64,000 nucleotides of DNA, from NCBI RefSeq assembly GCF_019396385.1, contig NZ_JAHKRN010000002.1, positions 186,001 through 250,000 on the forward strand, in the 5' to 3' direction. A model generated the notes under the pieces. It did no database searches. It was not told the DNA's origin and saw only the letters and a program-made list of their open reading frames with translations. The translations under genes and the position numbers were made by a program. The DNA is from Nonomuraea harbinensis (GTDB lineage Bacteria; Actinomycetota; Actinomycetes; Streptosporangiales; Streptosporangiaceae). Position 1 is the stretch's first letter, and each line of letters opens with the position of its first letter. Positions 1 to 64,000 of this stretch are shown here, piece by piece.

Positions 1-3000
1 ACGGCGGCGCCGCTGATGCGGGCCGGACTGATCAGCCACACGGCGGAGCACCACCTGCTGTGGATCTCCTTCCACCACATCGCCGTCGACGGCTGGTCGC
101 TCGGGCTGCTGCTGGACGAGCTGGCGGGCGGCGAGCCCGCCGTGCCTCCCGTCGAGTACGCCGACTACGCGGCGTGGGAGCGGGCCAGGCCGCTGGAGGA
201 CGGGCTGGCCTGGTGGCGTCAGCACCTGGAGGGCCTGCCGCCGCTGCTCGAACTGCCCGCCGACCGGCGCCGCCCGCCGGTCCAGGAGTACGGCGGCGCC
301 ACCGAGCACTTCCTTCTCCCCGCCCCAGAGCGGGTCCGCGACCTGGCCAGGGCGTCCGGCGCGACCGTGTTCGAGGTGCTCTTCTCGGCCTTCGCGCTGG
401 TGCTCGGACGCTGGAGCGGGCGCACCGACCTGGTGATCGGCACACCGGTGGCCGGGAGACCGGCTCCCGAGCTGGAGGAGCTCGTCGGCTTCTTCGTCAA
501 CACGCTCGTCGTCCGGGCCGACCTGAGCGGCGACCCCACCTTCACCGAGCTGCTTGAGCGGGTGCGCGAGTCGTCGGCGCAGTCGCAGGCGCACCAGCAG
601 GTGCCGTTCGCGGCGCTGGTCGACGCGCTGCAGCCGGAGCGCGAGCTGTCACACCCGCCCCTGGTCCAGGTGCAGTTCGGCCTGCACAGGCAGGAGCGCT
701 CCCGCTGGCGGCTGGGCGCCGCCGAGGCGGTCCAACTGCCCGCCGACACCGGCACCGCCAAGTTCGACCTCACCGTCACCGTGGTCGACTGCGACGGCGA
801 GCTGCGCGTCGAGCTGGAGTACGCGACCGCGCTGTTCGACGCCGGGACCGCGCGGCGGCTGGCCGACCAGTGGCAGACCCTGCTCGCGGGGCTGCTGGCC
901 GCGCCCCACCTGCCCGTCTCGCACATCAGCGCGCTGCCGGAAGCCGAACGGCGGCTCATCGAAGGCTGGTCCGGCCCGGCCCGCCGGATCGAACCGGGCA
1001 CGACCCTGCCCGGCCTGGTCGCCGAGCAGGTCAGGGCGCGGCCGGACGCCGTCGCCGTCACCGACGGGCCGCTGCGGCTCACCTACGCCGAGCTGTGGGA
1101 GCGGTCGGGCGCCCTGGCCGCGCGGCTGGGCTCGGGGCCGGGCGACCTGGTCGGCCTGGCCTGCCGGCGCAGCGCGGAGCTCGTCGTCGGGATGCTCGCC
1201 ATCCTGCGCACCGGCGCGGCCTACGTGCCGCTCGACCCCGCCTACCCGGCGGCGCGGCTGGCGTTCATGCTGGCCGACGCCGAGCTGGAGATCGTGGTCA
1301 CGCAGCGCGGCGTCGAGCTGCCGGACGGGGACCACCGCACGGTCCTGGCCGACGCGCCGGCCGCCGAGGTGGACTACGACGGCCCCGGGCCGGACCCCGG
1401 CGACCTGGCCTACCTGATCTACACCTCCGGCTCCACCGGCACGCCCAAGGCCGTCATGGTCACCCACCACAACGTGGTCAGGCTGCTGGAGAGCACCCGG
1501 CCCGCCTACGGCTTCGGCCCCGATGACGTCTGGACGCTCCTGCACTCCAGCTCCTTCGACGTCTCCGTCTGGGAAGTGTGGAACTGCCTGGCCACCGGCG
1601 GCCGGCTGGTCGTCGTGAGCCACTGGGAGAGCCGCGAGCCCGAGGCGTACTACGACCTCGTGGCCCGCGAACGGGTGACCGTGCTGAACGCCACCCCGGC
1701 CGTCTTCCGCCAGTTCGTCGGCGTGGACGAGCGCCGGGCCGCCGAGCTGGCGCTGCGGCTGGTCGTCTTCGCGGGTGACGCGCTCGACCGGGACTCGGTG
1801 CGGCGCTGGTGGCAGCGCCACCCCGAGGACGCCCCGCGGCTGGTCAACATGTACGGCATCACCGAGACCACCGTGCACAGCACCTACGCCCCGCTCACCG
1901 GTGAACTGCTGGCCGGGCGGACGAGCCCGATCGGCGTGCCCCTGCCCGACCTGGGCATCCACGTCCTGGACCGCGACGGGCTGCCGGTCGCGGCCGGGGT
2001 GATCGGTGAGATCCACGTCAGCGGCGACGGCGTGGCGCGCGGCTACTGGAAGCGGCCCGACCTGACCGCCCAGCGCTTCCTGCCGGACCCGTTCTCGGGC
2101 CGGCCGGGGGCGCGCATGTACCGCAGCGGCGACCTGGCGAGCTGGCGGCCCGACGGCACGCTGGAGTTCCACGGCCGCGCCGACCACCAGCTCAAGATCC
2201 GCGGCTTCCGCATCGAGCCGGGCGAGGTCGAGGCCGCCGTCTGCGAGCACCCCCGGGCAGGCCGGTGCGTCGTCGTCGCGCACGGCTCGCCGGAGCGGCG
2301 CCTGGTCGCCTACGTCGAGTCGCGCGGCGAGCTGAGCGTCGAGGATGTGCACGAGTTCCTGGAGCCCAGGCTCCCCGCGCACCTCGTCCCCTCGGTCGTG
2401 ATCATCCTCGACGAACTGCCGCAGAGCCGCAACGGCAAGATCGACCGGGCCGCGCTGCCCGACCCCGCCGAGGAGCGGCCCGCGCTGGGCAGGGCCTACG
2501 TCGCGCCGCGCACGGAGACCGAGCGGGTGCTGGCCGCCGTCTGGGCCGAGGTGCTCGAACTGGAACGGGTGGGCGTCACCGACAACTTCTTCCACCTGGG
2601 CGGCGACTCCATCCGCAGCGTCCAGGTGCTGGCGCTGGCCCGCGAGCGCGGGCTCGACTTCGAGCTGCAGCGGCTCTTCCAGCTGCCGACCGTGGCGCAG
2701 CTGGCCACCGGCATCACGCCCGCCGCGCCGGTGGCGCGGGAGCGGGAGCGGTACGCGCTGGTGTCGGAGGAGGACAGGGCCAGGCTGCCCGAGGACGTGG
2801 TGGACGCGTACCCGATGGCGGCGCTGCAGGTCGGGATGGTCTTCCACATGGAGTCCGACGACCGCATGCTCTACCAGAACGTCGACAGCTTCCACCTGCG
2901 GGCGCCGTGGGACGAGCGCGCGTTCCGCGAGGCGACCGCGCAGGTGGTGGCGCGCCACGACATCCTGCGGACCTCGTTCCACCTCAGCGGCTACAGCGAC

Positions 3001-6000
3001 ATGCTGCAGCTCGTCCACCGCGCCGCCGAGCTGCCGATCGAGGTGGCGGACCTGCGCGGGATGGACGCCGAGGAGCAGGGGCGGATCATCGGCGAGCTGG
3101 TCGACCGGGAACGCGGGCGACCCTTCGACCTGGCCAGGCCCCCGCTGTGGCGCTTCTTCGTCCACCGGCGCGGCGACGACAGCTTCCAGTGGACGCTGGT
3201 CGAGCACCACGCCATCCTCGACGGCTGGAGCCTGCACTCCACGATCGCCGAGATCCTGGAGCGGTACCTCGCCCTGCTGAAGGACCCCGCCGCCGCGGCC
3301 GGGCCGCCTCCGGCCTCCACGTACCGCGACTTCGTCGAGGTGGAACGACGGACGGTGGAGTCGCCGCAGGAGCGTGCCTGGTGGACCGAGCGGCTGGCCG
3401 GCCTGGAGCGGCTGGAGCTGCCCCGCTGGCCGGCGGACTGCCCCGCCGAGGAGACCGCCCCGGCGTACGCGGTGGAGGACTGGACCCTCCCCGAGGGCAG
3501 CAGCGAGTTCTACGCCTGGCGCGAGACCAAGATCCCGGCCGAGCTCTGCCAGGGGCTGGAGCGGACCGCCGAACAGCTCGGGGTGCCGTTGAAGAGCGTG
3601 CTGCTGGCCGTGCACCTGCGCGTGCTCGCCTACCTGGCGGGGACCGAGGACGTCGTCACCGGCATGGCGTTCAACGGGCGGCTGGAGGAGGCCGACGGCA
3701 CCGAGTCGCGCGGCCTGTTCCTCAACTCGCTGCCGATCAGGGCGCGGGTCGGCGGCACCTGGGCCGAGCTCATCAGGGCCGTCTTCGAGGAGGAGAACGC
3801 CCTGCTGCCGCACCGCCGCTTCCCCATGTCGCGGATCCAGCAGCTCGCGGGCGGCGGCCCACTGTACGAGACGCACTTCGTCTACAACCACTTCCACGTG
3901 CTCAAGGACGTGCTCGACGGCGGCGAGGTCGCCTTCGTCGACCCCAAGCTGGACGCCTTCACCACGGTCCGGGTCGAACCGACCAACTACCCGTTCGTCT
4001 GCGGCTTCCTGCGCAACCCGCGCTCGGGCACCGGGCTGCTGATGGGGCTCGACTTCCACTCCGGCGAGTTCGCGCCCGAGCAGGTCCGCCGCATCCGCGA
4101 CTACTACCTGACCGCCCTGCACCAGGTCGTCGCCGACCCGCGGTCGCCGGTCGCCGCCGCGCCGCTGGCCGCCCCGGCCGAGCGGGCCCAGGTGGAACGC
4201 TGGAACGCCACCCAACGCCCGGCGCCGCTGGAGCGGTCGCTGGAAGAGCTGGTGGCGGAGCACGTACAACTGCGGCCCGGAAGCGTGGCCGTGGCCGACG
4301 GAGAGGTCCGGCTGAGCTACGCGCGGCTGTGGGAGCGCGCGGGAGCGGTCGCCGGGCGGCTCCGCGAGGCGGGCGTGCGGCCTGGCGACCTGGTGGGACT
4401 GTGCGCCGAGCGCTCGGCCGACCTGGTCGCGGCGATCGTCGGCATCCTGCGGGCCGGCGGGTCGTACGTCCCGCTCGACCCGTCCTACCCTCCGGAGCGG
4501 CTGTCGTTCATGCTGGCCGACACCGGCGCGGGCGTGGTGCTCGGGCACCGCCGCCTGCTGGCCGGCCTGCCGCTCTCCGAAGGACAGGGCATGCCCCTGG
4601 AGGACATCGCCGAGCAGACCGGCACGGTGGAAGGGACGGGTCACGGCGGCGGCGACCGGGTGGCGACCGTCGTCTACACCTCCGGCTCCACCGGCCGGCC
4701 CAAGGGCGTCGCGGTGGCGCACCGCGGCATCGTGCGCCTGGTGTGCGGCACCGACTACGTGCGGCTCGGCCCCGACAGCGTGGTGGCCCAGCTGTCGAAC
4801 GCCTCCTTCGACCCGCTGCTGTTCGAGCTGTGGGGCGCGCTGCTGAACGGCGGCCGCCTGGTGATCGTCCCCAACGAGACGGTGCTGTCGCCGCCCCGCC
4901 TGGCCGAGCTGGTCAAGGCGGAAGGCGTCACCACGCTCGCCCTGGTCACCGCGCTGTTCAACTCGGCGGTCGGCGCCGAGCCCGCCGTGTTCTCCACCGT
5001 CGGCCAGGTCTACATCGGTGGCGAGCGCGTCAACCTGGCCAGCCTGCGCCAGGCGGGTCACCCCGGGCTGCACAACATCTACGGCCCGACCGAGGTGACC
5101 AGCATCTCCACCTGCCTGCCGCTGGCGGACATCCCCGCCACCAACGGCCAGATCGGCCCGCCGATCGCCAACACCCAGGCCTGGGTCGTGAGCACGACCC
5201 TCTCCCCGGCCCCTGTCGGCGTGCCGGGCGAGCTGTGGCTGGGCGGCCCCGGCGTGGCCGTCGGCTACTGGCGGCGGCCCGGCCTGACCGCCGACCGCTT
5301 CGTCGCCGACCCGTTCTCCGGCACGCCGGGGGCCCGGCTCTACCGCACCGGCGACCTGGCCCGCTGGCGGCCCGACGGCACGCTGGAGTTCCTCGGCCGC
5401 CGCGACCACCAGGTCAAGGTCAGAGGCTTCCGGGTGGAGCTGGGCGAGGTGGAGGCGTCCCTGGCCGCGCACCCGGCGGTGGCCACCTGCGTGGTGACCG
5501 CGCCCGCGGGCAGGCTTCTCGCCTACGTCCAGCCGAACGCGGCCGTCAGCGCCGAGGAACTGCTCGGCCACCTCGCCGAACGGCTGCCGGAGCACATGGT
5601 CCCCACCACCGTCATGATCATGGACCGGCTCCCGCTGAACCCCAACGGCAAGATCGACCGCGCCGCGCTCCCGGTCCCCGACGCCGACCGGCCCGCCGCC
5701 CGCACCCCCTACGTGGCGCCCCGCGACCCCGTCGAGGAGGCGATCGCGGACATCTGGCGCGACGTGCTGCAGATCGAGCGGCCCGGCGTGGAGGACGACT
5801 TCTTCGAGCTCGGCGGCAACTCGCTCGACGCCGTCCAGATCGCCTTCCGCATCCGCACCGCGTTCGGCGTGGATCTCGGCATCAAGCAGATCCTGGCCGA
5901 ACCCCGCATCTCGGCGCTGGCCGTACGTCTCGCCGTGGAGCTCGACCGGCTCGTCCTGGCCCTGCCGGACGACGAGCTCGCGCGGCTCCTGCCGTCCGAG

Positions 6001-6006
6001 TCATGA
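1..6006 (+). CDS. Non-ribosomal peptide synthetase, C(partial)-A-T-C-A-T, 5' end outside window
   Basis: The reading frame is open from base 1, so the start lies upstream; 2001 residues are visible. Order seen (numbering from base 1): end of a condensation domain with HHIAVDG at residue 25; adenylation domain 1 with TSGSTG near 475; carrier 1 with GGDSIRS (Ser 870); condensation 2 with HHAILDG at 1069; adenylation 2 with TSGSTG near 1560; carrier 2 with GGNSLDAV (Ser 1941). Aligning by eye to GrsA PheA gives specificity codes DVWNVAMVHK for A1 (7 of 10 as in the Thr code DFWNIGMVHK) and DPFAYGISIK for A2 (no match I know). Carrier 1 has the GGDS form often found before epimerisation, yet no separate E domain is present; condensation 2 begins with a [13 protein letters not shown] box like dual or D-accepting C domains. 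The stop overlaps an ATG of the next NRPS gene, so the two are translationally coupled. Confidence 0.96.
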
Positions 6007-6020
6007 GAGGACCCGCACGC

Positions 6021-9000
6021 ATGTCGGAGACCTTCGCCGCGCGGATCGCGCAGCTGCCGCCGGAGCGGCGCAAGCTCCTGCTGGAGCGGCTGGCAGGCGA
6101 GCGGCGGCCGCGCGCGCCGCGCACCGGCGAGCCGCCGGCCCTCTCCTTCGCGCAGGAACGGCTGTGGTTCCTGTGGTCCATGGCTCCGGACAGCTCCGCC
6201 TACAACGCCCCCGCCGCGGTACGGCTGCGCGGCCCGCTCGACGCCGAGGCGCTGGGCCGGGCGGTCGACGGGGTGGTGGCCAGACACGAGATCCTGCGCA
6301 CCCGCTACGTCGCGGAGGGCGGCGTGCCCGCCCAGGTCGTCGACCCCGCCGCCCCTGTCGGGCTGCCGGTCGTCCCGGTGACGGAGGGCGAGCTGCGCCG
6401 GCTGGCCGACCGCGAGTGCGCGGCCCCGTTCGACCTGGAGCACGGTCCGGTGCTGCGCGCCACCCTGTTCCGGCTGGCGCCGGACGACCACGTGCTGCTC
6501 CTGGTCCTCCACCACATCGCCGCCGACGGCTGGTCGCTGCCCATCCTGTGGCGGGAGCTGGACGCGCTCTACCGCGGCCAGGACCTGCCCGCGCTGGACA
6601 TCCAGTACGCCGACCACGCCCACCGCCAGCGTGCCGAGTCCGGCGGCGACGGGCTGGACCACTGGTGCGGCCAACTGGCCGGGGTGGAGGAACTGGCCCT
6701 GCCGCTGGATCGGCCGCGCCCCCCGGAACCCGCCCACCGGGGGCAGCTCGTGCCGGTCCGGGTGCCCGGCGACAGCGCCGCACGGCTGCGCGAGCTGGCC
6801 AGGCGGAACGGCTCGACCCCGTTCATGGTGCTGCTCGCCGCGGTCCAGGCACTGCTGTCGCGGGTGACCGGTCAGCACGACATCGCCGTGGGCACCCCGA
6901 CAGCGGGACGGGATCGGCAGGACGTCGCGCCGCTGATCGGCTTCTTCGTCAACACGCTGGTCGTCAGGACCGGCACGGCCGGCGACCCCACCTTCCGCGA
7001 GCTGCTGGCCAGGACCAAGGAAAGCGTCCTGAACGCCTTCGCCCACCAGCACATCCCGTTCGAGCGCGTCGTCGAGCGGCTCAACCCGGTGCGCGAGGCC
7101 GGGCGCAACCCGCTGTTCGACGTCATGGTCACCGGCGACAGCGACGCGGCGGGCGCGCGGCCCGAGCTCGGCGGGCTGGCGGTGGAGCCGTACCCGTGCG
7201 ACGGCGGCGGCGCCCTGTTCGACCTGACCTTCAGCCTGGACGACTCCTTCGCGGGCACACTGGAGTACGACGCGGAGCTGTTCGACCCGGGCACCGCCGA
7301 GCGCCTGGCCGGTCAGCTGGCCGAGCTGCTGCGGCAGGCCGCGGCCGACCCCGACCGCCCCGTCTCCGCGTACGACCTGATCAGCGAGGCCGAACGGCGG
7401 CGGCTGGCCGGATGGAACTCCACCGGGCTCGCCTTCGACCCGGAGACCGGGCTGGAGGCGCGCTTCGAGGCCTGCGCCGACGCCGCGCCCGGCGACCTGG
7501 CCCTGGTGTGCGGCGAGCAGCGGCTGACCTACGGCCAGGTGGAGGAGCGGGCCAACCGGCTCGCCCACCTGATCGCCGAGCTCGGCGCCGGGATCGACGA
7601 CGTGGTGGCGGTCTGTGCGGGCCGCGGCCCCGACTCGGTGATCGCCCCGCTGGCCGTGCTCAAGGCGGGCGCCGCCTTCTTCCCCGTCGACCCCGACCAG
7701 CCCGCGGACCGGCTGGCCGCCATGTTCGCCGGGGTCGCCCCCGCGGTCGTGCTGACCGGCCCCGGCTTCGGCGCGGCCGTCCCGCCGGGGCCCTGGCGCG
7801 TCGCCGACGTCGCCGGGGCGGCCGGGCGGCCCGCGCACCGGCCCGGACGGCGGGTCCCCCCCGACGCCCTGGCCTACGTCATCCACACCTCGGGCTCGAC
7901 CGGCACGCCCAAGGGCGTCATGGGCACCAGGAGGGGCCTGGCCAACCTCCGGGCCGACTGGGCCGCCCGCGAGCTCGCGGTCCGCCGCTGGCTGACGGTC
8001 GCCAGCCCGTCCTTCGACGTCTTCCTCGGTGACGTGGTCAGGAGCCTGACCTTCGGAGGGAGCCTGGTGATCGCGCCGCGCGCCCTGGCGCTCGACCCGG
8101 CCGCGCTGGCCGGCGCGCTGGCCGCCGAGCGGATCGAGGCGTTCGACAGCATCCCCGCCGTCCTGCACGGCCTGGCGGGACACGTGGCGGCCGGCGGACC
8201 GGAGCTGCCCGAGCTGCGGCTGCTGGTCTCCGGCGGCGACGCCCTGCCGGTGGCCGACTGCGACGCCCTCATGGCGACGTTCGGCCCCCGGGTGCGGGTG
8301 CTGAACGCGTGGGGCGCCACCGAGACCACCATCGACAGCACCATCCACGAGGCGCGCCGGGGCGCCCGCACCGTCTCGGGGATCGTGCCCGTCGGCCTCG
8401 CCGCCGCCAACACCGCCGTCCACGTGCTCGACGAACACGGCCGCCAGGTGCCGATCGGCGTCGTGGGCGAGCTGCACGTCGGCGGCCCCGGCGTCGCGCG
8501 CGGCTACGCGAACCAGCCCGCCGCGACCGCCGCGAGCTTCGTGCCCGACCCGTTCGCCGCGACGCCCGGCTCACGCCTGTACCGGACGGGGGACAGGGGG
8601 CGGCGGCTGCCCGACGGCGCCATCGAGTTCCTCGGCCGTGACGACGACCAGGTGAAGATCCGCGGGCACCGGGTGGAGCCCGGCGAGGTGCGCGCCGTCC
8701 TGCGCGCGCATCCCGCGGTGGCCGACTGCCACGTGCTGGCCTGGCCGGACGGACGTGACCACCGCCTGGTCGGCTACGCCGTGCCGGACGGCGCAGCGGA
8801 CGCCGCCGCGCTGCGCGACTTCTGCAACGAGCGGCTGCCGCGGCCGATGTGGCTGTCGTCCGTGGTCCTGGTGGACGCGCTGCCGCGCACGCTGAGCGGC
8901 AAGGTCGACCGCTCGCGCCTGCCGGACCCGGGCCCGGGGACGCAGGGCAGGCGGGCCGCCTACGAGGCGCCGCGCACCGAGCTGGAGGTGGCCGTGGCCG

Positions 9001-12000
9001 CGATCTGGCGGCGCGTGCTCGACCTCGACGGCACTCCCGGCGCCGAGATCGGCGCGCACGACGACTTCTTCGACCTCGGCGGCCACTCCATGCTCGCCAC
9101 GCGGCTCCGGTTCGCGCTGCGGCAGGAGCTCGGCGCCGACCTCCCGGTCACCACCGTCTTCGAGGCGCCGACCGTGGCCGCCATGGCCGCCCGCGTCGCC
9201 GCCGCCCGCCCGGCGCCCGCCCCGATCGAGCCGGCACCGCGCGAGAGCGCGCTGCCGCTGTCGTTCGCGCAGGAACGGCTCTGGTTCCTGTGGAAGCTCG
9301 CGCCCGCCAGCACCGCCTACAACATGCCGGTCTCGGTACGGCTGCGCGGCCCGCTCGACCGGGCCGCCCTCGCCCGCGCGCTCAGCGGCGTCGTCGCCAG
9401 GCACGAGATCCTCCGCACCCGCTACGTCGAGACCGACGGCCGGCCCCGCCAGGTCATCGACCCGCCCGCCCCGGTCGAGCTGGGCGACGGGCTCGACGAC
9501 GCCCTGGAGCAGCCCTTCGACCTGGAGCGCGGGCCCGTGCTGCGGGCCAGGCTGCACCGCGAGCCGGACGGCGCCCACGTGCTGCTGCTGGTCTTCCACC
9601 ACATCGCCTGCGACGGCTGGTCGCTGCCCGTCCTGTGGGACGAGCTGGCCGCCCTCTACCAGGGCCGCGAGCTGCCGAGACTCGACGTCCAGTACGCCGA
9701 CCACGCCGTCCACCAGCGGTCCGCGGCCGAGCCGGGAAGCCTGGAGCACTGGACGGCCCGGCTGGCCGGCCTGGAACCACTCGACCTGCCCGCCGACCGG
9801 CCGCGCTCGCACACGGTCGCGGGGCACGGCGACCACGTCCCGCTCGACCTGCCCGCCGACGGCATGCACCGGCTCGCCCGCGAGCACGGCGTCACCGTCT
9901 ACATGGTGCTGCTCGCCGCCGTGCACGCGCTGCTGTCGCGGCTGACCGGCCGGCACGACGTCGCCGTGGGCACCCCGGTCACCGGCCGCGACCACCCCGC
10001 CACCGAGCCGCTGATCGGCTTCTTCGTCAACACCCTCGTGCTGCGCGGCGACACCACGGGCGACCCGGACTTCGCCGAGCTGCTGCGGCGCACCAGGCGG
10101 ACCGTCCTGGAGGCGTTCGCCCACCAGGACACCCCCTTCGAGCGCATCGTCGAGCGGCTCAACCCGGTGCGCGTGCCCGGCCGCAACCCGCTGTTCGACG
10201 TGCTGGTCACCTACTCCAAGGAGGAGCGCCGCGACGTCTGGACGCTGCCCGGCCTGGACGTGGAGCGCCTGGACACCCGGGTGCCCACAGCCCAGTTCGA
10301 CCTGACCTTCGCCGTGCACGAGACCGGCGGCAGGCTGCACGGCGCGCTGCACTACGCGTGCGAGCAGTTCGACCGGCCGACGGCCGAGGCGATGGCGGCC
10401 CGGCTGACGCGGCTGCTCGGCGCGGCCGTCGCCGGCCCGGCCGAGCCGGTCTCGCGGCTGCCGCTGCTCAGCGCCGAGGAGAGCGGCTGGGCGGAGGGCC
10501 CCCGCCGCGACGCGGGCCCCGAACCGCTGCCACACGTCTTCTCCGGCCATGTCGCGCGTACGCCGGACGCCCCGGCGCTCGTCGCCGGAACGGCCACGTG
10601 GACCTACGCCGAGCTCGACCGCGAGGCCAACCGGATCGCCCACCACCTGATCGCGGCGGGCGCCGGACCGGAGAGCGTGGTCGCGCTCGCCCTGCCGCGC
10701 TCGGCCGAGCTGATCGCCGCCATCCTGGGCGTGCTCAAGGCCGGCGCCGCCTACCTGCCGATCGACGTGAGCCACCCCGCCGAGCGCGTCGCGTCGACGC
10801 TGCGCGACGCCCGGCCCGGGCTCCTGCTCACCTGCCGCGCGGCGGACGTGCCGTACGAGCGCAGACTGCTGGTGGAGGAGCTGGGCGGCGGACCCGACCA
10901 CGACCCGGGCACGCCGCTGACGCCGGAGACGGCGGCCTACGTCGTCTACACCTCGGGTTCCACCGGCACCCCCAAGGGCGTCGTGCTGGAGCATCGCGGT
11001 CTGGCGAACCTGACGGCCAACCTGGGCGAGCGGCTGGACGCCGCGGGCGGGCCCGCGCACCGGGTGCTGCAGCTCGTCTCTCCCGGTTTCGACGTGATGG
11101 TCTCCGAACTGGCGACGGCGTTCACGCGCGGCGGCTGCCTGGTGGTCGCGCCGGCCACGTACACCGGCGAGGAGCTCGGCGCCTTCCTGCGGGAGCAGCG
11201 GGTCAGCCTGGCCCACGTGCCGCCCGCGATCCTGGCCACCGTGCCGCGCGAGCCGTTCCCCGACCTGCGCGTGCTCGTCGTCGGCGGCGAGGGCTGCCCG
11301 GCCGGGCTGATGGAGTGGTGGTCCACCGGCCGCACGATGATCAACGCGTACGGTCCCAGCGAGGTGACCGTCGACGCGACCGCCTGGCGCTGCGAGCCGG
11401 GCACGATGCTCATCGGCCACCCGCTGCCCCGCGTCCAGGCGCACCTGCTGGACGCCGCCCTCCAGCCGGTGCCCCCCGGAAGCCGCGGCGAGCTGTACGT
11501 CGGCGGCCCCGGCGTCGGCCGCGGCTACCTCGGCAGGCCGGGGCTGACCGCGGCGCGTTTCGTCGCCTGGCACGGCGGCGCCCGCCTCTACCGGACCGGC
11601 GACCTGGCCCGGCGGCTGCCCGGCGGCGCGCTGGAGTTCCTCGGCCGCGCCGACGACCAGATCAAGCTGCGCGGCCACCGCATCGAACCGGCCGAGATCG
11701 AGCACGCGCTGGGCCGGGCGCCCGGCGTCACCTCGGCGGCGGTGATCTCCCGGGGCGACCAGCTGATCGCCTACGTCGTGCCCGCGCGCGCCAACCCGGC
11801 CGCCGTCATGGCGCACGCCCGCACCCAGCTGCCCACCCACCTGCTGCCCGCGGCGATCCTGCCGCTGGACGCGCTGCCGCTCACCCCCAACGGCAAGCTC
11901 GACAAGGCCGCCCTGCCCGAGCCGCCGGCCACCCGGCACCGGCCGCCCCGCACGCCGCGCGAGGAGACGCTGCTGCGGCTGTTCAACGACACGCTCAACG

Positions 12001-15000
12001 CCACCCACCTGGGCATCGACGACGACTTCTTCGCCAACGGCGGCCACTCCATCCTGGCCACCCGGCTGATCAGCCGCATCCGGGGCGCGCTGAGCGCGAC
12101 GCTGACCATCCGCGACCTGTTCGACCATCCGACCGTGGCGGGGCTGGCGGAGGTGCTGCGCGAGGACGCCAGGCCCGCGCTGCGCCCGATGGCCCGGCCT
12201 GACCGGCTGCCGTTGTCCTTCACCCAGCGCCGCCTGTGGTTCCTGAACCGGCTGGAGGACGCGGGCGACCACGCCCAGAACACGCTCACCTGCCTGCGGC
12301 TGCGCGGGCCGCTGGCCACCACCGCGCTGGCCGCCGCGCTCACCGACGTGGTGGCCAGGCACGAGCCGTTGCGCACCGTCTTCCCCGAGGACGCCGGCGG
12401 TCCGTACCAGCGGATTCTCGCCCCCGCCGTCCTCGGCCTGGCTCCCGAGCCGGTCACCGAGGACGACCTGCCCGGCCTGCTGACCGACGTCGCCTCGCAG
12501 GGCTTCGACCTGACCCGCGAGACGCCGCTGCGCGCCAGGCTCTTCCAGCCGGCGGCGGACGAGTACGTGCTGCTCCTGGTCGTGCACCACATCGCCTGCG
12601 ACGGCTGGTCGATGGCGCCGCTCGCGCGCGACCTGGCCGAGGCCTACCGCGCCAGGCTGGAGAACCGGGCTCCCGGCTGGCGGCCGCTGCCGGTGCGCTA
12701 CGCCGACTTCGCGCTCTGGCAGGACCCGGGCGACGACCACCTGGACTTCTGGCGCACCACCCTGGAGGGCCTGCCCGACCAGTTGGAGCTGCCCACGGAC
12801 CGGCCGCGCCCGGCCATCGCCAGCTACCGCGGCGACACCGTGCCCTTCACCATCCCCGCCGGGGTGCACGGGCGCATGGCCGAGGTGGCGCGCGAGCACG
12901 GCGTCAGCCTCTTCATGGTCACGCAGGCGGCGCTCGCCGCGCTGCTCACCCGGCTGGGCGCGGGGAGCGACATCCCGATCGGCACCGCGGTGGCCGGCCG
13001 TACGGACGAGAGTCTCGACGACCTGGTCGGCTGCTTCATCAACACGCTGGTGCTGCGCACCGACACCTCGGGCGACCCGAGCTTCGGCGAGCTGCTCGCC
13101 CGGGTGCGGCACGCGAACCTGGCCGCCTACGAGCACCAGGAGACCCCGTTCGAGCGGGTCGTCGAGGCGGTCAACCCGACCAGGACGCTCGCCCGCTTCC
13201 CGCTCTTCCAGGTGCTGCTGGTCTTCCAGAACAACGCCGCCGCCGACCTGTCCTTCCCCGGCGTGCGCTCGGCCCACGAGCCGGTACGGCACGGCACCGC
13301 GGACTACGACCTCACCCTCGACGTCATCGAGCGCTACGACGAGTGCGGCCGCCCCGAGGGGATGGACGCCTACCTGGAGTACGCCGTCGACCTGTTCGAC
13401 CGCTCGACGGCCGAGTCCATGGCCGAGCGCCTGCTGCGCCTGCTGGAGGCCGCCGTCGAGGACCCGGGCACCCGCGTCGGGGCGCTGCCCGTGCTCACGT
13501 TCGACGAGGTGGAGCTGGAGTTCGCCCGCTCGCGCGGTCCCCGGATCGAGCCGCCGGAGCTGACCGTGCCGGAGAGCTTCGAACGGCAGGCCGCCAGGAC
13601 CCCGGACGCCGTCGCGGTCGTGGCGGGTGACCGCCGGTGGAGCTTCGCCGAGCTCAACCGCCGGGCCAACGCCATCGCCCACCACCTCCGCGCCCGGGGC
13701 GCGGGACCGGAGCAGCTGATCGCGCTGGCACTGCCCCGCGGCGCCGAGATGATCGCGGCGGTGCTGGGCGTGCTGAAGGCGGGCGCCGCCTACCTGCCGC
13801 TGGACCTGGAGCACCCGGCGGAGCGCATCGCCTACACGCTGGACGACGCGCGACCGCTGCTGGTGCTGGCCACGCGGGAGAGCGCGGTGCCGTACGAGCG
13901 GACCGCGCTGCTGGAGACGGTGCTGCTGGAGGAGGTGCCCGACGGCCCCGGCCACGACCCGGGCACGCCGCCGCGCCCCGGGCACGCCGCCTACGTCATC
14001 TACACCTCCGGTTCCACCGGGCGGCCCAAGGGCGTGGTGCTGGAACACGGCGGCCTGGCGCACCTGCTCGGCGCGCACCGGCACGGGCTGTTCACCGCGG
14101 CCCGCGGCGAGCGGCTGCGCATCGGCTTCGTGGTGCCGCTGACCTTCGACACCTCGTGGGACTCGATGCTGTGGCTGATGGACGGCCACGAGCTGCACGT
14201 CATCGACGACGTCACCCGCCGGACGCCGGAGGACCTGGTCGACTACATCGACGTGCACCGCGTCGGCTTCGTCGACCTCACCCCCGTCTTCATGGAGCAA
14301 CTGGTCGCGGCCGGGCTGTTCGCGCCGGGCAGGCACCACCCGAAGGCGCTGATGGTCGGCGGCGAGGCGGTCTCGGCGGGGCTGTGGCGGTCGATGCGGG
14401 AAGCGCCCGTCACCGACAGCTACAACTACTACGGCCAGACCGAGTGCACCAACGACAGCACCGGATACCGGGTGCGCGACGGCGACATCCCGCTGATCGG
14501 CCACCCGCTGGCCAACACCGAGGTGCTGCTGCTCGACGACAACCTGCTGCCGGTGCCGCCCGGCGTGCGCGGCGAGCTGTACATCGGCGGCCCCGGCGTC
14601 GGCCGCGGCTACCTCGGCCGGCCGGGCCTGACCGCCCAGCGCTTCGTGGCCGCCCCCGGCGGGCGGCGCTGGTACCGCACGGGCGACCAGGCCAGGCGGC
14701 GGGCCGACGGCGCGCTGGAGTTCGTCGGCCGGGCCGACAACCAGGTCAAGCTGCGCGGCCACCGCATCGAGCTGGCCGAGATCGAGAACACGCTCGGGCA
14801 GGCGCCCGGCGTCGCCCAGGCGGCGGTCATCGTCCGCGACGACCAGCTCGTGGCCTACGTGACCCCCGAGCACGCGGACCCGGCGCGGCTGCACAGCCAC
14901 GCCCTGGCCCACCTGCCGACCCACATGCTGCCCGCCGCCTACCTGCCGCTGCCCGAGCTGCCGCTCAACGCCAACGGCAAGCTCGACCGCCGGGCGCTGC

Positions 15001-15959
15001 CGGAACCACCGCGCACCGGGCACCGGCCGCCGCGCACCCCGCGCGAGCACACCCTGCTCGGCCTGTTCACCGAGGTCCTGGAGCGGCCGGAGCTCGGGGT
15101 CGACGACAACTTCTTCGCCGCCGGCGGCCACTCCATCCTGGCCGCCCGGCTGATCAGCAGGGCGCGTTCGACGCTCGGCGCCTCGCTGAGCATCCGCGAC
15201 CTGTTCGCCGCGCCCACGGTGGCCGAACTGACCGAGCGCCTGTCCGGCGGCGGCGCCGGCGACGACCCGTTCGACGTGCTCCTGCCGCTGCGGCCCTCGG
15301 GCACGCTGCCGCCGCTGTTCTGCGTGCATCCCGTCGGCGGCGTCAGCTGGTGCTACAGCAGCCTGCTGCCGCACATCGAACCGGACCGGCCGGTCTACGG
15401 CCTGCAGGCCACCGGACCCGACCAGCCCGGCTCGGTGGCCGAGATGGCCGAGCGCTACCTGGAGGTCATCCGCCGCGTGCGGCCGGAAGGGCCCTACCAC
15501 CTGCTCGGCTGGTCGTTCGGCGGCCTGGTGGCGCACGCCATGGCCGAGCGGCTGCCGGGTGAGGTCGGGCTGCTGGCCCTGCTCGACGGCTATCCCGCCT
15601 TCTCGGGCGCGGAGCGGCCGGGCATCGAGGACGCCGCCGAGGCCCGCGCCCTGCTCATGGACTCCGTCGGCTACGCGGCCGACCTCGACGAGGAGCTCGT
15701 CGCGTCGATGACGGAGACCGTGCTGCGCAACTCCAAGCTGCTCGACACCCACCGGCCCGGCCGCTACGACGGCGACGCTCACCTGTTCGTCGCCACCCGG
15801 ACCTGGCCGGCCGGGCTGTCGGCGGCCGGGATCTGGGCGCCGCACGTGGCGGGACGGCTGGCCGTACACGAGATCGACTGCGACCACGACGCCATGGCCA
15901 GGGCCGAGGCGATGGCCCTGATCGGGCCGATCGTGGCCGGACACTGCCGGGAGGCATGA
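6021..15959 (+). CDS. Non-ribosomal peptide synthetase, (C-A-T)x3-TE, terminal subunit
   Basis: This 3312-residue subunit adds three residues and releases the product. ATG 6021 is chosen because GAGAGG lies 10 nt upstream; an in-frame ATG at 6003 overlaps the previous stop. Domains: C (HHIAADG at 164), A (TSGSTG 623), T (GGHS, Ser 1023), C (HHIACDG 1193), A (1644), T (Ser 2010), C (HHIACDG 2189), A (2662), T (Ser 3038), type I thioesterase with GWSFGG (nucleophile Ser 3165). Codes read by eye: A3 DVGDVGAIDK, close to Arg/Orn codes; A4 DVSHVGAVDK, resembling the Trp-type code I recall from acidic lipopeptides; A5 DTDDMGYNDK, unassigned. All three end in Asp331, which is common in pockets for basic side chains. 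No epimerase or N-methylase domain is visible. Substrate calls are inference; domain calls are firm. Confidence 0.97.
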
Positions 15960-15963
15960 AGCG

Positions 15964-18167
<2,204 letters not shown>

Positions 18168-18175
<8 letters not shown>

Positions 18176-20057
18176 CATCGCCCTGGTCAACATGCCGTTC
18201 GCCGACCGCAGGCGGCCATCGTTCGCGCTGAGCCAGCTCTCCTCGCTGGTCCAGCGCGACTTCGGCGACGAGGCCAGAGCACGGGTCTGCTACCTCAACC
18301 ACGACGTGGTGCGCTTCTTCGGCACCGAGCTGTACGACGCCGTCGCCGAGGGCATGGAGCACCACGTCGCCGGCATCGGCGACTGGCTCTTCCGCCAGGT
18401 CGCCTTCCCGGACGCGCCCGACAACGGCGAGGAGTACTTCGGCCGCTACTTCGCCGGCCCCGCGCACGCGGCTCTGCGGGCCCGGCTGATGCGGCACCGC
18501 GAGCGGCTGGGCGAGTTCTGCGCCCACCTGGCGGAGAAGTACCGGCTGGCCGAGGCCGACGTGGTCGGGTTCAGCTCGATGTTCATGCAGACCGTGCCCA
18601 GCCTGGCCATGGCGGCCGTCGTCAAGGAGCGCTCGCCCGGCACCGTCACGGTCATGGGCGGCGCCAACTGCGAGGCGCCGATGGGCGCGGCCCTCGTGGA
18701 GCACGCAGGCCAGCTCGACTACGCCTTCTCGGGCCCCGCCCTGCGGAGCTTCCCCCGCTTCCTGCGCGCGGTGATCGACGGCGACGAGGAGACCCCGCAC
18801 AGCATCCCCGGCGTCGTGTCGCGGCGCAACTGCCAGGAGGATCGCTACCGGCGGGCCATCGGCGCCGACACCGACATCGACGACTGCCTGGAGCCCGACT
18901 ACGCCTCGTTCGTCTCGTCCTTCGACGAGCTGACCGCGGCCGTCGAGGACAGGGTCGAGCCGATCCTGTTCTTCGAGACCTCGCGCGGCTGCTGGTGGGG
19001 TGAGCGCTCGCACTGCACGTTCTGCGGGCTCAACGGGCAGGGCATGGCCTATCGCGCGATGACGCCGGACCGGGCCGTCGCCCAGTTCGAGCGGCTCTTC
19101 GAGTACGCGCCCTGGTGCACCGTCTACTCCTGCACGGACAACATCATGCCGCTGGAGTACCTCACCGAGGTCCTGCCCCGGCTGCGGCCGCCCTCCGGCG
19201 CGTCGATCTTCTACGAGGTCAAGGTCGGCCTCGACCAGCAGGACATGAGCGAGATGGCCAGGGCCGGCGTCGACCGGATCCAGCCCGGCATCGAGGCGCT
19301 GTCGACGGGCACGCTGAAACTGATGAAGAAGGGCTCCTCGGCGTTCCAGAACATCCAGCTGCTGAAGAACTGCGTGCGGTACGGCATCGCCCCGGCGTGG
19401 AACCTGCTCATCGGCTTCCCCGGCGAGCCGGAGTCGACCTTCGCCAAGTATCTCGACGACCTGCCGTCGCTGGCCCACCTGCCGCCGCCGGAAGGCGTCT
19501 TCCCGGTACGGTTCGACCGCTACAGCCCCTACTTCAACCAGGCCGGCGACTTCGGGCTCGACCTGCACCCGGTGGACCACTACCGGCTCACCTACCCCTT
19601 CCCCGAGGAGTCGCTGAGCCGGCTGGCCTACTACTTCAACGACCGCGCCGTCGCACCGTACATGATCGGTGTGGCCAGGTGGATCCGCCCGCTCACCGCG
19701 GCCGTGGCCGACTGGTCACGCGGCTGGGAGGACGGCGACCCGCCCGTCCTGCGGCTGGAGGAGGAGGCCGGGTCGTGGTTCGTGCGCGACTCCCGCCCGG
19801 GGACGGCGTCCCGGTACGCGCTGGACGAGGCGGTGGCGCGCACACTGCTCGTCCTCGAACGCCCCACCCGCGTGGACCGCCTGACCCCCGAGCAGGCCGG
19901 GCACCTCGGCGAGCTGCGCGAGCGCGGCCTGATCTTCACCGAGGGGGAGCGGGCGATGAGCCTCGTGCTGGCCGAGACCGGGACCGATCCGATGCCCCGG
20001 CCGCGGCGCTCACTGGTCAGCTCCCGCCGCCGGCCGCTCGTGCTGACGACCGGCTAG
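18168..20057 (+). CDS. B12-binding radical SAM maturase of the RiPP C-methyltransferase type
   Basis: The 629-residue protein has an N-terminal cobalamin-binding-like region (about 1-230, with the strand VVGFSSMFMQTVPSLA and a VMGGANCE loop) and a radical SAM core. The cluster-binding motif is CWWGERSHCTFC (Cys275, Cys283, Cys286) followed by GLNGQGMAYR. That CxxxWxxxxHCxFCGLNG pattern is a hallmark of the RiPP maturation radical SAM protein 1 group, which includes B12-dependent peptide C-methyltransferases. Length fits that family (about 600 residues). GTG 18168 has GAAAGG upstream and overlaps the flavin reductase end. Expected role is C-methylation of unactivated carbons in a peptide; the substrate could be one of the nearby small peptides or an NRPS residue, which the sequence alone does not decide. 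Confidence 0.9.
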
Positions 20058-20083
20058 ACGGCATCTTTGTGCCAGTCACGCGG

Positions 20084-20110
20084 CCGGGCCCGCCGGGCCG
20101 GCGGGCCCGG
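20084..20110. promoter_or_regulatory. Strong GC hairpin between radical SAM and methyltransferase genes
   Basis: Perfect 11-bp inverted repeat: arms 20084-20094 (CCGGGCCCGCC) and 20100-20110 (GGCGGGCCCGG) with a 5-nt loop. No T-run follows. It sits 26 nt after the radical SAM stop in an otherwise overlapping operon. It could lower downstream expression, protect the upstream mRNA or act as an intrinsic terminator of the actinomycete type. Confidence 0.6.
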
Positions 20111-20144
20111 TGATGTGATCGAAGTCCCGACACCGGAGAGCGTG

Positions 20145-20876
20145 ATGCACGACTTCGACCACTGGGCGGAGCTCTACCTCGCCTGGACCGCGATGGGCGG
20201 CGCCGATCCACGGGAGATCGCCTACTACCAGCGGCTGACCGGCAGTGCGGACGGGTCCGTCGCCGATCTCGGCATCGGCGCGGGCCGGTTGGCCGCCGAG
20301 CTCAAACCCCGGGTCGGGGTGGACGTCTCGGCGGCGATGCTGCGCGCGGCCCGCGAGCGGCTGGGCGACGGCGTCCGGCTGATCCAGGCCGACCTGGCGG
20401 CCTGCGAGCTGCCCGAGCCGGTGGCGCTGCAGTACTGCGGCCAGAACACCCTCAACCATCTGCCGCGCCGGGCCGTCCGCGACGCGCTGGCCTGCGCGTT
20501 CCGCAACGCCCTGCCGGGCGGGCGGCTCGCCTTCGAGGTCGTCCAGCCGCGCCCCGAGCGGCAGAAGGCCCGGGACGGCGTGCCCAGGCTGCGGGTCTGG
20601 GACGAGCGGCGGGCCGTGTGGGAGGTCACCCGCATGCTGGACAAGCAGGGGCTGGAGGTGGAGATGATCGGGCTGCTCGAAGCGCTCGACGAGCGCCGGG
20701 TGGTGGACCGGCGCTACTTCCCGCCGATCCGGATGTGCTTCCTGACCATGGCCGAGATCGAGCGGTGGGCGGGCGAGACGGGCTGGGAGGTGGAGAGCGC
20801 GCACGCCGGGTTCACCGGCGAGCCGCTCGCGCCCGGTTCCTCGACGGCCGTGTGGTGCCTGCGCAGGCCGGCATGA
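20145..20876 (+). CDS. Class I SAM-dependent methyltransferase
   Basis: The 243-residue product has the Rossmann SAM-binding motif VADLGIGAGRLAAEL, followed by the acidic strand VGVDVSAAML, then LIQADLAAC and YCGQNTLNHLP as motifs II/III. It would methylate an O, N or C acceptor that I cannot identify. ATG 20145 is preferred: GGAGAG lies 4 nt upstream, while GTG 20115 just after the hairpin lacks a ribosome binding site. The stop overlaps the next ATG (ATGA). It lies between the radical SAM gene and the nucleotidyltransferase, so a role in modifying the same peptide or a precursor is likely but inferred. Confidence 0.85.
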   Translation: MHDFDHWAELYLAWTAMGGADPREIAYYQRLTGSADGSVADLGIGAGRLAAELKPRVGVDVSAAMLRAARERLGDGVRLIQADLAACELPEPVALQYCGQNTLNHLPRRAVRDALACAFRNALPGGRLAFEVVQPRPERQKARDGVPRLRVWDERRAVWEVTRMLDKQGLEVEMIGLLEALDERRVVDRRYFPPIRMCFLTMAEIERWAGETGWEVESAHAGFTGEPLAPGSSTAVWCLRRPA

Positions 20877-21985
20877 ACGCGCCCGTCGTCAGCGCGGAGC
20901 AGGTGGTCGCGACCCTTGAGCTGATCACCGGCCAGGAGCTGGAGACGCCCGGCGAGGTGCTCTACGCCGCCAGGCGCGAGCAGCCCTCTCTGGTGGCGAC
21001 GCTGCTCAGCGCCTGGGAGAGCGAGGGGCGGCGGCTCAGCCCCGCCCTGGCGCACGAGCTGGAGCAGCAGCGCGGCCGGATGGCCTTCTACCGCGACCAG
21101 TGGGCGCGCCTGCCCGACCGGCCCGTCTCGCTCAAGGGGCTGGAGTTCGCCGACCGCTATCCGGGCGGCCTGCTCAGGTACATGAACGACCTCGACCTCT
21201 GGATACCCGACCGCGACCGGCTGTGGGCGCTGACCGGGTGGCTGCTCGCCGAGGGCTGGTCGATGCACACCGCCTCGTTCGTCAGGCTCGGCGGCGCGAC
21301 CCAGGTGATCGTCAGCCTGCGACGCCTGCCGGATGATCCGTACGCCCTGCCGTACGGGATCGAGCTGAGCACGCTCGCCTACATCGGCGACGGGATCGCG
21401 GCGCCGCACCGCACGGAGGCGCCGGCGGACCCGGTGGTCAAGAACCTCCTGGCGCTGCTGTACGAGCGGTTCGAGCAGCCGTACCGGGTCAGGGACCTGA
21501 TCGACGCCGCGCTGCTGCTCGGCGGCGCGGACGAGGCCACGCTCGCCCGGTGCGCGCCGGCGGTCGGCGCGGCGGAGCTCTGGCCCGAGTACGCCGAGCT
21601 GGCGCGGCTGCTGCGGCAGAGCCCTTTCGACGTGCCGGACCTGCCGGGCGAGCGCCGGGCACAGGTCAGGCAGAGCCGGTCGCGGCGGCGCGCCAGGGTG
21701 CTGAGGGCGCTGCGCCGGCCGCTCCGCCTGGCGGCCACGACGCTGCAGCTGCGCAGGCCGGGAACGGCGATCCTGGAACGGCTGAGCCCGCGGGCCGCGC
21801 TGGAGGCGGGGCTGATCCTCTTCGCGCTGCCGGTCGAGGGCGGCGAGCGTGCGGACGAGCTGACGCTGCGGGAGTACGGCGGCGCGATGTGGGCGCACAC
21901 GCCGGTGGGACGGTTCATCCTGGTCCACGGGACTGAGGTGGACGAGGACCTGCTGGCCGGGGCAGAGCCGGTGGGCGCGCTGTGA
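20873..21985 (+). CDS. PF14907-type nucleotidyltransferase-fold protein
   Basis: The 370-residue product matches the layout of the uncharacterised nucleotidyltransferase family seen in many RiPP clusters: VSLKGLEF (Lys88) followed by an arginine-tyrosine segment and the metal-binding pair NDLDLW (Asp106, Asp108), then a helical domain with LYERFEQPYRVRDLIDAALLL. In lasso peptide clusters, related proteins act with a kinase on phosphorylated peptide termini (established knowledge for that family). Here an NDK-like phosphotransferase lies three genes downstream, which may be the functional partner. The C-terminal third (about 265-370) is rich in arginine then hydrophobic. Starts and stops overlap both neighbours (ATGA, GTGA). 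Confidence 0.78.
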   Translation: MNAPVVSAEQVVATLELITGQELETPGEVLYAARREQPSLVATLLSAWESEGRRLSPALAHELEQQRGRMAFYRDQWARLPDRPVSLKGLEFADRYPGGLLRYMNDLDLWIPDRDRLWALTGWLLAEGWSMHTASFVRLGGATQVIVSLRRLPDDPYALPYGIELSTLAYIGDGIAAPHRTEAPADPVVKNLLALLYERFEQPYRVRDLIDAALLLGGADEATLARCAPAVGAAELWPEYAELARLLRQSPFDVPDLPGERRAQVRQSRSRRRARVLRALRRPLRLAATTLQLRRPGTAILERLSPRAALEAGLILFALPVEGGERADELTLREYGGAMWAHTPVGRFILVHGTEVDEDLLAGAEPVGAL

Positions 21986-23184
21986 GCCGCCCGGTCCACG
22001 TCGCCGAGCGCGGCGCGGCGCCCGCCTGGCTGGCGCATCGGCCCGGCGCCGCGGTGACCACGGTCAGCGTGTGGCTGCGCGCCGGTTCCCGGCACGAGCG
22101 GCCCGGCGTCGAGGGCGGCACCCACCTGCTTGAGCACATCCTGATGCAGGTCCCGTCGGCCGGCGGGGAGCGGGTGATCGACCTGCTGGAGGATCTCGGC
22201 GGCGAGGCGAACGCGATCACCAGCCGTGAGCATCTGGTCCTGTACGCGCGGGTGCCGAGCGAGGAGGCGGCCGCGGCGCTGGACATCCTGGCCCGCGCCC
22301 TGGCCGAGCCCGAGCTGAGCGCGCCGGTGCTGGAGGCCGAGCGCAAGGTCGTCCAGGAGGAGCTGCGGCTGGCCGCGGCGGACCCCCTGGACGTGGTCCA
22401 CGACATCTTCTTCGGGCTGGCCTATCCGGGCCACCCGCTGGGCAGGCCGGTCGGCGGGACGATCGAGGAGGTCGACCGGCTGGAGCTGGACGCGCTGCGC
22501 GACCATCACCGGCGCTTCCTCGGCTCGGCCGGCGTGGTGGTGTGCGGCGGCGCCGACCCCGACGACCTGCTGCGCGTCCTGGACAAGGGACCGCTGGCCG
22601 CGCTGCCGCCGTGGCAGGAGAGCGATCCCGGCGAGCCGCCCGCCTGGGGCGGCGGACGCGAAGCGCTGCGGCTGAACGCCGACACCACCGGGGTGGTGCT
22701 GGGCGGCCCGGCGGCCGCGTACCGGGATCCGCTGCGCCACCGCTGGCCCGTGCTGATGGAGCTGCTGGCCGGGGCCAGCTCGGCGCTGCTCACCGAGGAG
22801 CTGCGCAACCGGCGGGGGCTCTGCTACGAACTGTGGCCGATGGTGGCCCCCTACCGCGACGCGGGGACCTGGCGGGTCTTCCTCGCCACCGCGCCCGAAC
22901 ATCTGGACGAGGTCGTCGACCGCGCGACGGAACTGCTCGCCGAGCCGCGGTGGACGGAGGCGGAGGCGGAGGTGACGCGGGCCGCCAGGCGCGCGGCCGG
23001 GCTGCTGCGGCTGGAAGCGGAGCAGTCGCTGGAAGAGGTCCTGCTGTACGGCAAGCACGCCCTGGTGGCGGGCACCCCCCACTGGACCCTCGCCGACGAG
23101 CTCGCGGCGATCGAGGCGGTGCGCGGGCCCGGCCTGGCCGAGATCCCTGGCCCGCTCGCCGTGGCGACCGCGGGCGGCGCGTGA
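21982..23184 (+). CDS. M16-family zinc peptidase (single-chain, about 400 residues)
   Basis: The inverted zinc motif HLLEH is at residues 48-52 in EGGTHLLEHILM, and the third ligand region EAERKVVQEELRL follows about 75 residues later, as in pitrilysin-type M16 peptidases. The protein contains one catalytic half followed by a second, inactive-looking half ending near residue 400. M16 proteins in RiPP clusters remove leader peptides or trim peptides (PqqF-like). GTG 21982 overlaps the nucleotidyltransferase stop. Its own TGA overlaps an ATG at 23184, which would open a 69-residue frame running through micro-ORF 2; I regard that frame as less likely than the micro-ORFs (see findings). It immediately precedes the micro-ORF array, its most likely substrate source. 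Confidence 0.9.
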   Translation: MSRPVHVAERGAAPAWLAHRPGAAVTTVSVWLRAGSRHERPGVEGGTHLLEHILMQVPSAGGERVIDLLEDLGGEANAITSREHLVLYARVPSEEAAAALDILARALAEPELSAPVLEAERKVVQEELRLAAADPLDVVHDIFFGLAYPGHPLGRPVGGTIEEVDRLELDALRDHHRRFLGSAGVVVCGGADPDDLLRVLDKGPLAALPPWQESDPGEPPAWGGGREALRLNADTTGVVLGGPAAAYRDPLRHRWPVLMELLAGASSALLTEELRNRRGLCYELWPMVAPYRDAGTWRVFLATAPEHLDEVVDRATELLAEPRWTEAEAEVTRAARRAAGLLRLEAEQSLEEVLLYGKHALVAGTPHWTLADELAAIEAVRGPGLAEIPGPLAVATAGGA

Positions 23185-23280
23185 TGGCGTCTTGCTGCCA
23201 ACAAACGCGGCGGCCCGCGAGAAGGCTGCGGGAAACAGCGACCATGGGGCCCAGGAAATCGCCGTGTGGAAAGGAGAGAA

Positions 23281-23331
23281 ATGGACCGGCAGCGTCGAGT
23301 CAGTCTTCGCCCCAAGCTGACCAGGAAATGA
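23281..23331 (+). CDS. Micro-ORF 1, 16-residue basic peptide of a tandem set
   Basis: The encoded peptide is MDRQRRVSLRPKLTRK. GGAGAG/AAAGGAG lies 5-7 nt before the ATG, a better ribosome binding site than most genes here have. It shares MDR at the start and RPKLxRK at the end with micro-ORF 2, with a variable middle (QRRVSL). It is one of three such ORFs spaced about 60 nt apart between the M16 peptidase and the NDK-like gene. The 96 nt before it hold no other supported gene. Function unknown; candidates are a precursor peptide with no separate leader, or a regulatory leader peptide. Confidence 0.62.
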   Translation: MDRQRRVSLRPKLTRK

Positions 23332-23342
23332 GGCAGGAAAAC

Positions 23343-23393
23343 ATGGACCGGCGCCATTTCGTCGTCCGTCGTCCCAAGCTCCGGAGAAAGTGA
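23343..23393 (+). CDS. Micro-ORF 2, 16-residue basic peptide of a tandem set
   Basis: The encoded peptide is MDRRHFVVRRPKLRRK. It starts 11 nt after the stop of micro-ORF 1, with GAGGCAGGAAAAC as its upstream site. The intergenic sequence and the first nine coding bases resemble those of micro-ORF 1, which indicates tandem duplication. The variable middle is RHFVVR. The same frame stays open back to ATG 23184, so a 69-residue product ending in this peptide is a formal alternative. Confidence 0.62.
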   Translation: MDRRHFVVRRPKLRRK

Positions 23394-23402
23394 GACGATC
23401 CC

Positions 23403-23465
23403 GTGGATCGGCACATCTACATTGTCATCAAACGCCCCCGCGTCCGGAAATCCCGTAAGGGCTAG
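23403..23465 (+). CDS. Micro-ORF 3, 20-residue basic peptide of a tandem set
   Basis: GTG start 9 nt after the stop of micro-ORF 2. The peptide is MDRHIYIVIKRPRVRKSRKG: same MDR start, a hydrophobic middle (HIYIVI), and a KRPRVRK segment equivalent to the RPKLxRK end of the other two. It is the most diverged copy, with a four-residue extension. The NDK-like gene follows after 18 nt with GAGGAAG as its site, so all three micro-ORFs lie in the operon. Confidence 0.58.
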   Translation: MDRHIYIVIKRPRVRKSRKG

Positions 23466-23483
23466 AAACTGAGGAAGTGACGG

Positions 23484-24335
23484 ATGGCCGAGATCGTGTG
23501 GGACAGGACGATCCTGTTCCTGTTTCCGCCCGACGCGTTGATGCGGCATCTCGTCACTCCGGTCCTGGAACGGCTGGAGGAGCACGGGTTCGAGCCGACT
23601 CGCTACGAGGTGCTGTGGCACCGGCCGCCCGGGCAGGACGCCTTCCAGGAAACCAAGATCACTTCCGTCTGGAAGGCCTACTTCTACCGGCAGGTCGACG
23701 TGGTGTTCGATCTCGGGCCGAGCCTCGCCCTGCTGGTAGAGGACAGGTCGTCCGCGCCGGAGCCGCACCGGCGGCTGCGTGCCCTGAAGGGCGCCAGCGA
23801 CCCGGCGGCGGCCGAGCCCGGCACGATCAGGCGTGACCTGCGCGGCGTCAACGTGCTGCTGGACCTGGTGCACAGCTCCGACAGCCCGGAGGATTCCCGG
23901 CACGAGGCCGGGATCTTCATGGGCGAGGGCCACGGCACGGCGCTCCACGGCGACCAGGGGCCGCTCCGCGACCTGGTGGCGCTCCTGGAGGCCGGTGTGC
24001 CGCGCGAGAGCAGGGAGTTCGACGACGTGCGCGCCGGGTTGCGCTCGCGGGTCGTGGCCGCGCTCTGGCACGAGCTCGACGACGGGGCGCGCAAGCTGGC
24101 CCCCGAGCTGGCCGTGTCGGCCAGGGACGGCGCGGGCGCCGAGCTCGCCGCGCTGCTCCCCGCCGGCCATCCGCTGGCCGAGCTCCTGGCCTGCGAGTTC
24201 CTGCCGGAAGGCGAGCGTCTCGACCTGCGGCGGGCGGCGGCCAAGCTGGCGGTCCACGGGGTGTCGATGGACCGATGGGAGCACGCGGTGCTGCAGACGT
24301 CGATGCTGTTCCCGCCGCTGCGCCGCTGGCAGTGA
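23484..24335 (+). CDS. Nucleoside-diphosphate-kinase-like protein with C-terminal extension
   Basis: Residues 5-147 follow the NDK fold: DRTILFLFPPDAL matches the usual ERTLxxxKPDAV strand, ASDPAAAEPGTIRRDL matches the NPxxxxPGTIRGDF loop, and LVHSSDSPEDSRHEAGIF matches NxxHGSDSxESAxxEIxxFF, so the phospho-accepting histidine (His130) is kept. The phosphate-contacting Lys of the first motif is replaced by Phe, which suggests changed chemistry. Residues 148-283 are an extension of unknown fold. Ordinary NDKs are 135-150 residues. Its place right after the micro-ORFs suggests phosphoryl or nucleotidyl transfer to a peptide rather than nucleotide housekeeping; that is inference. Confidence 0.75.
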   Translation: MAEIVWDRTILFLFPPDALMRHLVTPVLERLEEHGFEPTRYEVLWHRPPGQDAFQETKITSVWKAYFYRQVDVVFDLGPSLALLVEDRSSAPEPHRRLRALKGASDPAAAEPGTIRRDLRGVNVLLDLVHSSDSPEDSRHEAGIFMGEGHGTALHGDQGPLRDLVALLEAGVPRESREFDDVRAGLRSRVVAALWHELDDGARKLAPELAVSARDGAGAELAALLPAGHPLAELLACEFLPEGERLDLRRAAAKLAVHGVSMDRWEHAVLQTSMLFPPLRRWQ

Positions 24336-24340
24336 GCCCG

Positions 24341-25372
24341 TCACGGCGACAGCGTGGTCGTCCTGGCGCTCCACTCGATCAGCGGCTTGAGCTCCGGGTC
24401 CAGCGCCAGCACCCAGATCGGCAGCTCGACGGCCCGGCATCCCCGTGACAGCTTCGCCCGCCAGGCACCGTGCCCGTAGTGCAGGCGGCTGACCCCGGCC
24501 TCGGCGGCGTGGCGGGCCGGCTCGTAGAAGGCGGTCGCGAAGTACGTGTGCCGCGCCTCGTGGAGGTCGTACGCCATGGCCGTGCTCACGCAGTACCAGG
24601 TGCCCCTGTGGGGGACGAAGAGCCCGTATCCCACGAGCCGCTCGCCGAGCTCCGCGCCGAACAGCAGCGCGCCGCCCGAGCAGAGCGCCCGCAGACGGCG
24701 GGCCACGGCCGCCGGATCGGGGCTGCCGCCATATTTCCGGGAATGTCCGCACTTCAGTTCGACCATCCCCGGCACAGGCCGTCCGATCTCGGTCATACGG
24801 AGCCGCACCCCCGCCTCCGCCAGCCGCCGCGTCTCCCGCCGCGCCTCCTTCGCCCGGCGCGCCGGCAAGGGCGTGCCCGGGGTGAGTTCGCACGAGTACG
24901 ACATCGGCATCCCGGTGAAGCCCTGCCCGCCGAGCGCCCGCTCCAGCGCCGGCCCCCGCGTGTACAGGAACGCCACCGCCCGCAGCCCGCGTGCCCGCGC
25001 CCAGACGACGATCTCGGACACCAGGGTCTCCACCGCCGCGGCGTCGTCCCCGGCCGGGCCGAGCGCGTGACACTCGTACCCGGGCAGCATGACCACCAGG
25101 TGCGGCGTGCATCCGGGCCAGGCCGCCCGCCGGGCCCGCGCCGCCCTGGTGGCCGCGCTCAGCGGCAGCTTCGGGGTGTCCGCCGTCAGCAGGTGCCCGA
25201 GGTCGAACACCTCGCCCGGACACGGCCGCTCAGCGACGGTCCCGTGCAGGATCGCCCCGCCCAGCTCGAAGGTGTACGGCGAGCCGGGCACCCGCCCGCC
25301 CATGGCGGCCAGCCAGCGGCCGGCGCTGAACAGCGGTCCCTCGGCCGGGAGCAGCCCGGCGGTCACCCGCAT
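24341..25372 (-). CDS. FemAB/GNAT-like acyltransferase, copy 1
   Basis: The 343-residue product has two halves. The C-terminal part (about 200-330) looks like a GNAT fold: GALLFGAELGERLVGYGLFVP followed by TWYCVSTAMAYDLHEARHTYF and a terminal LHYGHGAWRAKLSRGC. The N-terminal half is a second, more diverged copy of the fold with few recognisable motifs. FemAB-like proteins move aminoacyl groups from tRNA, and other members use acyl-CoA. It is read opposite to the surrounding operons, in one unit with copy 2 (stop of copy 2 and start of this gene share a base, TGATG). Only 5 nt separate its stop from the stop of the NDK-like gene. Confidence 0.7.
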   Translation of the reverse strand: MRVTAGLLPAEGPLFSAGRWLAAMGGRVPGSPYTFELGGAILHGTVAERPCPGEVFDLGHLLTADTPKLPLSAATRAARARRAAWPGCTPHLVVMLPGYECHALGPAGDDAAAVETLVSEIVVWARARGLRAVAFLYTRGPALERALGGQGFTGMPMSYSCELTPGTPLPARRAKEARRETRRLAEAGVRLRMTEIGRPVPGMVELKCGHSRKYGGSPDPAAVARRLRALCSGGALLFGAELGERLVGYGLFVPHRGTWYCVSTAMAYDLHEARHTYFATAFYEPARHAAEAGVSRLHYGHGAWRAKLSRGCRAVELPIWVLALDPELKPLIEWSARTTTLSP

Positions 25373-26367
25373 CAGACCTTCACCAGGCACGCGTCGAGCC
25401 CGAGCCGGCTCAGCCCGTGCCTGAGCTTGAACCGCGGGTTGCCCCGCCCGCCCTCCAGGACCTCGCATCCCTCGCGCACGGCCTGCTCGGCGGTCGCGGC
25501 GTGCAGGAGCGCATACGGGCTGAACCCGCCCGTCACGTCGTAGTCCACCCCGCACGCCCAGGCGTGGAAGCGGCGGCCGTCGCGCAGCGCGATCCCGGCG
25601 GCGACGAGCCGCTCCTCCTGGCGGATCTCGATGGCGAGCGCCAGGTCGCCCAGCCCGGTGACGAAGCCGGCGAACAGCTCGGGCGGGTAGAAGCCGCCGG
25701 TGCCGTGCCTGGCCGCGGTCCTGGCGCACAGCCGCCCGATCTCCATGAGGTCCGCCTCGCCCGCGATCCCGACCCGCTGCCACACGCCGGACTCCTCCGC
25801 TCTGCGCCGGCCCCGGCGCAGGTTGGCGCGCGCCTTCCGGGTGGCGTGGACGAAGGGGTGCGGCAGTCCGCGCAGGTCGAGACGGAAACGGTCCTCGATG
25901 TGCTCGGCGGAAAAGCCCAGCTCCACGAGACCGGCGCGGAGCGGCGAGTCGTGCGCGACGTTGACGAAGCCGTACCAGTCGGCCTCCAGCTCCAGGGCCA
26001 GGCCGCGCATCGCGTCGGCCACGGCCTCCAGCGCCGGCGCGCCGGGCAGCCAGGCGTCGTAACAGTGCCAGACGTGGCTCAGCAGCCCGCGCTCCGCGCC
26101 GGTCACCGGGTAGCGGGCACGCAGCTGGCCCAGGGGGTCCAGCCCGTCCATCAGCGAGACGGGAAGCACCGCGACCGGACGCCCGCCCTCGCGCACCACC
26201 AAATAGCGGAATGACTGCACGGCCGCCAGCGGATGACGGGCGTAGGACCGCAAATAGCGATGCCGATAGAAAACCGGCGCCCCGCAGGACGAGACAATCG
26301 CATCCCATTCCGCGCCGTCAAGGGCGTCGATTGACGTGAAGATGCCAATTTCCAGGCTGTCGCTCAT
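25372..26367 (-). CDS. FemAB/GNAT-like acyltransferase, copy 2
   Basis: The 331-residue product begins with a typical GNAT_6/FemAB opening (SIDALDGAEWDAIV, FYRHRYLRSYARHPLA, FRYLVVREGGRPVAVLPV). The C-terminal half has EIRQEERLVAAGIALRDGRRFHAW, then YALLHAATAEQAVREGCEVLEGGRGNPRFK, the tail that closes the acyl-binding cleft in this family. It is the first gene of a two-gene minus-strand unit and diverges from the ThiS/PP-loop gene across about 60 nt. The two copies differ strongly, so they probably act on different substrates. Acceptor and donor are unknown. Confidence 0.75.
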   Translation of the reverse strand: MSDSLEIGIFTSIDALDGAEWDAIVSSCGAPVFYRHRYLRSYARHPLAAVQSFRYLVVREGGRPVAVLPVSLMDGLDPLGQLRARYPVTGAERGLLSHVWHCYDAWLPGAPALEAVADAMRGLALELEADWYGFVNVAHDSPLRAGLVELGFSAEHIEDRFRLDLRGLPHPFVHATRKARANLRRGRRRAEESGVWQRVGIAGEADLMEIGRLCARTAARHGTGGFYPPELFAGFVTGLGDLALAIEIRQEERLVAAGIALRDGRRFHAWACGVDYDVTGGFSPYALLHAATAEQAVREGCEVLEGGRGNPRFKLRHGLSRLGLDACLVKV

Positions 26368-26427
26368 GTCGCCCTTTCGCCGACTGTAGAAACGATATTA
26401 AGCACAATGAACAGCGAGGAGAAAGCC

Positions 26428-27633
26428 GTGGCCCAAGTCGTCTTCCATAACAAGGTGGGCGGTTCCGAAACTCTGGAGGCCGCCGCCGGCCGGCCGCTCA
26501 CGGAGGTCCTGACCGCCCACGGCATCCCCGTCAACGCGGTCATCACCACCCGCAACGGGAAGATCGTCCCCGAGGAGACGACGATCGTCGGCGAGCACGA
26601 CGTCATCGAACTGCGCCAGGTGCGCCACTACGACCTCGACGTCACCCGCCGGCCCGCGACCACGGTGTACGGCACGCCCGACCCGATCTACACCAAGTCC
26701 ATCCTGTTCGACACCATGGGCCGCCTGGAGCGGCGCGTGGAGCAGTTCGACGAGGAGAGCTTCGTCCGCTACGTCGAGGAGACCTTCGTCCAGAGCGTGC
26801 TCGGCCACGGCGTGCTCCAGGCGGACGACAACGTGGTCATCGGCCTGTCGGGCGGCCGCGACAGCGTCGCCTTCCTGAAGCTGCTCGAACGCACCAGGCA
26901 CCGGCTGCCCGCCTTCACGATGACCTCGGTGACGATCACCGGCCTGCCCGACTGGGAGGAGCCGGCCACCTTCGCCGCCGCCCGCGCCTCGGCCGAAGGG
27001 CTCGGCATCGACCAGGTCATCGTCGACGCCTCCGACATCGAGCGGGTCTTCAAGCTCCGCCGCCCCTTCGTGGAGGCGATGAACGAGGTGGTCGGCGGCG
27101 ACCGGAGCCACCTGAACATGGTCGTGGGCCACCAGGTGCTGCGGCGCATGCTGGAGGACCACGCCCAGCGGATCGGCGCCGGGACGGTCGCGTTCGGGTT
27201 CAACGGCGACGACCTGGTGGCCAGCATGGTCACGTGGCTCACCAGCGGCTTCCGGATGGGCGGCATCCCGGTCAGGCAGATCGGCGGGATGCGCTACGTC
27301 TTCCCGCTCTACCGCATCCCGAAGAAGGAGCTGACGATCTACCTGGAACTGGTGGCTCCCGAGCTGAACCGCCAGGGCACCCCGGGCCGCTTCACCACCG
27401 GCCCGCAGGAGCGCTCGATGGCCTACGCCATGGCCGACCACCTGTACGGCCTGTGGCCCGGCATCGACTACTACCTGTTCGAGTCGTTCTCCACCATGCA
27501 GCGCTACATGTTCCCGCTGGTCGAAGAGAAGTGCCGGGTCTGCGAAGGCGTCTACGTGGCTCAGGAGGGCGTGCGCAATCCCGTCGACATCTGCGACGTG
27601 TGCGACTTCTTCGCGCGCCAGGAGTACGCGTGA
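26428..27633 (+). CDS. ThiS/MoaD-like domain fused to a PP-loop ATPase with C-terminal zinc motifs
   Basis: Residues 1-75 look like a ubiquitin-fold sulfur carrier (LEAAAGRPLTEVLTAHG, GKIVPEETTIVGEHDVIELRQV) but lack the terminal Gly-Gly needed for a thiocarboxylate. The rest is a TtuA/TilS-like adenylating enzyme: PP-loop SGGRDS at 141-146, then CRVC and CDVC near the end as a zinc-binding pair. TtuA/NcsA enzymes thiolate tRNA; cluster-borne relatives insert sulfur into small molecules or peptides. A length of 401 residues is one TtuA plus one carrier domain. GTG 26428 is chosen because GAGGAG lies 6 nt upstream; ATG 26407 has no site. It could activate a carboxyl or amide group as an AMP ester and transfer S or N. 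That activity is inference. Confidence 0.8.
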   Translation: MAQVVFHNKVGGSETLEAAAGRPLTEVLTAHGIPVNAVITTRNGKIVPEETTIVGEHDVIELRQVRHYDLDVTRRPATTVYGTPDPIYTKSILFDTMGRLERRVEQFDEESFVRYVEETFVQSVLGHGVLQADDNVVIGLSGGRDSVAFLKLLERTRHRLPAFTMTSVTITGLPDWEEPATFAAARASAEGLGIDQVIVDASDIERVFKLRRPFVEAMNEVVGGDRSHLNMVVGHQVLRRMLEDHAQRIGAGTVAFGFNGDDLVASMVTWLTSGFRMGGIPVRQIGGMRYVFPLYRIPKKELTIYLELVAPELNRQGTPGRFTTGPQERSMAYAMADHLYGLWPGIDYYLFESFSTMQRYMFPLVEEKCRVCEGVYVAQEGVRNPVDICDVCDFFARQEYA

Positions 27634-29339
27634 CCCGTTGGTACGCCGAGTACTTCACCGCCGACTACTGGAGCTTCGCCCGGCACGAGTACACCAGGGA
27701 GCGCACCGCCGCGGAGACCGCCTACCTGCTGCAGGTCCTGGGCGAGCACGCGCCGGGACGGCGGCTGCTCGACCTCGGGTGCGGCACCGGCCGGCACGCC
27801 GTCGAGCTGGCCCGCCACGGCTACCGGGTGACCGGGGTCGACGTGTGCGCGTGGGCTCTGGAGCAGGCCAGGTCGGCGGCCGCCCGGGAGGGCGTGCGGG
27901 TCGGCCTGATCGAGGGCGACCTGCTGGAGCGGGTCGAGCTGCCGGAGGCCGACGCGGCGATCTGCGTGCAGGCCTTCGGCTGGGGACGGGACGACGAGCA
28001 GCTCGCCCTGCTGCGGCGGGTGCGTGAGCGCCTGGTGCCGAGCGGGCTGCTGGTTCTCGACCACTCGAACGTCGCGGCCATCCTGAGCCGGTACCGGGCC
28101 CGCGACCGCTTCGAAGCGGCCGGCGACACCTTCGACTTCCTGCGTTCCTACGACCCGCTGGACGGCCGGAGCCGCGGCGAGCTGCGCGTGGCGCACGCCG
28201 ACGGCCGCGTCGCCGTGCTCCGCGACGACGTCAGGCTCTACCTGCCGAGCGAGGTCGTGTCGCTGGTGCGGGCGGCGGGCTTCGAGCTGGTACGGGCCGA
28301 CGCCGGCTTCACCGCCGGCGCCGCCGTCCAGCCGGAGACCCGCTACGTCCAGATCCTCGCCGTCGCGGCGCCGCGCCCCCGTCCCGCCGTGCTCGGTCAC
28401 CGGGGCCGCGGCGCCGAGGTGGACCTGCGATGGGCGCCCGACGAGATCGACTTCGTACGGGACGCGATCGACGACGCCTGGGCCGCCGTCGGCGATCCCC
28501 GGGAACCCGCCCGCGCCTACTCCCTGGACGACCCGTACGGCTCGGGGAGCGCCGCCCCGGTGCTCGCCCGCCACTTCGGCGTGCCGCTCGACCCCGGCCA
28601 GGTGGTGACGGGGGCGGGCACCACCGGGCTGCTCCACGCGCTGGCCGGGCCCGGCAGGCTGCTGCACACCGCGTACGCCCACCCCGACCTGCCCGCCTGG
28701 TCCGCGCAGCGCGGCGCGGAGCTGCGCGTGTACACGCCCGGACAGGACGTGGCGGGCGAACGGCCGACGACCGTCCTGCTGGAACGGCCCGGCGTGCGCG
28801 GCGACGTGCTGCCGCTGGAGCAGGTGGCGGAGCTGGCCGAGGCCGCCGCCGCCGCGGGCGGGGTGCTCGTCGTCGACGAGGCCTGCGCCAACTACCTCGG
28901 CCCCCGGGCCAGCGCGGTGCCGCTGACCACCCGGGTGCCCGGCCTGGTCGTGCTGCGCAGCCTGTCGAAGGGCTACTGCTGCGGCGGGCTGCGCGCGGGC
29001 TTCGCGATGTGCTCCCCTGACGTGGCGCGCGCGGTCCGCCAGGCGGTGCCGCCTCTGGGGATGTCGGCGTTGTCGCTGGAGGTGGCGCTGCGGCTGCTCG
29101 ACCAGGGCGACGTGCTGGCCCCGCTGCGGCAGGCCGTCGCGGCGGCCAAGCCGGAGCTGGTGGAGATGTTGAGCGGGCTCGGCTGCCGGGTGGAACCAGG
29201 GCATCCCGCGCTGCCCTGGGTGGTGACCGAGGACGAGCTGCCGCCGTGGCTGGCCGGGCGGCGGTTGCCGGGCCTGACCCGGGTCAGCGTGCCGCTCTCG
29301 GCCGTCCGCCGCGCCGCGCTCCGCCGGGCCGCGGCATGA
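27630..29339 (+). CDS. Methyltransferase-PLP aminotransferase fusion protein
   Basis: The 569-residue product joins two enzymes. Residues 1-245 are a class I methyltransferase (RLLDLGCGTGRHAVELA, TGVDVCAWAL, DAAICVQAFGWG). Residues 265-569 resemble fold-type I aminotransferases of the HisC/CobD kind: VVTGAGTTGLLHALAG, VLLERPGVRGDVLP, GVLVVDEACANYLG, and the PLP-lysine region LRSLSKGYCCGGLRAGFA. It would methylate a keto acid or amino acid and (de)aminate it, or act at two steps of one pathway. GTG 27630 overlaps the previous stop (GTGA) and its own stop overlaps the next ATG (ATGA), so it is tightly coupled to the PP-loop and M28 genes. Which amino acid it makes is unknown. Confidence 0.83.
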   Translation: MTRWYAEYFTADYWSFARHEYTRERTAAETAYLLQVLGEHAPGRRLLDLGCGTGRHAVELARHGYRVTGVDVCAWALEQARSAAAREGVRVGLIEGDLLERVELPEADAAICVQAFGWGRDDEQLALLRRVRERLVPSGLLVLDHSNVAAILSRYRARDRFEAAGDTFDFLRSYDPLDGRSRGELRVAHADGRVAVLRDDVRLYLPSEVVSLVRAAGFELVRADAGFTAGAAVQPETRYVQILAVAAPRPRPAVLGHRGRGAEVDLRWAPDEIDFVRDAIDDAWAAVGDPREPARAYSLDDPYGSGSAAPVLARHFGVPLDPGQVVTGAGTTGLLHALAGPGRLLHTAYAHPDLPAWSAQRGAELRVYTPGQDVAGERPTTVLLERPGVRGDVLPLEQVAELAEAAAAAGGVLVVDEACANYLGPRASAVPLTTRVPGLVVLRSLSKGYCCGGLRAGFAMCSPDVARAVRQAVPPLGMSALSLEVALRLLDQGDVLAPLRQAVAAAKPELVEMLSGLGCRVEPGHPALPWVVTEDELPPWLAGRRLPGLTRVSVPLSAVRRAALRRAAA

Positions 29340-31108
29340 GGACCGTGGGCGACGCCGTACAGGATGCGTTCGACCGTTGCGACGTGCGGCGGGCGGTCGA
29401 GGACGTCGCGGAGCTGGCCGCGTTCGACCGATACCAGGCGTCCGACGGGATCCGCGCGGCCGCCGAGTACGTCGCCGGCCGGGCGGAGCGGGCGGGCCTG
29501 AGCGACGTGCGGCTCCTGGAGTTCCCCGCCGACGGCGCCAGGCGCTGGTGGAGCTTCCGCGCCCCGCTCTCCTGGACCCCGGTGCGGGCCGCGATCGACG
29601 ACGTCGTGCGCTACCCGGAGCAGCCGTTCGCGCTGGCGGCGGGTTCGGCGGCGACCCCGCCCGGCGGCGTCACCGTCACCGTGGCGCCTCTGGCGGACGC
29701 CGGTGAGGGCGCGCTGGCCGTACACGACGACGACCCCGGCACGCCGGTGCCCGTCGCGATCGCGCGGGCCGCGAGCGCCGGGGCGTTCGGCCTGGTCACC
29801 GACCGCCTGCCCGGCCCCGGCAGGGTCGAGCTGCCGGCCGGGAGCGGCCTGGCCGCCTTCAGCGTCACCCCTGAGCAGGCGGCCGAGCTGCTGCGGCGGG
29901 GCCGGGTCCGGGTCGAGGTCGAGACGCACCGGCGGGCGGCCATGCCCGTCGTCACCGGGCTGCTGCCCGGGACGGGGCCGGAGGAGGTGCTGCTCTCGGC
30001 GCACCTGTGCCATCCGCGCCCGAGCGTCAACGACAACGCCTCGGGGGCCGCCGCGCTGCTGAGCGTGGCCAGGATGCTCGCGGGGCGGCGGGGGAGGCGC
30101 GGCATCAGGTTCGTCTGGGGTCCCGAGTTCACCGGGATGGCCGCCTACCTGCACGACGTCGCCGCCCGCCCGCCGGTGGCCGCCGTGAACGTGGACATGG
30201 CGGGGCAGGACCAGCGCCGGTGCGGCGGGCCGCTCATCGTCGAGCGCAGCCCCGACCACCTGCCCGGCTTCGTCAACGCGCTCACCGAGCACGTCGTGGC
30301 GGCGCTGCCGCAGGCCGCGCGCTCCTACTCGGGTGCGGTGGCCTGCGACACCTGGGCCTGGCGTGCCACGCCGTTCGTCGGGGCCTCCGACCACAGCCTG
30401 CTCGTGGACGCCTCCATCGGCTGCCCGACGGTGTCGCTCGGGCACTGGCCCGACCGGTTCAACCACAGCGCCGCCGACACGCTCGACAAGCTCGACCCGG
30501 CGGAGCTGCGCCGTACGGCCACGGTCGCGGGCGCGGTCGCGGCGGTGCTGGCCGGGCTCGCGGGCGAGCGCGCCGAACTGGAGGACATCGCGGTGGGCTG
30601 GGGGGCGGCGCGGTTGCTCGGGTGCCGGCAGGGGTCACGGGCGCTGCTGCGGCACCGTACGGCCGTCGCCCTGGGCGCCCTGGACGGCGCGGAGGCGCTC
30701 CACGGCCGCGCGGGCGGCGGGGCACGCGCCTGGCTGACCGGCCTCGCAAATCACGTTGCCGCGCTCTCACCGGCCGGAGCGGGCGCCGCGCTGTCGCCGG
30801 CGGGTGAAAGCGGCGAGGTGTTCGCCGGGCCGGTGCTCAGTCGTGCCTGGGATGGGCCGTTCAACCTGCGCGGGCTGGCCGAGGCGGCGAGTCCCGCCGG
30901 GCGCGTGTGGCTGGATCGGCAGGCGGCGCGGGCCCGGGCCCGCTCCTACGCCCTCATGCTGGCCCTCGCCCACGGCATCGACGGCGCCAGAGACCGGGCG
31001 GCGCTCGCCGCCTACGCGGAGTGCGCGGCCGAGCTGCCGGTGCCGGAGGAGTTCGCGCACGAGTTCCTGGCCGTGCTCGTCGAGGCCGGCTGGGCGAAGG
31101 AGGGCTGA
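29336..31108 (+). CDS. M28/DUF4910-type aminopeptidase-like protein
   Basis: The 590-residue product carries a zinc aminopeptidase core: LSAHLCHPRPSVNDNASGAAALL (His223, His226, Asp233), FVWGPEFTGMAAYL with a catalytic-type glutamate, NVDMAGQ, and CPTVSLGHWPDRFNHSAADTLDKL with the last histidine ligand. The DUF4910 family shares this HxCHP...NDNASG layout. It has a short N-terminal helical part and a C-terminal helical tail (about 420-590) that the family often has. There is no signal peptide, so it acts in the cytoplasm, perhaps removing N-terminal residues from a ribosomal or NRPS peptide. Start and stop overlap both neighbours. Confidence 0.8.
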   Translation: MRTVGDAVQDAFDRCDVRRAVEDVAELAAFDRYQASDGIRAAAEYVAGRAERAGLSDVRLLEFPADGARRWWSFRAPLSWTPVRAAIDDVVRYPEQPFALAAGSAATPPGGVTVTVAPLADAGEGALAVHDDDPGTPVPVAIARAASAGAFGLVTDRLPGPGRVELPAGSGLAAFSVTPEQAAELLRRGRVRVEVETHRRAAMPVVTGLLPGTGPEEVLLSAHLCHPRPSVNDNASGAAALLSVARMLAGRRGRRGIRFVWGPEFTGMAAYLHDVAARPPVAAVNVDMAGQDQRRCGGPLIVERSPDHLPGFVNALTEHVVAALPQAARSYSGAVACDTWAWRATPFVGASDHSLLVDASIGCPTVSLGHWPDRFNHSAADTLDKLDPAELRRTATVAGAVAAVLAGLAGERAELEDIAVGWGAARLLGCRQGSRALLRHRTAVALGALDGAEALHGRAGGGARAWLTGLANHVAALSPAGAGAALSPAGESGEVFAGPVLSRAWDGPFNLRGLAEAASPAGRVWLDRQAARARARSYALMLALAHGIDGARDRAALAAYAECAAELPVPEEFAHEFLAVLVEAGWAKEG

Positions 31109-32319
31109 TGCGCGAGTTGCTGCGCGACCGCCGGTTCCTGCTGCTGTTCTTCGGTCAGACGGTGAACATGATCGGGGACCGGGCGCTCCTGGTGGTGCTG
31201 GGCATCTACGTCAAGGAGCTGACCGGCTCGGACACGATGGCCGGGGTGGTGTTCATCCTGCTGGCGGTGCCGTCGTTCTTCGCGCCGCTGACCGGGCTGC
31301 TCGTCGACAGGTTCCCGCGGCGCAAGGTCCTGATCGTCAACGACCTGCTGGCCGGGGCGCTGGTGCTCTGCCTGCTGCTCGTGCGGCATCCGGGCGATCT
31401 GTGGATCGTGTTCGCGGTCACGCTCGGCTACGGCTTCGCCAACCACGTCTTCAACGCGGCCAGGGGCGGACTGATCCACTCCATGGTCCCCGAGCGGCTG
31501 CTCGGCGACGCGAACGGGCTGCTCAGCTCACTCGGCCAGGGACTGCGGGTGCTCGGCCCGCTGATCGGCGCGGCGCTGTACGTGGCGCTGGGGCTGTCCG
31601 CGGTGGCGATCCTGGACACGGCGACGTTCCTGGTGTCGGTGCTGGTGCTGCTCATGCTCCGGCGGGCGCCCGACCTGGCCGCTCCGGCGCCGCGGGAGCC
31701 CGGCCGGTTCCGCGCCGATCTGCTGGCGGGGGTGCGCCACATCATGGGCGACCGGGAGCTGCGCGGCGGCGTGCTGGCGGTGGCCGCGGCGCTGTGCGCG
31801 GCGGGGCTGGTCAACCCGGCCATGTTCGCCGCCGTGGAGCAGGGGCTCGGCCGGCCGGCCGCGTTCGTCGGGGTCATCGCCGCTTTCCAGGGCGCGGGTT
31901 CGGTCGCCGGGGGCTTCGTCGTCGCCGTGCTCATCAGGCGGTACGGGGAGCATCGCGCGGCGGCTGTGGGCTTCGGGCTCAGCGCGGCGGGCCTGGCCCT
32001 GGTGATTCCCGCGACGGAGGTGACGATGTGCGCGAGCGGCGTTCTGGTGGGTCTTTCCATCCCGATTTTCATGGTGGCCACGACGACGCTCGTGCAGCGC
32101 CGTACCACGAGCGGTATGCAGGGCCGCGCGCTTACCGCAATGGACGCGATCATCGACCTGCCGTTCGTGTTGTCCATGGGGATCGGGGCGCTCGTCGTGG
32201 GGTTCCTCGATTTCCGGGTGATCTACGCGGCGGCGGCGGTGATTTTCGCCATGGTGACCGCGTCAGTGCTGGTGGGGCGAGGGTGGCGGATTGATGCCAA
32301 CCTGGCGAAAGTTGATTGA
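31108..32319 (+). CDS. MFS exporter
   Basis: The 403-residue membrane protein has about 12 hydrophobic segments and the MFS_3 (EntS/macrolide-efflux-like) features: FLLLFFGQTVNMIGDRALLV at the start and LVDRFPRRKVLIVNDLL as the loop 2-3 motif. It probably exports the product or protects the cell from it. Its ATG shares a base with the stop of the aminopeptidase gene (TGATG). It is the last gene of this operon: the stop codon lies in a small inverted repeat and a new promoter starts there. Confidence 0.88.
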   Translation: MRELLRDRRFLLLFFGQTVNMIGDRALLVVLGIYVKELTGSDTMAGVVFILLAVPSFFAPLTGLLVDRFPRRKVLIVNDLLAGALVLCLLLVRHPGDLWIVFAVTLGYGFANHVFNAARGGLIHSMVPERLLGDANGLLSSLGQGLRVLGPLIGAALYVALGLSAVAILDTATFLVSVLVLLMLRRAPDLAAPAPREPGRFRADLLAGVRHIMGDRELRGGVLAVAAALCAAGLVNPAMFAAVEQGLGRPAAFVGVIAAFQGAGSVAGGFVVAVLIRRYGEHRAAAVGFGLSAAGLALVIPATEVTMCASGVLVGLSIPIFMVATTTLVQRRTTSGMQGRALTAMDAIIDLPFVLSMGIGALVVGFLDFRVIYAAAAVIFAMVTASVLVGRGWRIDANLAKVD

Positions 32320-32344
32320 CCAGAACAATCAAGATTTTTATCGT
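32316..32344 (+). promoter_or_regulatory. Vegetative-type promoter for the 47-residue peptide gene, with overlapping inverted repeat
   Basis: TTGACC (32316-32321), a 17-nt spacer and TATCGT (32339-32344) fit an actinobacterial sigma70 promoter. The -35 box overlaps an inverted repeat TTGATTG (32312-32318) / CAATCAA (32326-32332) with a 7-nt loop, which could be an operator or a weak terminator of the MFS operon. The sequence is clearly AT-richer than its surroundings. Distance to the GTG start is 51 nt. Confidence 0.5.
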
Positions 32345-32395
32345 TGAATCACAGAAAATGGGCTGAAAGGCCCGGCCCAATTCCAGGAGGCGCCC

Positions 32396-32539
32396 GTGTT
32401 GCATGAAAGCATCCAGACCAGTGTGAAAACCCCCATCATGACGACTCCGGAATTCGTCGAGAAAATGCTCGCCGCGCGCCAGGAAGTTCAGGTCGTGAAG
32501 TTCCGCACGACGTGCACCGACTGCGTGCCGAACTACTGA
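32396..32539 (+). CDS. 47-residue peptide with CxxC tail, candidate RiPP precursor
   Basis: GTG start with AGGAGG ending 5 nt before it, the strongest ribosome binding site in the biosynthetic region. The peptide begins LHESIQTSVKTP, continues as an amphipathic stretch TTPEFVEKMLAARQEVQVV and ends in RTTCTDCVPNY. A helical leader followed by a short Cys/Thr-rich tail is the usual shape of a ribosomal precursor peptide. It has its own promoter, and its stop is one nucleotide before the phosphodiesterase ATG, so the two are coupled. No known precursor family was recognised. It may be the substrate of the radical SAM protein, the PP-loop enzyme or the peptidases upstream; this is inference. Confidence 0.68.
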   Translation: MLHESIQTSVKTPIMTTPEFVEKMLAARQEVQVVKFRTTCTDCVPNY

Positions 32540-32540
32540 C

Positions 32541-33632
32541 ATGACCGAGGCCGGGACGTTCGCGCGCCCCGGGCTCGACCTGCGTGCCGTCCCCGGGCTG
32601 GTTCTGTCGGAACTGGACCGGGGCGGTCGCGGCGTGCTCGTCCTGGCCGTGGACGGGCTCTCCTGGCAGGTCGCCCGGCGGGTCTGGCGGTCCGCCGAGC
32701 TCTCCTGCCTGGCCTCCACCTTTCCCAGCACCTCGGCCACGGCGTGGCTCACCTCGGTCACCGGCGCGCCGGTGACCGGGCATCTGACGGTGGGCGCCGC
32801 CTATCGCGAGCGGGCCGGCGGTCCGCTCGTCAACGCGATCACGGGGGACGTCCTGGCGGGAGAGGCGGCGCCGCGCGAACCGGTCCGGCCGCTGCCCACG
32901 GTCTTCGAGCGGGCGGAGGGCGCCGAGGCGGTGGTGGTGGGCCGCGAGCTCGACCTGCTGTCCGGTCCCTGGGTGGACGCGCTCACCCGCGGCGCGGCGC
33001 GGCAGCCGGCGCGGGAGGCGCTGACCCGCGACCCGTACCGCCTGGTGGCGGGGGTGGCGGCGGACGTCGGAGCGGCGATCGGCGCGCGGCGGACCCGCCC
33101 GCTGCTGCTGTGGGTCTACGTCAACCTCGACGACCACCTGCACCGGCACGGCTACGACGAGCGGGCCGTAGGGGCGCTGGCCGAGCTGGAGCGGCACGCG
33201 GCCGCCTGGGCTCGCCGGGGGTGGCACGTGCTCGCCTACGCCGACCACGGCCTGGTTCCCGTCGCCTCCGACCCCGGCCTGGCGCGACGCTGGGCGGAGG
33301 TGGACACGCCCGAGCTGTGCGAGCTGCCGGGCGGCGGGGCCGGCCGGGTGCGCTGGCTCTACCCGCATCCGGGCAGGGAGCGGGAGGTGGCGGAACGTCT
33401 CGCCGAGGCCCTGGACGGCCATGCCATGGTGCTGCCCGCGACCGCGCTCGGCGAGCTGGGCCTGATGGAATCCGCCGGCCCGGTGCGGGAGCGGCTCGGC
33501 GCGGTGATGGCGATCGCCACCTCACCGCGCTTCCCGCTCCCCGATCCCGGACTGTCCTACGAGCACGGGGCGATCAGCGACGGGGAGACGCTGGTCCCGC
33601 TGGCGCGCTGGGTCAGATCCAGCCGCGCCTGA
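32541..33632 (+). CDS. Alkaline-phosphatase-superfamily phosphodiesterase/nucleotide pyrophosphatase-like protein
   Basis: The 363-residue product has the metal-binding layout of the superfamily: LVLAVDGLSWQ (first Asp), FPSTSATAWLTSVTGA with the Thr nucleophile, VNLDDHLHRHG (Asp/His), YADHGLVPV and YEHGAISDGE with the last His. Family members hydrolyse phosphodiesters, nucleotide pyrophosphates or phosphonates. It has no signal peptide. Its start is one nucleotide after the stop of the 47-residue peptide gene. With a nucleotidyltransferase-like and an NDK-like protein in the same region, it could remove a phosphoryl or nucleotidyl group from a peptide, or serve as immunity. Its 3' end overlaps the convergent regulator gene by 20 nt. 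Confidence 0.82.
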   Translation: MTEAGTFARPGLDLRAVPGLVLSELDRGGRGVLVLAVDGLSWQVARRVWRSAELSCLASTFPSTSATAWLTSVTGAPVTGHLTVGAAYRERAGGPLVNAITGDVLAGEAAPREPVRPLPTVFERAEGAEAVVVGRELDLLSGPWVDALTRGAARQPAREALTRDPYRLVAGVAADVGAAIGARRTRPLLLWVYVNLDDHLHRHGYDERAVGALAELERHAAAWARRGWHVLAYADHGLVPVASDPGLARRWAEVDTPELCELPGGGAGRVRWLYPHPGREREVAERLAEALDGHAMVLPATALGELGLMESAGPVRERLGAVMAIATSPRFPLPDPGLSYEHGAISDGETLVPLARWVRSSRA

Positions 33633-34257
33633 CGGCCTCCGCCCCGGCCTGGAAGCGGCTGGTGGCGTTGAGGCGCTCCATCACTCCTGCCACCCGCCTG
33701 GCGAACGTGCGCTTGCTGAGGTGCAGCCGGGCGGCGGCACGGTCGTCGGTGAGCCCGTCGTCGAGCGCCCGCAGCACCTCGTCCTGCCCCTCGTCTTCGT
33801 GAGCGCCGCTGCGCCGGTCGTCGAGGATGTGGCAGATGGTGTCGAAGACACCTGCCACGGAGGCCGCGACCACAGGATGGGGGATCCTCTCCAGCCGCCC
33901 GGTGTGGGCGGGGCCGGGGTGCGCGACGTAGGCGACCACGCGATCCCGTACGAGCACCTGATAGGGCAGGCCGGTCACCGCCCGGACGGTCGCGCCCGCC
34001 TGCCAGGCCTGCGCGAGAGGGGACGTGCGGCCGGGCCGGCCGGGTCCGTGGAGGATGCGGACGGCGACCCGGCGCCGGGCGAGCTGGGCGAACAGGCGCG
34101 GCAGGGCGGGGTGTATGCGCTCGGGCTCGGCGGACAGCACGAGCAACTCAGCGTGGGTCTGCTCCGCCAGTTCCAGCTCCAGGAGGGGGAGCCCGAGCTG
34201 CGCCGCGGAGTGGTCGGCGGGTTTGAAGGGGAGGGTTCTGCTGGTGTTAGGAGACAT
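33613..34257 (-). CDS. LuxR-type helix-turn-helix regulator
   Basis: The 214-residue product ends in a LuxR-type DNA-binding domain (VLRALDDGLTDDRAAARLHL then SKRTFARRVAGVMERLNATS). The N-terminal part (about 20-140) has no recognised sensor motif but resembles the domain found in short orphan LuxR regulators of actinomycete clusters (LLVLSAEPERIHPALPRLF, ATVRAVTGLPYQVLVRDRVV). ATG 34257 is taken as start; the frame stays open to 34392, but the extra 45 residues are encoded by AT-rich promoter-like sequence. A palindrome lies 23 nt upstream of the start. It is divergent from the SARP gene, suggesting cross-regulation. Confidence 0.8.
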   Translation of the reverse strand: MSPNTSRTLPFKPADHSAAQLGLPLLELELAEQTHAELLVLSAEPERIHPALPRLFAQLARRRVAVRILHGPGRPGRTSPLAQAWQAGATVRAVTGLPYQVLVRDRVVAYVAHPGPAHTGRLERIPHPVVAASVAGVFDTICHILDDRRSGAHEDEGQDEVLRALDDGLTDDRAAARLHLSKRTFARRVAGVMERLNATSRFQAGAEAVRRGWI

Positions 34258-34279
34258 CGATACCAACCCGGTTGCCAGT

Positions 34280-34297
34280 CGAAGTATCACTACTTCG
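34280..34297. promoter_or_regulatory. Palindrome in the LuxR/SARP intergenic region, candidate operator
   Basis: Arms CGAAGTA (34280-34286) and TACTTCG (34291-34297) with a 4-nt centre TCAC. It lies 23 nt in front of the LuxR-type start and far from the SARP start, which suits an autoregulatory operator. Binding protein unknown. Confidence 0.45.
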
Positions 34298-34395
34298 CAC
34301 GCTAGAGGGGAGGTATGTGCATGCGATTTCGGTGCGTTATCGGTCACTCTGACTGAAGTGTCATCACAGTAGATGTGGACATTTTTTGTCATTTC

Positions 34396-34424
34396 TTGTT
34401 ATATCGCCTATGCGTGGATATCTT
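34396..34424 (+). promoter_or_regulatory. Candidate promoter of the SARP regulator gene
   Basis: TTGTTA (34396-34401), 17-nt spacer and TATCTT (34419-34424), 69 nt before the SARP ATG, within the most AT-rich stretch of the 235-nt intergenic region. TTGTCA (34386) with TATGCG (34409), also 17 nt apart, is an alternative pair. Confidence 0.4.
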
Positions 34425-34492
34425 ACGATCTCCCCGTATGGAGTCGGCGGGAACGCCATGGCCCTAGCTGAGACGACCCAGTGGGTGTGTGC

Positions 34493-37400
34493 ATGGAGTT
34501 CCGCGTCCTCGGTCCACTGACGGTGATCACGGGCAACCTGCAGATCCCGCTGGGCGGGCCGCGACAGCGCATCATGCTGGCGACCCTCCTGCTCAACGTG
34601 GGCCGGGTCGTCTCGACCGACAGGCTCAGCGCCGCGATCTGGGGCCAGAACCCGCCCGCCACCGCCCGCAACCAGGTGGCCATCTGCGTGTCGGGGCTGC
34701 GCCGGGAGTTCGCCGCCGCGGGAGTGGCCCACGACCCCATCGTCACCGTCTCCTCCGGCTACCTGCTGCGGCTCGCCGACGACGACAGGTTCGACGTCAA
34801 ACAGGTCGAGGAGGCGCTGCGCCAGGCGCGCACGGCCCGGACCGCGGGCGACCTGGAGAAGGCCTCCGAACAGCTCTCCTCGGCCCTGGCCGTGTGGCGG
34901 GGCGACCCGCTGACCGGCGTCGAGGGAGAGCTGGTGCGCGCCGAGTCCGAGCGGCTCGGCGAGTGGCGCCTGGCCATCCTGGAGGAGTACTTCGAGGTCG
35001 AGCTGGAACTGTCGCACGATCTGCAGATCGTCGGCGAGCTGGCCGCGCTGGTCGCCGAGTACCCGTTGCGCGAGCGCCTGCGCGGCCTGCTCATGCTGGC
35101 CCAGAGCAGGGCCGGGCGCCGCGCCGAGGCGCTGGCCACCTACCAGGAGGGCTACCGGCTCAGCATCGAGCGGCTGGGGCTCGAACCCGGCGCGGAGCTG
35201 GCCGGCCTGAACGAGGCGATCCTGCGCGGGGAGACGGGCCAGCGGCAGGGCCGCCTCGTCATGGAACACGCCGCGCCGGAGGCGGCGCCGGCCGTGCCCG
35301 CCCAGCTGCCGCCCGACGTGACCGGCTTCGTCGCCCGCGACGCCGAGCTCGGGCGGCTCGACGCGCTCCTCGACCGCAAGTCCCAGGCGTGCCAGCCGTT
35401 CATCGCCGTCATCACCGGGATGGGCGGGGTCGGCAAGAGCGGCCTGGCCGTCCACTGGTCGCATCGCGTCGCCCCGCGCTTCCCCGACGGCCAGCTCTTC
35501 GTCGACCTCAACGGCTACTCGGAGACGGGCCCGCCGGTCTCACCCTTCGACGTGCTCGACACTCTCCTGCGCGCGCTGAACGTGACCCGCCAGCATCCCC
35601 TGACCACGCTGGAGGAACGGGCCGCCCTGTTCCGGACCGTCCTGGCCGGGCGCCGGCTGCTGCTCGTGCTCGACAACGCGCGCGACTCCAGCCAGGTCAG
35701 GCCCCTGCTGCCCGGCGCGCCCGGCTGCGCCGTGATCGTGACCAGCCGCGACCAGCTCGCCGGGCTCATCACCCTGGAGGGCGCGACCCCGCTCCGGCTG
35801 GACGTGCTGCCGCCCGACCAGGGCGTGGACGTGCTCGCGTGCATCGCGGGGGAGCAGCGGGTGCACGCCGACCCGGAGGGGGCCAGGCAACTCAGCGAGC
35901 TGTGCGGCGGGCTGGTGCTGGCGCTGCGCGTGGCGGCCGCCCGGCTGGCCGTGCGGCCGTCGTGGACCAGCGCCGACCTCGTGGCCAGGCTCACCGACGA
36001 GAGCCGCCGGCTCGACGAGCTCAGCCAGGGCGAGGTGGACCTGCGCACCAAGTTCATCCTCAGCTACCGCGACCTGTCGCCGCAGGCGGCCATCATGTTC
36101 AGGCGGCTGGCGCTGCTGGACGTGGCCGAGTTCGGCCCGTGGCTGGGCGCCGCCCTGCTGGAGATGGATCCGGAGCGGGCCCAGGACCTGATCGAGCAGC
36201 TCGTCGACGCGCAGCTGCTGGAGCTGAGCCAGCCCTGGCCCGGCGGCCAGGCCCGCTACCGCTTCCACGACCTGCTGCGCCTCTACGCGCGCGAGCGCGC
36301 CCTGATCGAGGAGAGCGAGCAGGAGCGCAACGCCGCGCTGCGCCGGGCCCTCGGCTGCTGGCTGGCCCTGGCCGAGGCCGCCCACGCCCGCCTGCTCGGC
36401 GGCGACTACGCCGTCCTGCACGGCCCCGCGGAGCGCCGCAGGCTGCCCTTCGCCGTGATCGACCGGATGATGCCCGACCCGATCGAATGGTTCGAGGCCG
36501 AGCGCCCGCACCTGCTGGCGGCGATCGGCCAGGCGGCCGCGCTCGGCTTCAGCGCGCTCTGCTGGGACCTCACGATGACCTCGGCGACGTTCTTCGAGGT
36601 ACGCAGCTACTACGACGACTGGCGCTCGGCGCACGAGCTCGCGCTCGCCGCCGCCCGCCGCGACGGCGACGTCCGCGGCGAGGCCGCCATGACCTACGGC
36701 CTGGGCAGCCTGGAACTGTTCCGCCAGCGCTACGACGACGCCGACAGCCTCCTGCGTAAGGCGGTGCGCATGTTCGAGGAACAGGGCGAGGAGCACGGCC
36801 ACGCGCTGGCCCTGCGCAACCTCGCCCTGCTCGATCGCATCGCCGGCCGGTTCGACCTGGCGCTCGAGCGCTACGCGCAGGCTGGAGAGATGCTCCGCGC
36901 GCTCGGCGACCACGCCGCCGGGGCGCACGTCATGGCCAGCACCGCGCAGGTGCTCCTGGAAAGGGGCGCGTACGGCGAGGCCGAGCCCCTGCTCAGGGCC
37001 GCGGTGAGCACCTTCGAGGAGATCGGCTATCAGCGGGGCCTGGCCCAGGCGCTGTACCGGTTCGGCGAGGTGCTGCTGCTCACCCAGCGCGTCGACGCCG
37101 CCCGCCAGACCTTGGAGAAGGCGCTGGAGACGGTGCGGGAGCTGCGCGACGTGGTGGGCGAGTCCTACGTGCTGCGGGTCCTGGGTGAGACCTACGCGCA
37201 GCAGGGCCGTACGGACGCCGCGGAAGGCGCGCTGCTCACCTCCCGGCAGATCGCCCAGCGGGTCGGTGAGCAGTTCGTGGTGGGGGTCACCTCGCTCGCG
37301 CTGGGCAACCTCTACTTCGGGACGGGGAACGCGGCGTCGGCCCGCAACAACCTGACGCTCGCCTCGAAGGTCTTCGAGGAGCTGGGCGCCAGGATCTGGC

Positions 37401-37516
37401 ACGCGCGGGCGCTGGAGGCGCTGGCGGCGACGGAGGCCATGCTCCGCAACGACCAGGGCGCCCACGAGCTGTGGGCTCGCGCGGCCGCCCTGCTCGCGGA
37501 GGACGAGGGGCACTGA
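34493..37516 (+). CDS. AfsR-like SARP regulator with NB-ARC and TPR domains
   Basis: The 1007-residue product is a large pathway activator. Residues 1-95 form the OmpR-like winged helix (MEFRVLGPLTV, LGGPRQRIMLATLLL), 96-245 the bacterial transcriptional activation domain, about 270-560 an NB-ARC ATPase (Walker A GMGGVGKS; LLVLDNARDSSQ as Walker B; GLVLALRVAAARL), and about 650-1007 TPR-like repeats (ALALRNLALLDRIAGRFDLAL and similar). AfsR/SARP proteins bind heptameric direct repeats near -35 boxes and switch on biosynthetic operons. ATG 34493 starts exactly at the family's usual MEFRVLGPL. It is the likely main activator of the region. Confidence 0.93.
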   Translation: MEFRVLGPLTVITGNLQIPLGGPRQRIMLATLLLNVGRVVSTDRLSAAIWGQNPPATARNQVAICVSGLRREFAAAGVAHDPIVTVSSGYLLRLADDDRFDVKQVEEALRQARTARTAGDLEKASEQLSSALAVWRGDPLTGVEGELVRAESERLGEWRLAILEEYFEVELELSHDLQIVGELAALVAEYPLRERLRGLLMLAQSRAGRRAEALATYQEGYRLSIERLGLEPGAELAGLNEAILRGETGQRQGRLVMEHAAPEAAPAVPAQLPPDVTGFVARDAELGRLDALLDRKSQACQPFIAVITGMGGVGKSGLAVHWSHRVAPRFPDGQLFVDLNGYSETGPPVSPFDVLDTLLRALNVTRQHPLTTLEERAALFRTVLAGRRLLLVLDNARDSSQVRPLLPGAPGCAVIVTSRDQLAGLITLEGATPLRLDVLPPDQGVDVLACIAGEQRVHADPEGARQLSELCGGLVLALRVAAARLAVRPSWTSADLVARLTDESRRLDELSQGEVDLRTKFILSYRDLSPQAAIMFRRLALLDVAEFGPWLGAALLEMDPERAQDLIEQLVDAQLLELSQPWPGGQARYRFHDLLRLYARERALIEESEQERNAALRRALGCWLALAEAAHARLLGGDYAVLHGPAERRRLPFAVIDRMMPDPIEWFEAERPHLLAAIGQAAALGFSALCWDLTMTSATFFEVRSYYDDWRSAHELALAAARRDGDVRGEAAMTYGLGSLELFRQRYDDADSLLRKAVRMFEEQGEEHGHALALRNLALLDRIAGRFDLALERYAQAGEMLRALGDHAAGAHVMASTAQVLLERGAYGEAEPLLRAAVSTFEEIGYQRGLAQALYRFGEVLLLTQRVDAARQTLEKALETVRELRDVVGESYVLRVLGETYAQQGRTDAAEGALLTSRQIAQRVGEQFVVGVTSLALGNLYFGTGNAASARNNLTLASKVFEELGARIWHARALEALAATEAMLRNDQGAHELWARAAALLAEDEGH

Positions 37517-37522
37517 GCGACG

Positions 37523-37696
37523 TCAGGGGAGCTTGCTGATCATGCGCTCGCCGGGCCAGGGCAGCTGGATGTCGCGCTCGCCGGTCCAGTGGAAGTTCCT
37601 GAACGGGTCGACGTCCGGCTCCGCCACGGCGGGCGAGACGAGCAGGGCGGTGAGGAAGGCGGTCGCGATGCTCACCAAGGTGATGCGGCGCTTCAT
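37523..37696 (-). CDS. Small secreted peptide (57 residues)
   Basis: The product has a clear signal peptide (MKRRITLVSIATAFLTALL then VSPAVA, cleavage likely after AVA) and a short mature part of about 32 residues with DVDPFRNFHWTGERDIQLPW. AAAGGA precedes the ATG. It is the last gene downstream of the tailoring operon, 45 nt after the SDR stop, and 6 nt from the SARP stop on the other strand. No family recognised. Its position suggests it is co-transcribed with the operon. Confidence 0.7.
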   Translation of the reverse strand: MKRRITLVSIATAFLTALLVSPAVAEPDVDPFRNFHWTGERDIQLPWPGERMISKLP

Positions 37697-37741
37697 GGGA
37701 GTCCTTTCTCGGAGAAGTGTCGATCTGTCACGCGGGTCCCG

Positions 37742-38548
37742 CTAGAACGTAACGTCGCCGGCCCGCAGGGTCGAGGAGAGCGGCCAGGCCGCGGGCCCCG
37801 GCACATCCGTGGTGCCGCCCGTGCCGAAGGCGGACGTGGTCGCGCCGGCGATCTCGCCGCCGTCCACGACCAGCTCCTGCCCGGTCAGGAACGCGGCGGC
37901 CGGTGAGGCCAGGTAGTGGAAGGCCGCGCCGATCTCCGACGGCTGCGCGTGCCTGCCGAGCGGGATGGAGCGGTTGACCTCCTCCAGCATCTCCGGGGTG
38001 TACTCCGCCTCCTGCATGGGCGTCAGCACCGCGCCCGGACTGACGCACGCCACCCTGATGTTCGGGCTGAGCTCCAGCGCGAAGGTGCGGCACAGGGCCA
38101 GGACGCCGGCCTTGGTGGCGTTGTAGTCGGCGTAGTACGGATAGGCGCGTGAGGCGTTGACGGACGCCGTCGCCAGCAGCACGCCACGCCCCTGCCTCGT
38201 CATGTAACCGGCCGCGCAGCGCCAGAGGCCCAGCACGCCCAGCAGGTTGACGTCCACGACGCGGCGGGCGGTGGCCTCGTCGAGGTTGAGCACGCCGTGC
38301 CTGACGCTGATGCCCGCGTTGGCGATCACCACGTCCAGCCGGCCCTGGTCCGTCCACACCGCCGCCACGGCCGCCTCTATCGCCGGCCAGTCGGTCACGT
38401 CGGCCTCGACCCAGGTGACACCCGGGCTCGGCGCGGCGATCGGCGGCTGCACGTCGAGGTTGAAGACGGTGTCACCGGAGCGCGCGAAGTGCTCGGCGGC
38501 GGCGAACCCGATCCCGCTGGACGCGCCGGAGATGACCACGGTACGCAT
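37742..38548 (-). CDS. Short-chain dehydrogenase/reductase
   Basis: The 268-residue SDR has the cofactor motif SGASSGIG (7-14), NAG at 77-79, a catalytic serine in TASVNAS and YNATK (Tyr142, Lys146). The acidic residue after the second strand (NLDVQ) suggests NAD preference. It would oxidise or reduce a hydroxyl/keto group, perhaps on a hydroxylated amino acid made by the oxygenases beside it. ATG 38548 gives the standard N-terminus. The C-terminal 30 residues are low-complexity and longer than usual. Confidence 0.9.
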   Translation of the reverse strand: MRTVVISGASSGIGFAAAEHFARSGDTVFNLDVQPPIAAPSPGVTWVEADVTDWPAIEAAVAAVWTDQGRLDVVIANAGISVRHGVLNLDEATARRVVDVNLLGVLGLWRCAAGYMTRQGRGVLLATASVNASRAYPYYADYNATKAGVLALCRTFALELSPNIRVACVSPGAVLTPMQEAEYTPEMLEEVNRSIPLGRHAQPSEIGAAFHYLASPAAAFLTGQELVVDGGEIAGATTSAFGTGGTTDVPGPAAWPLSSTLRAGDVTF

Positions 38549-38559
38549 GGCAGCACCCC

Positions 38560-39576
38560 TTAGAAGATCACCCGAGGGCTGGTCGTCGCCCGGTTGCCGA
38601 TGGACCTGCGCAGGTTCCTGCTGACCGTCAGCTTCTTCAGCCACCGGTCGGTGCCGTCGTAGCGGGGATGGAACGGCCTGCGCCCGTGGACGGCGAGGTA
38701 GTTGTCGACGATCAGCAGGCTGCCCGGCCCGACGGCCACGTCCTGCTGCCCGGCCTCCAGCCCGGCCACCAGCGCGTCGAGCGCGCTCTCGGCCTCTGGA
38801 TCCCCGTCCGCGCAGGTCATGAACGGGCGGTCGAGCCGCAGGTACGGGTTGCCCGGCTCGCCGACGAGCACGGGGACGGCCTCGGGCCTGTCGCGCATCT
38901 CGCGCATCAGCGCCAGCGCGGGATGGCCGGGCTGGGTCGCCTCCAACTGCCGCAGGTGCTCGTCGTCCGGCATGATGTGGAAGCGCGGGCGCGACAGCAG
39001 CCGGGCCTGCTCCGGCGACAGCTCCACGTCACGCACCGACGCCACGACCGTGGGCACGCGCTCGTGGTTGCGCAGCCCGAACAGCAGAAGATAGTCGCAG
39101 CGCAGCGGGTGGAACCCGTCCTCGGTGTGGAACTCCAGCGACGACTGGCTGCCGTGACCGCTCTGCTGCATCTCGTCGCCGCGGATCGGCACGATGTTCT
39201 GGATCATCCGCCCTCCCTGGAGGGTGGACCAGGCGAACGGCTCGCCCAGCACCATCCCGCACAGGGCGAGATAGACCTCCGCGTCGCCCGCGGCGGCCGA
39301 CTGCGAGGGGACCGACCAGTGGCCGGGCGTCGGCCCGACGGCGTCGTCGTCGATCGGGAAGCCGTGCACCAGGCACAACGCGGCCGGCTCCGTGCGGCGG
39401 AAGTCCTCCAGGAACCGGCGCAGCCCCACCGGCAGCTCCTCGCGGATGTGCCAGCAGCGGTCGAAGAAGCCCGGGTCGGCGGGATCCTCGCCGAGCGCCC
39501 TGACCCGCTCGCCGACGGCCGTGATCGAGTCCACCTCTTTGCCGTCGAGGACGTATTCGATCGTGTCGGCGCTCAT
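38560..39576 (-). CDS. VioC/AsnO-like Fe(II)/2-oxoglutarate amino-acid oxygenase
   Basis: The 338-residue product belongs to the clavaminate-synthase-like group that hydroxylates the beta carbon of free or carrier-bound Arg, Asn or Asp. Seen: iron ligands HTE (His150, Glu152) in SLEFHTEDGFHPLRCDYLLL, distal His297 in IVDNYLAVHGRRPFHPRY and the 2-oxoglutarate-binding Arg311 in DGTDRWLKK. HxE rather than HxD is typical of VioC, OrfP and AsnO. With an Arg/Orn-like adenylation code in the NRPS (A3), arginine beta-hydroxylation is the favoured guess. Its start overlaps the MbtH stop (ATGA). Confidence 0.9.
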   Translation of the reverse strand: MSADTIEYVLDGKEVDSITAVGERVRALGEDPADPGFFDRCWHIREELPVGLRRFLEDFRRTEPAALCLVHGFPIDDDAVGPTPGHWSVPSQSAAAGDAEVYLALCGMVLGEPFAWSTLQGGRMIQNIVPIRGDEMQQSGHGSQSSLEFHTEDGFHPLRCDYLLLFGLRNHERVPTVVASVRDVELSPEQARLLSRPRFHIMPDDEHLRQLEATQPGHPALALMREMRDRPEAVPVLVGEPGNPYLRLDRPFMTCADGDPEAESALDALVAGLEAGQQDVAVGPGSLLIVDNYLAVHGRRPFHPRYDGTDRWLKKLTVSRNLRRSIGNRATTSPRVIF

Positions 39577-39779
39577 GCCAGTGCGCTCCTCACGCCGGCG
39601 GGCCGGATGTCGGTCCAGTTGCTCTCGACGTACTCCAGGCTCTCGGCGCGGGAGGCCGGGCCGAAGGCGACGCTCCAGCCGCTGGGGACGGGGAAGGCCG
39701 ACGGCCACAGCGAGTGCTGCTCCTCGGCGTTCACCAGGACCAGGAAGGAGCCGTTCTCGTCGTCGAACGGGTTGCTCAT
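39573..39779 (-). CDS. MbtH-like protein (second of two)
   Basis: The 68-residue product shows the full MbtH pattern: FLVLVNAEEQHSLWPSAF, VPSGWSVAFG and YVESNWTDIRP. It is the canonical copy. It lies between a VioC-like oxygenase and an MppJ-like methyltransferase in the minus-strand tailoring operon and probably serves the NRPS adenylation domains. Only one nucleotide separates its start from the stop of the methyltransferase gene. Confidence 0.95.
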   Translation of the reverse strand: MSNPFDDENGSFLVLVNAEEQHSLWPSAFPVPSGWSVAFGPASRAESLEYVESNWTDIRPAGVRSALA

Positions 39780-39780
39780 G

Positions 39781-40806
39781 TCAGCTCTCCGGGCTCAGGT
39801 CGAACAGGACGCCGCGGGGAGGGGCGGCGAAGTCCCGCTCGCCGTTCAGCACCCAGCCGGACTCGCGGAACGCCTCACGCCACTCCGTGCGGGTGGGGAG
39901 GTAGACCCCCATCGCGGCGTGCACGAGCTCGAAGCCCAGGGTGAAGATCGTCGTGTCCGCCCCCGGCGGTTCCTCGCTGCGGACCACGTCGCACAGCAGC
40001 AGCCGCCGCGCGTCGGGGAAGGCCGTGCGGAGCTTGCGCAGGCCCGCCACGCAGGTGGTCTTGGGCCAGAAGTCGTGGCCAAGGAAGACACAGGTGATGA
40101 GGTCGACGCCGGCGAACTCGGGCAGCGGTTCGAGGTCGCGCACGTCGCCGGTGACGACGCCGATCCGGCCGGCGAGACCGGCCTGCGCCACCGAGGACGC
40201 GGCCAGTTCCACCGCCGAGGGCGCGATGTCGACGCCCACCCCGCGCACGCCGGGCCGGCGGGAGACCGCGTCGATCAGCCGCTGGCCGGAACCGCAGCCG
40301 AGATCGGCGATGGCCGAGTAGTCCAGCTCGCCGAGCAGTTCGACGAAGTGCGGCTCTACCTCGGTCTCGCCGATCAGCTTGGAGCCGACCGCCACCGCCC
40401 GCATGTCCCTGGTGTAGAAGTCGCCGGTGCGGTTCGCGGTCCTGCTCACCTCGGGCAGGACGGAGAACAGCTCGCCGCAGCCGCGGACCATCCAGTAGAA
40501 GTATCCCCGCGCGCGGTAGGCGTCATCGAAGCGCGGCCCGGTGACCGCCTTGTCGTCGGCGACCTCGACGATCTCCGCCCAGGAGAGCGTCACCAGCAGC
40601 TGGCGCACCAGCCGCGGGTCGAGCCCGTCCGCGTTCGCCGTCTCGATCGAGTAGCTGTCCTCCCGCCTCAGCGCGTCGAGGATGCCCAGCTCGCCGGCGG
40701 CCGACAGTGACACCGCGACGAGGTAGGACGAGAAGACGTCGGCGACCGGGCCGCGGGTGAAAGCCGTGTGCATCGGGTTCTCCATTTCGGTCGGCATCGT
40801 GCTCAC
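39781..40806 (-). CDS. MppJ-like iron-dependent alpha-keto-acid C-methyltransferase
   Basis: The 341-residue product matches phenylpyruvate C-methyltransferase MppJ in length and sequence landmarks: GDFYTRDM, IADLGCGSGQRLID (SAM site), then GHDFWPKTTC, LRKLRTAFPDARRLLL and TLGFELVHAAMGVYLPT. The three iron ligands of MppJ (His243, Asp244, His295) are kept as His244, Asp245 and His296. Relatives make beta-methyl-Phe, beta-methyl-Trp (from indolepyruvate) or 3-methyl-Arg. An aminotransferase to interconvert keto and amino acid could be the fusion at 27630-29339. GTG 40806 (overlapping the previous stop, GGAG upstream) is chosen over ATG 40797. The identity of the keto acid is open. Confidence 0.9.
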   Translation of the reverse strand: MSTMPTEMENPMHTAFTRGPVADVFSSYLVAVSLSAAGELGILDALRREDSYSIETANADGLDPRLVRQLLVTLSWAEIVEVADDKAVTGPRFDDAYRARGYFYWMVRGCGELFSVLPEVSRTANRTGDFYTRDMRAVAVGSKLIGETEVEPHFVELLGELDYSAIADLGCGSGQRLIDAVSRRPGVRGVGVDIAPSAVELAASSVAQAGLAGRIGVVTGDVRDLEPLPEFAGVDLITCVFLGHDFWPKTTCVAGLRKLRTAFPDARRLLLCDVVRSEEPPGADTTIFTLGFELVHAAMGVYLPTRTEWREAFRESGWVLNGERDFAAPPRGVLFDLSPES

Positions 40807-41543
40807 GCCTGCTCCGCCCACAGCGCGTCCATGGTCTCGTGGGACATGACCGTCTCCAGGTCGGGCTTGGACGCGTACCCCATGTTGACGATCGTCCGCA
40901 CGCCCGCGGTGATCGGATAGACGCGGTGCAGCGTGGTGTTGGTGCGCATCACGTAGAGGTCGCCGGCCCCCACCTCGAACGACCAGATGGGGTTGTCGAG
41001 CAGCGCGCGGTGGATGGCGGGGTCGCTCTTGTCCCAGCGGGTGCCGGCGACGCACTGGACGAACCCGCCGTGCTCCGGCGGCGGGCACTGCACCAGCCAC
41101 ACCAGCGCGAAGCTGTAGTCGTCCCAGTGCCAGCCGTGGGTGTCACCGCTGTGCTCCAGACGGGTGATCACATACTGCTCGGGCTCGTACGGGCAGGCCA
41201 GCACGGGCTCGCCGACGATCTCGGCGAGCAGGCCGACGAGGGCCTCCGACCGGTACACGGCGGGGATGAGGGCGCTGTGCTCGGCGATCTCCGATCGCGT
41301 CACGTTGCGCATCCGGCGGGGCGTGCCGCCGGTTTCCTTGAACCTGAGGTCGCGCCGGACCCCGGATTCCTCGATGAGGGAGAGCACGTCGTCGGCCACG
41401 GCCTGCTTGACACTCGCGGGCGCCAGGAACGACACCATCGCGAATCCGCGATCGGCGAACTCGCGCCGGGCGGCCGCCACCTCGCCGGACAATTCGGCGT
41501 GGCGTACGTGCTGGTTCAGTTCCTGCACAATTCGGGCATTCAC
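40803..41543 (-). CDS. Fe(II)/2-oxoglutarate oxygenase of the BesD/HalD fold group
   Basis: The 246-residue product has the iron site HWD (His139, Asp141) in THGWHWDDYSFALVWL and distal His206 in RTNTTLHRVYPI, with Arg in AGVRTIVNMGY to hold 2-oxoglutarate. Lysine-type halogenases of this fold have Gly in place of the Asp; here the Asp is present, so hydroxylation rather than chlorination is expected. It should act on a free amino acid. GTG 41543 has AAGGA 8-9 nt upstream. First gene of the minus-strand tailoring operon; its promoter must lie in the 157-nt gap to the antiporter gene. Confidence 0.87.
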   Translation of the reverse strand: MNARIVQELNQHVRHAELSGEVAAARREFADRGFAMVSFLAPASVKQAVADDVLSLIEESGVRRDLRFKETGGTPRRMRNVTRSEIAEHSALIPAVYRSEALVGLLAEIVGEPVLACPYEPEQYVITRLEHSGDTHGWHWDDYSFALVWLVQCPPPEHGGFVQCVAGTRWDKSDPAIHRALLDNPIWSFEVGAGDLYVMRTNTTLHRVYPITAGVRTIVNMGYASKPDLETVMSHETMDALWAEQA

Positions 41544-41700
41544 TGCGGGGATCCTTCGCTTCTCCTGAGGGGATCTCGCTGCCTCGGACCGTAGAACCGT
41601 GGCGGAGGCCGGAGAAGCGTCCGCCGCCGTTGTGGCGAGAAATCGCCATTCGCTCGCCGCCCCGGCCGGGGCCGTACGGGGGCTTCCTACGCTGAGGGCC

Positions 41701-42984
41701 ATGCTCACCGGGGTCCCGCTGTTCCTCCTGCAGCTCGTCGTGATCCTTGCCTCGGCCGTCCTCCTGGGCCGGCTGGCCTCCCGGCTCGGCCAGCCGGCGA
41801 TCGTGGGCGAGCTGGCGGCCGGGGTCCTGCTCGGGCCCGCCGTTCTGGGACAGCTGGCGCCGGGCTGGGCCCAGTGGCTGCCGCGGCCCGGCTCGGGCGC
41901 GCTCATCGACGCCGTGGCCCAGCTCGGGCTCCTGCTGCTCGTCGGGCTCACCGCCGCCGAGCTCGACCTGGGCAGGCTGCGCGAGCAGGCGGGCACGCTG
42001 GCCCGGGTCAGCGCCTGGGCGCTGGTCCTGCCGCTCGTGCTGGGCGCGGCGGCGGGCTTCGTGGTGCCGGGGGCCCTCCTGGGGCCGGCCGCCGACCGGG
42101 TCACGTTCGCCGCCTACCTCGGCGTGGCGCTGTCGGTCACCGCCATCCCCGTCATCTCCCGTACGCTCAGCGACCTGCGCCTGCTCGGCCACCGCGTCGG
42201 CCAGATCACCCTGGCCTCCGGCGCCTGCCAGGACTCGGTCGCCTGGATACTGCTCGCGGTCGTCGGCGCGATGGCCACCAGCGGCGCGGGGCCGGAAACG
42301 ATCGGGATGCCGCTGCTGTGGCTGGCGGTCATGCTCCTGGCGGCCCTGGTGCTGCGGCCGGTCGCCCGGCGCGTGCTGAGCGTGGCCGACCCGGCGCCGG
42401 TCATGACCATGTCGGCCGTCGTGATCATCGCCGGCGCGCTCGCCGCGCACCTCGCCGGGCTGGAGCCGGTCGTCGGCGCCTTCGTCGCCGGGCTGGTCGC
42501 CGGGGCCGCCAAGGGCGAGGGCGCGCGGCACCTGGCCGGGCTGCGCACCGCCGTCATCGCCGTCCTCGCCCCGGTCTTCCTGGCCTTCGCCGGGCTGCAC
42601 CTGGACCTCGCGGCACTGGCCGAGCCGGCGGTCGCCCTGACCGCGGCGGGACTGCTGGCCCTGGCCGTGGCGGGCAAGCTGGCCGGCGGCTACATCGGCG
42701 CCCGCACCAGCGGGATGCCCCGCTGGGAGTCGTTCGCCATCGGCGCGGGGCTGAACTCGCGGGGCCTCATCGAGATCATCGTCGCCACCGTCGGACTCCG
42801 GCTGGGCATCCTGACACCCGCCGCGTACTCGATCGTCGTCCTGATCGCGGTGGCCACCTCCTTGCTGGCGCCACCGCTGCTGCGGGCGGCCTTCGAGCGA
42901 GCACCAGAACAGAACGGAGAGCGGCATGGCCGTGGCGCGAGTGAACGGGACCACCCTGACCTACACCGACCAGGGCACCGGTGA
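41701..42984 (+). CDS. CPA2-type Na+/H+ or K+/H+ antiporter
   Basis: The 427-residue membrane protein has about 12 hydrophobic segments with CPA2/KefB marks: LGQPAIVGELAAGVLLGPAVL near the start, ALSVTAIPVISRTLSDLRLL, and AIGAGLNSRGLIEIIVATVGL near the end. No cytosolic TrkA domain follows. ATG 41701 is probably leaderless: a TACGCT -10 box (41689-41694) is 6 nt upstream. Such antiporters are common at the edges of NRPS clusters, where they may help resistance; that is inference. The last 59 nt overlap the hydrolase gene. Confidence 0.87.
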   Translation: MLTGVPLFLLQLVVILASAVLLGRLASRLGQPAIVGELAAGVLLGPAVLGQLAPGWAQWLPRPGSGALIDAVAQLGLLLLVGLTAAELDLGRLREQAGTLARVSAWALVLPLVLGAAAGFVVPGALLGPAADRVTFAAYLGVALSVTAIPVISRTLSDLRLLGHRVGQITLASGACQDSVAWILLAVVGAMATSGAGPETIGMPLLWLAVMLLAALVLRPVARRVLSVADPAPVMTMSAVVIIAGALAAHLAGLEPVVGAFVAGLVAGAAKGEGARHLAGLRTAVIAVLAPVFLAFAGLHLDLAALAEPAVALTAAGLLALAVAGKLAGGYIGARTSGMPRWESFAIGAGLNSRGLIEIIVATVGLRLGILTPAAYSIVVLIAVATSLLAPPLLRAAFERAPEQNGERHGRGASERDHPDLHRPGHR

Positions 42985-43723
42985 CCCCGTGATCCTGGTG
43001 ATGGGCACCGGCAGCCCCGGGCACGTCTGGCACCTGCACCAGGCGCCCGCGCTGCTGGCCGCCGGCTACCGCGTCATCACCTTCGACAACCGCGGCCTGA
43101 CGCCGGACTCCGGGGCGCCGCCCGAGATCGATGACCTGGTCGGCGACCTCGCCGGGCTGGCCGAGACCCTGTGCGGGGGGCGCTGCCGCCTCGTCGGCGT
43201 GTCGATGGGCGCGCACGTCGTCCAGGAGCTCCTGCTGCAGCGGCCGGAACTGGTGGAGCAGGCCGTGCTGATGGCCACGCGCGGACGGCCCGACCACTTC
43301 CGCGCCAGGCTCGCCGCGGCCGAGGCCGAGCTGAACTTCGGTCCGGTGGAGCTGCCCGCCGCCTACGGCGCGGCGCTGCGCGCGGTGCTCAGCCTGTCGC
43401 CGCACACGCTCAACGACGAGAGCCGGGCCCGGCACTGGCTGGACCTCTTCGAGCTCTTCCCGACGGCCAAGGCGGTCATGCGCGCCCAGAGCAAACTGGA
43501 GATCATGGACGACCGGCTGGGGGACTACCGCGCCATCCGCGGCCGCTGCCTGGTCGTCGGCTTCGAGGACGACCTCATCACGCCGCCGCACCTCGGCCAG
43601 GAGGTCGCCACCGCCATCCCCGGCGCGAGGTACGCGCAGGTCGCCAAGTGCGGGCACTACGGGTATCTGGAGCAGCCGGACGAGGTCAACTCCCTGATGG
43701 TGGACTTCTTCGCGACCGCCTAG
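42926..43723 (+). CDS. Alpha/beta hydrolase
   Basis: The 265-residue product shows the fold's marks: VILVMGTGSPGHVWH (oxyanion loop), nucleophile elbow GVSMGA, acid VVGFEDDLITPP and histidine AKCGHYGYLEQP. It could be an editing or tailoring hydrolase of the cluster. GGAGAGCGGC precedes ATG 42926, inside the end of the antiporter gene. It resembles pathway-associated hydrolases more than type II thioesterases. Confidence 0.85.
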   Translation: MAVARVNGTTLTYTDQGTGDPVILVMGTGSPGHVWHLHQAPALLAAGYRVITFDNRGLTPDSGAPPEIDDLVGDLAGLAETLCGGRCRLVGVSMGAHVVQELLLQRPELVEQAVLMATRGRPDHFRARLAAAEAELNFGPVELPAAYGAALRAVLSLSPHTLNDESRARHWLDLFELFPTAKAVMRAQSKLEIMDDRLGDYRAIRGRCLVVGFEDDLITPPHLGQEVATAIPGARYAQVAKCGHYGYLEQPDEVNSLMVDFFATA

Positions 43724-43747
43724 GGACGCGCGGCGCCCGCGCGTCCC
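43723..43747. terminator. Perfect GC-rich hairpin at the end of the alpha/beta hydrolase gene
   Basis: Arms GGGACGCGCGG (43723-43733) and CCGCGCGTCCC (43737-43747), 3-nt loop, beginning in the TAG stop codon. No T-run follows, as is usual for actinomycete terminators. It marks the right border of the biosynthetic region. Confidence 0.65.
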
Positions 43748-43753
43748 CTGATC

Positions 43754-43861
43754 TCACCGCACCCGCACCCGGGTCTTCGTGCACACCTCGCACCGCTGTG
43801 TGACGACGCGGCCGATCGTCTCGATCGTCACCCACCGGTGACGAAAATGGATCCGGCTCAC
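43754..43861 (-). CDS. Small basic CxxC protein (35 residues)
   Basis: A GTG-initiated frame on the minus strand codes for a short protein containing HFRHRWVTIETIGRV and ending RCEVCTKTRVRVR. The CxxC and basic tail suggest half a zinc ribbon. Third-base GC is high and it fills the gap between the hydrolase terminator and msrB. No clear ribosome binding site is present, so confidence is modest. Confidence 0.42.
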   Translation of the reverse strand: MSRIHFRHRWVTIETIGRVVTQRCEVCTKTRVRVR

Positions 43862-43911
43862 GGCGATGGTCTACCCGCCACCCCTGTCCGATACGCCGTG
43901 TCAACGAACTG

Positions 43912-44313
43912 TCACTCCACGGGTTCGAGTCTCAGCGAGATCGAGTTGATGCAGAAGCGGTCGTCGGTCGGCGTCGGGTAGCCCTCGCCGTGGAAGACGT
44001 GCCCCAGATGGGAGTCGCAGCGCGCGCACCGCACCTCGGTGCGGACCATGCCGTGGCTGCGGTCCTCGATCAGCGTCACCGCGTCGGAGCCGGACGGCTG
44101 GAAGAAGCTCGGCCAGCCGCAGTGGGACTCGAACTTGGTGTCGGACCTGAACAGCTCCGCGCCGCACGCCCGGCAGGCGTAGACGCCCTCGGTCTTGGTG
44201 TCGACGTACTCGCCGGTGAACGGGCGCTCGGTGCCCGCCTCCCGCAGCACATGAAACTCCTCCGGAGAGAGCTGGACCCGCCATTCGGTCTCGCTCTTGA
44301 CCACCTTGTCCAT
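43912..44313 (-). CDS. msrB: Peptide methionine-R-sulfoxide reductase MsrB
   Basis: The 133-residue enzyme repairs methionine-R-sulfoxide in proteins. Two zinc pairs are visible (CRAC at 47-50, CARC at 96-99), the substrate loop [21 protein letters not shown], and the catalytic Cys121 in [12 protein letters not shown] 44313 gives the standard N-terminus ([12 protein letters not shown]). It stands alone, with 342 nt of non-coding sequence before it. Confidence 0.95.
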
Positions 44314-44425
44314 ACGTTCAGCGTACGAGATGCGGCAAAAAGAGATCTCCATAGGGGGAGCATCCTTTCTGGGGCGAATTCGCGTCTTTGTCAGCAAGGG
44401 GGTGTCATCGCCTCCTGCAAAGGGG

Positions 44426-44545
44426 CGAGACCACTCGCCGGATCGCCAGAGCGGCACAGCCCACGCCCGTGCTGGCGCCGCCGGCGATCGCCACGGCCGG
44501 CCGGGTGGCGCGCCAGCGCCCGGAACGGCGGCGCGAGTGGTCTCG
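44426..44545. repeat. Long-loop 13-bp perfect inverted repeat in the msrB/polymerase gap
   Basis: Arms 44426-44438 (CGAGACCACTCGC) and 44533-44545 (GCGAGTGGTCTCG) flank 94 nt. The whole 44314-44655 gap holds no gene I can support; a minus-strand frame across it has poor start signals. The repeat could be a remnant of a small mobile or repeat element, or a structured RNA. Confidence 0.5.
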
Positions 44546-44655
44546 TTGACGGGCCCGTTCCGTCGAGCTCCCGGTCCCGCCACCGGTGCGGCTCCGGGAC
44601 GGGCCCCCTTCTCTCGCCCGGTGGTTTGTCGGAGGCGCGGGGTAGGTTCGTTCCC

Positions 44656-45654
44656 ATGGCATCGCCGTACATCGAGCTTGAGGTGGGAGACCGCACTGTC
44701 AAGGTGACGAATCCCGGCAAGATCTACTTTCCGGAGATCGGCGCGACGAAGCGCGAGCTGGTCGAGTACTACGTCAGTGTGGGCGAGGGCGCGCTCCGGG
44801 CGCTGAGAGACCGGCCCACCAACCTCAAGCGCCACCCCGACGGGGTGCAGAGCGAGGCCATCTACCAGAAGCGGATGCCCGCCAAGCGCCCCGACTGGGT
44901 GGAGACCGCGACCGTCACCTTCCCCAGCGGCCGGACGGCCGAGTCACTGAAGGTCACCGAGGTCGCCGCCATCGCCTACTGCGCCAACCTGGGCACCATC
45001 GACTTCCACCCCTGGCAGGTCCGCGCCTCCGACGTCGAACACCCCGACGAGCTGCGCGTCGACCTCGATCCGCAGCCCGGCGTGGGCTTCGGCGCGGTGC
45101 GCAAGGCCGCGTTCCTGACCAGGGACGTGCTGGAGGAGCTCGGCATGCCCGGGTTCGTCAAGACCTCGGGCAACCGCGGCGTCCACATCGCGGTGCGCAT
45201 CGAGCCGAGGTGGGACTTCGTGCAGGTCCGCCACGCCGGCATCGCGCTGGCCAGGGCCGTCGAGGAGCGCGACCCCGGCCTGGTCACCACCGCCTGGTGG
45301 AAGGAGGAGCGGGGCGACCGGGTGTTCATCGACTTCAACCAGAACGCCCGCGACCGCACGGTGGTCAGCGCCTACTCGGTCCGGGCCCGCCCGCACGCGC
45401 CGGTCTCGACCCCGCTCACCTGGCCCGAGCTGGAAGACGCCGACCCGCGCGACTTCGACATCCGCACGGTCCCCGCGAGGTTCGCCGAGCTGGGGGACGT
45501 GCACGCCGCCATCGACGACCAGGCCTACTCGATCGAGACCCTCCTCGACCTGTACGCGAAGGACGAGCGCGGCGACATGCCCTATCCGCCCAACTATCCG
45601 AAAATGCCCGGCGAGCCGAAGCGCGTGCAGCCGAGCAAGGCCCGCGACGACTGA
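44656..45654 (+). CDS. LigD-type NHEJ polymerase (primase-polymerase domain protein)
   Basis: The 332-residue stand-alone polymerase fills gaps during non-homologous end joining. Seen: N-terminal [34 protein letters not shown], the metal-binding [11 protein letters not shown] (Asp136, Asp138), [13 protein letters not shown] and [12 protein letters not shown] (third acidic site and nucleotide contact). Its TAGGTT box (44643-44648) lies 7 nt before the ATG, pointing to a leaderless mRNA. The matching ligase is at 52505-53668 rather than fused. Confidence 0.92.
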
Positions 45655-45882
45655 CCACTCCCGTGCTCCCGGCGGGGGAGTGGTCACGGGTCGCGCGGGA
45701 GCCCCAGCGCGCGCTCGGCGATGATGTTGAGCTGCACCTCGGTCGTCCCGCCGCCGATCGTGAAGGCGCGGGTGGTGAGGATCATGCGGCTCCAGTAGGG
45801 GTCGGCGGGCGCCAGCGCCCAGCAGAACTCGGCCACCGCCTGGGCGTGCCGCATGCCGAGCAGCTTACGGACGCTGGACGCG

Positions 45883-46026
45883 GTGGCGACCCCACTGTCC
45901 TTGCCGCCTCTTGCGCCGGTGGCGACGCTGCTCCCCTTGCCGCCTCTGCTGCTGGTGGCGACCCCGCTCCCCTTACCGCCTCTGCTGCTGGTGGCGACCC
46001 CGCTCTCCATGCCGCCGCTGGTGCCG
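45883..46026. repeat. Minisatellite 1 in the acyl-CoA dehydrogenase: four 36-nt units
   Basis: Four consecutive 36-nt units start at 45883, 45919, 45955 and 45991, each opening GTGGCGAC. In the protein they give 12-residue units like SGVATSSRGGKG, placed between the TLAQLATG helix and VRKLLG, where relatives have a short loop. Confidence 0.9.
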
Positions 46027-47086
46027 GTGGCGAGCTGGGCGAGGGTCACGCGCAGGCCGAGGGCGGAGATGGCCTGGCCCTCGGCCCACAGCCGGCCCGC
46101 CTGCTCGCGCTGCGCCGCCCGCAGCGGCAGCCGGGCGGCGAACGCGGCCATGTCCGTGTGCCTCGACCCCGGCCCCCACGAGTCGCCGAGCGCGACCCGT
46201 TCGTGCGAGAGGGTGTCGCGGGCCACCCGCCAGCCGCCGTCCACCTCGCCGACGACCTGCTCGTCCGGCACGAACACGTCGTCGAGGAAGACCTCGTTGA
46301 ACAACTCGTCGCCGTTGATCTCCTTGAGCGGCCTGACGGTGACGCCGGGCGCGGCCATGTCCACGAGGAAGTACGTGATGCCCTCGTGCTTGGGCTTGCC
46401 GGGGGAGGTCCTGGCCAGGCAGATGCCCCAGTGGGCGTACTGGGCCAGGGACGTCCAGATCTTCTGCCCGGTCAGCGTCCAGCCGCCCTCCACGCGGGCC
46501 GCCCTGGTCGACAGCCCCGCCAGGTCCGAGCCGGCGCCCGGCTCGCTGAACAGCTGGCACCACACGATCTCGCCGGCGAACGTCCCGGGCAGGAAGCGTT
46601 CCCGCTGCTCCCGGGTCCCGTGCCGGACGATGGACGGCACGGCCCACGCGCCGATGCCCAGGTTCGGGCGTCTCAGGTCGCGGAACTCCTCGTGGATGAT
46701 CACCTGTTCGAGCGGTGACGCCCCGCGGCCCCACGGCTCCGGCAGGTGCGGCATGATCCACCCCTCCTCGGCGAACCGCCGCCGGCGCTCGGACGGATCG
46801 GCGGCCCGCAGCGACGCGGCGTGCGCCCGCACCGAGTCCCTGACCGGGGCGGCGTCCTCGGGCAGGTCAGGCTCCATCGTCCGCCGCACCCCCGCGAGGG
46901 CCAGCGCCGCCACCTCATCGGCCCACGCCCCCGGATCCCCGGCCACCATCCGGTCCGACAGCGCCCGGCGGTAGTAGCGGTGCGCGTCGTGCTCGAACGT
47001 GTAGCCGATGCCGCCGAGCACCTGGATCGCATCCGCCGCACACCGCACCCCGGCCTCCGCCCCGAGCACCCCGGCCACCCCCACAG

Positions 47087-47195
47087 CCAGCCGCACCTCC
47101 GGCGTCAACGCAGCCACCTCCCCGGCAAGCTGTTCCTGCGGCGGCAAGGTGGTCGCCTCTTCGGCAAGCCGCACCTCGGGCGGCAAGGTGATCCC
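47087..47195. repeat. Minisatellite 2 in the acyl-CoA dehydrogenase: about 2.8 units of 39 nt
   Basis: Units start at 47087, 47126 and 47165. The protein shows 13-residue units such as LPPEVRLAEEATT and LPPQEQLAGEVAA in the surface loop of the first module. Confidence 0.8.
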
Positions 47196-47697
47196 AGTCT
47201 GCCCGTGGACTCCGTGCTGTCCGGGGTCGTCCAGGGCTCTGGCGGCGTCCCATACGGCGGCGCGGGCCTGCTCCAGGGTTACCAGGGCGGCGGCCAGCCG
47301 GTGCTTGACGCCCTGGAACTGGCCGATGGGCCGGCCGAACTGCTCGCGTACCTCGGCGTACTCCGAGGCCGTGGCCACGGCCCAGGCCGCGACCCCGCAG
47401 GCGTCCGCGCCGAGCAGCACGGCGGCCAGCTCCCGTACCGGCACCGCGCCGAGCACGCGTTCCCGGGGCACGTCCATGACGGTCACAGTGCACAGGTCAC
47501 GGTCCAGGTCGACACCTGCGGCGGGCTCCGCCACGACATCCCCGCGATCGAGCAACGCCCAGCCGTCCGCACCCACCGGCACCAGAAACAGATCAGCCCT
47601 CGCCGCCCCGAGCGCGAGCAGGGCGGTCCGGCGGTCCGCGCGGGGTGACAGAGCGCCGGTGAGGTCGCTCGCCCCGGACGCGGCGGCGGGACCGCCT

Positions 47698-47880
47698 GTG
47701 ACGGGCGGGACTGAGGCGGCGGAGCTGTCTGTGACAGGCAGACCGGGGCTGCGGGACCGCCTGTGACGGGCATGACTGGGGCGGCGGATCCATCCGTGAC
47801 CGGCAGGACCTCCGGGCCGGCGGATCCATCCGTGACCGGCAGGACCTCCGTGCCGGCGAGACCGTCTGTGACGGGCAGGA
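47698..47880. repeat. Minisatellite 3 in the acyl-CoA dehydrogenase: units of 33/32/33/36/36 nt, carrying the frameshift
   Basis: Copies opening GTGAC start at 47698, 47731, 47763, 47796, 47832 and 47868 (the last partial). Units translate as VLPVTDGSAGPE-like blocks. The 32-nt copy at 47731 lacks one G compared with the GGCAGGAC of other copies and breaks the reading frame. Confidence 0.88.
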
Positions 47881-48184
47881 CGACGGTGGCGGTGAGGGAG
47901 CCGTTGGCGAGGCCGTCGGTCAGGTCCTTGGCGGCGGGGGAGCGGGCCGCCGCCGCGGCGGCGAGCACCGTCGGCAGGTACGGTCCGGGGACGCGCAGCT
48001 CGCCGAGCGCCTCCAGTGCCACGCACAGCTCCAGCAGCCCGTACCCCTGCCCGCCCCGCTCCTCCGGCAGGTGCAGCCCGAGCACCCCCTGCCGGGCCAG
48101 CGCACCATGGTCCGCACCCCGCTCCGCCAGCCCGCGCACGGACCCCGCGAGCGCCCGATGGTCAGTGGTCAGCCCGATTCCCAT

Positions 48185-48212
48185 GGACCGAACCTAGAAC
48201 GTTGTTCGGTCC
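48185..48212. promoter_or_regulatory. Perfect 9-bp palindrome next to the acyl-CoA dehydrogenase start, candidate TetR-type operator
   Basis: Arms GGACCGAAC (48185-48193) and GTTCGGTCC (48204-48212) with a 10-nt centre. It touches the start codon, as TetR-family operators in actinobacterial lipid and steroid genes often do. The rest of the 294-nt gap up to 48478 shows no convincing gene; a 40-codon frame at 48288-48410 has atypical codon use. Confidence 0.6.
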
Positions 48213-48478
48213 TTCTCCACCCCCAACGTGAAGCCGGGGCGGGGAAAATCGGTGGCGGTCCCGGACCGGGCCTGGTTACGCTCCCGATGTCCATGTACGA
48301 GTCATACGGGCGGTCACGCCCTGGAAAGCGGGGGGTTTATGCCCGGGACCGCGCCACGCGCGCCTCGTCGTACCGTCATACGGACCCGTACATGACACGT
48401 CATCCCTGACCGTCCCGAGGCCCGCACGGCGCTTCCTTGCTGCCCTTTCCCATCATGTCCGGCAAGGAGTACCCCAGG

Positions 48479-48841
48479 GTGTCCACCCACAAGACCCGTC
48501 AGGTCCTGACCGATACGTTCACCTGCGTACGGTGCGGGCTGACTGTGACCGGAGCCGCCCCCGGAGGCGGCCGCCGCAACCACTGCCCGAGCTGCCTGCA
48601 CTCGCTGCACGTGCTCGACCGTGCCGAGGGCGGGCCGTCCGAGTGCGGATCACGCATGGCGCCGATCTCCATCGCGGTGCTGCGCGGCGGCGACTGGATG
48701 CTCATCCATCGCTGCACCCGCTGCGGAGAGCTGACGTCCAACCCGATCAGCGGCGACGACAACCAGCTCATCCTCATGCGCATGGCCGTCCGCCCGCTCG
48801 CCGAGCCGCCGTTCCCGCTGGAAACGTTCGGCGACCTGTGA
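48479..48841 (+). CDS. RNHCP domain protein, copy 1
   Basis: The 120-residue product carries the RNHCP signature: FTCVRCGLTVTG, RRNHCPSCLHSLHVLD, GSRMAPISIAVLRGGDWMLIHRCTRCGEL and NPISGDDNQLILMRMAVRPLA. Three Cys pairs suggest zinc binding. The function of this family is unknown. GTG 48479 has AAGGAG 9 nt upstream; ATG 48455 in frame has none. A second copy follows directly. Confidence 0.87.
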   Translation: MSTHKTRQVLTDTFTCVRCGLTVTGAAPGGGRRNHCPSCLHSLHVLDRAEGGPSECGSRMAPISIAVLRGGDWMLIHRCTRCGELTSNPISGDDNQLILMRMAVRPLAEPPFPLETFGDL

Positions 48842-48855
48842 CGGGAGCGGACCGC

Positions 48856-49257
48856 ATGCCACGCAGGAAACCGGCGGAGCGCCGGCCGCAGCGGCGCAAG
48901 GACGTCAGGCACGGCGAGCCGGGCGACGCGTTCCGGTGCGTCGGCTGCCGCCTCGACGTGCCCGTCACCGCGCCGGGCACCGCGCACCGCAACCACTGCC
49001 CGAACTGCCTGACCAGCAGGCATGTCGACCACCGCGTCCCCGGTGACCGCCGGGCGGCGTGCCGGGGCCGTATGGCGCCGGTCAGCGTCACGGTGCGGGA
49101 CGACGGCGAGTGGCTGATCATCCACCACTGCCAGTCGTGCGGCGGGCTCAGCGCCAACCGCATCGCGGGCGACGACAACGCGCTCGCCCTGGTCCGCATC
49201 GCGATGCGACCGCTGTCGGACGACCGGCTGCGGGTCGGCGCGCTGCTCTCGCTGTGA
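48856..49257 (+). CDS. RNHCP domain protein, copy 2
   Basis: The 133-residue product repeats the pattern of its neighbour: FRCVGCRLDVPVTAPGTAHR, NHCPNCLTSRHVD, GRMAPVSVTV, IIHHCQSCGGLSANRIAGDDN. It has an extra basic N-terminus (PRRKPAERRPQRRKD). ATG 48856 follows GGGAG by 8 nt; GTG 48838 overlapping the first gene's stop is possible. The pair arose by tandem duplication and has diverged clearly. Confidence 0.87.
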   Translation: MPRRKPAERRPQRRKDVRHGEPGDAFRCVGCRLDVPVTAPGTAHRNHCPNCLTSRHVDHRVPGDRRAACRGRMAPVSVTVRDDGEWLIIHHCQSCGGLSANRIAGDDNALALVRIAMRPLSDDRLRVGALLSL

Positions 49258-49358
49258 CCCGAGGGCCCCGGGCGACCCTCCGGGGCCCTCGACAGCCGGC
49301 CCGCTCCCGGTAGAACTACGGCGTCGCGGCGCTCCCGGACCATGGAAAGATCGGCTTC

Positions 49359-49898
49359 ATGACGATCGTGTCGGGCGATTTCGAGCTGACCATGGACGAA
49401 CTGCGCGTCGTGGCGCGCTACGTGGCCGAGAGCGCCCAGGACGTCCTCCCGGTGTTCGAGGAGGCCGTGCCGGGCGATCTCCGCCCGCGCGCGGCCATCG
49501 ACGCCGCATGGGAGTTCGTCAACGGCGCGAGAAGGACCAAGCTGCAGCGCGTCACCTCGCTGGACGCCCATCGGGCCGCCAGGGAAGCGGGCGCCGAAGC
49601 CGCACGTCTCGCCGCGCGCTCCGCCGGTGACGCCGCGTCCGCCGCTTACCTGCACCCGATAGCGAAGGCCACCCAGGTGGGCCACATCCTGCGCGCCGCC
49701 GCGAGTGCCGCACGCGTCGCCGAGCTGAACGCGGGCGGCGATCCCGCGGTCGGAGACATGATGATCGACCAGGCGCGGCAGCGCGCCACGCCCACCCTGA
49801 TCGCCGTTCTGTGCCGGTATCCCCTCGCGCCGACCGCCAAGACCCGTGTCGCGCAGCTCATGAGCACCTTGGACGCTTCCCTGCGCGCGTCCCGCTGA
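49359..49898 (+). CDS. Putative immunity-like protein of unknown function
   Basis: The 179-residue all-alpha protein begins SGDFELTMDELRVVARYVAE, continues with VLPVFEEAVPGDLRPRAAIDAAWEF and has repeated Ala/Arg helices (HRAAREAGAEAARLAARSAG; GHILRAAASAARVAELN). This layout matches a widespread actinobacterial family annotated as putative immunity proteins. No toxin gene is beside it. GGAAAG is upstream of the ATG. Function is not established. Confidence 0.68.
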   Translation: MTIVSGDFELTMDELRVVARYVAESAQDVLPVFEEAVPGDLRPRAAIDAAWEFVNGARRTKLQRVTSLDAHRAAREAGAEAARLAARSAGDAASAAYLHPIAKATQVGHILRAAASAARVAELNAGGDPAVGDMMIDQARQRATPTLIAVLCRYPLAPTAKTRVAQLMSTLDASLRASR

Positions 49899-49922
49899 GA
49901 AGGCGCCACAGCACACGGGTCC

Positions 49923-50780
49923 TCAGTCGCCGAACTCCAGCCGCAGGGCGTGGGTGAAGTCGGCGATCGCCTCCTCGTGGCGGTCCTCCTCCTGGAAGAT
50001 CTCGCCGCGCACCCGGTAGGCCCACACGTACTCGGCGTCCAGCTCGATCGCCCGGTCGAGGTCCTTCAGCGCGGCCTCGTTGTCGCCCAGCTCGCTCAGC
50101 ACCGCGCCGCGGCTGCCGAGCGCGCGGTCGTGGTCGGGAGCCAGCTCGACGGCCCGGTTCAGGTCCGCCAGCGCGTCCTCGTACTGGTCGATCATGCGCA
50201 GCGCCTCCCCGCGCCGGCTCAGGGCGCGCACGAGGTCGGGGTCGATCTCCAGTGCGCTGGTGTAGTCGGCGATGGCTTCGGAGTAGAGGCCCAGCCGCTG
50301 GTAGAGGTCGCCCCTGGACACCCAGGAGTGCGCCAGGCTGCCGTCCAGCTCGATGATCTTGGCATGCTCGGCCAGCGCCTCGTCCAGCCGGTCCAGGTCC
50401 GCGAGCGCGTCCGCCCTGGCCTCCAGGATCCACAGCGAGTCCGGTGACAGGGTCAGCGCGTGCTCGAAGTCCGCCATGGCCTCCTCGTGGCGGTCGAGCG
50501 CCGCGTACGCCTGGCCGCGCGAGCCCAGCGCGTACGCGCTGTCGGGCTCCATCCGCAGCGCCTCGTCGAAGTCGGAGATCGCGGCCTCGTACCGCTCGAT
50601 GAGCCGGTGGCTCTCGCCGCGCAGCCGCCAGGCGCGCGCGTTGTCCGGCACGAGGGCGATCGACTCGGTCAGGTCGGCGATCGCCGCGTCGTGCCGCCCC
50701 AGCGCGATGTACGACTCGGCGCGGCTGCGCAGCACCGACGCCCGCGACCGGGCCGCGCCCTCGTTGATCTCCTCGCTCAT
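49923..50780 (-). CDS. TPR-repeat protein
   Basis: The 285-residue cytoplasmic protein consists of about eight 34-residue tetratricopeptide repeats (for example SYIALGRHDAAIADLTESIA, DLYQRLGLYSEAIADYTSAL, GEALRMIDQYEDALADLNRA). No enzyme domain, signal peptide or membrane segment is visible. TPR proteins act as scaffolds; the partner is unknown. Confidence 0.88.
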   Translation of the reverse strand: MSEEINEGAARSRASVLRSRAESYIALGRHDAAIADLTESIALVPDNARAWRLRGESHRLIERYEAAISDFDEALRMEPDSAYALGSRGQAYAALDRHEEAMADFEHALTLSPDSLWILEARADALADLDRLDEALAEHAKIIELDGSLAHSWVSRGDLYQRLGLYSEAIADYTSALEIDPDLVRALSRRGEALRMIDQYEDALADLNRAVELAPDHDRALGSRGAVLSELGDNEAALKDLDRAIELDAEYVWAYRVRGEIFQEEDRHEEAIADFTHALRLEFGD

Positions 50781-50867
50781 GGGGGGAATCTATCGGCCCT
50801 TTGTCGATCATGACGCCCTTTCGCCGCCACCGCCGCCCGCCGTCCGGGGCGGTCATAGGATCGGGGC

Positions 50868-51572
50868 ATGGAACTGGCCCCCGGCGTGCACGTCGCCGTC
50901 ACCGACCGCCATGGCGGCGTCAGCGTCCCGCCGTACGCGACGCGCAACCTCGGCGGCCTGACCGGCGACGACCCCGCCGCCGTGCGCGCCAACCGCGACG
51001 GCGTCGTGGCCGAGCTGGGTGTGCGGGCGATCGTGTTCATGAGGCAGGTCCACGGCGCCGGCGTCGCGTACGTGAGCGAGCCGTTCGGCGACGACCCGCC
51101 GCCGGTCGACGCGGTGTTCACCACGGAGCCGCGGCTGGCGCTGGCGTCCCTGGGGGCCGACTGCCCGGCGGTGCTGGTGGCCGATCCGGTGGCGCGCATG
51201 GCCGGTGCCGCGCATTCCGGGCGTCCCGGCACGGAAGCGGGGATCTCCACTGCGCTGGTCGAGGCCATGGCGGCCAAGGGCGCCGAGCCGGGGCGGATGG
51301 TGGCGTTCGTCGGGCCCGGGGCGTGCGGGCGCTGCTACGAGGTGCCCGCCGAGCTCCGCGACCAGGTGGCCGCGAAGGTGCCGCCCGCCCGTTCCACCAC
51401 CTCCTGGGACACCCCCGCGCTCGACCTGCGCGCCGGCATCGAGGCGCAGCTCCGCGACGCGGGCGTGCCCGACGTGCGCCACGACGCCCGCTGCACCATC
51501 GAGTCCGGCGAGCTCTACTCCCACCGCCGCCGGGACGCCGGCCGCTTCGCGGGACTCATCTGGCTCGCCTAG
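50868..51572 (+). CDS. pgeF: PgeF/YfiH family multicopper-like (laccase domain) protein
   Basis: The 234-residue product has the family's metal-site motifs: FMRQVHGAGVAYV, ALASLGADCPAVLVADP, GAAHSGRPGTEAGI and GPGACGRCYEVPAELRD. Members remove purine-linked peptidoglycan precursor errors or have nucleoside phosphorylase/deaminase activity. The usual AHAGWRG is changed to AHSGRPG here, keeping the histidine. TAGGAT (50856-50861) is 6 nt before the ATG, so the mRNA is leaderless. It is divergent from the TPR gene. Often this gene lies next to ftsZ; here it is elsewhere. Confidence 0.88.
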   Translation: MELAPGVHVAVTDRHGGVSVPPYATRNLGGLTGDDPAAVRANRDGVVAELGVRAIVFMRQVHGAGVAYVSEPFGDDPPPVDAVFTTEPRLALASLGADCPAVLVADPVARMAGAAHSGRPGTEAGISTALVEAMAAKGAEPGRMVAFVGPGACGRCYEVPAELRDQVAAKVPPARSTTSWDTPALDLRAGIEAQLRDAGVPDVRHDARCTIESGELYSHRRRDAGRFAGLIWLA

Positions 51573-51688
51573 CCCCGCGAAGATCTGGTCCAGTCCATGG
51601 ACGCCGGGATCGCTGGTCACACAGCGGTTCAGCCTTGTCGAATCCGTTGACGCGTGGACGGAAGCCCGCACGCCGGGCCGGCATGCGT

Positions 51689-51979
51689 TCAGTCCAGGAT
51701 GCGGAGTCTCCATGGATAGTTCGCGGGGCCCACCTCATCGCACGCCCACGCCTTCGCGCCCTGGGCGCCGACGTAGGCCACCCCGGTGTCGCGGCACTCC
51801 TGCCAGGTCATGTAATAGCCCTCGCACCACCACACGAACGGCGCGGAGACCCCTGAGAGCTGCGCCGGCGCCTCGCAGTCCTGCGACGCCGCGCCGGCGT
51901 TCCCGGGGAGTGCCAGGCACAGTCCGACCGCGGTCACGAGGCCCGCGAACAGGGTCGTGACGGTCCTCTTGCGAATCAT
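51689..51979 (-). CDS. Small secreted cysteine-containing protein
   Basis: The 96-residue product has a signal peptide (RKRTVTTLFAGLVTAVGLCL, cleavage after GNAGA or AAS) and a mature part with four cysteines (SQDCEAP, WWCEGYYMTWQECRD, AWACDEVG), which could form two disulfides. Aromatic residues are common in the mature part. Secreted proteins of this shape are frequent in Streptosporangiales; role unknown. GGGAGCAAG is upstream. Confidence 0.8.
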   Translation of the reverse strand: MIRKRTVTTLFAGLVTAVGLCLALPGNAGAASQDCEAPAQLSGVSAPFVWWCEGYYMTWQECRDTGVAYVGAQGAKAWACDEVGPANYPWRLRILD

Positions 51980-52150
51980 CGTCTTGCTCCCTTCGGTTTG
52001 CTCTCCGCCCTGTATGGAGCGGAGTCACTCGGTGCGATCTTCATCCTCATGCGCCTGGATGGACCGGGCCAGGGCGTCATGAGGACGTTCGCCGGACATG
52101 ACGAAGGAAGCGGAAACGGGCGAGGGCGACCTCAGGGCGAGCCGTCCGGG

Positions 52151-52477
52151 TCAGGCGCCGGGGCGGTTGAAGACGAAGTTGACCGCGACGATGCCCAGCC
52201 AGATCACCAGGAGCGCGGGGTTGAGCGCGCCGAGCGCGGCGAGCGCGATCGTGGCCCCCGTGCCGAGCGCCAGCGAGACGATGGCGAGCGCGAGCCGCTG
52301 GCCGTCGGTCGGGCCGGGCCGTCGCCTGGCGGGAGCGGCCCGGAGACGTTCGTCGACCCGCCGGTCGACCTCCTGCCCCACCTTGTCGAGGAACGACGCC
52401 GCGATGGCTTCCTCGAAGTCGGGGCCGAGATCACGGCGGGCGGCGAGGGCCGCCTTCAGTTCTTCACTGCTGCTCAT
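52151..52477 (-). CDS. Small membrane protein of unknown function
   Basis: The 108-residue product has an acidic/charged first half (ELKAALAARRDLGPDFEEAI, VGQEVDRRVDERL) and two hydrophobic segments (LALAIVSLALGTGATIALAAL and LLVIWLGIVAVNFVF). It is probably an inner-membrane anchored protein with a cytoplasmic head. No family function known. Confidence 0.78.
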   Translation of the reverse strand: MSSSEELKAALAARRDLGPDFEEAIAASFLDKVGQEVDRRVDERLRAAPARRRPGPTDGQRLALAIVSLALGTGATIALAALGALNPALLVIWLGIVAVNFVFNRPGA

Positions 52478-52504
52478 ACAGCGATATATAGACGATGGTC
52501 AGGG

Positions 52505-53668
52505 TCAGCGGGCAAGGATGTCGTCAAGGTTGTAGGAGACCGGCCGTTCGAGCTGCTCGTACGTGCACGACTCCGGCGTGCGGTCGGGCCGCCAGCGCCG
52601 CCACTGCGCGGTGTGGCGGAACCGGTCGCCCTCCATCTGGTCGTAGGCGACCTCGATCACCAGCTCCGGCCGGAGCGGGATGAACGACAGGTCCTTCTTG
52701 GCGTTCCAGCGCGAGATCGCCCCCGGCACCCGCTGGCCCCCGGTGGCGGGCGTGGCGGCCGGCCGGCCCAGGTTGGCCTGCGCCTGCTCGGCCCAGTGGC
52801 CCCACGGATGCTCGCCCAGCTCGGCGAGGTACGGCTTGAGCTCCTCCACCAGCTCGGCCCGGCGCGCCATCGGGAACGAGGCCGCCACCCCCACGTGGTG
52901 GAGCCTGCCGTCGTCGCCGTAGAGGCCGAGCAGGATGGAGCCCACGATCGGCCCCGTCTTGTGCTCGCGGTAGCCGGCGATCACCACGTCGGCGGTGCGC
53001 TCGTGCTTGACCTTGAACATCACCCGCTTGTCGGGCGTGTAGGGCTGGTCGCCCGGCTTGACGATGATGCCGTCGAGCCCGGCGCCCTCGAACATCTCGA
53101 ACCACTCGCCGGCCTGCTCGTCGCTCTTGGTCACCGGGGTGAGCCGCACAGACCGGCCCTTCTGGGGGAACAGCTCCTCCAGGCGGGCCCGCCGGTCGGC
53201 GAACGGCGCGTCCATCAGCGCCTCGTCGCCGACGGCCAGCAGGTCGAAGGCGACGAACGAGGCCGGGGTCTGCTCCGACAGCATCTTGACCCGCGAGGCC
53301 GCGGGGTGGATGCGCTGCTGCAGCGCCTCGAAGTCGAGCTCCGAGCCGCTCGGCAGCACGATCTCACCGTCGACGACGCACCGCTCGGGCAGCTCCGCCT
53401 TGACGGCCTCGACCAGCTCGGGGAAGTAGCGGGTGAACGGCCGCTCGTTGCGGCTGCCGAGATAGACCTCGTCGCGGTCGCGGAACACGATGCACCGGAA
53501 CCCGTCCCACTTCGGCTCGTAGAACAGGGTGCCGTCCTGCTTCGGCATCGCCTTGACCGGCTTGGCCAGCATCGGCCCCACCGGCGGCCTGACCGGCAGG
53601 TCGAGATCGGGGATCGGCTCCGGCTCCTTGGGCTTCCGCGCCGGCCTGGGCGTCGTCGGCTCGCTCAT
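52505..53668 (-). CDS. ATP-dependent DNA ligase (LigC/LigD type)
   Basis: The 387-residue ligase seals nicks in double-strand break repair. Seen: nucleotidylation motif EPKWDGFR with Lys53, CVVDGEIVL (motif III), SFVAFDLLAVGD, GLDGIIVKPGDQPY (motif IV) and MFKVKHERTADVVI (motif V), then an OB-fold with GSILLGLYGDDGRLHHVGVA. ATG 53668 is taken; GTG 53674 overlaps the upstream stop. It partners the separate LigD-type polymerase at 44656-45654. Ku is not in the window. Confidence 0.94.
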   Translation of the reverse strand: MSEPTTPRPARKPKEPEPIPDLDLPVRPPVGPMLAKPVKAMPKQDGTLFYEPKWDGFRCIVFRDRDEVYLGSRNERPFTRYFPELVEAVKAELPERCVVDGEIVLPSGSELDFEALQQRIHPAASRVKMLSEQTPASFVAFDLLAVGDEALMDAPFADRRARLEELFPQKGRSVRLTPVTKSDEQAGEWFEMFEGAGLDGIIVKPGDQPYTPDKRVMFKVKHERTADVVIAGYREHKTGPIVGSILLGLYGDDGRLHHVGVAASFPMARRAELVEELKPYLAELGEHPWGHWAEQAQANLGRPAATPATGGQRVPGAISRWNAKKDLSFIPLRPELVIEVAYDQMEGDRFRHTAQWRRWRPDRTPESCTYEQLERPVSYNLDDILAR

Positions 53669-53670
53669 GG

Positions 53671-54387
53671 TCACATCTCCCTCGTGTAGCGGCAGAAGAG
53701 GACGCCCTCCTCCTCCAGCACCTGGCCGAGCCGGAGCCGCTCCCGCGACGGCTCACCGTCGAGGATCCGCGCCGCGTCCCCGCCCAGCAGCAGCGGGCTC
53801 ACCGACAGGCACAGCTCGTCGACCAGCCCGGCGGCCGCGAGCTGGGCGTTGAGCCGCGGCCCGCCCTCGCACAGCACCCGGGTCAGCCCGCGCGCGTGCA
53901 GCGCGGCCACCGCGCCGGCCAGGTCGACCCGCTCGCCGCCGGCCACGATCACCTCGCCGGCCTCGGCCGCCGCCTCGCGCCGGTCGGCGGGTGCGCTCTC
54001 GCAGGTGATCACCAGCGTCGGGCTCACCGCCTCGCGGAACAGCGGCGCGCCGAAGTCGAGGTCGAGGCCGCGGCTGACGATGGCGAGCGGCGCGGCCGCC
54101 GGCCGCCCCGCGCGCAGCTCGCGCCAGGACTCGCGCGGCCTGACCGGCCCGTAGCCCTCGGCCCGCACGGTCGCGGCGCCCACCAGGACCACGTCGGCCA
54201 GCCCGCGCAGCACCCCGAACACCCGCTTGTCGGCCTTGCCGGACAGCCCTCCGGACAACCCCTTGTCCCAGGCCGCGCCGTCGGCGCTGGCCACCATGTT
54301 GAGGCGCAGCCAGGGCCTGCCCTCCGGGTAGGCGTAGGCCTGCACGATGTCCGGATCGTCTTTTATGTCGGGATGGATGCGGCGCAC
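53671..54387 (-). CDS. RibD C-terminal-like dihydrofolate-reductase-fold reductase
   Basis: The 238-residue product resembles pyrimidine reductases of riboflavin synthesis but stands alone, without the deaminase half: RPWLRLNMVASADGAAW, GLADVVLVGAATVRAEGYGPV, RVLCEGGPRLNAQLAAAGLVDELCLSVSPLLLG. These proteins use NADPH; the exact substrate is uncertain. GTG 54387 is chosen, with AAGG upstream. It precedes the ligase gene (stop at 53671, ligase start 53668). Confidence 0.87.
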   Translation of the reverse strand: MRRIHPDIKDDPDIVQAYAYPEGRPWLRLNMVASADGAAWDKGLSGGLSGKADKRVFGVLRGLADVVLVGAATVRAEGYGPVRPRESWRELRAGRPAAAPLAIVSRGLDLDFGAPLFREAVSPTLVITCESAPADRREAAAEAGEVIVAGGERVDLAGAVAALHARGLTRVLCEGGPRLNAQLAAAGLVDELCLSVSPLLLGGDAARILDGEPSRERLRLGQVLEEEGVLFCRYTREM

Positions 54388-54417
54388 CCCTCTACCTTGG
54401 CACACGCCTCCGACAAG

Positions 54418-56535
<2,118 letters not shown>

Positions 56536-56567
56536 GTGACCTTATTGTCGCATGCGATCGGGTCTTG

Positions 56568-56993
56568 CTACAGCAGTTCGGCGTTCAGCGTGATCGTGGT
56601 GCCGGTCAGGGCCTTGCTGACGGGGCAGTTGACCTTGGCGGTCTCGGCCGCCTGCTGGAACTGCTCGGCGGTGACGCCCGGCACGTGGGCCTTGACCGTG
56701 AGCACGATGCCGGTGATGCCCTCACCCGGCTGGAAGGTGACGTCGGCGCTGGTCTGCACCGACTCCGGCGGCGTGCCCGCGCCGGCCAGCCCGTGCGAGA
56801 GCGCCATGGAGAAGCAGGCGGAGTGGGCCGCGGCGATGAGCTCCTCGGGCGAGGTCTTGCCGTTGGCGGCCTCGGCCCTGGACGGCCAGGACACCTCGAA
56901 GCTCCCGACCCCTGAGGTGTCGAGCGAAACAGTGCCGGAACCGTCGAGCAGCGCGCCCTTCCACTGCGTCGTGGCGGTGCGGGTCGTGGCCAT
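56568..56993 (-). CDS. OsmC-family peroxiredoxin
   Basis: The 141-residue protein detoxifies organic peroxides with two cysteines: HSACFSMALS and KVNCPVSKAL. ELIAAAHSA and TAEQFQQAAETAK are typical OsmC segments. GGGAG precedes the ATG. It stands alone between glgX and an ECF sigma gene. Confidence 0.93.
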   Translation of the reverse strand: MATTRTATTQWKGALLDGSGTVSLDTSGVGSFEVSWPSRAEAANGKTSPEELIAAAHSACFSMALSHGLAGAGTPPESVQTSADVTFQPGEGITGIVLTVKAHVPGVTAEQFQQAAETAKVNCPVSKALTGTTITLNAELL

Positions 56994-57142
56994 GCGAGTG
57001 CTCCCTCTTGTTGATGGACGACCTTCCGACCCTATCGCGGGGCGGGAAAGCGGCCGTGGCCGACATCCGTCTGCCGTTTCGCGGCGAATGATGAAATGCT
57101 GGGTCGCGGCGCACCCGCCGTCTAGTCCGGATCATCGGGAGT

Positions 57143-57703
57143 GTGGTGCCAGTGGAGGCACCGTACGACGACCGCCTGCTGCACCAGCGGGTGGTCGGCG
57201 GCGACGAGGCCGCACTCGGAGAGATCTACGATCGGCTCGCCTCGCTGATCTTCGGCCTGTCCCTGCGCGTGACGAGGGACCGGGTGATCGCCGAGGACAT
57301 CACCCAGGAGGTCTTCCTGGTCTTCTGGGAGCGTCCGCTGGCGTACGACCCGGAGCGCGGCACCCTGCGCGCGTGGCTCGCCACGATCGCGCACCGCCGC
57401 GCCGTCGACCACGTGCGCGCGGAGGAGCGCAGGCGCGTGTCCGTGATCGGTCCCAGGCTCTTCCAGCGGGAGCCCGAGAGGCTGGAGGACACGGTGCTCG
57501 CCGGCGACGAGGCCGATCGGGTGCGGCAGGCCGTCATGGCCCTGCCGGACGCGTTACGCCAGGCCGTCGAGCTGGCCTACTTCGGGGGCAGGACCTACCG
57601 GCAGGTGGGGGAGGAGCTGGGCGTGCCCGAGGGCACGGCCAAGTCGCGCATCCGGCTGGCGCTGCGCCGCCTGGCGGAGGCGCTGGCGGAGGAAGAGGTG
57701 TGA
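57143..57703 (+). CDS. ECF-type RNA polymerase sigma factor (SigK-like)
   Basis: The 186-residue sigma factor has region 2 (ALGEIYDRLASLIFGLSLRV, AEDITQEVFLVFWE, TLRAWLATIAHRRAVDHVR) and region 4 (LPDALRQAVELAYFGGRTYR, VGEELGVPEGTAKSRIRLAL). Several GTG starts are possible (57143, 57146, 57152); GGGA at 57137-57140 suits 57146 or 57152. Its stop overlaps the next ATG (TGATG). The downstream MDMPI-type protein takes the place of a classical zinc-finger anti-sigma. Confidence 0.92.
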   Translation: MVPVEAPYDDRLLHQRVVGGDEAALGEIYDRLASLIFGLSLRVTRDRVIAEDITQEVFLVFWERPLAYDPERGTLRAWLATIAHRRAVDHVRAEERRRVSVIGPRLFQREPERLEDTVLAGDEADRVRQAVMALPDALRQAVELAYFGGRTYRQVGEELGVPEGTAKSRIRLALRRLAEALAEEEV

Positions 57704-58596
57704 TGGAGCCGCTCGAGCGTCTGTATCTGGACGCGCTGCTCGAAGAGCCGGCGGAGCCGAAGGGCTCGCTGCGTCCGCAGCTGCTGGCCGGGGCCCGGGC
57801 GCGACGCCGCCCGGCGGCTCCCACGGCGCCGTGGGCGGAGCCCTACGCGGGCCGGGTCGCCGCCATGGACGCCCTGCTGGCCGCCGCCGTGGACGACGAC
57901 TGGTCGCGCGTCATCGTCGAGGGCTGGACGCTGCAGGAGCTCGTCGCCCACCTGGCCGCCAAGGACGGCCTGGTCGCGGCCGGCGTCGGCGCTCCCGTCC
58001 TGGGGCCCGAACTCGCCGCCGCCGACGCGCTCGGCCGCACCGCCGACGTGCAGGCGTACGAGCGGGCGCGCAGCCCCGAGCAGACCCGCCGCGACTGGCG
58101 GGCGCAGGCCGACGCCCTCTGCCGCCACCTGGCCACGGTCCCGCCCGGCACCGCCGCCTCGGTCGACGGCCTGACGGTCCCGGTCCGCGACCACGTGCTC
58201 GCCAGGATGCTCGAAACCTGGATCCACACCGACGACGCGGCCAGGGTGGCCGGAGTCCGGCTGCCGGAGCCCGTCCCCGAGCACGTCCACCCGACGGCCG
58301 ACCTGTGCGCCCGGCTGCTGCCGTGGACGATGCTGCTGTCCGGGCTCGACGGGTCAGGGCGCAGCGTGCTGGTGACGCTCACCGGAGCGGGCGGCGGCGA
58401 GTGGCACGTGGCGCTGGGCGTCGAGGACGCCCCCGCGTCCGGTCCCCCGGACGCGCGGATCACCGCGGGCGTGGTCGAGTTCTGCTTCCTGCTGGGCGGC
58501 CGGGGCGACCCCGAGCGCTTCCCCGCGCGGCTGGACGGCGACATGGGCCTGGCCCGCGACGTGCTGCGCACGGCCCCGGCCCTGTCAGGCCCCTGA
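57703..58596 (+). CDS. MDMPI-type protein, possible anti-sigma partner
   Basis: The 297-residue protein has a short N-terminal region (MEPLERLYLDALLEEP) and the maleylpyruvate-isomerase/DinB-like domain: GWTLQELVAHLAAKDGLVAAG, RARSPEQTRRDWRAQADALC, LARMLETWIHTDDAARVAG with a metal-binding histidine pattern, then a C-terminal SCP2-like part (VVEFCFLLGGRGDPERF). Such proteins are often encoded beside ECF sigma genes and may sense thiol stress. No membrane segment is present. Confidence 0.85.
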   Translation: MEPLERLYLDALLEEPAEPKGSLRPQLLAGARARRRPAAPTAPWAEPYAGRVAAMDALLAAAVDDDWSRVIVEGWTLQELVAHLAAKDGLVAAGVGAPVLGPELAAADALGRTADVQAYERARSPEQTRRDWRAQADALCRHLATVPPGTAASVDGLTVPVRDHVLARMLETWIHTDDAARVAGVRLPEPVPEHVHPTADLCARLLPWTMLLSGLDGSGRSVLVTLTGAGGGEWHVALGVEDAPASGPPDARITAGVVEFCFLLGGRGDPERFPARLDGDMGLARDVLRTAPALSGP

Positions 58597-58602
58597 CGCC
58601 GC

Positions 58603-59946
58603 TCAGGCGTTCTGGTCGCCGACCAGCTCGTGCAGCTCGGGGTCGTCGGACTCGGCCAGGACCCGCTCGGCGCCGCGGGCCGCGCGCGGGTCGCCGCGCC
58701 TGGCCAGGCCGCGCGCCGCCTCCGCCACCGTGCGCAGCACCTCGTCGTCCAGCCGGGCCGCCAGCGCGTCGCGGATCCCGGGCGTGTCCGCGTCCAGCCC
58801 GGCCAGGCCCGCCGTGGCCCAGTCGCGCACCTCGCCGTCGTCGTCGCCGGTCATCTCGACCAGCAGTGCCACCCCTTCGGCGTGGTCCGGCGTCAGCACG
58901 TCGGCCAGCGCGATGGCGTCGGTCATGGTGCGCTGGTGACCGGGGCGGGTGATGAGGCCGAGCACGAGCGGCAGCGCCCGCGGGTCGCCCTGGTGGCCGA
59001 GCGCCGCCAGCACCGAACGCAGCACCTGCGGGCCGGACTCGGTGACCGTCATCCGCCGCAGCAGCGGCAGCGTCCGCTCCAGGTAGGGCTTGTCGTCGCC
59101 GGTCACGCCGAACTGGGCGATCGCGTCCACGCCGAACTCGCGCTCCCTGGCGTCCTCGCTCACGCACAGCCGCGCCAGCGCCTCGTACGTCTCCTCGTCG
59201 CCCCGCGCGGCCAGCGTGTCGGCCGCCGCCCACCACGTCTCGGCGTCCTCGTCCAGGTCGCGGTGCGCGAGCGCGCGCGCCAGCAGCCGCTCGACCGGCG
59301 CCCACTCGCCCGCCGCCGCCTCCAGCAGGGTCGCGATGGCGGCATGGCCGCGCTGCGCCGCCACCTGCTCGGTCTCCGACCCGTCGGGCGAGGTGGCGGT
59401 GACCGTGACCAGCCCGGTGCCGTCGCCCGCCCACTGGCGGTGCACCGCGTACGCCCAGCCCTCCTGCTCGACCTGGTCGAGCAGCGCGCTCTCCAGGTGC
59501 ACGCCCACCCAGTCGGCGGCGATCTCCAGCGGCGTGTCGCCGTCGCCGTCGTACTTGGCGGCGTCCGCGCCGGCGTCGAGCAGCTCACGGACCACGCCGA
59601 GCGCGCCGCGGCGGGCGGCGAGCGTGAGCGGCGTGTCACCCGTCTCGTTGGCGGCGTCGACGTCGGCGCCCGCCTCGATCAGCACCCGCGCGGTGCCCGC
59701 CGCGCCGTTGGTGGCGGCCCACATCAGGGCGGTCCAGCCGCCGCTCTCCCTGGTGTCCACGCCGGCGCCGGCGGCCAGCAGCATCCCGGCGACCTCCACC
59801 CGGTCGCGGGCGGCGGCCGCGCACAGCGGCAGGCCGCCCTCGTCGCCCTCGTACGGCCGGTCGGGGCCGGCGCCCTCGGCGAGCAGCTCGCCGACGGTCT
59901 TCTCGTCGCCGTCCAGCGCGGCCAGGTAGAGCTGTTCCTCATGCAT
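58603..59946 (-). CDS. Ankyrin- and HEAT-repeat protein
   Basis: The 447-residue protein has about four ankyrin repeats (DRVEVAGMLLAAGAGVDTRE; GWTALMWAATNGAAGTARVL; TPLTLAARRGALGVVRELL) and then alpha-helical HEAT-like repeats (LPLLRRMTVTESGPQVLRSV; DWATAGLAGLDADTPGIRDA). It is probably a protein-binding scaffold. ATG 59946 is used since the preceding 14 residues of the open frame have no start signal. Confidence 0.9.
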   Translation of the reverse strand: MHEEQLYLAALDGDEKTVGELLAEGAGPDRPYEGDEGGLPLCAAAARDRVEVAGMLLAAGAGVDTRESGGWTALMWAATNGAAGTARVLIEAGADVDAANETGDTPLTLAARRGALGVVRELLDAGADAAKYDGDGDTPLEIAADWVGVHLESALLDQVEQEGWAYAVHRQWAGDGTGLVTVTATSPDGSETEQVAAQRGHAAIATLLEAAAGEWAPVERLLARALAHRDLDEDAETWWAAADTLAARGDEETYEALARLCVSEDAREREFGVDAIAQFGVTGDDKPYLERTLPLLRRMTVTESGPQVLRSVLAALGHQGDPRALPLVLGLITRPGHQRTMTDAIALADVLTPDHAEGVALLVEMTGDDDGEVRDWATAGLAGLDADTPGIRDALAARLDDEVLRTVAEAARGLARRGDPRAARGAERVLAESDDPELHELVGDQNA

Positions 59947-60096
59947 GACAACGGACCCTAGCCTGGCCCGGCCGCGCCCCGGGACCATGCTGGGGTCCGT
60001 GTCACTATCTGGTACGGGGTGCGTGTCGATAGTGGTTCACCCCATTTCCTCCTTGGGGAGGACCGCGACACCGTCAAAACGCGATATGTTGCGAGT

Positions 60097-60756
60097 ATGA
60101 CTGACCCCGGGGAGGTACGCGCCTCCGACGCCGAGCGCGAGGCCGTGGTCGAGCTGCTTCGCGAGGCCTCCGTCGAAGGCAGGCTCACCCTTGCCGAGCT
60201 CACCGACCGCACCGAGGCCGCCTACACCGCCACCACCCAGACCGAGCTCGCCCTGCTCACGCAGGACCTGCCCGCCGCCGCGGCCTTCACGCCGCCCGCG
60301 GAGCGGCGCGAGGGCAAGAAACGGCGCTGGTTCGTCGGCGTCCTGGGCGACACCAAACGGCGCGGCACCTGGCGCATCGACCAGGAGCTGGGGGCGGTGG
60401 CCGTGATGGGCGACGTCGTGCTCGACCTGCGCGAGGCCGAGGTGCGCACCGACGTGGTGGAGATCATGGCCGTCTCCGTCATGGGCGATGTGAAGATCAT
60501 CGTCCCCGACGGGGTGAACGTCGACCTCGACGGCATGGCCATCATGGGCGACAAACGGGTCGACGTGCAGGAGGCGCCGCGGGGCATGAACGTGCCGATG
60601 GTGCGGGTCCACGCCTACGCGATCATGGGCGACGTGAAGGTGCTCGGCGACTCCCGGGCCAAGCCCATCAAGCGCGGCTGGTCGGCCTGGCGCGAGCACT
60701 GGCGCCAGCTCCACGGCGACGACCACGGCGACCGCTCCCTCGGCCGCGGCTACTGA
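60097..60756 (+). CDS. DUF1707 / LiaF-like protein
   Basis: The 219-residue protein begins with DUF1707 (VRASDAEREAVVELLREASV, LAELTDRTEAAYTATTQTEL), then a beta-helical tail with repeating MGDV motifs (VAVMGDVVLDL, VSVMGDVKIIVP, MAIMGDKRVDV, YAIMGDVKVLG) as in cell-wall-active antibiotic response proteins. No membrane helix is seen. TATGTT lies 6 nt before the ATG, suggesting a leaderless mRNA. Confidence 0.9.
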   Translation: MTDPGEVRASDAEREAVVELLREASVEGRLTLAELTDRTEAAYTATTQTELALLTQDLPAAAAFTPPAERREGKKRRWFVGVLGDTKRRGTWRIDQELGAVAVMGDVVLDLREAEVRTDVVEIMAVSVMGDVKIIVPDGVNVDLDGMAIMGDKRVDVQEAPRGMNVPMVRVHAYAIMGDVKVLGDSRAKPIKRGWSAWREHWRQLHGDDHGDRSLGRGY

Positions 60757-60864
60757 CCCCACCCCGGCACCGGCGCCCCGGGCGCGTTCCCGCACGGCAT
60801 GCGGTGGCGCGCCTGAGCGATCGGCGTCCGCGGGCACGGCTCCGCACATCGGGGTCCCGTACGG

Positions 60865-61857
60865 TCAGGCCGTCCTGAGGTCGCCTGCCGGGGACCGCAG
60901 CGCGGACTCGTACCGTTCCAGCAGCACCCGGGCCAGCTCGGGCGCGGGCCCGAGCACGTCGGCGACCACGTCGGCGCCCGCCTCCAGGGTGGTGCGGCGC
61001 ACCTTGTCGGCGAAGTAGCCCGGCGCCAGCAGATAGGGCGCGACCGCCACCCGAGGCGCACCCGCCTTCTTGAGCCTGGCGACGGCCTCAGCGGGCGTCG
61101 GCGCCGCCGCCGAGGCGTAGGCGGCCTCGACGGCCCACCACCCGCACCCCGCCCCCGTGGCGGCCCATACAGAGCCGCCGCCGAACCGCCCGGCGTGGGA
61201 CGGCACAACCTCCGACCACGCCGCACCCGAACCCGCGGCGCGGGACTGCGCGGGCTCCCATCCCGTCTCGGGGGATCCAGCCGCGCAGGGGGTGGTGCCG
61301 GGGCGGGCGGCGAAGGAGCGGGCCGCGAAGGACGGCGCGGCGGCGGGGCGGCGCCAGGCGCGGGCGAGCCGGGCGATCACCTCGTTGGCGCGCGCGTCGC
61401 TGGAGCCCGCCGACACCAGGACGACCGCGGTGTCCGGGTCGCCGGCGGGCACGCCCGCCTCCTCCAGGCGCCGCTCAAGGGCGGCCGTCAGCAGCGGGTG
61501 CGGACCCAGGGTCGTGCCGTGGCGGACGCTCAGCCGAGGCTCGCGGGCGCGCGCCTCACGCAGCGCCGCGGGCAGGTCGACCCGGCTGTGGTACGCCTCG
61601 GTCAGCAGCAGCGGCAGCACCACCGCGTCGGTCAGGCCGTGCAGCGCCTGCCCGAGGGTGGGCGTGGCGTGGTCGAGGTAGGCGGAGCGCACCGGGAGCC
61701 AGGGGCGCAGCCGCCGCACCTCTTCGAGCAGCGCCTCCACGGTGGCGGCGGCACGGGGATCTCGCGAACCGTGCGCGACCGCCACCAGTGGGACGCTCGG
61801 GCCGGCCCCGTCTGCCAACGGAACCGGCCGGCCGGGGGTCACAGGTGAATGCCGCAT
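60865..61857 (-). CDS. Sirohydrochlorin chelatase-like protein (CbiX/SirB)
   Basis: The 330-residue protein inserts Fe (or Co) into sirohydrochlorin for siroheme. Seen: VAVAHGSRDPRAAATVEALL with the catalytic His, LPLLLTEAYHSRVDLPAAL with the second, VVLVSAGSSDARANEVI, and a second half ending APYLLAPGYFADKVRR. Between the halves there is an Ala/Gly/Arg-rich insert of about 80 residues (about 61080-61350) that most relatives lack. It overlaps cysH by 19 nt, and siroheme is the cofactor of the sulfite reductase in the same operon. Confidence 0.9.
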   Translation of the reverse strand: MRHSPVTPGRPVPLADGAGPSVPLVAVAHGSRDPRAAATVEALLEEVRRLRPWLPVRSAYLDHATPTLGQALHGLTDAVVLPLLLTEAYHSRVDLPAALREARAREPRLSVRHGTTLGPHPLLTAALERRLEEAGVPAGDPDTAVVLVSAGSSDARANEVIARLARAWRRPAAAPSFAARSFAARPGTTPCAAGSPETGWEPAQSRAAGSGAAWSEVVPSHAGRFGGGSVWAATGAGCGWWAVEAAYASAAAPTPAEAVARLKKAGAPRVAVAPYLLAPGYFADKVRRTTLEAGADVVADVLGPAPELARVLLERYESALRSPAGDLRTA

Positions 61858-62567
61858 TCAACCTTCCCCAGCCCCGCCCAGCGGCCGCTGCGCGGATCCT
61901 CTCCCTCCAGGACCTGCCGGGTGCACGGCGCGCACCCGATGGAGGGGTAGTCGTCGTAGTGCAACGGGTTGATCAGCACCCCGTTGTCGGAGATGTAGTT
62001 GTCGACGTCCTCCTGGGTCCAGGAGGCGATCGGGTTGATCTTCACCATCTGCCGCTTGGCGTCCCACTCCACGACCTTCGTGCCGGTGCGCGAGGGGGAC
62101 TCGTCGCGGCGGATGCCGCTGATCCACGCGAGGTACGGCTCCAGCGCCCGGTTGAGCGGCTCCACCTTGCGCAGGAAGCAGCACAGGTCGGGGTTGCGGC
62201 CGAACAGCCGCGGGCCGAGGTCGCGATCCTGCTCCTCGACCGTGCGCGACGGCTTCACGTCGATCACGTTGACGTCGTAGACCTGCGCCACGGCGTCGCG
62301 GGTGCCGACCGTCTCGGCGAAGTGGTAGCCGGTGTCGACGAACAGCACGTCCACCCCCGGCTTCACCCGGCTCACCAGGTCGATCAGCAGCGCGTCGCTC
62401 ATGGACGAGGTCAGGCACAGCCGGTCCCCGAACGTGGCCGCCGCCCAGCGGATGACCTCGCGGGCGGAGGCGTCCTCCAGGAAGACCGCGGCGGACTCGA
62501 CGATGTCCTGCAGGTCGAGGACGCCGCGCTGCTGCCGCAGATCGATTTCGATGTCGGCGAGCGTCAT
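61839..62567 (-). CDS. cysH: Phosphoadenylyl/adenylyl-sulfate reductase CysH
   Basis: The 242-residue enzyme reduces (P)APS to sulfite. Seen: PP-loop-like SSMSDALLIDLVSRV, VDTGYHFAETVGTRD, the iron-sulfur cysteine pairs DLCCFLRKVEPL and GCAPCTRQVLEG, and the C-terminal catalytic ECGIHL. The double CC...CxxC marks an APS reductase of the assimilatory actinobacterial type. The start overlaps the small zinc-ribbon gene (ATGA). Confidence 0.96.
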   Translation of the reverse strand: MTLADIEIDLRQQRGVLDLQDIVESAAVFLEDASAREVIRWAAATFGDRLCLTSSMSDALLIDLVSRVKPGVDVLFVDTGYHFAETVGTRDAVAQVYDVNVIDVKPSRTVEEQDRDLGPRLFGRNPDLCCFLRKVEPLNRALEPYLAWISGIRRDESPSRTGTKVVEWDAKRQMVKINPIASWTQEDVDNYISDNGVLINPLHYDDYPSIGCAPCTRQVLEGEDPRSGRWAGLGKVECGIHL

Positions 62568-62707
62568 ATGTTGACCCCGATTCCGAGAAACTTCAGCTTG
62601 AACGCACGAGCGCAGGAGCGGCAGTACCAGCCCCCGTCATCCTGGTAGGGCTCCAGATCCTCGTCGCCGCAGTACGGGCAGTGGAACGGGACCGCGCGGC
62701 CGCTCAT
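62564..62707 (-). CDS. Small zinc-ribbon protein of the sulfate assimilation operon
   Basis: The 47-residue protein has two CxxC pairs (HCPYCGDEDLEPY and WYCRSCARAF), a rubredoxin-like zinc ribbon. It is conserved between sulfite reductase and cysH in actinobacteria. Both ends overlap the neighbours by 4 nt. It may be an electron or metal partner, but its role is unproven. Confidence 0.9.
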   Translation of the reverse strand: MSGRAVPFHCPYCGDEDLEPYQDDGGWYCRSCARAFKLKFLGIGVNI

Positions 62708-64000
62708 TTGAGATCGGCCTCGTCGGCGCGCTGCACCCAGTCGGCGAAGGTCTCGCCTTCCTTCTTCTGCTCGTCGAAGTGGCGCGCGACCCGCTCCACG
62801 TAGTCGGGCAGCGCCGCCGCGGTGGTTTTGAGCCCGCGCACCTTGCGGCCGAAGCCGGAGTTGACGCCCAGCGAGCCGCCCAGGTGGATCTGGAAGCCCT
62901 CGACCTGCTTGCCGTTCTCGTCCAGGACGAGCTGGCCCTTGAGCCCGATGTCGGCCGTCTGGATGCGGGCGCAGGAGTTGGGGCAGCCGTTGACGTTGAT
63001 GGTGAGCGGCTCGGTGAACTCCGGCAGGCGCCGCTCCAGCTCGTCGATCAGGTGGTCGGCGGTGTTCTTGGTGTCGACGATGGCCAGCTTGCAGAACTCG
63101 ATGCCGGTGCAGGCCATCGTCTGGCGGCGGAACGTGGACGGCTTCACCCGCAGGTCGTTGGCCTCCAGCTCGGCCACCAGCGAGTCGACCCGCTCGGGGG
63201 CGACGTCGAGGATGACCATCTTCTGCTCGACCGTGGTGCGCACCCGGCCGGAGCCGTGACGCTCGGCGATGTCGGCGATCAGGTGGAGCTGGTCGCCGCT
63301 GAGCCGGCCGACCCTGGGCGCGAACCCGACGTAGAACAGGCCGTCCTTCTGGCGGAAGACGCCCACGTGGTCGCGGCGGTTGGCGCGCGGCTGCTCGGGC
63401 GCGGGCCCGTCGGGCAGCGGCTCCTTGAGGTACTCGGTCTCCAGCACCTCGCGGAACTTCTCCGGCCCCCAGTCGTTCATCAGGAACTTCAGCCGGGCCC
63501 GGTGGCGCAGCCGCCGGTAGCCGTAGTCGCGGAAGATGCCGATGACGCCGCCGAACACGTCGCCCGCCTGCTCCGGCGCCACGAACACGCCCAGGCGCTT
63601 GCCCAGCATCGGGTTGGTCGACAGGCCGCCGCCGACCCACAGGTCGTAGCCCTTCTCGCCCCGCTCGTTGACCACGCCGACGAACGCCACGTCGTTGATC
63701 TCGTGCACCGTGCAGTGGGAGGGGCAGCCGCTCAGCGCGGTCTTGAACTTGCGCGGCAGGTTGGAGTAGGCGGGGTCGCCGATGTAGCGCTCGTGGATCT
63801 CGCGGATCTGCTCGGTGGCGTCGAGCACCTCGTCCTCCTCGATCCCGGCCAGCGGGCAGCCCAGGATCGTGCGCGGGGTGTCGCCGCAGGCCTCCGTGGT
63901 CGACAGGCCCACGGCCTCCAGCCGCTGCCAGATGTCCGGCACCGACTCGATCTCGATCCAGTGGAGCTGGATGTTCTGCCGGTCGGTCACGTCGGCGGTG
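62704..64000 (-). CDS. Ferredoxin-dependent sulfite (or nitrite) reductase, 5' end outside window
   Basis: The frame is open through base 64000, so about 130 N-terminal residues are missing. The visible part has the siroheme/4Fe-4S core: TALSGCPSHCTVHEINDVAF, VGGGLSTNPMLGKRLGVFV, TMACTGIEFCKLAIVDTKNT and NVNGCPNSCARIQTADIG (cluster cysteines). Family members reduce sulfite to sulfide or nitrite to ammonia; cysH and the sirohydrochlorin chelatase downstream point to sulfite. A GTG at 63990 is internal, not the start. Confidence 0.93.
   Translation of the reverse strand, partial: TADVTDRQNIQLHWIEIESVPDIWQRLEAVGLSTTEACGDTPRTILGCPLAGIEEDEVLDATEQIREIHERYIGDPAYSNLPRKFKTALSGCPSHCTVHEINDVAFVGVVNERGEKGYDLWVGGGLSTNPMLGKRLGVFVAPEQAGDVFGGVIGIFRDYGYRRLRHRARLKFLMNDWGPEKFREVLETEYLKEPLPDGPAPEQPRANRRDHVGVFRQKDGLFYVGFAPRVGRLSGDQLHLIADIAERHGSGRVRTTVEQKMVILDVAPERVDSLVAELEANDLRVKPSTFRRQTMACTGIEFCKLAIVDTKNTADHLIDELERRLPEFTEPLTINVNGCPNSCARIQTADIGLKGQLVLDENGKQVEGFQIHLGGSLGVNSGFGRKVRGLKTTAAALPDYVERVARHFDEQKKEGETFADWVQRADEADLK

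Follow-up and report, generated by a model that had tools for sequence, protein, structure and literature searches.

Tandem micro-ORFs for cationic peptides beside an M16 peptidase gene in a putative RiPP-type cluster of Nonomuraea harbinensis and its relatives

What purpose might be served by three reading frames of 16 to 20 codons, crowded into the gap between the gene of an M16 peptidase and that of an NDK-like enzyme? The question is raised by a stretch of 64,000 nucleotides from the soil actinomycete Nonomuraea harbinensis, called here the window. An earlier note on this DNA had described the three as a tandem set whose starts lie 60–62 nt apart, each behind a purine-rich site, and had suggested that they might be a set of RiPP precursors. 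The three micro-ORFs read as described (Table 1), and their starts are spaced 62 and 60 nt. The purine-rich site is present before the first two copies; before the third, a scan upstream of the start detected no ribosome-binding core. The start codon of the third copy is GTG, which corrects an earlier reading.

Table 1. Features of the window that bear on the micro-ORF array and its surroundings
Feature	Position	Strand	Remarks
Tryptophan-halogenase-type gene	16071-17672		found in 3 of 10 array clusters
Flavin reductase	17690-18175		found in 3 of 10 array clusters
B12-type radical SAM enzyme, RiPP C-methyltransferase family TIGR03975	18168..20057	+	514 bits; accessory
Class I methyltransferase	20067..20876	+	found in 3 of 10 array clusters
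Nucleotidyltransferase-like protein	20873..21985	+	weak NTP_transf_5 match, below gathering score; start inferred
M16 peptidase, MPP-beta / bacterial processing-protease type	21982..23184	+	present with the array in 10 of 10
Micro-ORF 1	23281..23331	+	MDRQRRVSLRPKLTRK; ATG; AGGAG 4 nt upstream
Micro-ORF 2	23343..23393	+	MDRRHFVVRRPKLRRK; ATG; AGGA 4 nt upstream
Micro-ORF 3	23403..23465	+	MDRHIYIVIKRPRVRKSRKG; GTG start; one additional residue in centre
NDK-like protein	23484..24335	+	N-terminal NDK domain and extra C-terminal part; His130 invariant
GNAT-fold protein a	24344..25351	-	aligned extent; FemAB-like match of the Streptosporangium homologue falls slightly short of gathering score
GNAT / FemAB-like protein b	25375..26367	-	aligned extent
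TtuA/NcsA-like PP-loop enzyme	26407..27633	+	N-terminal stretch matches PDB 1ryj; most conserved gene of the cluster
Methyltransferase - PLP aminotransferase fusion	27630..29339	+	start inferred
M28-type peptidase-like protein	29336..31108	+	approximate start
MFS transporter	31105..32319	+	approximate start
47-aa peptide ending VVKFRTTCTDCVPNY	32396..32539	+	downstream of MFS gene; likely main RiPP precursor
Type I phosphodiesterase / nucleotide pyrophosphatase-like protein	32541..33632	+	match just under gathering score

Are the micro-ORFs genes at all? Two ATG-initiated micro-ORFs of the pattern M[DEN]R-x6/7-RP occur on the two strands of the window, where 200 sequences simulated from a first-order Markov model contained on average 0.04 and never more than 1 (GTG starts were excluded, and hence the third micro-ORF is uncounted). 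What decides the matter is that homologous arrays occupy the same interval in relatives, which were sought with the NDK-like and M16 proteins as queries. A scan of contigs led to four named relatives (Nonomuraea soli, Acrocarpospora catenulata, Streptosporangium sandarakinum and S. pseudovulgare), which recur in the order-level set and are each counted once. At the level of the order, the NDK-like gene was found in 15 of 345 genomes, and in ten of these (the window's included) an array of 2–10 copies lies between it and the M16 gene. The copy number is three in the window, two each in N. soli and Acrocarpospora, six in each Streptosporangium species, and eight, ten, four, four and three in the genomes G083, G280, G287, G283 and G175, respectively. 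The sum is 48 micro-ORFs, comprising 47 distinct DNAs and 41 distinct peptides. The placement between the two genes, noted earlier for the window, thus recurs in all ten array genomes, and no genome with both M16 and NDK-like genes was found to have the neighbors without the micro-ORFs. In the other five genomes (G072, G258, G260, G060 and G329), the NDK-like genes are more distant, and neither a regular expression nor a profile found an array.

The way the copies were collected limits what may be read from some of their residues. They were selected by the pattern M[DEN]R...RP, and the invariance of Met1, Arg3 and RP is therefore due in part to that choice. A motif-free listing of basic ORFs of 10–30 residues in the ten intervals added just five, indicating that the motif-based selection omitted little. 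G287 and G283 each contribute a degenerate copy, G083 two dissimilar ORFs and G175 one such ORF; all five are left out of the 48. The degenerate copies (MALQARRPKITKPKKR, in loci L047 and L048) lie between the second and third full copies of their arrays and keep the RRP part, having lost the MDR start; they are a sign of turnover inside the arrays. When a profile of the peptides was run against 17 whole genomes, all 47 matches at E<0.01 fell inside arrays. The 14 weaker matches were the two degenerate copies and 12 elsewhere, the latter at E of 0.0198 or more. The search scored at most 150 candidates per genome and missed one known copy in G280. With a profile of 19 positions, single E-values are weak; it is position, codon pattern and repetition that carry the case for genes.

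The codon pattern is of the coding type. The peptides follow the consensus MDR-x5-RRP-[KR]-tail, are 16–20 residues long and carry a net charge of +5 to +8. Although 4 to 8 residues were allowed between MDR and RP, six are found in 45 of the 47 distinct DNAs and seven in two. Asp2 and the Arg preceding RP are each present in 39 of the 41 distinct peptides. These residues are conserved by way of synonymous codons: over the 48 micro-ORFs of the ten genomes, Arg3 is written with five codons, Pro with four and Asp2 with two. Between G287 and G283 the conserved codons show three changes and between the two Streptosporangium species five, all synonymous; among 12 conserved codons, the window differs from N. 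soli by two non-synonymous changes, and the tally against Acrocarpospora is the same. When copies of an array are compared with one another, synonymous differences outnumber non-synonymous ones at the conserved codons (301 to 77), and the reverse is true of the centre (83 to 457). The earlier description of constant ends around a varying middle holds; the middle, however, is not free. Of its 207 residues, 72 are basic, two are Asp or Glu and none is Pro, and small hydrophobics are frequent just ahead of RRP. Given this narrow composition, the centre may serve for recognition instead of being a series of cores. In view of all this, the three micro-ORFs of the window are almost certainly real genes, and the case for their coding is as strong as sequence by itself can make it.

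The arrays are compact. Of the 38 stop-to-start gaps, 30 are 0–10 nt; one is a 4-nt overlap and the remaining seven are 11, 11, 35, 37, 41, 119 and 120 nt. Copies in long arrays are mostly 2–3 nt apart. A 60-nt ORF and a 2-nt gap together are not divisible by three, and most successive copies accordingly lie in different frames (copies 2 and 3 of the window share one). As every copy also has its own stop, the arrays do not encode one polyprotein. A scan for ribosome-binding cores of at least four bases found one before the first copy in nine of the ten arrays, G083 being the exception; over all copies it found one in 25 of 48 and none in 23. In the larger arrays, purine-rich tail codons (often Lys-Lys-Gly-stop) lie 2–3 nt ahead of the next start. 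It is probable from this arrangement that the micro-ORFs are translated through coupling, the purine-rich tail of the preceding copy serving the next start. The tail sits where the next site belongs, which may account for part of its conservation; in G175 it is still basic though the gaps are 35 and 41 nt.

The gene order around the arrays is conserved: a nucleotidyltransferase-like gene, M16, the array, the NDK-like gene, one or two GNAT/FemAB-like genes on the opposite strand and the PP-loop enzyme, followed by the methyltransferase-aminotransferase fusion, the M28-like peptidase and the MFS transporter. In G175, only protein b of the GNAT pair was found, and it is farther away. We take the invariant His130 of the NDK-like protein to be the equivalent of the catalytic histidine of NDK. 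In the six further array clusters that were aligned, the PP-loop enzyme shares 71–95% identity with the window's, and its nearest solved relatives are a U34-tRNA thiolase and TtuA. The structure matched by its N-terminus, 1ryj, is listed as 'unknown' and is presumably of a ThiS-like fold. An AlphaFold2 model of the enzyme had a mean pLDDT of 41.8 and was set aside as too poor. The B12 radical SAM gene, which the earlier note had placed upstream of the array as a maturase, is indeed there in the window and belongs to TIGR03975, but it was found in only three of the ten array clusters within the stretches fetched. It was therefore rejected as the defining maturase and is considered accessory, together with the halogenase and flavin reductase of the same three-in-ten occurrence. 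In the window, positions 1-20057 hold NRPS genes with at least five modules (the first gene is cut by the window start) and a thioesterase, then the halogenase, the reductase and the radical SAM gene. The last three genes also occur alongside the array clusters of N. soli, in the same order, and of Acrocarpospora, on the other side, which suggests a hybrid pathway in these three genomes.

The cluster probably makes a modified peptide, and it has a precursor candidate of its own. A 47-aa peptide is encoded in all ten array clusters, with a near-invariant C-terminus (FRT-TCTDCVPNY; KFRTTCTDCVPNY in the window): FRTTCTDCVPN is followed by Tyr in nine and by Met in one. Relatives were read in 19 other PP-loop clusters, with endings that include FRTTCTDCVPNF, FRTNCSDCVPNL and FRTCCADPRAS[RK], and the family reaches another actinobacterial family (G439, G1236 and G1158). 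It also occurs on the conjugative Geobacillus plasmid pGS18 (L068, NC_010420.1), where, within positions 13763-15221, genes for a PP-loop relative (36% identity) and a methyltransferase accompany that of a 47-aa peptide with the ending FRTCATDPITSW; this locus is a minimal version of the cluster. The 47-aa peptide is likely to be the main RiPP precursor of the pathway. The micro-ORFs, then, need not be RiPP precursors. In the literature searched we found no description of a RiPP-type family that combines such a peptide with a TtuA-like enzyme having a ThiS-like N-terminus; nor did we find one of the micro-peptides or of this cluster, a weak negative as mainly open papers were searched.

The gene that goes with the array is that of the M16 peptidase. 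Comparison of 20 PP-loop clusters found ten with both and ten in which neither M16 nor array was found within the stretches read (G439, G1236, G1158, G270, G269, G072, G045, G358, the second cluster of G175 and the Geobacillus plasmid). G175 serves as an internal control: of its two clusters, L059 and L094, one has M16 and array, and in the other neither was found. By regular expression and profile, no micro-ORFs were found in the M16-less clusters or in those of the more distant NDK-like genes, the best profile scores there being 10.0 and 10.5 bits; array copies score 15.5–38 bits, except for one true copy in G280 at 7.8 bits, so that a single very diverged copy could escape detection. On the tree of the PP-loop enzyme, the M16-array label needs two changes, possibly one, and two pairs among the ten are near-identical. 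The association is thus statistically weak, reflecting one or two joint events and not ten. The micro-ORFs appear, from these comparisons, to be an add-on that accompanies the M16 gene. An orphan M16 gene of the same subfamily lies in G013 (L039, 10826-12010). Considered as a further array site, it was rejected, as neither an array nor a cluster was found around it in the 19 kb read. It is perhaps a remnant, and, by keeping M16 without an array, it weakens a strict link between the two. In an alignment of ten M16 sequences (nine from array clusters and the G013 orphan), HLLEH (H48, E51, H52), E126/E127 and R275/Y282 are invariant. Among solved structures, a bacterial processing protease and MPP-beta are closest to this enzyme. 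MPP cuts Arg-rich presequences, and, given the charge of the micro-peptides and an MPP-like partner, cleavage by M16 would be the simplest assumption.

Known systems offer partial parallels. The substrates of the mitochondrial processing peptidase are short and Arg-rich, as are the micro-peptides, but those substrates are N-terminal presequences of proteins, whereas the micro-peptides are free-standing gene products. In the PQQ pathway, a small ribosomal peptide, PqqA, is cut up by the M16 peptidase PqqF to yield a small molecule. The pairing of an M16 peptidase with a small ribosomal peptide is alike in the two cases. PqqA donates Glu and Tyr, which are conserved in that peptide; in the 41 micro-peptides they are not, Glu occurring once and Tyr five times, and among the genes scanned nothing matched PQQ biosynthesis beyond a weak similarity of the M16 gene to PqqF. 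M16 enzymes in RiPP processing have been reviewed, and in class III lanthipeptides the M16 peptidases PttP1 and PttP2 process the precursor as a heteromer (PMC10885120). Here a single M16 gene carries the HxxEH motif as well as the R/Y one, and the genes scanned included no lanthipeptide synthetase. Another parallel is offered by the biarylitides and RufO, which have very small and almost leaderless ribosomal precursors and use a cytochrome P450 on aromatic residues; the RufO pentapeptide is made ribosomally, nitrated and used as a building block of rufomycin (PMC12951456). RufO is a precedent for a micro-peptide donating just a building block (PMC12951456). The micro-peptides differ from these aromatic-rich pentapeptides in being 16–20 residues long, basic, mostly without aromatics and encoded in arrays of up to ten, and a Pfam scan of the cluster genes gave no cytochrome P450 match.

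Several other readings of the locus need to be weighed. The earlier note had taken a 69-residue frame from ATG 23184, which is open, overlaps the M16 stop and ends in the second micro-ORF, as the main competitor. Nothing corresponding to its upstream part was seen in the relatives read, and the copies of the arrays mostly differ in frame. That this frame is a real gene was rejected as scarcely credible; it appears to be a by-product. Ribosome stalling, also raised there, has in its favor that the ORFs are short and directly upstream of a gene, the NDK-like one, which they would control. A stalling leader is a single upstream ORF with a conserved C-terminal sequence that controls the next gene. 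The arrays have 2–10 copies, both motifs are conserved at the protein level with the strongest conservation at the N-terminus and in the internal RRP, and in both Streptosporangium genomes the NDK-like gene lies 159 nt beyond the last copy, all of which make control by stalling highly improbable. A role as cationic antimicrobials or signals, exported as such or trimmed first, would suit the charge, the richness in Arg, Lys and Pro and the several diversified copies. But 16–20 basic residues leave no room for a leader or signal sequence, and the MDR start and the RRP motif are kept; we regard such a role as quite unlikely.

The reading as RiPP precursors, each copy yielding a different small product from its variable centre, deserves more weight, yet we consider it on balance unlikely. 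The micro-ORFs are, as precursors would be, conserved small peptides encoded in a RiPP-type cluster, which in the window includes the TIGR03975 enzyme; the peptidase has its motifs intact, the ends are constant and the centre changes fast. On the other side stand the narrow composition of the centre, the near absence of Cys, Trp and Phe (once each in the 41 peptides, albeit with Ser and Thr common), the low occurrence of the radical SAM gene and the separate precursor with its near-invariant C-terminus in the same clusters. It is M16 that tracks the array, and constant ends do not by themselves tell a leader from a core. Alternatively, the peptides could be helpers that bind and regulate a maturation enzyme or M16 in trans and contribute nothing to the product. 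A pair of motifs whose spacing hardly varies does resemble a binding epitope, and many near-equivalent copies would suit dosage. Against this, the conserved enzymes other than M16 have relatives in array-less clusters, so that the peptides are no general cofactor for them, and we rate a purely helping role as rather improbable.

The explanation to which we give even chances is that the micro-genes encode cationic peptides that are cut by the MPP-like M16 peptidase and feed a RiPP-type pathway as donors or helpers. The pathway itself would be built on the 47-aa FRT-Cys precursor and the TtuA-like sulfurtransferase. The adjacent peptidase would recognize and cut the Arg-rich micro-peptides, and the conserved part (MDR and/or RRP) would be donated to the final product, the peptide being a sacrificial carrier, or, alternatively, would act on the maturation enzymes. 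Two motifs flanking a changing but compositionally narrow stretch fit a carrier and a binding peptide alike. What the sequences show is the conservation, the coding-type codon pattern, the structure of the arrays and their association with M16; that the peptides are translated, cut by M16 and used in the pathway, and which piece of them matters, are deductions. A bolder form of the donor idea, which we find possible but doubtful, is that the arrays are banks of coupled micro-genes whose peptides are made just to be cut by M16, supplying the MDR/RRP piece to a thiolated-RiPP pathway that has a separate precursor.

The usual gene finders have length limits above 16–20 codons. A conserved family of peptide genes of that size can hide between two annotated genes, and here it marks a RiPP-type cluster with a TtuA-like sulfurtransferase and an FRT-TCTDCVPNY precursor. 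The family poses the question of why up to ten micro-peptides and a dedicated M16 peptidase are kept where the pathway has its own precursor. If the bank-like supply is true, the arrays would be a new kind of biosynthetic part, one that supplies the same short piece many times over.
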